A stretch of 37,179 nucleotides of DNA from a virus: the IMG/VR virus record IMGVR_UViG_3300025122_000065, positions 1 through 37,179 of that record; one strand, 5' to 3'. Below the pieces are notes generated by a model. It did no database searches. It saw only the letters and a program-made list of their open reading frames with translations, and had not been told where the DNA came from. Below are positions 1 to 37,179 of this stretch, one piece after another; positions within the stretch are counted from its first letter, which is position 1, and each line of letters starts with the position of its first letter. A program made the translations under genes and the position numbers.

Positions 1-26
1 ACGGTGTTTAATAATAATAGTTTCAT
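1..26 (-). CDS. Start of an unidentified gene, cut by the window edge
   Basis: An ATG on the minus strand at 26-24 opens a frame reading MKLLLLNT before the window ends. An AGGA ribosome binding site at 40-37 lies 10 bases upstream, directly after the primase stop codon at 41-43. The short gap and good ribosome binding site match the tight packing of the other genes. Only eight complete codons are visible, so nothing can be said about function. Its position after primase and resolvase makes a replication or recombination gene possible, but that is a guess. Confidence 0.5.
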
Positions 27-40
27 TTTATATTGTTCCT

Positions 41-976
41 TTACACTGACATCGCTAGTGTCAACAATAAATAGTTGTCTGGAGTGATAAGGGTCGCATT
101 TTCAAGGCTTTTCTGGAATTGCTCTTTATTCATGGAGCCTACATCGTCGTTGTCGTCAATGTCAACCTTCCAGACTTCGATGTCAAAATCCAACAAAGTC
201 TTGATAATCTCAAGTTCTTTTTTCTTTGCGTCAGGATCGAGAGCGATATACACACCAGCATCTTTCTCAACAATTTTATGAAGCAAAACAGAATTCTGAT
301 TCAGAGTAGACCCAAGAATGGGAACCGCGTTGCGGCCGGCTACAATGGCATCAAAAATGCCCTCAACTAATACAATATTTGAGCTCCAATCCACGAACAA
401 ATTATTGAATACAATATTTTTGCTGGCTGTGGGGTTCTTATACTTCGGGTAAAAAGCCCTGTCATAAGATCGAGATACAAAGTAATTTAGATCGCCTTCA
501 TCATCAAACGACGGAATAATAATGCGCCCCTCATATTCTCCCTCACTGCAATAACCCATCTTCCACCAAACAATATCTTGCTTGCTGATGTTTCGCTTTC
601 TTAGATAATTTCTTGCCGCAAAGCCAGTAGGGGGGATATCTTTATTTGCCAAGGATATAAACCCGGGCGGCATTTCAAGTATTTGTTTCTCTTGTATTCT
701 CTCGCCAAATAAATCTTCAAGCTTGTTGTAATCAATCTCGGATGTTAGATCGCGCCACTGTGATTTATTGTGGTTTGTCCCAAAGCGCCGGACGACACGA
801 TATAAATTCTTGCCGCGGGTATCACAGACCCAACACTTATAATAACCTTTATCAAGGTTTATGGAAAATTTTCTTTTGTGATGATCGCAATAGGGGCACT
901 TAAAAAGAAACTCGTTGTTGGTCCGATAATAAGACCCCAGCACACTAGCCAGTATTTTGAGTTTCTTGTCTTTCAT
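41..976 (-). CDS. DNA primase, zinc finger plus TOPRIM (T4 gp61-like)
   Basis: This 311-aa protein is most likely the phage primase that makes RNA primers for lagging-strand synthesis. Near the N-terminus a four-cysteine zinc-binding site is formed by C27-x2-C30 and C48-x2-C51, the layout of the primase zinc finger. A TOPRIM fold follows: the acidic motif LVEGIFD has E205 and D209, and the metal-binding motif ALDPDA has D247 and D249. The length is close to T4 gp61 (about 340 aa) and there is no fused helicase domain, so a separate DnaB-like helicase is expected outside the window. The start codon lies inside the resolvase gene (32-base overlap); no alternative Met occurs before the zinc finger. 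The family assignment is firm. The gp61 comparison rests on architecture only. Confidence 0.88.
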   Translation of the reverse strand: MKDKKLKILASVLGSYYRTNNEFLFKCPYCDHHKRKFSINLDKGYYKCWVCDTRGKNLYRVVRRFGTNHNKSQWRDLTSEIDYNKLEDLFGERIQEKQILEMPPGFISLANKDIPPTGFAARNYLRKRNISKQDIVWWKMGYCSEGEYEGRIIIPSFDDEGDLNYFVSRSYDRAFYPKYKNPTASKNIVFNNLFVDWSSNIVLVEGIFDAIVAGRNAVPILGSTLNQNSVLLHKIVEKDAGVYIALDPDAKKKELEIIKTLLDFDIEVWKVDIDDNDDVGSMNKEQFQKSLENATLITPDNYLLLTLAMSV

Positions 977-1478
977 TCAACCAGCCTGCCTGTGCTACAA
1001 CATAGCTATCTGACCGGTCGGTATAGCCGGCCTTCGGATTTCCATGTCTAGTATATTCTACCTCAAAGTCAGGTACGTTGTCAATAACAAACTGCATCGC
1101 GACTGCTTTTGCTTTCTGCCCCTTCGGAACTTTAATGCCGCAAAGCTTGCGCGCAGAAGTGGCGGCTAGGTACTGTGGTTCGCTGGCAAACATATTATAG
1201 CAGATCCACGATACAATACCATTTATTTTTGATAAAAGCGAAAGAGTTTGGGCCGAAGAAAATCCCGAACGAAATGACTGGAGTGATTGCTCAATATAGA
1301 CGTGTTCTATTTCGTAGTTCTCGCATATGACACAAAGATCCGATTGAATAATTTGAACTTTTTTAAAAAAGTTTTTCTCTTTACGTAGATCAATATGATT
1401 ACACACAATTATGGAACCGTCATAATCCAATATTGTATAGCCTGTAATGCTGGTTGAGATGTCGAGACCTAAAATCAT
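945..1478 (-). CDS. RuvC-like Holliday junction resolvase
   Basis: This 177-aa protein has the RNase H-like fold signature of RuvC-type resolvases. The N-terminal strand GLDISTSITGY carries catalytic D6, a second acidic residue lies in YIEQS (E63), and the C-terminal DRSDSYVVA carries D154 and D157. Such enzymes cleave four-way junctions and could resolve recombination intermediates or debranch replicated DNA before packaging, the job done in T4 by the unrelated endonuclease VII. Its ATG shares one base with the stop of the upstream 441-aa gene (TAATG at 1480-1476), with no strong Shine-Dalgarno sequence, so translation probably depends on the upstream gene. It overlaps the primase start by 32 bases. 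Confidence 0.85.
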   Translation of the reverse strand: MILGLDISTSITGYTILDYDGSIIVCNHIDLRKEKNFFKKVQIIQSDLCVICENYEIEHVYIEQSLQSFRSGFSSAQTLSLLSKINGIVSWICYNMFASEPQYLAATSARKLCGIKVPKGQKAKAVAMQFVIDNVPDFEVEYTRHGNPKAGYTDRSDSYVVAQAGWLNERQETQNTG

Positions 1479-2803
1479 TAAATATCTAATTCTATTTTAA
1501 AAGTAAAATCTCTTTCAGCCGTTTTTCTAATCGGAGTAGAAGGTTTCGCAATAGCAATCAAATTCATATTATCGTCATAAATGCCTATCTTAGAAACATA
1601 TGTGGTTTTTTCAAATGAAGCCGTAGGTGTATTATATGCCGAACTAACAACATTTTTAATAGACAAAACTGAATTTTGCATATATCCTTGACTAGACCCC
1701 GTTCCAAAAGAGCCAGTGAAAAAAGATACAAAGGTAGGATTATTAGATTGATTGAGCGCACCCTTTGGTGCCGTCGCAAACATAGTTAAAGTTTGAGTTT
1801 TGGTGGTCCCGCTCATCTGGATTAAAAAGGAAGATCCCGACGCATAGGTGTTTGTATCCGAGGATCCAGAAAGGGACGCAGCAAAACTAACCCAGCTGGG
1901 GTATGAATCTGTTGTACCATAGCCTGTGGGCTCTGTGTACCTTCCATCGGTTAAATCCCATGCGCCCGTAAGAACCATGAAGCCCTCATTATAAAGAGCC
2001 ACACCACCTACATTCCCCGAACCTCCCGAGTCTACGGGTGCAGTTTGATATAGAACCCCGTTTTGGTTTTTGTCTTCTAGTCGACCAACGAGGGCGCCCG
2101 AGACATAAAAATCCAATTTTATTGTGCCCGGTTTTATCTTTGAACCATAAAAAATTGTGGGGATAGAAATTAAATTAACTTGTGCACTCCAAGAATCGCC
2201 CGATGATGCCATAAGATCTCGCTCGAATAAAGACGAAGAAACGGCATAATGTGGGCTCAAATAGGTATAATAATTAAGTGTATTTTTTAATGCTTGTAAA
2301 TGAGAAACCGACCCTGAACTTGTGACAGTCATCCCCTCTTCCTCATGAGCAATGACAGGGGACGTCGTCCGTAATGCAGTTGCAGTATAATATTCTCGAC
2401 TTATGCGAGATGTATAGGGGAAACTGCCGGTAAAAACTTCGCCCAACTGTCCTTCTGAAAAAGCCGTCGAAGATACGGACCCAAAGGAAAGACGCGTTGC
2501 ATCTTTCACCATAAACTGATATATTAAACCCGTGTTCTTGACTGACTTTATAGGGTCAAGATTTCCCAGTGCATCTTCGAATTCGGTAATATAACCAAAA
2601 TCTCCCGTATTACGATCGATATTAAGTTCAAATAAACTAATACTGCCGGGGTCAGTACACCTGATTGAACTGGTTAAAGATCCAGAAATGTCTGGAATAT
2701 CATTATAATAGGCATTCCCATTATAAACAAAATATTTTATCTCGGGATAAGTTGTGAGAGTGTTAACATAAACGTCATTATTATTAAACTTATAAAACGG
2801 CAC
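1478..2803 (-). CDS. Virion structural protein, paralogue of the 360-aa upstream protein
   Basis: This 441-aa protein is rich in Ser, Thr, Gly and aromatic residues and shows no enzymatic motif, signal peptide or membrane segment. The start is GTG at 2803, chosen because AGGTAGGA at 2818-2811 places AGGA 7 bases upstream. Its last 36 residues (IGIYDDNMN... to ...FKIELDI) align without gaps to the last 36 residues of the neighbouring 360-aa protein (VGLYSADNE... to ...LRVRLDY), with 14 identities. A middle stretch (IKPGTIKLDF, then LYQTAP, then VALYNEGFMVLTG) matches IKKGSFTLDL, LYATG and LVYYQAGIAVVTA in that protein. It is probably a decoration, tail or baseplate-periphery protein. No exact role can be assigned. 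Confidence 0.7.
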   Translation of the reverse strand: MPFYKFNNNDVYVNTLTTYPEIKYFVYNGNAYYNDIPDISGSLTSSIRCTDPGSISLFELNIDRNTGDFGYITEFEDALGNLDPIKSVKNTGLIYQFMVKDATRLSFGSVSSTAFSEGQLGEVFTGSFPYTSRISREYYTATALRTTSPVIAHEEEGMTVTSSGSVSHLQALKNTLNYYTYLSPHYAVSSSLFERDLMASSGDSWSAQVNLISIPTIFYGSKIKPGTIKLDFYVSGALVGRLEDKNQNGVLYQTAPVDSGGSGNVGGVALYNEGFMVLTGAWDLTDGRYTEPTGYGTTDSYPSWVSFAASLSGSSDTNTYASGSSFLIQMSGTTKTQTLTMFATAPKGALNQSNNPTFVSFFTGSFGTGSSQGYMQNSVLSIKNVVSSAYNTPTASFEKTTYVSKIGIYDDNMNLIAIAKPSTPIRKTAERDFTFKIELDI

Positions 2804-2859
2804 TTCAATTTCCTACCTATCATAAATAGTTTGGTATTGTTTTTAAGAGAAAGGCACCT
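2804..2859 (-). other. 56-base intergenic gap with ribosome binding site and motif
   Basis: This gap separates the 360-aa and 441-aa genes. It holds the A/T-rich motif AAACTATTTATGAT (2832-2819 on the minus strand) followed by the AGGTAGGA ribosome binding site of the GTG-started 441-aa gene. A short near-palindrome (AAAGG-TG-CCTTT) at the upstream stop has too small a loop and no T-tract, so it is not called a terminator. Confidence 0.4.
2819..2832 (-). promoter_or_regulatory. Recurrent intergenic motif, copy 1 (AACTATTTAT type)
   Basis: The coding-strand sequence AAACTATTTATGAT lies about 18-27 bases upstream of the GTG start at 2803. Similar elements lie upstream of the 331-aa gene (4990-4977) and the 336-aa gene (36512-36499). 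It could be a phage promoter element or an mRNA processing site. It is not the T4 late consensus TATAAATA in the sense orientation. Confidence 0.25.
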
Positions 2860-3942
2860 TTAGTAATCTAATCTAACCCTCAATGTAAACTCTGTCGAAG
2901 GATCTTTTCTGAGTGGTTCTGAAAGCTTTGCTACAGCCAGCAATTCATTGTCCGCCGAGTACAGACCCACAGCTGTGGTGTAACTAACAGGGGAATCTGT
3001 TGAATTGTTTTTCACCACCATCTTGCTGCTACTTAAATAAGTTAAGTTAGCAGAATAATTAAAATCATTATGGTTAACTCTACAGAAATAAATCGATGAA
3101 TTTAATTCAGTTGTGTTGTTGAATTGAACATTAGAAATTCTTCGTCGCAACACATCGCATGCACCCGAGATTGCAGATCCAGTTAAAATACCGTCTATTT
3201 CAGCGCCCTCTTTGGCGGTGACATCGAGGGCTGGGTCATCGGAGCTCGAACACGGAATGTCTAATAACCCAGCAAAAATAGAGGCTGTAACCACCGCGAT
3301 TCCGGCTTGATAATACACGAGGCCGGCCTTAACATATCCATGTTCATCGACGGATCCCGTATCCAGAGCAGAGCCTGTGGCATATAGAATACCATACTCG
3401 CCAGCCGGTGAGTTAACTTTAAATCCAGAGGAGCCACTATAGTCAGTTAATTGAACTGATGCTGTCATCGGAGTTGCAAATGACGAAGCAATACCAAGGT
3501 CTAAAGTAAAACTACCTTTCTTGATTTCGTCCTTTACTAAAAGTCGTGTAAAGTTAAAGAAAAAGGCGGCATCAATTTTGTCGCCCCCTGTGAGATCTCC
3601 ATCGGCATCAAATTCGCGCACGACACCATTCTGATTAAACCCAACCAATACCTGGGCCATTTCATTGTAAATATTAATCTTTTTAGCATTTTGAGTATTT
3701 GTGGCGCCCGATAAGTTCGACGAGTTTGAATAGCCGGCCGTGAGATCAATAATGTGATTCGCCGAGGAGCTTAAGAAAGGGTAGTCATATACTGATTGAA
3801 ACATTCCATGAGAATAATTCTTAATATTTGCACCCGCGTAGGTACCCGAAATAATCGTACCCGTTATGGGGATTGCTTCGTGCAGGAGATTCCTGGTAGA
3901 GACCACATCTTGTGGATCGAATGTTTTGAATGAAGAAGCCAT
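2860..3942 (-). CDS. Virion structural protein, paralogue of the 441-aa downstream protein
   Basis: This 360-aa, Ser/Gly/Ala-rich, probably beta-structured protein has no recognisable catalytic motif. The ATG start is supported by AGGA at 3954-3951 with an 8-base spacer. A central block (IKKGSFTLDLGIAS, then GILYATGSALDTGS, then AGLVYYQAGIAVVTAS) and the C-terminal block (VGLYSADNELLAVAKLSEPLRK) recur in the 441-aa protein, so the pair likely arose by tandem duplication. It follows the 331-aa gene by 20 bases and lies in the continuous virion-protein operon. A tail, neck or baseplate-peripheral role is likely, but the part cannot be named. Confidence 0.7.
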   Translation of the reverse strand: MASSFKTFDPQDVVSTRNLLHEAIPITGTIISGTYAGANIKNYSHGMFQSVYDYPFLSSSANHIIDLTAGYSNSSNLSGATNTQNAKKINIYNEMAQVLVGFNQNGVVREFDADGDLTGGDKIDAAFFFNFTRLLVKDEIKKGSFTLDLGIASSFATPMTASVQLTDYSGSSGFKVNSPAGEYGILYATGSALDTGSVDEHGYVKAGLVYYQAGIAVVTASIFAGLLDIPCSSSDDPALDVTAKEGAEIDGILTGSAISGACDVLRRRISNVQFNNTTELNSSIYFCRVNHNDFNYSANLTYLSSSKMVVKNNSTDSPVSYTTAVGLYSADNELLAVAKLSEPLRKDPSTEFTLRVRLDY

Positions 3943-3962
3943 TGTTTAATTCCTAATTTACG

Positions 3963-4958
3963 TTAATTTAATTTAACAAACCTAATGGGTATATCGATAC
4001 TGTAGCCAGTATTAACCCCAGAAATCCTAATCGTAGAATCAATAAATTTATAGGGATTTGTCGAAAAATTTAAATCCGTACCCGAGGGGGTTGCAGAGTT
4101 TGTAATATTCGCCGTTCCGGGCGAACCAAGCTGTGTGAACAAAAAGTCACTATTTCTAAGTTCTAAGCTAGCACCAAGTCTAAAACTCAGCCTTGTTCCC
4201 CGAGGGCCTAAAATACTGGATGTTTCGGTGGCTCCCAAATTTCCTACGTAGCCCCGACCCTCATCGCCGGCAACAAAATAATAATTTGCAATTCCATCGT
4301 CATCAAGATAAGCATAGCTGGCTGGAGACAACTGAATATTCGAAGCAGCATTTGATGTGGTTTGTGCTGTGGCATTGCTCGCGGCTGGAAATACCTGCGC
4401 CAAACGATTGTCGATCTGCACAATATATTGTGTTTCAACGAGCTGATCGCTTAAGGGGTCCTGGGGAGCGAGTTCATTGGTATTAAGTCCCTGATGGGTT
4501 TCGATCCGGGCCGGATCGTCAGAAGGACGATAACCATTTAAAATTCCCGCGCCGAGGAAAGTTCCGAATCCTGTCTCAACCGTGCTCTTATCAACCGGAA
4601 CCACAAAAGAAGTGGATGAACCAATGGCTACCTGTTCTGATCCCAAACCTGATTGTGTAAAAAGCCTAATGACGGGTAAATAAAGCAAATCATTGTCATT
4701 AATCGTCAGCAATCGTGCCTTCATACTTGACATATTATTGGTAAAGGCCTCCAGAACAGGTGTCTGCAGAATACTAAGATCATAATACGCTGATCCGCTG
4801 GGATTATTCTTGTCATAGAGACCATAATCAATCTCGTCATCGCCCAAAGTGAACTTGTCTATCTTAAAACTTCCATCCCCTTTCGCAAGTCGCATTCTGC
4901 CCGTATCAGTCAAAACTGCGTCCAGAATAATATCACCCGAATTGTCTAAGAAACTCAT
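3963..4958 (-). CDS. Virion protein with N-terminal LTxxG...DDEIxY module
   Basis: This 331-aa protein begins with a module (about residues 8-45) reading LDAVLTDTGRMRLAKG, then KFTLGDDEIDY. The same spacing of L12, L16-T17, G20, L24, G27, F36 and an acidic EIxY motif is found at the start of the 343-aa protein encoded at 11877-12908, so the two share an N-terminal domain. The rest is Ser/Thr/Asn-rich and probably beta-structured, ending in DIPIRFVKLN. The start codon at 4958 overlaps the stop of a two-codon ORF, and AGAGAGG lies 11 bases upstream. From memory, proteins with this opening recur in marine myophages next to baseplate genes; that could not be checked here. The role is structural by context. 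Confidence 0.7.
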   Translation of the reverse strand: MSFLDNSGDIILDAVLTDTGRMRLAKGDGSFKIDKFTLGDDEIDYGLYDKNNPSGSAYYDLSILQTPVLEAFTNNMSSMKARLLTINDNDLLYLPVIRLFTQSGLGSEQVAIGSSTSFVVPVDKSTVETGFGTFLGAGILNGYRPSDDPARIETHQGLNTNELAPQDPLSDQLVETQYIVQIDNRLAQVFPAASNATAQTTSNAASNIQLSPASYAYLDDDGIANYYFVAGDEGRGYVGNLGATETSSILGPRGTRLSFRLGASLELRNSDFLFTQLGSPGTANITNSATPSGTDLNFSTNPYKFIDSTIRISGVNTGYSIDIPIRFVKLN

Positions 4959-4963
4959 ATCAT
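4955..4963 (-). other. Two-codon minigene AUG-AUA-UGA before the 331-aa gene
   Basis: On the minus strand, ATG ATA TGA begins at 4963, and its TGA overlaps the ATG of the 331-aa gene (ATGA). AGAGAGG at 4976-4970 lies 6 bases before this first ATG, a better spacing than the 11 bases to the real gene start. This could load ribosomes and hand them to the true start, or it could be chance in A/T-rich DNA. Confidence 0.3.
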
Positions 4964-4976
4964 GTTTAACCTCTCT

Positions 4977-4990
4977 CTATAAATAGTTGA
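4977..4990 (-). promoter_or_regulatory. Recurrent intergenic motif, copy 2 (AACTATTTAT type)
   Basis: The coding strand reads TCAACTATTTATAG here, just upstream of the AGAGAGG site of the 331-aa gene. A second partial copy (ATTATTTATCA) lies immediately upstream at about 4998-4988, making a short direct repeat. The plus strand at 4979-4986 spells TATAAATA, the T4 late-promoter consensus, but pointing away from the gene. Confidence 0.28.
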
Positions 4991-5006
4991 TAAATAATTA
5001 TTGTTC

Positions 5007-6392
5007 CTAGGGATTTTCAACTCCCTCATTCTTAAATGTAACATTTAAATCAATTTTTCTACCTGTTTTGGTGCTCGTTAGACGAACTTTGAACTTTTTC
5101 CCCCACACTCTGCCTTCTCCTACGCGGACGTCGGTGCTGCCCAATATGTTATCCGTCGGCGCAATTCCCATTCCCACGCTTGCAGGAGCCGCGTCCGGTA
5201 TATTTGGATCATAAAGTGTTTGGTCTTGTCGTGGTTCTATTGCCAAAAATCTTCGGCCCGGTACTGCGTAATTTAATTTTAGTGTTTCAAATATAAAAAC
5301 TCTATTTTTCATAAAAAGTTGACCCCGATTATCGACCATCTCAATTTCAAAGATAGCGGTGGGATTTGAAATATTATTATGAATATCTATCGACCTCGCA
5401 CAATAATAATACTTTTTATTTGGAATCAAGGTGTCTACATAGGCAACTGCAGTAGAATATTTATCCGAGCCTAGTTTAGTAACTATTGGCTGGTCTACCA
5501 AATTAAAATTTCTAAAGTCTTCATAACTTGTTGGCTTTGTTCCTATTCGGAAAATCTCATACTTCCTGACTGGATCATCATTTCTATACTGAAGCTTCCT
5601 TGTATCGGCGCCTCCCAAATCATCGGCCTGAATACTAATTCCGTACTGTGAAAAATACTCCTCGGCAATAAAGGATGCGTCACTATCCCTAAGAATGATA
5701 GGCTTCTGGCGTGCCTCGCCCGCATTCGAATTAAACAGAATCATTACTTTATTGTTAACTCCCACATACGGAACAAATTCCACATCCGGGGGCATCGGGG
5801 GCTTATCTGTAATCGTCGATGTAAGAGCGGTATAATGAGCAGATATCGCTCGAATGCTCGGCTTATTAATTATTGTTACGTCGGCTACAGGAGGACCGTC
5901 TAATTCGGATTGCGCTGCACCTAGCCCTCCCGCAAAACCATGCTCTCCAGAACGAAATAAAATACTAAATGCTTTTCCAGCTGTATTAAAAATTTTATAT
6001 TCTATCACCAGTTCGCGGTTTAAAGTAGCCAACTCTATCTTAGATTGCATGTCGTCGGCCGTGTCTTCTCCTGTGGCAACTCCAGTACCTACGTCAGTTG
6101 CCCCCGGGGCGGGCACATTCCCTTCGGGCGCAAGTTGGGTGGCGTCGCCAATAGGGCGCACGCGGGCCTGAATGTAATATAGAGTGTCGCATACTCCCTC
6201 GCTCATTGCAGCGTCAAATGCTTGTTGGATGCGCTGCACAAAATCAAGAACTGAAATTTTTGAGCCTTGCACCATCTCAATAGGCCCCACCGTAAACGAT
6301 TGAGGGTTACTCTCCAGCGCCGTTGGAGTGTCATCGTCGTCGGTTGGTACGGCGTCAAGTTCTGCTATATCTAAATACCAATAAAAGCTCAT
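5007..6392 (-). CDS. Virion structural protein with FN3-like segment
   Basis: This 461-aa protein has an acidic N-terminus (DDDD near residue 18) and then a helical stretch (VLDFVQRIQQAFDAAM). A segment at about residues 195-360 resembles a fibronectin type III domain: it starts PPMPPDVEFVPY and ends with YVDTLIPNKKYYYCARSIDI, followed by NPTAIFEIEMV, the pattern of FN3 F and G strands. An insertion appears to interrupt the domain around the DLGGADTRKLQYRND stretch. FN3 domains are common in exposed phage tail and baseplate proteins and often mediate weak carbohydrate contacts. The gene starts 2 bases after the 828-aa gene's stop with only a weak ribosome binding site, suggesting coupled translation. 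The exact structural role is unknown. Confidence 0.68.
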   Translation of the reverse strand: MSFYWYLDIAELDAVPTDDDDTPTALESNPQSFTVGPIEMVQGSKISVLDFVQRIQQAFDAAMSEGVCDTLYYIQARVRPIGDATQLAPEGNVPAPGATDVGTGVATGEDTADDMQSKIELATLNRELVIEYKIFNTAGKAFSILFRSGEHGFAGGLGAAQSELDGPPVADVTIINKPSIRAISAHYTALTSTITDKPPMPPDVEFVPYVGVNNKVMILFNSNAGEARQKPIILRDSDASFIAEEYFSQYGISIQADDLGGADTRKLQYRNDDPVRKYEIFRIGTKPTSYEDFRNFNLVDQPIVTKLGSDKYSTAVAYVDTLIPNKKYYYCARSIDIHNNISNPTAIFEIEMVDNRGQLFMKNRVFIFETLKLNYAVPGRRFLAIEPRQDQTLYDPNIPDAAPASVGMGIAPTDNILGSTDVRVGEGRVWGKKFKVRLTSTKTGRKIDLNVTFKNEGVENP

Positions 6393-6394
6393 TC

Positions 6395-8881
6395 TTAATT
6401 ACCCAACAATTGATCCCACGGAAATCCACCTTGCTGTGCTAGATTCGGCGCGTTTTCATCTTCTTCGCCACGATCCTCTTCCTCCCCATCAGTGCCTTTG
6501 GCAGGTCTGGCGGCCTTGGCCCCGGCAGGACGCCCAGCCGCGCCGGTACCTCCGGCAGGAATCGCGCTGGTAGGCTGAGAAGCAAGCGTCTGCCCCGGAA
6601 CTATAGTTAATGTACCAGGTATGGCGCCTCCAGATTCATTTCCTTCGAAACCCATCCCTTCCTCAATTTGAATTTGTATAGTATTTAAGATATGGGAGCT
6701 ATCTTGGGCGCCGCTGAATACCCGCACGGATGGGGTGCCGCCCACAAAATGAGTACCTCTTTCTGCTAGGTCAAGATACATCTGTCTCGTTGTATCGGTT
6801 ACATTAATAGTAGACGGGTTGGTAGGCTTAAAAATATAATACCCACTAAGCGCAGGCGAGACCATCGCGGTTGAGGTTACCCTAGTATCCTCATCATCTT
6901 CGGTATACTTTTGAACTGAGTCTTCAATAACATCATCTAGAAGTAAATCTGGGCGCGTAGGTCGATAGAATCCTAGAGCGTTTCCAATGGCTCGGCCATA
7001 CCCGGACACTGCCGTAAAGGCAACTTTCAAATCATTGTAAGAATAAGAATTTCCAAATATTATGCGTATATCGCTAATATCATACTGATAGCGAACTCCA
7101 TACTTTACCTGAGAATCAACATAGCTGATCTCAGCTCCGTCGAGGGGCCTTCCTATAAAGAATGTTTGAACCACGGAACCAGTGGCTCCATTAGCCGTAA
7201 TAACTCTTTTATCAATTTTATACATTATTGGCTCACTATAACAGGATTTATTCTGTATTATCTCTAGATAATCCCGAACCGGATAATTAATATCTCCATT
7301 CTCATGATCAGTTAAAAATTGATCGGTTGCAAGCGACGTGGCCTCGACTGGTCCGTTCTCGGCATTATAATTTCTTATCAAAATAAAATTATCCGAAGTA
7401 GTACTATTATTATTTATTCTATTTACTATAGACTCAATTCTTGTATCGCCTTCAATATCCGTTAAAAATCTATCCATATCAAAATAAATAGTTGGCGAAA
7501 AATCTGTAATGGCCGTAGAATAGACACTTGCGTTAGTAGGATCAGTTTTGGTAATCACACGTTGCTTAAACGGTATTGCGGGCTCCGCACTACCCACACC
7601 AAGTAAATTTTCAATAATATATAGCTGCATTATATCTAACAATGCGGGACCGTAGTTTTGAGTTAAACTATAAAGAAATGAGCGGGGTTTGCCGATTGTG
7701 CTGACGACGGCTGCGCGGGAGCCGGCGATACTAGCGTGATCATTACCGATTATAATCTTATTATAAAATGGTAAGTTTCGCGTGCCCTCGGTTCCGGCTC
7801 CTTTTGTACCGCCGCCGCGCATAACCTCTCTAGTACTCAGATCTCTCATCGCCCGGAGATCAGAATTAAGAATAACCATATTCTTATATTTGGTTTCAAA
7901 TATATTTTTAACCTCTCCAAAAGTCATGTAGGCGGCGCCTGTACCGAAGACGGTAACACCAGCGTTCATCAGAGTCTCCAAGCCTTTACTATAGAGAGTG
8001 TAAAACTGAGCTGTAGTGGATTCCCTCATACCGCCGCCCGCACTATCAACCACAAACCAAGGATCCGCTTCAGGATCCCCATCAATATTAACATGCTGGA
8101 GTGCTGTGTCCAATGTTATTTGCCTATAATAATCATCGGAGTTAAAGGTAGATCCAGTATTCCTCATTTCGGATTCTAAACAATAAAAGTTTGTTAACAT
8201 AGGCTCGGTTACTTGCTCAGTCGGGGATCCGCTCTTGGTAACTTCTTCATAGGGAGGTGTAGTATCAGCATAGAAATTATATATGGGTTCTACCTTAAGA
8301 TTAAGGCCGACAGCTGATTTCATGGCTTCAGAAACAGGAGGCCTATAATAAACAGAAGTATGATCGAGTATGGTAACGCCGGTAGAAACTACCGGTGGAA
8401 GCGAGAAGGTTTCGGTCTCCAAAGGGAATCCATCTTTTAAGAAATACTTCCAGTAGGGGTTTCCTTCTCGTATCCCCTCTTCCTCAATAATTTTTCTTAA
8501 TAAGTCTCTAGTCTCATCATTAAATGCCAAAGCATTCCATGCATCATTATCTAATTCAATTAAAAAGCGTGAAGCATCGGCGCCCAAATTATTATATGCC
8601 ATTGGCAAATAGCTAAGTTCAAGCGGGATATTCTCTACCAGAGATGTATACCCTGGCACCGTGAGGGGGACCGTGGCCAAATTAACAAAATTGGGTCCGT
8701 GGATCGAGCCGTATCGACCATAATATCTACCCATAACTCCTCTTAAACTGTCTATGGTGCCCCAGCTGGTTCGCAATGCATAATTTTTTTCTGCACTATT
8801 TTGTTGCAAACGATGCATCGTCCCGATGAGCCCAGCATTTACAAGAAGTATTGCATTTCTAAAGGTATCATTTTGAGCCAT
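6395..8881 (-). CDS. Large virion protein with acidic, Ala/Pro/Gly-rich C-terminal tail
   Basis: This 828-aa protein has no family that I can name. The body (to about residue 740) is mixed alpha/beta, with several Tyr/Asn-rich stretches and no catalytic signature. The last 80 or so residues are low complexity: a Gly/Ala/Pro/Lys-rich section followed by an acidic run (GEEEDRGEEDE) and the end PWDQLLGN, like a flexible linker with a terminal peptide. The ATG shares a base with the stop of the 998-aa gene (TAATG at 8883-8879). A strong GAGGAGG site (8897-8891) lies 9 bases upstream, inside the last codons of that gene. It is a structural protein by context. Confidence 0.68.
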   Translation of the reverse strand: MAQNDTFRNAILLVNAGLIGTMHRLQQNSAEKNYALRTSWGTIDSLRGVMGRYYGRYGSIHGPNFVNLATVPLTVPGYTSLVENIPLELSYLPMAYNNLGADASRFLIELDNDAWNALAFNDETRDLLRKIIEEEGIREGNPYWKYFLKDGFPLETETFSLPPVVSTGVTILDHTSVYYRPPVSEAMKSAVGLNLKVEPIYNFYADTTPPYEEVTKSGSPTEQVTEPMLTNFYCLESEMRNTGSTFNSDDYYRQITLDTALQHVNIDGDPEADPWFVVDSAGGGMRESTTAQFYTLYSKGLETLMNAGVTVFGTGAAYMTFGEVKNIFETKYKNMVILNSDLRAMRDLSTREVMRGGGTKGAGTEGTRNLPFYNKIIIGNDHASIAGSRAAVVSTIGKPRSFLYSLTQNYGPALLDIMQLYIIENLLGVGSAEPAIPFKQRVITKTDPTNASVYSTAITDFSPTIYFDMDRFLTDIEGDTRIESIVNRINNNSTTSDNFILIRNYNAENGPVEATSLATDQFLTDHENGDINYPVRDYLEIIQNKSCYSEPIMYKIDKRVITANGATGSVVQTFFIGRPLDGAEISYVDSQVKYGVRYQYDISDIRIIFGNSYSYNDLKVAFTAVSGYGRAIGNALGFYRPTRPDLLLDDVIEDSVQKYTEDDEDTRVTSTAMVSPALSGYYIFKPTNPSTINVTDTTRQMYLDLAERGTHFVGGTPSVRVFSGAQDSSHILNTIQIQIEEGMGFEGNESGGAIPGTLTIVPGQTLASQPTSAIPAGGTGAAGRPAGAKAARPAKGTDGEEEDRGEEDENAPNLAQQGGFPWDQLLGN

Positions 8882-11877
8882 TAGTAACCACCTCCTCTAC
8901 CGCCCGAAGATCTACCTCTAGTACGAGTCCTGGGCGCGCTACGAGTTCGTCGGGGTGCTGGCACGGCTCGGGGTGTTCGACCTGCTGCGCGAGAAGAATT
9001 AATCGGAGAGCCCAGTACAAAGGCGATAGGGGTCGACGTATATAGAGGATCTATAGAAGATAGCGGAGTTTCCACATTCAGCGCTACCTTCTTCATAGAA
9101 ACAATCACATTTTTATATAGTGTACTAAACAATTGTCCATAACGTGTGCGTCCATAATTTATAGAAGAGGGCCTGGCTGAAGTGTTACCCAATATAAAAA
9201 TATTATTATATGTGGGGAGTTTATACCTATTTTTCATCTTCATCGCCTTTCCGAGCACCATAAGACGACAAAGAACTGGACTATTTCGAGTTTTAAACTC
9301 ATTAAATTTTTCTTGAGTAAGTTGGCGCCACCGTGGTGCATTTAAATTTACCGTACCATTGGTCGACAAATAGCCATCAAAATATTGAACTTGCGCCAAA
9401 GAATTAAAGTTAACAGAATTTCCAAAACCGCTATTCGATTGAACATCGTAAGGACGTTGAGCCGCAGCTGCGGCCGCGAGAGATCCTCCAACTGGGAAGT
9501 TAATCTCTACTTGTGTCGCTCTCTTAAACCCTATAGATTTTGCGCTAATAACAAAATTAACCAGTTTAGATTTCTTAATTTGTGATTTCTTAGCTTTCGC
9601 TCTTTTGAGGGCTAAGGTTTGAGAGCCACTTACAGAAGCTTTTTCATAGTTGTTCTCCTTAGCAAACTGAGAGGTTACTGATAAATAAGAAGTAGCCGAA
9701 TTTGTACGATTGTATACTACTCTGGGCCCTTTAAGCAACTCAGTCAGGCGCTGCGTGTTGGGGACCACCATTACATCACTATCCCCTAAAATATTTTCTA
9801 CTTCATCATCATAAACTTTATGATTCTTCACATTAGAGGGAATAAGTTGTGGTGTTTTTGTATTAGCATTCAACGCAGCTTTCAAAAAGCCGTTGCCATC
9901 AGATTGAGGCAGCATCAGCAAACTTGTATCTACACTGCTTCCTCGACTAGAAAGCCTTTTGGGACTTATAAAGCCAAATTTATTTATTCCCGGTGTGTTT
10001 GGTCGTGGAACTTTATATTTAACAAATTCTTCTTGCATTCGAAGGGAATACTGTTTAAAGTCGATATTAGTTAGATTTTTCCCATTATTAATAACTTTTG
10101 AACTGTCTAAATAATCGGTTCCATCTTTTGAAGATCCCTTTTGATCATAATTTGATTTAAACGTATGTTTTAAAGCCACCTTTCTCCTGGTAGAGTTTTG
10201 CGAATTAACTTTAGAGCGAATATTAAATTTATTAGCACTAGTAGGTGTCGTTGAGGCCACCGTAACTTGCCTCAAATTAGCAACGAATTTTTCTACTATC
10301 TCACCCACTTGTTTCATGGTCACGATGTCCCCATTAGCTGGGTTAGTCATAGCAATTAAATTTTTAGTCCACATATCGCGACCCGAAGGGCCAAATACAC
10401 CACTCCCAAACATAAACTCGACAGCGGCTACATAAGCCCCAATAAGCTTTTTCCATTCCTTCTGGCGCCCTTTAATCCTAGACCTATTGTTTTTAAGGTA
10501 TGATCGCGTATTAAGACCCGGCTTACCAGCTCTTGTGGAGGCCGATAAAAATCTATTATAACGGGTTAATCTTCGATTAAGTAAATTTGATACATGATCT
10601 ACGGCAGCCTGCGACATATCAACCATATCAATGATGGCTGAATATTCGTAAGACCCAACATCAAACTTTGCTATATCTTCATCAGTCGCCACGACGCCCA
10701 GAATTCCGCCATTCAAGCCACTAAAGGAAATTGGCTTAACTCCCCCCTTTTTAAGAGTTGCAATAAGTTTTTCCTCTGAGTCGGGAAGCTTTGCTGAGGA
10801 ACCTCGTATACGAATTTTGCCTGCTGTGAGGCCAGTTGGAGTCATATTCTCTGGTGTTACGCGTGTTCTGTAGATGCGTATATCTTCTATTTGAAAACTT
10901 TCAGCCAAGGCATTAGGATTTTGAATAAGGCGGCCAAATTTAGTATTACGTTTAACTAAGCGCGCGAAATCGATTGAAAAAAACAACTTTAATACATTAC
11001 TATTTGTCCTTGAATATTGACAATCTGAAACCATACCGGGAGGCTTCATCACCTTGCGCGCAGTGGCGAGGTTTTTGGTTTGTCTCCGTGAAAGGCGCGC
11101 GCCTTTATTAAGCGCACTGTTAAAAGGCAGTCTGTTAACCGCGTTTAAAAACCTTAAATCTTGTATTTTTTGATTTGATATCTTAGTCGCTAGCAGAGGA
11201 GTTGCCGGCGACGTGAAAGAGGTGGGCATCGCCCTATATCCTCCTCCGGGAGTGTGCTGAACGGGGCCGGCCCATATTTGACCAGCAGTTCCCGTCTTAC
11301 CCAAATCTTCTGTTAAAGTAAAAACGAGATTAGTCAACGACGAGCGCTTGCGGTATAAAATTGCTTCAACAACTGGATTGGACATCTTTATGGCTTTAAG
11401 TTTTCTGCCTGTTCCCGACTTATTAAGTGAGTTGGGATCTGTGGCATAAGTGGTGACATACATATAAAGATCTCGTAGCTTACTAAGGGGTATAGAGTGT
11501 CTAAAAGTAATTTCTTTTTTATAAGCAACTGCGGTACCGCTGAGTTTAATTTTACGAATTCCGCGGCTAGTCCTATCGGGGGGCAAATAGACTTTGTCTA
11601 TGTGTTTTCGCTTTTTTTTGGGATTTCGAATTAAATCTTTAGCCAATATACGTTTTTTCTGGATACTTTCAATGAACCGCGAAGATTTACAAAATCCAAT
11701 AAAAATCATATAGGGAACTGAAGTTAAAACTTTGGGCCCTTTATAACTGCACACCGACAGGGTTATCTCAAACTCTTGCTGCCTCGTGGTGAAATTTGTT
11801 GGAAGTATTTTTATTTTTTCAACATGTGCTGTTGGGAGGTACAAGGGACTGCTGAAACTTCCGGGTGCTATTTCCAT
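8881..11877 (-). CDS. Large basic virion protein with Arg/Gly-rich C-terminus
   Basis: This 998-aa protein is strikingly rich in Lys and Arg, including RNPKKKRKH near residue 90, several RR/KR clusters, and a disordered Arg-rich C-terminus ending RTRGRSSGGRGGGY. No known domain is recognisable. The start is set at ATG 11877 and not at the TTG one codon upstream. The ATG overlaps the previous stop (TGATG), and a strong GAGGAGG site (11891-11885) lies 7 bases before it. The length, position among virion genes and adjacent 828-aa acidic-tailed protein suggest a structural partner. The basic charge would also fit contact with DNA or an acidic surface. Part of the terminal RGG run coincides with the next gene's ribosome binding site. 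Confidence 0.68.
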   Translation of the reverse strand: MEIAPGSFSSPLYLPTAHVEKIKILPTNFTTRQQEFEITLSVCSYKGPKVLTSVPYMIFIGFCKSSRFIESIQKKRILAKDLIRNPKKKRKHIDKVYLPPDRTSRGIRKIKLSGTAVAYKKEITFRHSIPLSKLRDLYMYVTTYATDPNSLNKSGTGRKLKAIKMSNPVVEAILYRKRSSLTNLVFTLTEDLGKTGTAGQIWAGPVQHTPGGGYRAMPTSFTSPATPLLATKISNQKIQDLRFLNAVNRLPFNSALNKGARLSRRQTKNLATARKVMKPPGMVSDCQYSRTNSNVLKLFFSIDFARLVKRNTKFGRLIQNPNALAESFQIEDIRIYRTRVTPENMTPTGLTAGKIRIRGSSAKLPDSEEKLIATLKKGGVKPISFSGLNGGILGVVATDEDIAKFDVGSYEYSAIIDMVDMSQAAVDHVSNLLNRRLTRYNRFLSASTRAGKPGLNTRSYLKNNRSRIKGRQKEWKKLIGAYVAAVEFMFGSGVFGPSGRDMWTKNLIAMTNPANGDIVTMKQVGEIVEKFVANLRQVTVASTTPTSANKFNIRSKVNSQNSTRRKVALKHTFKSNYDQKGSSKDGTDYLDSSKVINNGKNLTNIDFKQYSLRMQEEFVKYKVPRPNTPGINKFGFISPKRLSSRGSSVDTSLLMLPQSDGNGFLKAALNANTKTPQLIPSNVKNHKVYDDEVENILGDSDVMVVPNTQRLTELLKGPRVVYNRTNSATSYLSVTSQFAKENNYEKASVSGSQTLALKRAKAKKSQIKKSKLVNFVISAKSIGFKRATQVEINFPVGGSLAAAAAAQRPYDVQSNSGFGNSVNFNSLAQVQYFDGYLSTNGTVNLNAPRWRQLTQEKFNEFKTRNSPVLCRLMVLGKAMKMKNRYKLPTYNNIFILGNTSARPSSINYGRTRYGQLFSTLYKNVIVSMKKVALNVETPLSSIDPLYTSTPIAFVLGSPINSSRAAGRTPRAVPAPRRTRSAPRTRTRGRSSGGRGGGY
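8891..8897 (-). promoter_or_regulatory. Strong ribosome binding site GAGGAGG for the 828-aa gene
   Basis: GAGGAGG on the minus strand lies 9 bases before the ATG at 8881. It sits inside the codons for the terminal Arg-Gly-Gly residues of the 998-aa protein, so the sequence is both coding and regulatory. Confidence 0.7.
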
Positions 11878-12908
11878 CAACAGGCCTCCTCATCATCTAG
11901 AACGGTATAGAGATCTCGACTAAATTTCAAGCGGGTGGTATTTGAAGCTATTTCTCTCGACGAAAGGCCAACTTCATTCAAAATATTGGATGGTATTTCA
12001 TCATCCAAATATAAATTAAAATAATATTGAACGTCTCCGACATTTGTTTCTGGATTACCGAGAGGACGGAAGGTTGGTAACGCATTCCCGGCACCAACTT
12101 CTGTATCAGATACCACAGCCATAGCCTGTAAGGTGGTATTCTCTGTCTCTGTACTAGTCGCCGGGGTATGTGCCACATAAAATACTTCAATTTCATAATT
12201 ATGTTTTACAAAATCTGTATTTTCTTCTATTATTTCCAGCATAAGATATTTTTTATTTAATGACAGATAGATATTGCCATCACCACTGGCCAAATATCCA
12301 CTTATTGCATCGGTCGAAAAAGCTCCTTGTTGAAAATAAGTTTGATAATTAACATCAAAGTTCAGCTGGGGTATATTTACGATCACGCCATTATTAATAT
12401 CTGCAAAGCTGCTTGAAGGATTAACAATCATGTATTCTTGCACTGGTACATCGAGGCGTGCTGTATTTTCTCCCAATACGCTTACTTGCCATGCGGCCGT
12501 CTTCGTCGAATTTAAGGCAGAAGTTCCTAATGGATAGGAAGATAAATTAACGCTTTCAACAAAAGCTGGAACCTGAAAAGCTTCCACTTTATCGGCGGGA
12601 TCATTTCCGCCGAGGGCGCCTTCAACTTGGGCCATAAATCTCGCAACTCTGGTTTCGGCTCCGGTTCGTATAGGAATGACTTTTAGGTTGGGAGTTTCAT
12701 AACGTATACGACGATCAATTGTATTCTGTTCTTCTTCTATAAAGTTCGCTGTACTGCCAGTCTGAATATATTTGGCGTTATAGAGAATTTCTTCATCGTA
12801 AAAAGAATAATATTTGGGCTTAAGGCGCCCCATCGAAAGTAGATATTTACCATACTCTGTGAGTTGCACCTCCAAAAATTCTTCCTTTTTATTAAAAAAC
12901 TCGGCCAT
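11877..12908 (-). CDS. Virion protein sharing an N-terminal module with the 331-aa protein
   Basis: This 343-aa protein opens with MAEFFNKKEEFLEVQLTEYG, then LLSMGRLKPKYYSFYDEEILY. Residues L12, L16, T17, G20, L24, G27 and F36 sit at the same positions as in the 331-aa protein, followed in both by an acidic EIxY motif, so the first 45 residues form a common domain. The remainder is probably beta-rich and ends in an acidic LDDEEAC. From memory, proteins beginning this way recur in uncultured marine myophages; that could not be checked. The ATG is preceded by AGGAAG (12923-12918) with a 9-base spacer, located inside a 16-codon ORF that fills the gap to the giant gene. A structural role, perhaps attachment to a common tail or baseplate site, is inferred. 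Confidence 0.7.
   Translation of the reverse strand: MAEFFNKKEEFLEVQLTEYGKYLLSMGRLKPKYYSFYDEEILYNAKYIQTGSTANFIEEEQNTIDRRIRYETPNLKVIPIRTGAETRVARFMAQVEGALGGNDPADKVEAFQVPAFVESVNLSSYPLGTSALNSTKTAAWQVSVLGENTARLDVPVQEYMIVNPSSSFADINNGVIVNIPQLNFDVNYQTYFQQGAFSTDAISGYLASGDGNIYLSLNKKYLMLEIIEENTDFVKHNYEIEVFYVAHTPATSTETENTTLQAMAVVSDTEVGAGNALPTFRPLGNPETNVGDVQYYFNLYLDDEIPSNILNEVGLSSREIASNTTRLKFSRDLYTVLDDEEAC
11885..11891 (-). promoter_or_regulatory. Strong ribosome binding site GAGGAGG deciding the 998-aa start
   Basis: GAGGAGG lies 7 bases before ATG 11877 and within the Glu-Glu-Ala codons near the end of the 343-aa gene. The spacing favours this ATG over the in-frame TTG just upstream. Confidence 0.72.
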
Positions 12909-12911
12909 AAC

Positions 12912-12962
12912 TTATTTCTTCCTGGTAGTTCGTACCGTTCTTCTGCGTCGCGATTGAATCAT
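12912..12962 (-). CDS. Possible 16-aa arginine-rich small ORF bridging two virion genes
   Basis: The ATG at 12962-12960 overlaps the stop of the 4165-aa gene in the classic ATGA arrangement. The frame MIQSRRRRTVRTTRKK ends in TAA three bases before the ATG of the 343-aa gene. A GGGA lies 5 bases before the ATG. Eight of the sixteen residues are Arg or Lys. The ORF fills the gap almost exactly and carries the next gene's ribosome binding site. It may be a bridge that hands ribosomes on, a real basic peptide, or chance. A -1 slip near the giant gene's stop would append these residues to its C-terminus. Confidence 0.35.
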   Translation of the reverse strand: MIQSRRRRTVRTTRKK

Positions 12963-15900
12963 ATTGATCCCGAACTCATAACGATATAGGCATTCGCCGT
13001 GGGTAAGGCCGCGGCCGGTACCTCCTCGGGGGCTGGAATAAACTCTCTTAAATCAGGTACTACGGGTATCGTATCGTCTCCTTCAGGAATAATATCTTCG
13101 GTAGCATACACCACATCTTCTCCAATCTTAATTAGCTCAACCAAAGAGAAATAATCATAAGGCCAATTATATGTATATAGAGAGTCTATGGCGGGGGAAA
13201 CGATGGGCAATCCGTCGACTAAATCCTTTTTAGTAAAGATATTATAATCGCCCTCTGCTCGGCGCTTCACCTTAAACACAAGCCACTGTAAGTCTTCTTC
13301 ATTATCCAAAAGATTATCTACTAATGCTCGAATTTTAATCTCTACTGAAGCTTTTTTGAATTGGTTCTCCGGGCCGTTGGATGTAGGTGGTAGATTTTGC
13401 CAAATATTTATTAAATCATCTTGATTTAGATCTAACGCAAATTCAAAAGCGTAAAATGCAACGGGGAGCACAGATTCATTTTGAAGAAAATCAAAAGTAG
13501 GGGGAAAGATGTATTTATTTAGCAAAGCCAACTGAGTTACATACTCATGAGAATTAGAGTCGATGTCAAAGAACCTTCTATCGTTATCTACAGTAAGGAA
13601 TGGAACACACACAATCGCTTCTTCAAGTCTCTTGGAATTAGCAAAGTCACCAAGACGTTTCTGATCAGTTTGAAATCCTACCACATCATTGAGCGACTTA
13701 AGCTGAATTGTGCCATAATTTGTAGAGTCAAAGGTCAAAGGGAGATCTTTAACATTTAGAAACACTCCCTCGCTTCCGGAAAGTTTGTTACCATATTGGT
13801 GCCACATTCCTCTTACCCGGAGTTCGTCGACGCCGGGGTAGCCGGCGTACGTGTGGTTGATAGGGTTCTTTCGAGCGCCGACGAGTGGATCGGCAGCTGG
13901 GACGCCGTAAAAATTCAAAATGGGAGTTTCAAATTTTGGCTGTATCAACCAACGAGCTTGTTGGGTATTTGTATCCGGCGGTACTATCAATAGTTTATCA
14001 AGTATGTTGATGCTCGATGTAATCTGGGGCTGAGTGACATGAGTACCTGGTTCATACCCCGGTGCCTCCGCATCGGGGGGCATAAGATCAATAGAGTCGA
14101 ATCCCCAACGATCTTTCATATCTTTTTTATGAAACTCGATAACTGCATTTCCTAGTATATCGTCAAGCTTAACTTGTCCCGTCCAAGGGGCTTTAAATAT
14201 TATATTTGCAACTGCAGAGCCGTACCAATGCGGCGGAAGCCAAGGATCATAGCAAGCTCCGTCCCATCTAAACTTGCCCCTCGTCGCGCTGGTGAAACTT
14301 CCAGTCTGCACAACCATCGGACCAAAAGCAGATGCTCTACTATACATTCCAAACGAGCCGCTAATGATGCCGGAACCGAGCGAAGAGGCGACGGCCTGCA
14401 GGTTAAAATCTTGGCCAACGGGTTCCACCAGTTCAACTTGTAGGCCGTAATAATGATTTTTTGTAACAGCTGCAAAATCTGCTTCCGGCTTTGAAACATA
14501 AGATTTTAATGGTGTTTGGAAAAAACTAACTGTCTCACATAAAAAGTTGTCAATTGCTAATTTATAGAGTGGACTTGTGGCAGGGCCCAAATACTGAAGG
14601 TAAGTCGGACTCCCATCGTGATTCATGCTAGCACTATAAACACCAGTATCATATATATAGGAGCTGCTTCCAAGTGCGGTGGTGGATAGATACGCTTCCG
14701 GATCTCGGATGGCCTCAAATGGTAAAGGCACACCATACATTGAAGTGGGCGTCCAGGCCTCGCCCTGGGATCCTGTAGCCTCTTTGCCCAAAATTCGAAG
14801 AGCTTCGACGCCGCCGTAGTTACTGGTGGAGCGATTGATAAACGACCAAGTGCCATCTAAATTTAACTCTGTAAGCAGTAGAGTGCCGTACGTGCCGCCG
14901 GCGAAGTCCGAGTGCCCGGATGCTGAGACCTCTACCGATCCGGGTTCGCCCTGGAAGTTTGCGCCCGAAGTATCAGACATCAACAATAAGCTACTACAGG
15001 CAACCCCTGTTTTAATCGTATTGAATAATATTCCCGGTGCTACTAAGGGTTCAAGAAGTATGCGACGAGCAAGATTGGGATAGGCCGCTGCAGTTGTATC
15101 CCCAATCTTGTTGTTGCTGCCCGTAAGATTTATGGGACCCAAAGATTGACTTAAGAGCGCAGCCAATTCAACCGTTCTTTCCGCTGGATAAAATCCTTTA
15201 TACGGCAAAAACTGCAAGATAGCATCACACGATAATTCAATAGAGTGCCTTCTAATAATATCCCCAACAGCATTTGCCCGATCTACCAGCGCATCGTCCA
15301 CCACTTTAAAATATTTCATAAAATCCGCGGTTGAATATGTCTTATAAAAATCCGCGGTTGAACTATCCGGGTATGCGGCGCCGGTTAGAGTGAAGATATT
15401 ATTTAAGGGCGCCAAGAAATCGCCGCCATGATCATTAATATATGAATCTATATGTTCGCTAATCCTAAACTCCGGGATAATTGTCATATCCTTACCCACC
15501 AGCCGAATCATTTCGGCATAATCTTCATAGGGTTTATAGGGGCTTAAACCAGACATTTCACCCGCGCTCCAGCTGTGGTGGCCAATTAGGACGTCGAAGG
15601 AACCCGGCCTGGGATTGGGCCAGTCCTCGGTGTAGCCGGTAGACTTGTTATAAACGTTCCCATTGTTCTTTGAGCGGCCAGCAAGGATCGGCATCACATA
15701 GGCTGCAGCTGGCGCTAAACTATCGGGACTTACCTGCGTTGGATCTATACTTGAGCTAAATCTACAATATAGATTTTGCAACTCTCCGGAACCGGAAATA
15801 TTGGGTCCACTAGTGACAGCATCAGTATAATATCTTCCACCTCCTGAACACGTTATCGGGATGGCTGAATACCCCTCTCCATCGTTTTTGCTAACCATAT

Positions 15901-18900
15901 CGAGTGGCCACACGCTAGCGGCACCCGAGGGGGACAGCGTTCCACCGGCCGAAGGGAGCCCAATCTGAACACCCTGCGAATTATTAAAAGGTGCTAGCGC
16001 CCTGTAGTATTTTACATCATTCCATATATTAGAAATATCATAATTGGGTCTTGTACGTGTTGAAGTTTGGTAAACATTTTGATTGCTGGGATAAACTCGT
16101 TGACCACACTTGATGAGCGCGCTGAGAGTTCCACTTATGGTAAAATCTGCCAACGAGGTAAACGCCGTTCCTTCATCAACAGGCGCGCGATCATGAAGGT
16201 TTAATTTTTGATTGAGGCCATTATGTGAGAAATAATCCAAATTATTCTGATAGCTTACATGGAGAGACATATTATTGGTATCGTCTGGAATTGGATTATT
16301 ATCTTCGAAAGTAAAAGAAACGGCTTTTGCATTTGAAGCAAGAGGTTGCTCTATATAATCTACAAATTCATTGGCGCTAAGACCATTTACCAAACCATTA
16401 TTCCCCTCGATTGCGGGGGGCGGCACGAGAGCGCTGATGATGTTCTCTTTTCTTAGCTGACGAGCCACGGGATGCTCGCCGGTACGAATCTGTTTCCATG
16501 TAGGATATCCATAAGGCCCATTCCGGCTATTAAGCAGAGCCGACAATGATCCTCTCTTATCATAATCTTCGGATACAAAAATCGCAGGGGGCAGTCCGGA
16601 TCCTGACTTCCATGAGAGAGTTGCTCCGTGCGTCGCCGCGAGTGGGACTGTTATAAGGGTACCCATGGTACTACCGCTTGCGGGGGCAGACGAGGAATAA
16701 AGATGAGAGCTTGTGAAATGATTCATAACATTCACGGTGCCTAATCCCGGTCGGACATCTCCATAGAATGGATCAAATCGATACCAGGCTACCTGATTTG
16801 CTGGCGCCAGGGCATTGGACATCCCCATATTAGATATAGTCGTGATTTGTTCCCCAGTGAACTCCGTGTTCCATATACCTACATCCGTTATTTCGCCCGT
16901 AAACGACGGCGTCTGGGCGGTCACAACGTTATATGGGTCGAAAGTGTGCATCGGGGACGCGATGCCCACGATGGCGCAGGACCCTTCGCCGGCTTGGGTA
17001 CCCACCCCGAGGCCCGCAAGGCCTAGGCCGCCGCCAGTACCACAGGAGGCTGTTATATTAACAGTGCCATTGAGGATCAAAGATCCCCCCGTAATGTCGT
17101 CTGCAGTCCAATCAGACCCGGGAATTCTATTTCCATCTACATAGACTTTCACTAAGCCGGAGGTCATTGCGTTAACGCCACCACCGTTGCCGCCGGCAAA
17201 GGTCATTGCTATATGATGCCATTTTTGGAGTTCTATATACTGGGCACTCGAGCGACAGTTTAAGGTAGTGGTGGAGCCCGATATTACTACCTGGGGGCGT
17301 CCCTTCATATCGCCGGATACCAGCGCGTGAAGGCCGAATGAGCGGTGCTCAGCACCAAAAGTAAATATAGGAGATGATGGTCCGATGGGGGGCCCACCGG
17401 GGTCGAGGTCACCGGGGTCGGTATCTTGCAGATAAATCCATGCCGATAAAGTATATGGTTTCGCAGCGCTGCCGGCGCCGCCGATAAGAGAGTTCCAACA
17501 ATCTGGAGTTCCTATACTGAACCAATTGCCTCTATTATCAGCAGCCGGGTTTCCGCCGCGGCCGCTAAGGGAGCCCCAATGAGAGCGTCTAATGGCCCCA
17601 AATTCTCCAAGAGTATGAGTAGAGGAGGAAACATGATCTCTCACGTTCGTTAATAGGCCGGCATAATTGAGGTTCCCAAAATAGGGATCAGTACTGCCGG
17701 TACTTAACTCACTAAGAACAGCCGCGCTGAGAGCACTTGGCCTCTGGAGATCATATATGGCATAGCCATCTCTCAACGAAGACGTCACCCAAGAATATTG
17801 TTGAGTTGATCGTGGAATGGCATCCTGCACATACCAATTGTTAAATATTTTGGTTTTATATGTGGTCAAACCCCCAATAACATGATCATCCAGATAATAG
17901 CTACCACTATTGTATGTTGTCTCATCAATTTCGAAAGTTATATTTTGTGTGATAGGTAAATCAGTATGCTGGGCGGGGGGGATATTTGGGAGCAACCTTT
18001 GGTCGATCATTCCGCTTCCTAATTCAGGGTTAAACCGATACCATGCCCTCAAATTCGTGGGAGACAGGGACGAAACATCATATATATCTCCAGTATTATA
18101 GAGAGCTGTGACAGAAGCTGCATCTAGTGCCGTATTCCACACGGCCAGCTCAGCCATGGCCCCGTCATACGCGAGGTGTGACTGGACGCCACCGATGTTG
18201 AAGCCAAGGGCCGCACAGTCGAGGACATCGCCACCTGAATTGATTGTGCCGCTACCAGAAACACCATTAACATAAATGATGGGGGAGTCCGCGTCGGTCA
18301 GCCCGGCGCCGCCGGCGTAAGTCACCACCACATGGCTCCAAACACCAACTGTTAGAAGATTAGTTGCTTCTCGTTTCCACGTCGTGAGGCCGACCAGAGT
18401 AACAAGATCGCCGGACTGGAACCGGAGCGCTCTTCCGGTTCCGGCGCCGGCATCGCCAATCTGCCATATATACTCGGTGCTTGCCGGGGCGAGCGAATGA
18501 GGTTTTATCCAACACGCTACTGTAAAAGGCTGCGCACCGGCGCCGTCGCCGCCGAACAAGAGATTCCAATAATCGGTATCATCGGATTGAACATACGAAA
18601 GTGTGCCATCATTTGCTGCGAACATACCAACATAGTTATCAATCTCTTTTCTTACAGTCCTTGCATTTCGATTTACCTTATGATAAGAGGGCGTCGTAAC
18701 ATACGTTAATTCTGGTACCGATCCATAGGCAGCATCCGATCCAAAAGGACCACAATGGAGAGTGAAGCGCTGGTCGAGACCGCGGTTCTTACCCAGTTGA
18801 TCTTCAACTCGAATCGTTCCGGTAATTGAGGGGTCAATTGAGGCTGATCCCGATAATCCATAATCGATTATTGATAAGTTTCGATAAGGAAGAGCATTAT

Positions 18901-21900
18901 AAACCGACATTTCTTCATGTGCGGGGTCCATGTACCCGAGTGACATAACCTCATAACCACACCCAGCGAAGCGATTAACAATAATGGTGTCGTTTGAAGT
19001 CGATCCGGTTCGTGCCGGAATGCTGTAATTAAGAACACCTCCTGAATTCGGTGTGCCTCCCGGTTGCGAATCCCACGGGAGACCATCAAAATCCACTCCG
19101 CCGCCGGATGCAGTTAACTCGGTAGCCGGGGAGATATCTGCGACGGACCAGGCCCCATCGCCCACGACGTCTGTGTTGGGGAGAAGGGGGAACGAGGTGG
19201 CCGCGTCGAGCGAGTACTGCGATCGATTATAAATACGTTGCGTTGATGTGTCAAAGGTGCCGACATGATCCGAGCCACTGGCGGCATATGGAGTTCGCCC
19301 AAAGGAATACCACGCATTCATCTGGTTAGCACTCCCCGATAGGTCTAACTCATTAAGGTCCCATGGGCCAGGTCGATAGCTACCAGAAAAATCATAGAGA
19401 GTATATATTTGGGCATCGCTAAGCTCATTCTTCCAGAAAGCAAAGTCTGACATATAACATCCACCAAATCCCTGATAACCTGAATAAGAAAAATTAGCTG
19501 GGTTCTCGTCGTACGCAATGTTAAAACCAATAGCCGCAAGCGGGTTTCCTTGGCCACTATAGGCGGCCATGGTTTCTGCCGCACCTATAGGCGTCTGTAT
19601 AAGAGTCATAGACTGGCTAATACCGTTTACGTAGAAAGTGGGAGCATTACTAGTGCTACTATCATCATAGGTGATGGCTACGTGAGTCCAGATATCCGAT
19701 GGAATATTTGAACCAATCGAGCGCCAGCATGCCTCATTCCCTGTAAACTTCTGACCAAATTCTATATCTCCATCGAACCTAAAACAGGCGCGCTTATATC
19801 CCGAGTCTCCAAAATAAAACCAAGTAGCCGCAGTATTGCCATTTGGGCGGCCAATGGGGCCCTTGTCTGGGAATGCGGCCGCGGCGTTGCCCAGCTTGAC
19901 CCACGCGGCCCATGTTTGAGTCTCCTCTAGAGCTGTTATAAAGTCTGCATGATACACTGGAAAATAAAGAGCGCCGGACGGCTTGCCCTCGGTCTGCTCG
20001 ACGTAGAGGGAGGAAGTCTGATAATATGGCGCGGGTCCCAACGCGTCCCCGGGCATTAATGGAAATCTGCCGCGCGTTGCGAGTGTTTCCGGATATAAGG
20101 CAAAGTCAAATATCTGTTCCTTAAAGAAGGGATCATTCTTCCTTCTGCCGCCGCTTGAAACAACTTGATAATTTTTTTGATAGTTTCCAATCGCTGCATG
20201 AGCCATGATTCCAGATAACCTTGTCGTCACGCTAGCTGTAGTCATCAGAATATTTTGAAGGTTCACGGGGCGCTTAGCACCGACGTTTCGGAAGCGATTT
20301 GCTATCGGGATATTCACGTTGCCCGAGGTACTATTGGCATCATAGTTCGGAGGAACAACCGCCATAGAGGGCGAAGCAAATGTTCCGCCCCCCGACGAAG
20401 AAACACCTGAAAAAACCAGTTTCCATCCCTCGCCGCGCGAGTAGGCAGTGTCCAACGGGCGCCCACTTCCACTTTGATTAAGGGGTGTATGTCGATATTC
20501 TCGTCCGCCTACAAATGCTTCAGTAAAGGGCCCCTGCATAGGGAGGTCTGCATTGTGTACAAGATCGTGATGAAGATTTGTTATCATCACTCCGGTGGCA
20601 TAATTTTCCACTACCTCAGAGTTATATCCGGTAGTTACCGATGAAGAATATATACTGAATGGAAGTAACAAATTGCCATTACGAGCTAACGTCCCCTCAT
20701 TGTTTCGATTAATGCTGGGATTCATCCCAAATCCCAGGCGTTGCTTATAGGCGGGGTGATATATATCGGCAGTGTTCATTAGTTGTTCGACTTCCGACCC
20801 GGAGCCTACGATTACATTCACGGGGGCGTTAGTAGGTGCCGCGGCCGCGGGACCGAAAGGCCGGGTTGCTTCATAAACAAAATTAATATTCTTATTTTGA
20901 TTAAACCCTACTCCACCAAGGATAAATCGACCACTACCACCAAACTTATAAGGACTTACAAGGGAACGACGATCAAACTGCCTATTAGAATTAAGCACAA
21001 GCTGTTTGCTGGTGTTGGTACCAGCTAGGGATTGAGATAGCCGGAGATTATACCTTTCGGCTCTGGCTTGCCACCACACAGAATTTATATCTAATGGAGG
21101 AGGAGCATAGGGATATCCAAAAGGAGGAGACACAGAAACAATATCGCTGCTGTCAAACAAATAGGGGGTTCCATTTCGGCCGCCTTTCTGGTCGTAGATT
21201 GTTCCATCATATGTGTCATCGGGATCAGAACCCATCATCCACCATGAAAGAAGATTGTCACTAACAGGCCCTAAAGAAGTTAATTCTTTCCTTGTGCCCC
21301 CTGAATAAACCTGAGCAACCTCGCCTAGATCAAGCTCCTTATCCCATACAGCAACATCACACATATAAGCGTTCGTGTTAAATTGGTTGGTAGAGCCGCC
21401 TATTGTTAAGCCCGTAGTTCCGGCTGAAGCTATTGTTTCGGGAGCAGTTGTAACTGTACTGGCGCCGTCCTTTAGTTCTCCATTTATGTAAATGTGGGAT
21501 TTGCCGTTGATTGCGCCCTCGAATGTAGCAACAATGTGAGTCCATTCCCCAGTAGCGATTGTGTCGCTACTTACTCTAGTATTATTGCTGAGCGCGGAGG
21601 TCTGGTTAAAAGAAACATAGGCAGGGTAAGAAGATCCATCAAACTTCAGTACTCGATCGCGAGTGCCGAGATTTACTATAATAGGGTCTGTATCTCCCAT
21701 AGCGATCGGATTAATCCATAACGAAATGCTATAGGGAAGATAAGCTCCAACAAGTGCTTCCCACACCGCTGCGTTATTACCGGCTCCAGCAAGTTGGGGT
21801 GCGTTCACGTAATCATTGATACCATCAAACTGTAGCGATTTATCATCGGGAGCTACCGTCGATGTCGCGGCATGCATATACTTCCATTGAAAGAAATCGA

Positions 21901-24900
21901 TTGGCTGCGATGATCCAACTTGGCGACGGCTTGTAGCACTGGCAGGATAAAACCCAGTTCCCGTAGGTTCATCTTCGGGGCTGGCGTTGTCGAGAGTCAG
22001 GGTGACGCCGACGGCGGGACCTTGAATAATAGGATCTTGTTGCTTAACGTTTTGAAATTTGCTCTGGTATTTACTTCGTTCGAGTACGTGGCTTTCAATG
22101 ATGGTTCGAACACTCTCAGCAAAGTCTGCAGATGCCGGCACCAATTGCTGCAACATTGAAGTAAGCGAAGAATCAAACCATTTATAAAACTCGTAGAACT
22201 TCTCGAAATCAATTTCACTATTGCTGACCCTTTCAAAGAAGCGCTGGCGGAGGACTCTTAAGCCCTTGTACTCCGGGCGATATCGGTTAACGGGCTCGCC
22301 AATAAGATTATTGATATCTTGTAACGTGGCGAAATAATTAATCATTTCAGCCGAGACTGCTTGTGCCATGCTCTTTTCAAAAGCAAAGAAATAGTTAATC
22401 GGTCGAGAATCTCGCGTGAAAACGTTTTGTTCTTGAGCGCCCAAAACTGTAACCATATCGCTAGAGTGAACATTTTCAGGTAACTGCAGTTTAGAAGTTA
22501 CCACATAATCTTTGTCGATCGGAGTAGTAGAAGAAGTCGTAAAGAATTGGCCGCGGCCACTATATTGTTTTTCTAAAATAGGACCGAGCCAAGCCCAGCG
22601 GGTTGAAGCAAGTGTCGCTGAACCCGAATATTCATCAACTACCGTAAAGAGCCCTGACGAATCAGATCCAGTATTTTGAGCGAACTCCCAATTAAATAAA
22701 AGTGTATCTGCCTGAAGAATCTCACCGTAGGATGCCGAAGGCACAAATGGGAAGGCATACCGATGGGGGTTAAGGGAGCCGTAATTTTGAGTATCATATA
22801 TGTGACCACGCAATGTTTTATCATCTAAATAATCTAACCAATATCGGCACGCGTTAACCTTTACATCCGATGACTGGAGAACATCTCCGGTAAAATCGGT
22901 GCGGTGTGCCCCCACAAAGACTCTCTTGCTGCCGGTTACAATCCCCGCCGAAACACTAGAAGAAATCATACTGCCGCTAAGAGTAAACTCATTTCTAATG
23001 ACGCCGGCGTCAACTTGAATACCATGGAGCTCAATTGTATAGACTCCATTGTCAGTACCGTCCACCTGATAAGCCTGTGGATATTTTTCTGGCTTAATCC
23101 GAACTGCCAAATTCCAATGAGTATTATTGTAGGTATCTTGATACAAATCAGAAACTAACTCGGGAACCAAGGTATCGTCGGTGCCGGTGAGAACGAAACG
23201 AACATTGTCCGAGGTTATCTCATCTCTTACAGCATAAACTTGATAATTTACATTATCAGGACTTGGCCACGTGGTAGTAGATTCAGGAGAGGCAGTAGGT
23301 ACTCCATGAACACCAAATAACGAGCTACTTATGGCATTTGTATCAATGTAATACTCTGAGGCGGGATCAAGTTTTTTGGGAAACAAAATTTCTGCTTCCA
23401 ACGTTTGAGCATAGCCTCCTGTCAAATTATAATTTGCAGGGATATATCCTGTGGTATTGGTTGTGTCTGTGGGATCTTGATATTGATATACTGTTGCGTG
23501 ATGGCCATCTTCTGTATTAAAGTCTACCTGGCGTTCGATGACTTCGACGATTCGACGGTTGTTGCGTAACTCATATTGAATGCCATTTCCATACATATTA
23601 AGCTTAACAAGCTCGTCGTCAATACCAAAACAGCGAATTAAATTTCGGAACGATTTTTCTGTACCCTTGGTCTTATAGATGTATACCAGATTATTATAAA
23701 TGTTTTTGTAGATAGTATTTTTGATCTCGCTTAAAGATTTTTCAAACACGCGGTCTTCACTTCGATCCGCCAGCTTTTCCAACACATCTGCATCCAAAAA
23801 TAAATCTGGGGCCACCATCCCGACCGACGGGAGGAGGCGCTCAGCAAACGGCAACGCCTTTTGGCTTCCGGAGGGATACGTGATATTCCCGAGGCCGGAG
23901 ATCGACTGGATTTGAAGATGTAGGGTATCAAAATAGCTAGATAAAATCTGTGTCAGATACTTAACTTGCTTTTGGCCTTCGGCATCTTCCTCGGTGATCC
24001 ATGCAGGAATGGAATTATAAATCGAAGAGTTGTTCGTAACATCATAGCTAGAGCCAGAAGTTTCCAAACTTGTAGCAAGGCCTTCCACCAAAGGGTGAAA
24101 AGAATAAATAATTGGATCTTTAAATTCTTTAATTGCAGCACTTGATTCTACAATTGCAGACCCCGTTGATCTAGAATTAGAGGTATATCCTGTCCACGTA
24201 CCATTAGTAATCCGCCCGGAATAATCAAGTACAACAGAATCTGTAGCCGAGAATCCGGTAATTCCTTCATTAAATTTATAGTAAACGCCCAAATATGTAT
24301 TAACATCTTCAGTGGTATCAACAAATGGCGCCGGATCATCGTTTGTGCCGCCACCTACTTGTGTGAACCAGAACCTTCCAATATCGCGGCCGGAACGCTC
24401 CTTCTTCCAATACCTAAGCTCGTCTAACGAACCGGTTAACTTACCTGCATAAGCTGCCGCTGACGATGCGGATGGGGAAGTTATAAGAGCGCCGATATTG
24501 GCTCGCAACGCCCCCGTAATTTCATTCAGGCCCACAGAACCTAGCGTATTTAGCGTAGCCTTGTTACTTAGTGTACCATCGACATAAAAATTGGAGGTGA
24601 TACCAGTCGAAGAAGACAAAAAGGTGAAAGCATAATGATGCCAATCGCCGTCCGCGATCGAAGCGGTTGTAAAAGACGAGCCCACCACAGAATCTTCAAA
24701 AGCACCTGATACAAACTGAGTACTACCCGACTGAAGTGTGACCAAGAAGGGGTCGGCGCCAAGGGCCGAAGCACCATTAAGCAACAAAGTAAAACGCCCG
24801 TATAGGGGGCTGTCATAAGTCTCCCCATTCCAAAGATCAAAAATAACCTCTTTTTCGGTTTTAGCGAGGTCAAAAGCTTCCTTCTTTAACCAGAATTCCA

Positions 24901-25456
24901 CTGAAACGCCGCTCCCACTTGGATCCAGCTTTAGGTTGGTTTCCCGATTACGATCGGGCTCGTAATAATTTGAACCTGTAAAGTGAGTAGCGTAAGGAGT
25001 CATCCCATTAGGATTGACATGCGGACCACCCTCAAGATAAATGTATTCTGGGGTTGTAGGGAGTCCATAACCATTTGTTATAGAACCATTTAAGGTACCC
25101 CAACCATCAGCAGAAAATTTTATGTAGCCGTTCGTGCGTGGATACTGATTCTCATAAATATGAAGATCTAAATAAGTTGACTCATTTTCCCACTTGAGCC
25201 TTTCTTGGAGCGAGCCGTCATAGGGATACTCATCATAAATATGCTTTAATGATTGATCATAATATTCAGCGGCTGAACCATAGCGGGCAAAGTTACGCGG
25301 AAACGAAAAATCCACTTGTGGGATAAATCGCTCTTCTTTTACAATATCCTCAGTCTGATATCCAACTGACTCAACCTCAGATGCTATTTCTTGGGCCGAC
25401 TTGTTGGATAATGCTTGGATTGTTGTCGCTTTACTAAAATAATCCTTATGACTCAT
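12959..25456 (-). CDS. Giant virion protein with five LamG/concanavalin-A-like domains
   Basis: This 4165-aa uninterrupted ORF is the largest gene in the window. Five LamG-type jelly-roll domains are recognisable at about residues 175-370, 1203-1386, 1840-2022, 2290-2455 and 2652-2875. Each carries the W-x-H-(I/V/Y) strand plus a YVDG/YVNG/YING turn, and each is followed by a (W/Y)-(Y/W)-x-(F/M) motif such as LRAWYRFNP or QVAWYRFDP. LamG folds typically bind glycans, so receptor or capsule binding at the baseplate periphery is a good hypothesis. Around residues 589-612, YKTKGTEKSFRNLIRCFGI recalls the 'KGT' segment of P2 gpI/T4 gp7-type wedge proteins, in keeping with its place after gp25 and gp6. 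The remainder is unassigned. The start follows the 513-aa gene's stop by 7 bases; the only AGGA is 1 base before the ATG, an unusually poor spacing. Confidence 0.82.
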   Translation of the reverse strand: MSHKDYFSKATTIQALSNKSAQEIASEVESVGYQTEDIVKEERFIPQVDFSFPRNFARYGSAAEYYDQSLKHIYDEYPYDGSLQERLKWENESTYLDLHIYENQYPRTNGYIKFSADGWGTLNGSITNGYGLPTTPEYIYLEGGPHVNPNGMTPYATHFTGSNYYEPDRNRETNLKLDPSGSGVSVEFWLKKEAFDLAKTEKEVIFDLWNGETYDSPLYGRFTLLLNGASALGADPFLVTLQSGSTQFVSGAFEDSVVGSSFTTASIADGDWHHYAFTFLSSSTGITSNFYVDGTLSNKATLNTLGSVGLNEITGALRANIGALITSPSASSAAAYAGKLTGSLDELRYWKKERSGRDIGRFWFTQVGGGTNDDPAPFVDTTEDVNTYLGVYYKFNEGITGFSATDSVVLDYSGRITNGTWTGYTSNSRSTGSAIVESSAAIKEFKDPIIYSFHPLVEGLATSLETSGSSYDVTNNSSIYNSIPAWITEEDAEGQKQVKYLTQILSSYFDTLHLQIQSISGLGNITYPSGSQKALPFAERLLPSVGMVAPDLFLDADVLEKLADRSEDRVFEKSLSEIKNTIYKNIYNNLVYIYKTKGTEKSFRNLIRCFGIDDELVKLNMYGNGIQYELRNNRRIVEVIERQVDFNTEDGHHATVYQYQDPTDTTNTTGYIPANYNLTGGYAQTLEAEILFPKKLDPASEYYIDTNAISSSLFGVHGVPTASPESTTTWPSPDNVNYQVYAVRDEITSDNVRFVLTGTDDTLVPELVSDLYQDTYNNTHWNLAVRIKPEKYPQAYQVDGTDNGVYTIELHGIQVDAGVIRNEFTLSGSMISSSVSAGIVTGSKRVFVGAHRTDFTGDVLQSSDVKVNACRYWLDYLDDKTLRGHIYDTQNYGSLNPHRYAFPFVPSASYGEILQADTLLFNWEFAQNTGSDSSGLFTVVDEYSGSATLASTRWAWLGPILEKQYSGRGQFFTTSSTTPIDKDYVVTSKLQLPENVHSSDMVTVLGAQEQNVFTRDSRPINYFFAFEKSMAQAVSAEMINYFATLQDINNLIGEPVNRYRPEYKGLRVLRQRFFERVSNSEIDFEKFYEFYKWFDSSLTSMLQQLVPASADFAESVRTIIESHVLERSKYQSKFQNVKQQDPIIQGPAVGVTLTLDNASPEDEPTGTGFYPASATSRRQVGSSQPIDFFQWKYMHAATSTVAPDDKSLQFDGINDYVNAPQLAGAGNNAAVWEALVGAYLPYSISLWINPIAMGDTDPIIVNLGTRDRVLKFDGSSYPAYVSFNQTSALSNNTRVSSDTIATGEWTHIVATFEGAINGKSHIYINGELKDGASTVTTAPETIASAGTTGLTIGGSTNQFNTNAYMCDVAVWDKELDLGEVAQVYSGGTRKELTSLGPVSDNLLSWWMMGSDPDDTYDGTIYDQKGGRNGTPYLFDSSDIVSVSPPFGYPYAPPPLDINSVWWQARAERYNLRLSQSLAGTNTSKQLVLNSNRQFDRRSLVSPYKFGGSGRFILGGVGFNQNKNINFVYEATRPFGPAAAAPTNAPVNVIVGSGSEVEQLMNTADIYHPAYKQRLGFGMNPSINRNNEGTLARNGNLLLPFSIYSSSVTTGYNSEVVENYATGVMITNLHHDLVHNADLPMQGPFTEAFVGGREYRHTPLNQSGSGRPLDTAYSRGEGWKLVFSGVSSSGGGTFASPSMAVVPPNYDANSTSGNVNIPIANRFRNVGAKRPVNLQNILMTTASVTTRLSGIMAHAAIGNYQKNYQVVSSGGRRKNDPFFKEQIFDFALYPETLATRGRFPLMPGDALGPAPYYQTSSLYVEQTEGKPSGALYFPVYHADFITALEETQTWAAWVKLGNAAAAFPDKGPIGRPNGNTAATWFYFGDSGYKRACFRFDGDIEFGQKFTGNEACWRSIGSNIPSDIWTHVAITYDDSSTSNAPTFYVNGISQSMTLIQTPIGAAETMAAYSGQGNPLAAIGFNIAYDENPANFSYSGYQGFGGCYMSDFAFWKNELSDAQIYTLYDFSGSYRPGPWDLNELDLSGSANQMNAWYSFGRTPYAASGSDHVGTFDTSTQRIYNRSQYSLDAATSFPLLPNTDVVGDGAWSVADISPATELTASGGGVDFDGLPWDSQPGGTPNSGGVLNYSIPARTGSTSNDTIIVNRFAGCGYEVMSLGYMDPAHEEMSVYNALPYRNLSIIDYGLSGSASIDPSITGTIRVEDQLGKNRGLDQRFTLHCGPFGSDAAYGSVPELTYVTTPSYHKVNRNARTVRKEIDNYVGMFAANDGTLSYVQSDDTDYWNLLFGGDGAGAQPFTVACWIKPHSLAPASTEYIWQIGDAGAGTGRALRFQSGDLVTLVGLTTWKREATNLLTVGVWSHVVVTYAGGAGLTDADSPIIYVNGVSGSGTINSGGDVLDCAALGFNIGGVQSHLAYDGAMAELAVWNTALDAASVTALYNTGDIYDVSSLSPTNLRAWYRFNPELGSGMIDQRLLPNIPPAQHTDLPITQNITFEIDETTYNSGSYYLDDHVIGGLTTYKTKIFNNWYVQDAIPRSTQQYSWVTSSLRDGYAIYDLQRPSALSAAVLSELSTGSTDPYFGNLNYAGLLTNVRDHVSSSTHTLGEFGAIRRSHWGSLSGRGGNPAADNRGNWFSIGTPDCWNSLIGGAGSAAKPYTLSAWIYLQDTDPGDLDPGGPPIGPSSPIFTFGAEHRSFGLHALVSGDMKGRPQVVISGSTTTLNCRSSAQYIELQKWHHIAMTFAGGNGGGVNAMTSGLVKVYVDGNRIPGSDWTADDITGGSLILNGTVNITASCGTGGGLGLAGLGVGTQAGEGSCAIVGIASPMHTFDPYNVVTAQTPSFTGEITDVGIWNTEFTGEQITTISNMGMSNALAPANQVAWYRFDPFYGDVRPGLGTVNVMNHFTSSHLYSSSAPASGSTMGTLITVPLAATHGATLSWKSGSGLPPAIFVSEDYDKRGSLSALLNSRNGPYGYPTWKQIRTGEHPVARQLRKENIISALVPPPAIEGNNGLVNGLSANEFVDYIEQPLASNAKAVSFTFEDNNPIPDDTNNMSLHVSYQNNLDYFSHNGLNQKLNLHDRAPVDEGTAFTSLADFTISGTLSALIKCGQRVYPSNQNVYQTSTRTRPNYDISNIWNDVKYYRALAPFNNSQGVQIGLPSAGGTLSPSGAASVWPLDMVSKNDGEGYSAIPITCSGGGRYYTDAVTSGPNISGSGELQNLYCRFSSSIDPTQVSPDSLAPAAAYVMPILAGRSKNNGNVYNKSTGYTEDWPNPRPGSFDVLIGHHSWSAGEMSGLSPYKPYEDYAEMIRLVGKDMTIIPEFRISEHIDSYINDHGGDFLAPLNNIFTLTGAAYPDSSTADFYKTYSTADFMKYFKVVDDALVDRANAVGDIIRRHSIELSCDAILQFLPYKGFYPAERTVELAALLSQSLGPINLTGSNNKIGDTTAAAYPNLARRILLEPLVAPGILFNTIKTGVACSSLLLMSDTSGANFQGEPGSVEVSASGHSDFAGGTYGTLLLTELNLDGTWSFINRSTSNYGGVEALRILGKEATGSQGEAWTPTSMYGVPLPFEAIRDPEAYLSTTALGSSSYIYDTGVYSASMNHDGSPTYLQYLGPATSPLYKLAIDNFLCETVSFFQTPLKSYVSKPEADFAAVTKNHYYGLQVELVEPVGQDFNLQAVASSLGSGIISGSFGMYSRASAFGPMVVQTGSFTSATRGKFRWDGACYDPWLPPHWYGSAVANIIFKAPWTGQVKLDDILGNAVIEFHKKDMKDRWGFDSIDLMPPDAEAPGYEPGTHVTQPQITSSINILDKLLIVPPDTNTQQARWLIQPKFETPILNFYGVPAADPLVGARKNPINHTYAGYPGVDELRVRGMWHQYGNKLSGSEGVFLNVKDLPLTFDSTNYGTIQLKSLNDVVGFQTDQKRLGDFANSKRLEEAIVCVPFLTVDNDRRFFDIDSNSHEYVTQLALLNKYIFPPTFDFLQNESVLPVAFYAFEFALDLNQDDLINIWQNLPPTSNGPENQFKKASVEIKIRALVDNLLDNEEDLQWLVFKVKRRAEGDYNIFTKKDLVDGLPIVSPAIDSLYTYNWPYDYFSLVELIKIGEDVVYATEDIIPEGDDTIPVVPDLREFIPAPEEVPAAALPTANAYIVMSSGSI

Positions 25457-25463
25457 ATCCTAA

Positions 25464-27005
25464 TTATTCTTCAACTCTAAATTTAAACGATTGAGGTTGC
25501 TCCTGCCAGTCTCCTATACTATCATTATAGTAAGACAATTTTATATTATACATGTATCCGGGTTCTAATAGAGACATATCCAAATCGAAATAATTTCCTC
25601 CTTTATCGTATGATAAGAAAGTACTATAGTTGGCGCCAGTTCCATACGGGATAGCCATATAATTATCGGTAACGCGGACTACCGCGTATGAAGCGCTTAC
25701 AATAATATCCGTAGGATTATTAGCTGTTGAAATTGTATACAAAGTAGGATTCCAGTTCCTATTGCGGACAAAAAATCTAAATCTAGGTTTATCGTTGGAT
25801 ATGTATGATTTTTTAAGATTTTTACACGATGTAACTCTGGTGAAAGTGGGAGCAGAATCATAAGTAGGAATGAGTTCCGGGTAGATGGAACCAGTAAAAT
25901 ACTCAACTGCGCCGCTGTGCCACACATCATGAATGGCGAGAAGAGGAGTGGCCGCGGCTGTCACAGGGACGGAAACCGAATAAAGGCCAGCACTTACATA
26001 GCTACCCGTAGCATTTAGATCAGTATCGGCAGCCACTCCGCCACCGCCGGCTAACAAAAGTTTTGACCCTGTTGGGGTGCCGCTAGCGGAGCTGGAATAA
26101 AAGGATACCAAAATATCATTGGTACCGACCGCAGGAATATTAACCAGACGCCCGCGAACATAATTGTATAGGTAAAGAGTATTTAAATTATCTGCGGCGG
26201 GAGCGACCGAACTAGAATAAAAGAAGTCTTCTCTGTTGTCACTAACACGGGAGTCCCAGCGGGCCTCTATATAGGGACGTTTAAAGAAGTATTCGGTCGA
26301 GCGCGCAAAGAATTTTTTTGTATAGTAAGACTGAGTAGAGCCGTCAGTATTATTAATAGCCCATGGCGCGGCCGTTGAATCTTGAGCAGTAGAACTAGAA
26401 AAATAAGCCTCCTGGCTGGCTGTTAAGTGAACACCCACCCCATAGTTATTGGCAAAGGCAGCATCAGTTCCGGCGACCCACTCCTCTACTAAATGACTAA
26501 TATTTAGTTCGAGATCCTCATAGCCTAATGGAAATGAAACATTGTAATTAGAACCGGTACGATAATCTCCTCCTATCGAAGTCCAGGCCGCGGTTGAACT
26601 AGCCGAGAGCCAATTCGCATACCCCAAATCTTGATACTCTTCCATATCAAGGCCCGTGCCCTCAGTCCAAGATTGAGATACAGGCGCCACCACCAAATTG
26701 AATCCTTGAGGCAACGTAAATGGATGTTTTGCATTAAACATTCTTAGATAGAACGAAACACTTCCAGAAGCCGGCAATGTTCCCGCAGTCCGGTCAGCGG
26801 AGATTTGGGATATAGGAAACTGAATCAAAGTGCGCGAAAGTTCTTGAGTCAAGCCCACAGAAGCACTAGCCTGTGCATAAATAGAAAAGATTTCTAGTGA
26901 GTCGGCATATCCCATATTTGAGCCGGTGCCCTGCGTAGAAAGGCCGCCTTCAAAAGCATTAGTAATCGTGGTATCTGCGCTAGCAGTATATCTTGCAATT
27001 GACAT
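25464..27005 (-). CDS. Beta-rich virion protein, DNRLRE-like N-terminal region
   Basis: This 513-aa protein's first 190 residues follow the pattern of DNRLRE-type carbohydrate-binding modules: ASADTTITNAF at the start, RTLIQFPIS in the middle, then a VSQSWTEGT strand and ISHLVEEWVAG. Such modules are found in secreted and surface proteins. The second half has the segment RPYIEARWDSRVSDNRED and ends with a probable beta-sandwich (LLEPGYMYNIKLSYY, then SFKFRVEE). The ATG shares one base with the gp6-like gene's stop (TAATG at 27007-27003), and the ribosome binding site is weak, so translation is probably coupled. Its place between the wedge protein and the LamG giant suggests a baseplate-periphery or fibre-attachment protein. 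The domain match is by eye only. Confidence 0.65.
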   Translation of the reverse strand: MSIARYTASADTTITNAFEGGLSTQGTGSNMGYADSLEIFSIYAQASASVGLTQELSRTLIQFPISQISADRTAGTLPASGSVSFYLRMFNAKHPFTLPQGFNLVVAPVSQSWTEGTGLDMEEYQDLGYANWLSASSTAAWTSIGGDYRTGSNYNVSFPLGYEDLELNISHLVEEWVAGTDAAFANNYGVGVHLTASQEAYFSSSTAQDSTAAPWAINNTDGSTQSYYTKKFFARSTEYFFKRPYIEARWDSRVSDNREDFFYSSSVAPAADNLNTLYLYNYVRGRLVNIPAVGTNDILVSFYSSSASGTPTGSKLLLAGGGGVAADTDLNATGSYVSAGLYSVSVPVTAAATPLLAIHDVWHSGAVEYFTGSIYPELIPTYDSAPTFTRVTSCKNLKKSYISNDKPRFRFFVRNRNWNPTLYTISTANNPTDIIVSASYAVVRVTDNYMAIPYGTGANYSTFLSYDKGGNYFDLDMSLLEPGYMYNIKLSYYNDSIGDWQEQPQSFKFRVEE

Positions 27006-28801
27006 TATTTAACTGATCCCTGAATATCAGTATTAGGGAATTTAAGTTCAAATATTGTTGTTTCGGCCGCGTTAACTATTCTACCATCGGCGGACGTCCT
27101 AGATTTAAAATCATAATTGCTTTCTGAATAAACGCCCCCCTGCTTGGCGACAATTTCTACATCATAGACGTCTAAGACGCCCTTTACTTTTAGTAATTCA
27201 CGGTAAACATCCGTAATCATAAGGGGCTCACCTATATCAAATTGATTTGTATTATAAAATTTAGACAGCCTATTGCTGGCTCTATTAATAACAGTATAAC
27301 GATTTGCATTTGACTCTATAGTAACCTGATATTGTATTCCAAAGTTAACAATTTCTGCATCTAAAATATCAATCGTATCATTAATCATTTTATATTGCTG
27401 TAACCAATTCGCTACATTATTTTTTAAGGTCGAATTCGCAGTCGCCAATCGGCCACTCGTATTGGTGGATATAACATACAAATTTAAATTTCTTTTAAAT
27501 TCATCAAAATCGCGCACAATACGCGCGCGGTGGATTGCTCCAAACTTTGCAGGCATTCCATATACAACCGACTGATAGTCTTGAGCCGTGACGGCGCGAT
27601 TTTGGGTCGCAAAATAACTCTTCACTCGCTGTTTTATTTCTACTGCAGAAGGAAGATTAATATTCCCCACAAAGGGTTCATCATTAGTTACTTCCAATGA
27701 AGCAACCACACTTGACTGTGTTGCATCAACTAAGCTTCCTTGTGAATCAAATCTAAATTTCGGTGCCGAAACTGTAATAATCGTATCAACAGCAGCATTT
27801 ACATCTCGCGAAGTGTTGTATCTGTAAACAATGCGAAGCGTTGTACTGGCCGGCGCAATACCAAACTTATCCGTACTAATAAGTTTAGTGGGATCAAAAT
27901 CTAGATCTGTTATATAATTTCTTCCGTTCAAATCAAGCATCAAAGTAGTGGGATCCAGCACCGAATTATTTAACAACTCGGAGTCGGATCCATAGCCAAA
28001 CTGAAGATATGAGTTTGCACCATCCTGTTCTAAGACGAAGCGCCTGGCGACCGGAACAGCTTTCAATATATTAGGAACCGTAGAGCTGTTCGAATCGGAG
28101 TTTGGAACGGCCTTGTAAATAACATTTTGAGACAGATTATCAACTTGTACATATTCGTGGCCTTCAGTATCGACAACGCTTATCACATTTGTAATATTCG
28201 AATTAGCGAGGGGAACCTGTAGAAATCGCTGAAAGCCACCAATTCCAACTTCTTGGACAGTTGCTTGGCCAGAAACCGCGCGGCCCTGCGCGCGAATAAT
28301 ATAGGAAGTGGCCTCACCCGTATTCGAGTTTGCCTCACCGGCAACCACTTGATTAGTGGATACACCAAACTTTACATCCTGAATCAGAGTATAAGCGCCT
28401 CCGCCGCCCGAATTAAAGACCGAGCCGGCCTCTAAAGTGGGAGCGTATAGTAAATCAGGGCCTCCCCCGACCGCAGATGCTGGGACCCGAATATAAAACG
28501 TCAACATTCCAAACGAAGCAGGGCTAGCCGGAAGGCGGAAGCCAAACTGACGCGCGTGGCGAACAACATTACCATATTGAACCGCCGAATCTAAAAAGCT
28601 TTCATTTGCCTGAAAATCAACATAAAAAGAGAGAATGTCTCCCACATATGCAACTGTATCCAGCATTAATGCACCAAAAGATGCTTCACTAAAATCTTGA
28701 TAGGTATTGGGATAATACCGGCGAGCGTAGTTTTCTAAGTCTCTTCGAATTGAATCGAAGTCGCGACTTGTATAATTAATGGCTTGTAGTTTCTTGGGCA
28801 T
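27005..28801 (-). CDS. Baseplate wedge protein, T4 gp6 / P2 J (Baseplate_J) family
   Basis: This 598-aa protein belongs to the conserved wedge component that forms the iris-like ring of contractile baseplates. The N-terminus has INYTSRDFDSIRRDL and ASFGALMLDTVAYVGDILSFY, continuing to ANESFLDSA (residues 8-72), which is typical of gp6-like proteins. At about residues 386-415, the segment VKSYFATQNRAVTAQDYQSVV is the hallmark of the Baseplate_J family. The length agrees with T4 gp6 (660 aa). It lies directly downstream of the gp25-like gene, the same W-J order as in phage P2 and in type VI secretion clusters. Only a weak GGA precedes the ATG. Confidence 0.9.
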   Translation of the reverse strand: MPKKLQAINYTSRDFDSIRRDLENYARRYYPNTYQDFSEASFGALMLDTVAYVGDILSFYVDFQANESFLDSAVQYGNVVRHARQFGFRLPASPASFGMLTFYIRVPASAVGGGPDLLYAPTLEAGSVFNSGGGGAYTLIQDVKFGVSTNQVVAGEANSNTGEATSYIIRAQGRAVSGQATVQEVGIGGFQRFLQVPLANSNITNVISVVDTEGHEYVQVDNLSQNVIYKAVPNSDSNSSTVPNILKAVPVARRFVLEQDGANSYLQFGYGSDSELLNNSVLDPTTLMLDLNGRNYITDLDFDPTKLISTDKFGIAPASTTLRIVYRYNTSRDVNAAVDTIITVSAPKFRFDSQGSLVDATQSSVVASLEVTNDEPFVGNINLPSAVEIKQRVKSYFATQNRAVTAQDYQSVVYGMPAKFGAIHRARIVRDFDEFKRNLNLYVISTNTSGRLATANSTLKNNVANWLQQYKMINDTIDILDAEIVNFGIQYQVTIESNANRYTVINRASNRLSKFYNTNQFDIGEPLMITDVYRELLKVKGVLDVYDVEIVAKQGGVYSESNYDFKSRTSADGRIVNAAETTIFELKFPNTDIQGSVK

Positions 28802-28819
28802 CAGAAAGTCCGTTATTAA

Positions 28820-29212
28820 TTAGTTATCAAATTCAATTCGAAGCGTAGTACTTCTTTGTAAAGGAACAATTGTAAACTCTATAGTGATTGATAAAGAATG
28901 AGGAAAGAGTTCGGGGCTGTTCTCAGGAGTACCAAAATCAATTTTATTAATCTGGACAAAACTCATATATTGTCGTGTTTGTTCTACAATTTTTTGGTTT
29001 ATGTCGGCATAGGTCGACCCATCGTTCAATTCAAATAAATAGTGTTTTAATCCAACTCCATAATCAGGATTCATCATACGTTCGCCGGGGTTCGTCAACA
29101 TCAACATTTTAAAATTTTGTCTAACTAATTCAACATGACTTTGAATGAGACGATATGGCCCATCGATGCTGCCTACGGTAAGTGGTAATTTTGGTGCTAG
29201 TCCTGAAGCCAT
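28820..29212 (-). CDS. Baseplate wedge protein, T4 gp25 / P2 W family
   Basis: This 130-aa protein has the length and core motif of the gp25/TssE-like family. The segment LTNPGERMMNPDYGVGL (residues 39-55) contains the conserved G-E-R followed by P-x-(F/Y)-G, the site that helps join the wedge to the sheath-initiating ring. The C-terminus (LSITIEFTIVPLQRSTTLRIEF) is the usual terminal beta-hairpin. In contractile injection machines this protein nucleates sheath polymerisation around the hub. The start is supported by AGGA (29225-29222) with a 9-base spacer. Its neighbour is the gp6-like gene, which strengthens the call. Confidence 0.9.
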   Translation of the reverse strand: MASGLAPKLPLTVGSIDGPYRLIQSHVELVRQNFKMLMLTNPGERMMNPDYGVGLKHYLFELNDGSTYADINQKIVEQTRQYMSFVQINKIDFGTPENSPELFPHSLSITIEFTIVPLQRSTTLRIEFDN

Positions 29213-29225
29213 TATAATAATTCCT

Positions 29226-29261
29226 TTATATAATTAATCCGTTCTGTCGTTTTGTTCTCAT
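29226..29261 (-). CDS. Possible 11-aa small ORF between the 2060-aa and gp25-like genes
   Basis: The frame MRTKRQNGLII starts at ATG 29261 and stops at TAA 29228-29226. It is preceded by AGGAGG at 29274-29269 with a 7-base spacer, one of the best ribosome binding sites in the window. That site lies in the Glu codons that end the 2060-aa gene. No other start uses it; the gp25-like gene has its own AGGA immediately after this ORF's stop. The context looks translated, but the peptide is too short for any functional call. Confidence 0.42.
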   Translation of the reverse strand: MRTKRQNGLII

Positions 29262-29263
29262 AT

Positions 29264-32200
29264 TTATTCCTCCTCGGCCTCAGCGGCCGCTTCGAGTTCC
29301 TCGGTGCTGGGCTCCTCAGAGCCTGCGGCGATCCGAGCGGCTCTCGCCTCCTCCTCGGTCGGAGGTTCACAATCACTCAGGGGGACGCCCTCAGACAGAT
29401 TAGACATTGGTGCTCCATCTTCGTCTCCAGGCGCGCCAAGGAACTGCTCATCAAGAGCGCTCTTCAGAAGCATGAACAAGAGATAGACAAGTCCAAATGG
29501 GCCCGGAGGCATCATTAAGATGCCCAAGAATGTTCCGGTAAAATCAACTCCTTCAAGCGTGATGCGCGGGAACAGATTGTCTTTAATTGCGTCGGGAACA
29601 TTATTGCGCGGGTCTCGCGGATCAGATTGACCCAATTTATATAATAACTCTCCCGTATTCTGCATTACGGTGGCGCCATTTTCATCGACGAAAAAATTGC
29701 CAGGGGGCGGGGGCGCTAGCGGGCCCAAAATTGTCGTAAACGCTTTCGAATCCAACGCGATAGGTTGTGGCCAGCCGCCCGACGGCGGCGGTGGCCCATT
29801 GTTAACATCCCACAATATATTGCCCTGTGAAGCCCCTTGCATGGCTACGTCCAGGGCACAAAATAAAAGATTCATCACATCCGACCCTTGCAACCCTGGA
29901 TTTAGGCCGCTTCTTGGTATAGGCCCGAGCTCAGCGTCGGTTGGACCCCCTTGGTCTTCGGACTTAAACCCCTTAATCGCACGGGCGGGAGGAGCCTTAA
30001 GGCCCGTATCTATCCCTTGGGCCAGAATCATAAACACGAATCGGCTGAGATCTTTAATTATTTTAGAAATGCCGACGTGAGGATCAAGCATTTCACAAAC
30101 ACCACGAAGAATCGAAATAGGAGTTTCGATCAACATTTTATTAATAAAGTCTAGCGCGGAGAGGTTCTGGCGCTCTTGAAGCAGATCTCCGGGTGTTGGC
30201 GGCGCTGTAGGTAGAGGAGGCCCTGTTGCAACCATTTCAGCTATCACGTCCTCTTGATTTAATACGGTATCAATAAAAGTTTGTATGCAGCGACCTTTAG
30301 CGCCCATAAACAAGGTATCCATCTTAGGAAAATACCCACTTGTTAAGTAGAAATTATATAGGACGGGGATCAATACGGTCATTTCGCGACTAAATGTTTT
30401 TCCGAAATAGTCAGAAAACACTGAGTCTGCCGCAATCAGTAATAACTCACTATTAAAAACTGTTTCACCATAAGCCTCCAATTGTTTCTGAAGTATAGGG
30501 ATCTCCCGTATTTCATATCTAAGAGGAATCTCCCCGGGAACCAGACTACGATGGCTAATTACTTCAGCCGTGCTAGCCGAGTTACCGAGAGTCAGGGATG
30601 CCCCAAGTCGAGCTAATACTATTCTATTTAAAGTAATATTCTCATTAATAGCCAGACTAATTGTTTTATGAAGAGGCAGAGTGTCATAAAATAAACCATT
30701 AGTTACATCGTCGTCTGCGCCTTGAATGGGCAAATAATATACAATATTATATCGCATTTGCAAATTTTCAAAAGTAAGGTCGGGGGTTGTGCTAACATCG
30801 GCGATTGTATGAGAATTATTAAATAAAATTTGCATAAACAAATCAAGTTCTAAACCATAGTCCGCTCCGGTTGTGCGTCTTAATATGGTGGGCACTGTCT
30901 GGCCAGTAGGGGCAACTACATTATCCCACACCACCTGTCGTTCCAAAACCAATCTACCATATTCTAATGTGGCGGCGCCCTGTTCATCGGTTTCGATTTT
31001 GGCGGCAACTGAATCTAAGAGAGGTCGTACTGATGTGCCAGTTAAGGGCCCGTACGCGCCGAGCGTATTATCGTTGTGAGTTACGTATATCTTACGCTGT
31101 GGCGCCGAGGGAGTCGTATTCCCGGCAATGCGGCCCCCAAAGAAGCTTGGCTGCACAGTCAAGATATTATCTACAAAGGCCCGAGTGAATTTTTTAGGCT
31201 CGACTTTATTGGAAGATCGTCTCACAGCATTGGCTACGGGGCGCTTAGATTTAAAAATTCTTTCTCTTACCATATATTCTACGATGGCCGGGAAATCCCG
31301 ATGCTCGAGAGGTGCGCCGGTGCCGCGGTAGTCGAGGGTGACGACTTCTCCATCCATATCTAGCAAGCCTCCGGCGGCCTGAACCGGGGCTCTTTTTAGT
31401 TTCTTGTTAAAATAACCTACCATATATTCTACTACGACAGGGCGGCCCTGTACAAATTTTATAACTTGATCTCTAATGGAGGTGGCCATAAATTGTTCAA
31501 CAAGAGGGGACGCCATGATATCGTCTATTTCAAAGGCTGCAAAAACAAATATATTTTTAATAATAAACTGGGCTATATGTATTTGGATCAATAGCAAAAA
31601 TAATGCATATCGAATAACGTCTCGAATTTTAAGTCCTTTGGGATTTGTGCTGTCAGCCGGGTTCGGGTCATAACACATAGCATTTATCATTTCTTCATTA
31701 ATATCACCTAATATGCCGGAAGGAGGAGGACCAGGGCTTCCTAAATCTAATAAATCAGCAATCTCTTCCGGCAAACACCGCGTATTATCGTGAAAGAAAT
31801 TTAAAGAATCAAGTTTTTCGGTGGTAAAAATGCCGTTCGCCTGAATATAATTAAAAGACGCTTCTACCAAGCCTGCATATGCTGATGGGAATAATACTGT
31901 ATCGACCTCTCTTTCGACTTTTTTATGCAAGTCAGACCAAGTAGGAGAGGCAACGTTGTGGCCATCTAATATTATTTTGCCGATAAGGTTATCAGTAAAC
32001 AGAGATGCATAAGGATTTGTATCGCGAGAAGATTCATTATAACTGGAAGGAGGCGTATCAACGGAAAAACTCAGGGCTTCGGCGCTATCGGGAACAAGCG
32101 CAGAATTAAGTTGGATATCAATATACCGCCCATTTGTCTCCACACTAGAATTTGAAGGATACTTAATCTGAAGCCGGTCGACTTTAGTAGATGGAATGTC

Positions 32201-35200
32201 ATATATAAACATTGGGATATTAGTCGTTCCTATATTACGGCCGTCGGGATCAGGAATCCAGCTACCCGTAACCGTGGTTGGAAAATTAAAATATAAAGTA
32301 GGGGCTCTGTAATGAGAAGAACCGCCAGGTGACGCAAGGCTCGGGGTACGAGAATAAAAATTATTAGAACTTACAATGTCCATTTCTATAGAATCAAAAG
32401 ATTCAACGGGATTAAATGTGGGAGAGCCCGTCAAATAGCTTTCAAATTTTTGTGTAAAGCGTTCGGGAAACTCATAGCCCATCGCGGGGGGGCCGGCGGC
32501 AGGATCGTCGCCTCTGTGGGCCGCGGCATCGATGGCGGACTCGAGGTCTCCCATGGCGTCTATAAACTCGGGTTTTGAAAATAACTGACTTATAATGTGT
32601 ATAATAATCTGCATTACTGTAGCAATTTGATCAGCTGGAATACCAAGAAGAGCCTCCAAATCACAGCTGTCTCCGAGCCTCTCTAAAACCTCCTCTAGGT
32701 TGCCAAATATCTCTTGGGTAGTAGACATGATGTCTTGCCCGACAGCACTAATACCGGACTCCGTTTGAACAATGCCGGCGGCGGCGAGTGTCCTGGCCAT
32801 TTCATCCGTCGCGGCATCATCTCTTATGCGCGACTCCTTCAGCGTTTGTTGAGCCGCGGTCAAAGAATTATTAAACTCGATCTTTATGACGTTCACAATC
32901 GTATTCATCAACCTAGGGATTTCTTCCGTCATTAATGGATTTTCTATATAATTTTCTCGGTCTGGGCATTCTAAATTAAGATCGGCGAGGGGATTATCCA
33001 AACCAAGACCATTTTCTGCCATATCTTCCAATAAATCTCTGAGAAGACTTGGGGCGGCGTCCTCAATCAAACAAACATTATCAATATTAGCTTGATAAAG
33101 CTCGTTCGCTATTTCATTACAAAAATCTGTCAGATCCACAAATCGAGATAAGTCGGAAAAGAAGCCAGTTATGGCCGAGAAGGTATTCAAATTATTGCGA
33201 ACATTAATATCACTATAACCTAAATTAAACTCCAGAATTTTTTCTAGGGTTTCGTAGGACACTTCCGCTAGGTTTGTAAACAAAAAACAAATTTCAATAG
33301 AGCTTAAAATAGCTGAGAGATCGCGTAAGTAATTCATTGCATCGTTGAATGTAAGTCCGTATTTACCAAAGGTTTGATCGAGTGGCGAGCCTCCTGGATT
33401 GGAAATCGATGGAAATGCGGATGGGCTCCCAAGGGCCTCGTTGCCGAGATTATTTAAATTGTCATTTACCATATTCGCTAGGTCATTGGCTCCAAAATCT
33501 TGGCCGCGGGGATTCCTCCAAGTGCACAATTCCTCTAAAAGCTTCGCCATTGACTTAACAATTTCTAACACCCCAGCCATAAGACCATCAAGCAACGCCT
33601 TTTTTAGCCCGGGCCATAACTCCCCATCTAGCGTTGGAATCTTAAAATAATCGGAGATCTTTATTTCTGGCATCGTTATACCGCTGCCGGGCGGGGCGCC
33701 TCCTTCTCCCGGTGTCGGAGGGGGCGAATAAAGCTCTCGCCCTGCCGACTTAATGGTGCTTTCAACCGTTCGAGTAAGGGACGCAAATGCGGGGGCGGTG
33801 CCTAGGGTCATACACCGGAGAACTTCGCGGACCAATTCTTGTATGCCGATCTGTCTTAGTAATTGACCCAACGGAGAATTGGCCTTCAGGGGAGGTATAT
33901 TACCCTCCATCATTTCTGCAATAACTTTGGCAACGTTCGCAGCGGTCGCGATGGACTTCTTTTTTGTTGCCATCATTACTTTTTTATAAACTGCCGGATT
34001 TTCTCTAATTGCTCTCTTATATTCTTGGCGCTTTTCTTTGCTTAGTTTTGCATACCATCCCTTCTCAAGGTTTTCAACATCTCCTAGGTCGATGACGCCC
34101 ATGCGGGCGGCTTCTTTCAAAAATAAATTCTGTGTTTCAACGGGGGACGGAATATCATCCCAAGTGAACTCCTCGGGCATGTTAAAATCTGCTCTCACCG
34201 ATCCATCCTGCTCCGGATCTAAAAAGTCCATAAAGGAAGCAGGGGGGCCGCCCGCAGCCATAGATGCCATGAGATCAACGAGTTTATTATAGTTCTTGAG
34301 TGTCGCCAGAGTTAAAGGATCCTGAAGCTGAGAATTCCATAGCATATTTGTCATGTACCCCGTTTTTAAAATTTGTTGCTGGAGAGATACACTATTAACC
34401 AGATAACTCATTTGTGAAATGGCGGTTTTGTCATCTTTAGTACCAAAAGTAATACTAAAAGAATCTGCATCTGCAAACTCTACAAATTGAGCCGACCCCA
34501 TGGCCGCCGAGGCTACACTGTACTGTGGAGGCCCATCAAAAAGTTCTTGAACAACGGCATCATATACAACAGCATTTAAAATCTGCATCATCCCTCGCTG
34601 AGATGCATCAAAATTTAAATTTATTGGAAGCGAGCCTTCAAAGCCGTTTATTTGTTGCTGAAAGCTTGAGAGACCGTCATTCACCAAATTATTACTTTGG
34701 ACCATGGAGCCGATAGACAGTGTGGTGGTTTGGCTAGTAGGAGTGATGCCTTCGTCGTCATTAAAAAGGCCCAATGATGTACTCATGTCGGGTAAATAGC
34801 CAAGAAGTTCCAATACTTGGCGCAGCGCAAAAGGCGATGTGGTGTCAAAAGTGATAGTTTGCCCCTCTTCCGGTACTCGAAGGCTGCTAATTTTTTGATA
34901 CATGCTAACATTTGTGTTGGGCTCTCGTGCCGAAAGGCCCGTAAACTCTGACGGAGCAGACGTAATTCTTTGTTTTAATATTTGTACATCAGGGCGAGTG
35001 AGGGGATAAGACAGCGCATTTAAAGTAGTAATAACCACACGTTTGTCGTCCTTAGTGTGATCACCGGGCTTGTAGTACATTGATGTTAAGTGCGACTTAA
35101 TCGCTTGGCGTACGCGGCTATATATTTCGTCTTGGCCCTCTGGGTAAACAGCCTCCTTGCCTCTAGCCCGGGTGCGATAATAGATATAAAGTTCCGGGTA

Positions 35201-35446
35201 ATAATGTAATATAAAACGATTTGCAGCAAGCTTGCTAATCTGAGGGAGTTTAGCCTTAAAGGCTTGGGTCCGGATTCGGTTACTTTTGTCTTCTTCTTCG
35301 GGCCATATATCGTATACTAACTTAACTTTTATAGTTGAACGAACTTTGTCGTCGACATAAAATGGGATATTCTTTTTTTTCGTACGAAAGCCACTTTCAG
35401 TCGCGGCGCCGCTTTCAATGAAATAATCTGATATTTTGGCAGCCAT
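29264..35446 (-). CDS. Very large baseplate-region protein with hydrophobic segments and Pro-rich hinges
   Basis: No family is recognised for this 2060-aa protein. It has a mixed alpha/beta N-terminal part, then several segments separated by Pro/Gly-rich linkers (for example PPPTPGEGGAPPGSG, GSPGPPPSG, PPLPTAPPTPGD and GPPPPSGG). Two strongly hydrophobic stretches stand out: about residues 1280-1306 (ALFLLLIQIHIAQFIIKNIF and beyond) and about 1971-1999 (FLGILMMPPGPFGLVYLLFM). The C-terminus is very acidic (EELEAAAEAEEE). Its position just upstream of gp25 is where tail tape measure or hub proteins lie in many myophages, and membrane-like segments are common in tape measures. The low coiled-coil content argues for a more complex hub or baseplate protein. 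No Shine-Dalgarno sequence precedes the ATG. Confidence 0.66.
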   Translation of the reverse strand: MAAKISDYFIESGAATESGFRTKKKNIPFYVDDKVRSTIKVKLVYDIWPEEEDKSNRIRTQAFKAKLPQISKLAANRFILHYYPELYIYYRTRARGKEAVYPEGQDEIYSRVRQAIKSHLTSMYYKPGDHTKDDKRVVITTLNALSYPLTRPDVQILKQRITSAPSEFTGLSAREPNTNVSMYQKISSLRVPEEGQTITFDTTSPFALRQVLELLGYLPDMSTSLGLFNDDEGITPTSQTTTLSIGSMVQSNNLVNDGLSSFQQQINGFEGSLPINLNFDASQRGMMQILNAVVYDAVVQELFDGPPQYSVASAAMGSAQFVEFADADSFSITFGTKDDKTAISQMSYLVNSVSLQQQILKTGYMTNMLWNSQLQDPLTLATLKNYNKLVDLMASMAAGGPPASFMDFLDPEQDGSVRADFNMPEEFTWDDIPSPVETQNLFLKEAARMGVIDLGDVENLEKGWYAKLSKEKRQEYKRAIRENPAVYKKVMMATKKKSIATAANVAKVIAEMMEGNIPPLKANSPLGQLLRQIGIQELVREVLRCMTLGTAPAFASLTRTVESTIKSAGRELYSPPPTPGEGGAPPGSGITMPEIKISDYFKIPTLDGELWPGLKKALLDGLMAGVLEIVKSMAKLLEELCTWRNPRGQDFGANDLANMVNDNLNNLGNEALGSPSAFPSISNPGGSPLDQTFGKYGLTFNDAMNYLRDLSAILSSIEICFLFTNLAEVSYETLEKILEFNLGYSDINVRNNLNTFSAITGFFSDLSRFVDLTDFCNEIANELYQANIDNVCLIEDAAPSLLRDLLEDMAENGLGLDNPLADLNLECPDRENYIENPLMTEEIPRLMNTIVNVIKIEFNNSLTAAQQTLKESRIRDDAATDEMARTLAAAGIVQTESGISAVGQDIMSTTQEIFGNLEEVLERLGDSCDLEALLGIPADQIATVMQIIIHIISQLFSKPEFIDAMGDLESAIDAAAHRGDDPAAGPPAMGYEFPERFTQKFESYLTGSPTFNPVESFDSIEMDIVSSNNFYSRTPSLASPGGSSHYRAPTLYFNFPTTVTGSWIPDPDGRNIGTTNIPMFIYDIPSTKVDRLQIKYPSNSSVETNGRYIDIQLNSALVPDSAEALSFSVDTPPSSYNESSRDTNPYASLFTDNLIGKIILDGHNVASPTWSDLHKKVEREVDTVLFPSAYAGLVEASFNYIQANGIFTTEKLDSLNFFHDNTRCLPEEIADLLDLGSPGPPPSGILGDINEEMINAMCYDPNPADSTNPKGLKIRDVIRYALFLLLIQIHIAQFIIKNIFVFAAFEIDDIMASPLVEQFMATSIRDQVIKFVQGRPVVVEYMVGYFNKKLKRAPVQAAGGLLDMDGEVVTLDYRGTGAPLEHRDFPAIVEYMVRERIFKSKRPVANAVRRSSNKVEPKKFTRAFVDNILTVQPSFFGGRIAGNTTPSAPQRKIYVTHNDNTLGAYGPLTGTSVRPLLDSVAAKIETDEQGAATLEYGRLVLERQVVWDNVVAPTGQTVPTILRRTTGADYGLELDLFMQILFNNSHTIADVSTTPDLTFENLQMRYNIVYYLPIQGADDDVTNGLFYDTLPLHKTISLAINENITLNRIVLARLGASLTLGNSASTAEVISHRSLVPGEIPLRYEIREIPILQKQLEAYGETVFNSELLLIAADSVFSDYFGKTFSREMTVLIPVLYNFYLTSGYFPKMDTLFMGAKGRCIQTFIDTVLNQEDVIAEMVATGPPLPTAPPTPGDLLQERQNLSALDFINKMLIETPISILRGVCEMLDPHVGISKIIKDLSRFVFMILAQGIDTGLKAPPARAIKGFKSEDQGGPTDAELGPIPRSGLNPGLQGSDVMNLLFCALDVAMQGASQGNILWDVNNGPPPPSGGWPQPIALDSKAFTTILGPLAPPPPGNFFVDENGATVMQNTGELLYKLGQSDPRDPRNNVPDAIKDNLFPRITLEGVDFTGTFLGILMMPPGPFGLVYLLFMLLKSALDEQFLGAPGDEDGAPMSNLSEGVPLSDCEPPTEEEARAARIAAGSEEPSTEELEAAAEAEEE

Positions 35447-35463
35447 GTTATTATATAATTATC

Positions 35464-36474
35464 TTAATTGTTGGAATTATAGGGACTTAAAATATGTTTG
35501 CTCTGTCCTTGGGCGTCAATAGTCTCAATAGCAGCGAGATCTAAATATGTCTTAGCCAACTCCATTGCTGTTGCCTGCATCGATTGGGCTCCTACCTCAA
35601 CCTTAGTAACATTATTGACCATGGTGTTGATTCCTTTGGGAATACACCCCTGAAAATCGGGCGCTCCTTTACTCCCAAAGAACGCGCCCATATGGTCGTG
35701 CGAAATAAGCTTCTCGTGGAATTGGCGCGTTTGGGATGTATAGGTAGTAACGGTAGAAATAAATTTCGAAAGAAGCGAGCAGATCTCTAATAGAAGCTGT
35801 CTAGTGTTTTCTCCCTTCAACATCGGCTGCAACGATGCCGTATCTTTCATTGCAATAAGATCGATGCCATAGCCACGTTTTGTCGCATTTGTCAAACACC
35901 CCCCTTGCGAATTGTACGTGTCAGTGCGTGTAACAAGCTTAATGTTTTCCCTTGCAACAACACGAATCATGTCTGCCTTAAGTGCAATCGCCGAGCGTGG
36001 AGAATCATAAGAAGTAGATCCTACTTTACCAGCTGGCAACCTAAAATAGCTATCTATGTCGGCCTTTTGGCTTAAATAAATTCTTGCTGCGTCAATGGTA
36101 AAATCGCTATCTACTTCGGGGACACTTCCATTCTTTTCTCTTTGGTGGGCAAACCAAGCTTTGCGTCCTGCAACAATATCAATTGAAGCACAATGGGTAG
36201 CTCCCTGGCCACCCGTGCCACTGTTCTCAAAACCGGGGCGGTCTAAGCCCAACGTTATAAAAGAATTGCCTTTCTGTATTACTTTTTCATAGGTCATCGA
36301 TTTAAACTTGGGAACATCGAACTGAGGCTTCCCGGTGTTGCCTCCCATGCCCATGAATTCTGCTTTTTGCTGCGGTGTTAAACTATCATAGTACTCGCGT
36401 TCGGCGTCGGACATAGAGTCCAAATTTTGCCAAAGTGCTCCGTCGCATTGCGCTTTTGCTTGTTCAAATCCCAT
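35464..36474 (-). CDS. Baseplate-associated structural protein, spike/hub-adjacent
   Basis: This 336-aa protein contains the motifs DAARIYLSQKADIDSYFRLP (about residues 128-147) and AIALKADMIRVVAREN followed by IKLVTRT (about 161-183). The second reads like short repeated beta-strands of the kind seen in gp5/VgrG-type spike domains ('IxLxADxIxIxA'). A helical C-terminal half follows (LLLEICSLLSKFIST). From memory, proteins of this type sit next to baseplate genes in T4-related marine phages; the molecular role is not established. The ATG at 36474 is preceded by GGAGGAG (36488-36482). It precedes the 2060-aa and gp25-like genes, consistent with a hub or spike region. Confidence 0.62.
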   Translation of the reverse strand: MGFEQAKAQCDGALWQNLDSMSDAEREYYDSLTPQQKAEFMGMGGNTGKPQFDVPKFKSMTYEKVIQKGNSFITLGLDRPGFENSGTGGQGATHCASIDIVAGRKAWFAHQREKNGSVPEVDSDFTIDAARIYLSQKADIDSYFRLPAGKVGSTSYDSPRSAIALKADMIRVVARENIKLVTRTDTYNSQGGCLTNATKRGYGIDLIAMKDTASLQPMLKGENTRQLLLEICSLLSKFISTVTTYTSQTRQFHEKLISHDHMGAFFGSKGAPDFQGCIPKGINTMVNNVTKVEVGAQSMQATAMELAKTYLDLAAIETIDAQGQSKHILSPYNSNN

Positions 36475-36498
36475 TTATTTACTCCTCCAAATTCTCAT
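36475..36498 (-). CDS. Possible 7-aa small ORF abutting the 336-aa gene
   Basis: The frame MRIWRSK runs from ATG 36498 to TAA 36477-36475, and the next base begins the ATG of the 336-aa gene. It contains that gene's ribosome binding site (GGAGGAG). Its own ribosome binding site is poor. It resembles the other short bridging ORFs in the window in placement and basic composition. Chance is a real alternative at this length. Confidence 0.25.
   Translation of the reverse strand: MRIWRSK
36482..36488 (-). promoter_or_regulatory. Strong ribosome binding site GGAGGAG of the 336-aa gene
   Basis: GGAGGAG on the minus strand places its GGAGG core 9 bases before the ATG at 36474, which fixes this start. 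Confidence 0.7.
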
Positions 36499-36512
36499 CT
36501 CTATATAGTTTC
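36499..36512 (-). promoter_or_regulatory. Recurrent intergenic motif, copy 3, with a CATAAATA element nearby
   Basis: The coding strand reads GAAACTATATAGAG here, resembling the copies at 4990-4977 and 2832-2819. About 10 bases further upstream (36527-36520) CATAAATA, one base from the T4 late promoter consensus, lies in the sense orientation about 50 bases before the start codon. This gap, between the phosphatase-like gene and the baseplate genes, is the best candidate for an internal promoter. Confidence 0.3.
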
Positions 36513-36530
36513 TTTGGTTATTTATGACGT

Positions 36531-37179
36531 CTACGATCCCTTAATCTTCGCCGCTTTAGCAGCATCGTATTTTCCTTCTAGCATCCATGTTTTAAGACCT
36601 TTGCCGTTTTTCTTAGTATTATAGTTGTCCCACTCCTGCCCCTTTTTTCGGCTGCCAGTTGATCTCACGTATTCCAACAACATATCGTCGTCTTCAAACT
36701 CTTGTTGAACAGTGCGTTTCCAGCGCCCGGCAAAGGAGCCGGTTCTATCAGTGCCGGCGACGCAGTGGATCAAAGTGTCACCCTTCAGGAGTGCCTCTTC
36801 GACTACTGGCCAGAAGCGCTTCGCGGTGGATCCGCGGCCGCCAATAGGAGCAAAAATCCATTCAACACCGAGCGTACCTGCCCAGATCCGCTCACAGGCG
36901 TTAACGCATCCGAAGTTGGAACTATCACAATCCCCGCCGTCGCACTGATCTTTCTCCGCGAGACCACAAGGGCCTCCACCGATCGAACGCGTATCCTTTT
37001 GTCTCCAAAGAGAATCCGCAGCCAAATTAACAATCCTCTTAATCTTGTACTTCTTTACCAATCCCTCGATTTGCTCCCACGTGTCAATCTTGCCTGAGCG
37101 GTAATTGGGATGGCCAGGTGGTCCCGGGATTTCAGCCCAGTTACTGGGTAGATCTTTCCCCGGCCGGCCCCACTTCTTG
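36531..37179 (-). CDS. Dual-specificity/tyrosine phosphatase-like protein, 5' end outside window
   Basis: The frame stays open to the window edge, so the start lies beyond 37179; an in-frame TTG at 37061 is not a convincing start. The visible upstream codons read NYRSGKIDTWEQIEGLVKKY, followed by KIKRIVNLA, the standard N-terminal 'RSG...L...gI..viNL' pattern of dual-specificity phosphatases. The catalytic P-loop is HCVAGTDRTG (nucleophile Cys codon at 36764-36762), matching HCxxGxxR. Between these lies an insertion with five cysteines (PCGL, QCDG, DCDS, GCVN, ACER). The usual general-acid Asp about 30 residues before the Cys is not evident (the region reads EWIFAPIGGRG). It could dephosphorylate a host or phage protein, or another phosphate ester; the substrate is unknown. 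The C-terminal tail is basic. Confidence 0.78.
   Translation of the reverse strand, partial: KKWGRPGKDLPSNWAEIPGPPGHPNYRSGKIDTWEQIEGLVKKYKIKRIVNLAADSLWRQKDTRSIGGGPCGLAEKDQCDGGDCDSSNFGCVNACERIWAGTLGVEWIFAPIGGRGSTAKRFWPVVEEALLKGDTLIHCVAGTDRTGSFAGRWKRTVQQEFEDDDMLLEYVRSTGSRKKGQEWDNYNTKKNGKGLKTWMLEGKYDAAKAAKIKGS

Follow-up and report, generated by a model that had tools for sequence, protein, structure and literature searches.

A giant protein of a T4-like baseplate locus combines a conserved backbone with variable LamG domains

An open reading frame of 4165 aa was analysed in IMG/VR record IMGVR_UViG_3300025122_000065, the whole 37,179-nt stretch of which is called the window, and its source is an uncultured, probably marine, T4-like virus. 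On balance, the giant protein is best read as a baseplate wedge protein in the position of T4 gp7, in which LamG adhesin cassettes interrupt a conserved backbone, and we hold this reading with modest confidence. The frame was open from ATG to stop without interruption, and the Pfam search of the whole record gave five PF13385 matches, each of them inside the giant ORF. The scores ranged from 30 to 71 bits, all five above the curated cut-off of 27.6 (best E 2.7e-21), and PF13385 matched the whole protein in five stretches with E 1.5e-54. Both the single uninterrupted ORF and its five LamG domains, as described in the sequence-only reading, were thus borne out, and the minus strand, absent from that reading, was added. 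The features of the giant ORF were as follows.

12959..25456, minus strand: giant ORF, 4165 aa, stop codon at 12959-12961
22031..25456, minus strand: N-module, aa 1-1142, best-conserved backbone block, 38-71% identity to relatives
24320..24973, minus strand: LamG1, aa 162-379, predicted pentraxin/LamG fold (PF13385 and structure)
23537..24151, minus strand: KGT helical domain, aa 436-640, homologous to the immuto, Mel-JY01 and LR756508 proteins, with a motif resembling T4 gp7 and P2 gpI
22502..23539, minus strand: candidate cryptic beta sandwich, aa ~640-985, ConA/LG-like (structure only)
22031..22489, minus strand: end of the N-module, aa 990-1142 ("VLERSKYQSKF"), homologous to the immuto family
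21269..21790, minus strand: LamG2, aa 1223-1396, insert separating backbone blocks 1 and 2 (PF13385)
20117..21091, minus strand: backbone block 2, aa 1456-1780 (comparison of relatives)
19355..19948, minus strand: LamG3, aa 1837-2034, insert separating blocks 2 and 3 (PF13385)
18647..19039, minus strand: backbone block 3, aa 2140-2270 (comparison of relatives)
18062..18595, minus strand: LamG4, aa 2288-2465, insert separating blocks 3 and 4 (PF13385)
16796..17521, minus strand: LamG5, aa 2646-2887, insert separating blocks 3 and 4 (PF13385)
12962..16561, minus strand: C-module, aa 2966-4165, conserved, a gene of its own in some relatives

The five W-x-H strands were DWHH, EWTH, IWTH, VWSH and KWHH, and the turns were YVDG, YING, YVNG, YVNG and YVDG. 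The motifs expected earlier were therefore present in all five domains, but the first letter of the strand was more varied than E, D or I, including V and K. The length of the protein might be blamed on faulty assembly or on several genes fused by chance, as some relatives have split ORFs and one (L026) is broken at aa ~560. However, intact collinear versions of 2.8-4.7 kaa were found on dozens of independent contigs from different metagenomes, so the length was no assembly accident and next to no weight is left for such an artefact.

The giant gene followed baseplate genes in the order gp25, gp6, X and giant, both in the window and in most relatives. The three neighbours were located as follows.

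28820..29212, minus strand: gp25 baseplate wedge / sheath initiator (PF04965; phrog_261)
27005..28801, minus strand: gp6-type baseplate wedge protein (phrog_219, E 2.6e-22; 30% identity to cultured phages)
25464..27005, minus strand: protein X, 513 aa, separating gp6 and the giant; longer versions elsewhere contain a LamG

In cultured phages, gp25 and gp6 were followed by two short genes and then by a homologue of 1265-1336 aa. Both the window's own gene order and these core homologues at the same place support the proposed baseplate-proximal location. After the giant came 6-8 structural-looking genes without assignment. No match to the Pfam models for gp8, gp9/10 and gp11 exceeded the cut-off, either in the window or among seven relatives of 130-186 kb; the same models do detect the T4 proteins, plus gp8 and gp9 in a cyanophage. 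A sub-threshold gp11 match (E 0.003) was seen in relative G004. This outcome lends slight support to the earlier proposal that one chain may do what T4 divides among gp7, gp10, gp11 and gp12, but the 6-8 downstream genes could also serve.

The core of the giant was homologous to proteins of 1265-1400 aa, encoded at the same locus in Flavobacterium phage immuto and in Microcystis phage Mel-JY01; a homologue of this kind was also present in LR756508. For aa 454-625, the hhalign comparison with the immuto family gave probabilities of 98.4-98.9 (E between 5e-15 and 2e-17); aa 1000-1142 reached 96.3. Profile matches to immuto, LR756508 and Mel-JY01 reached E 1e-32 to 7e-23 with their own rows included in the profile. 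Like the giant, immuto35A_161 (1265 aa) and WWT39511 (1336 aa, Mel-JY01) contain the core (aa 454-625 and 990-1142) within a nearly identical gene order, whereas they are one third of its length, are without the C-module by sequence, and show no more than a single LamG-like sandwich (in Mel-JY01, at aa 661-811, i-E 3e-4) against five LamGs. No match was obtained between the C-module (A2) and the immuto family by hhalign. Pfam gave nothing convincing on the immuto core, and a PDB sequence search with the core profile returned chance matches only, such as IcmE repeats. The tblastn search of cultured-phage records with the N-module, the C-module or a 343-aa neighbour gave no match.

The gp7 / gpI / XM1 gp17 family forms the wedge scaffold and also holds peripheral receptor-binding parts (PMC10457771). 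T4 gp7, P2 gpI and XM1 gp17 share with the giant a locus near gp25 and gp6 and, at the equivalent place in the protein, a helical motif of KGT type; the motif was found in T4 gp7, the Syn19 giant and P2 gpI. When the gp7 profile was searched on the window ORFs, the giant ranked first and exactly at the motif (aa 585-610), yet the i-E was 0.35. By hhalign, the N-module and T4 gp7 were not significantly related (~1-3% probability). PF09684 (Tail_P2_I), a model that misses T4 gp7 too, found nothing in the giant with E <= 10; across 19 genomes it matched P2 gpI, and its one other match was the KGT spot of the LR756508 homologue, with E 0.024. The forward KGT profile did not single out gp7 or gpI in T4, Syn19 and P2. 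The giant also differs in its length of 4165 aa (T4 gp7, 1032; XM1 gp17, 242; P2 gpI, 176), in its five LamGs and probable sixth ConA-like sandwich, and in the extra gene, X, that separates it from gp6; no profile match was significant. Kinship with gp7 is suggested at the motif level only, from one motif together with synteny.

Pelagimyophages and cyanomyophages have a protein, VrlC, by which T4 gp7 "appears to be substituted", and ConA domains occur in the same operon (PMC7029224). The cyanophage Syn19 has a 6483-aa ORF (Syn19_088) after gp25 and gp6, with a KGT-type motif at aa 702, near the N-terminus as in the giant, and at least two LamG-model matches, at aa 4193-4323 (i-E 3e-18) and aa 2265-2393 (i-E 1e-6); from its position, we infer that it is the VrlC of that report. 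The giant could be a VrlC-type protein that has merely diverged, already known at this locus, and the shared position, the features of the Syn19 ORF and the description of VrlC as a gp7 substitute speak for this. In the window the giant follows gp25, gp6 and X, and the absence of a separate gp7 was judged by family models that miss T4 gp7 too. However, neither the N- nor the C-module matched Syn19_088 significantly (best E 0.1), and hhalign against it gave 0.2%, though the motif was in register. The modules have no detectable sequence homology, block order and lengths of the backbone differ, and the closest homologues of the giant are the immuto and Mel-JY01 proteins instead of cyanophage proteins. 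Syn19 also keeps gp8 and gp9, which the giant-bearing group does not at Pfam sensitivity. We regard simple divergence from VrlC as rather unlikely, and the wedge protein with inserted LamG cassettes as the preferred reading.

At least 197 relatives of the giant were found in IMG/VR, and none in cultured-phage records. A T4-type Gp23 major capsid gene was detected in 10 of the 12 long relatives (E 6e-59 to 7e-72); the window contig itself is too short to show Gp23. As to the host, only one 4-kb contig was found in a Flavobacteriales MAG, which is too weak for an assignment. The backbone common to the relatives comprised aa 1-1142, 1456-1780, 2140-2270 and 2971-4120. The sequence-only reading had left about 3000 residues without a domain, which holds for Pfam and PHROGs; most of them, however, belong to these conserved blocks, and part forms a ConA-like sandwich by predicted structure. 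LamG1 was found in every relative covering its region, while LamG2-5 occupied the gaps separating the backbone blocks, varied in number among relatives between none and at least five, and were missing from most relatives. In the sister proteins L012/L013 and L035/L040, with backbone identity of ~76-95%, one LamG block of 250-276 aa was cleanly present in one and absent from the other. LamGs were also inserted in neighbour X of other phages. A recent tandem duplication of the LamGs was ruled out, because those within the window protein were only ~26-29% identical pairwise and scored higher against LamGs of other phages.

The fold of LamG1 was checked by AlphaFold2 and structure search, and it was modelled as a pentraxin/LamG (ConA-like) fold. 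VIA aligned with Z 19.3 (rmsd 3.1 over 216 residues), and PAPP-A, pentraxins and a carbohydrate-binding protein from Bacteroides gave Z of ~19. For LamG2-5 the fold is predicted by HMM. The model also suggests a sixth, cryptic ConA-like sandwich at aa ~640-985; the LamG model also matched L015/L037 and Mel-JY01 at the equivalent position, and its identity as a LamG was unsupported by sequence profile (hhalign 0.6%). The AF2 model of the N-module was middling (pLDDT 73, pTM 0.48), with the KGT linker below 50. The earlier idea that the chain carries lectin-like domains in multivalent form gained support at the fold level. The picture of five LamGs in one chain as the device has to be revised, as LamG1 alone is common to all relatives and the other four are optional.

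In the wedge-protein reading, the N-module, with LamG1 and the cryptic ConA-like sandwich, would be docked on the gp25/gp6 wedge ring via the helical KGT domain, and the middle of the giant would display extra LamG domains in lineage-specific number on the baseplate exterior. The C-module, which some relatives encode as a gene of its own, would be another large structural module. If the protein is present in virions in six copies, one per wedge, several weak LamG-glycan contacts per chain would probably let the baseplate adsorb avidly to the host envelope, and whole-cassette gain, loss or divergence would probably retune host binding and leave the scaffold untouched. On the other hand, the LamGs could be architectural, stiffening or oligomerising an enlarged baseplate rim like the non-receptor beta domains of other baseplates, with proteins encoded downstream binding the host. 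LamG1 fits a structural part because all relatives have it and its conservation is similar to that of some flanking segments (mean pairwise identity 38% versus 37-66% elsewhere in the N-module); the cryptic sandwich lies inside the core, and the unassigned downstream genes offer candidates for host binding. LamG2-5 could be structural as well, their pairwise identity of ~26% reflecting drift rather than receptor selection. Against this, the dispensable LamG2-5 come and go as whole domains in otherwise similar proteins, a pattern that adhesin modules show more typically than load-bearing parts do, and LamGs are inserted in X too. A purely architectural role is a serious but doubtful alternative to the adhesin cassettes.

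More tentatively, the wedge protein of this large, uncultured T4-like group may be an adhesin platform, an invariant scaffold with fixed slots at which LamGs are gained, lost or exchanged, so that host range would evolve by cassettes and not by tail-fibre swaps. No literature on LamG baseplates in marine phages was found. The wedge-protein reading ties an abundant, uncultured family of giant phage proteins to a specific position within the contractile baseplate and gives a testable rule of variation, in which backbone blocks are conserved and LamG domains are gained or lost at the slots in between. The block-wise gain and loss among relatives, as read from their sequences, suggests modular change in the grip of these viruses on the host, and if the LamGs bind host glycans, the host-binding part of such giants could be recognised from sequence alone.

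Two parts of the giant were encoded as separate ORFs in at least 11 relatives from several lineages, mostly with ribosome-site-like junctions or overlapping stop/start codons, and the fewest changes between split and single states on the tree of relatives were seven. These splits with mostly normal junctions would also suit a protein in which the N- and C-modules are cleaved after translation and the functional unit is two chains. We consider such cleavage improbable, as the single frame is kept in most relatives and the join point varies. In searches with the N-module and C-module models, no gp7 chain was among the matches listed, which does not exclude gp7. The best PDB matches of the C-module (Foldseek E 0.33, Z 5.7) were below a meaningful level, and the BFVD search returned only uncharacterised, mostly unnamed viral proteins, one of them labelled uncultured marine virus. 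The C-module, a conserved unit of ~1200 residues with a partly confident model (AF2 pTM 0.76) and no match among solved structures, is a good target for structure determination.

The giant was encoded by one open frame running from ATG through stop in the 37,179-base window, which is the entire IMG/VR contig. When the whole window was searched, five matches to PF13385 (Pfam) were obtained, all over the curated cut-off and confined to this ORF; both the single frame and the five LamG domains described in the sequence-only reading were thus borne out. No match to the giant was found in PHROGs. The features were as follows, with LamG limits by PF13385 and, in brackets, by a family-trained LamG model.

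12959-25456, minus strand: giant, 4165 aa
giant aa 184-359 (162-379): LamG1
giant aa 1241-1381 (1223-1396): LamG2
giant aa 1845-1968 (1837-2034): LamG3
giant aa 2307-2449 (2288-2465): LamG4
giant aa 2665-2788 (2646-2887): LamG5
25464-27005, minus strand: protein X, 513 aa, upstream of the giant
29264-35446, minus strand: ORF of 2060 aa upstream of gp25, without match in Pfam and PHROGs
36531-37178, minus strand: phosphatase-like ORF (tyrosine/dual-specificity)
1478-2803 and 2860-3942, minus strand: structural-looking neighbours

The minus strand carried nearly all large ORFs of the window. gp25 (PF04965) and a gp6-type wedge protein (phrog_219) lay upstream of the giant, as did protein X, and downstream came, in order, unassigned proteins of 343, 999, 828, 461, 331, 360 and 441 aa, followed by a RuvC-like resolvase and a primase. 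Since T4-type Gp23 was present in 10 of 12 long relatives, the giant-bearing viruses are an uncultured group of T4-like myoviruses.

An IMG/VR search with the N-terminal 1199 aa revealed at least 197 related stretches, of which 80 were retained (38-71% identity), while the N-module (aa 1-1142) and C-module (aa 2966-4165) had no match among 50,697 cultured-phage records. Mapped onto the relatives, the giant showed conserved blocks at about aa 1-1142, 1456-1780, 2140-2270 and 2971-4120, and LamG2-5 occupied the gaps separating them.

LamG1 was present in all relatives covering that region, and the LamG number ranged from one to six. For the 41 complete proteins placed on the N-module tree, one LamG was counted in 26, two in 11, three in one, four in two (inflated in the relative L037, whose match at 822-917 is the cryptic sandwich) and five only in the window. 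Two relatives off this tree, L048 and L076, carried six and five; in both, and in L017, an additional LamG was inserted within LamG1, splitting its sequence (aa ~210-520 of these relatives' giants). A tree made without LamG1 required at least six switches between one LamG and several. Two pairs of related loci are natural experiments: L012 and L013 were collinear at 76-83% identity apart from 250 aa with a LamG in L012, where L013 was uninterrupted (residues 1193 and 1191), and L035 and L040 shared 94.6% identical N-module DNA and differed in a 276-aa LamG block between L035 residues 1272 and 1549. Recent tandem duplication as the LamG source was ruled out, because identity among the window LamGs was only about 26-29%, and they scored better against LamGs of other phages. 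LamG cassettes enter a neighbour gene too, as protein X homologues in about ten loci were 730-870 aa long with a LamG insert; protein X itself had no Pfam match and by eye resembled a DNRLRE-type beta protein.

Several relatives encoded two ORFs in place of one, broken after the N-module or further along; at most junctions the stop and start overlapped or a short gap lay between them, as is ordinary, and several junctions had GGAGG-like sites. Therefore, the N- and C-modules need not share one chain.

The AlphaFold2 model of the N-module (47 sequences) had a mean pLDDT of 73 and pTM of 0.48. Its residues 109-443 adopted a pentraxin/LamG fold, with 216 residues superposing on PAPP-A at Z 19.3 and rmsd 3.1. 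The tandem LG pairs found in laminin and neurexin aligned over about 341-344 residues across 109-985, which points to a second, predicted sandwich at about aa 640-985 that no sequence model picked up in the window giant; their rmsd of 26-31 was attributed to a differing orientation of the two modelled domains. The C-module model (35 sequences; pLDDT 68, pTM 0.76) had no match in the PDB and matched only uncharacterised viral proteins in BFVD.

The giant core (aa 454-625 and 990-1142) had homologues of 1265-1400 aa in the Flavobacterium phage immuto family, Microcystis phage Mel-JY01 and record LR756508, encoded at the same locus after gp25 and gp6; the ORFs of L088 were among those compared. 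The giant motif 'IYKTKGTEKSFRNLIRCFG' was similar to 'FYSTKGIEASYKFLFKVLYNE' of T4 gp7, 'FYSAKGTSFSIAYLFKLLYGE' of cyanophage Syn19 and 'HCHKGTIGAIRRVVEPLG' of P2 gpI. PF09684 did not match the giant, and likewise missed T4 gp7; it gave a marginal hit (E 0.024) at the KGT (helical motif) site in the homologue from LR756508. A gp7-type profile ranked the window giant first (aa 585-610, i-E 0.35), and among the relatives succeeded only in L065 (i-E 0.003) and L082 (i-E 0.021). The giant is located at the gp7 position and probably functions as gp7 does; as the statistical support for the motif resemblance was weak, it was not classed as a proven gp7.

According to PMC7029224, pelagi- and cyanomyophages lack T4 gp7, which is 'substituted' by VrlC, and concanavalin A domains are encoded in that structural operon as well. 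At the gp7 locus Syn19 has a 6483-aa ORF (L090 14655-34106), flanked by gp6 and gp9, that contains a KGT motif of gp7 type and was matched twice by the LamG model. LamG-bearing giants at the gp7 position are thus already a known kind of protein; new here are the unrelated-looking backbone, the cassette behaviour, the split forms and the link to short cultured-phage homologues. Models of T4 gp8, gp9/10 and gp11 found T4 and nothing over cut-off in this group, which agreed with the earlier suggestion that the T4 periphery is replaced, although this result does not single out the giant as the replacement. In the proposed mechanism, to which putative glycan binding, virion location and copy number all belong, the helical core would dock the giant on the wedge, the LamGs would face outward, six copies would supply avidity, and cassette gain, loss or divergence would adapt the virus to its host.

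As minor observations, the phosphatase-like ORF, which lies upstream of the tail operon and runs off the end of the contig, carried the HC-x5-R signature HCVAGTDR. The two structural-looking neighbours had similar C-terminal ends (xxAKPSxPxRK...FTxxIxLDx and xxAKLSEPLRKDPSTEFTLRVRLDY) and are perhaps paralogues. A 4-kb contig from a Flavobacteriales MAG (L284) encoded an N-module at 36% identity, a slight hint of the host that is consistent with the homologue in a Flavobacterium phage.
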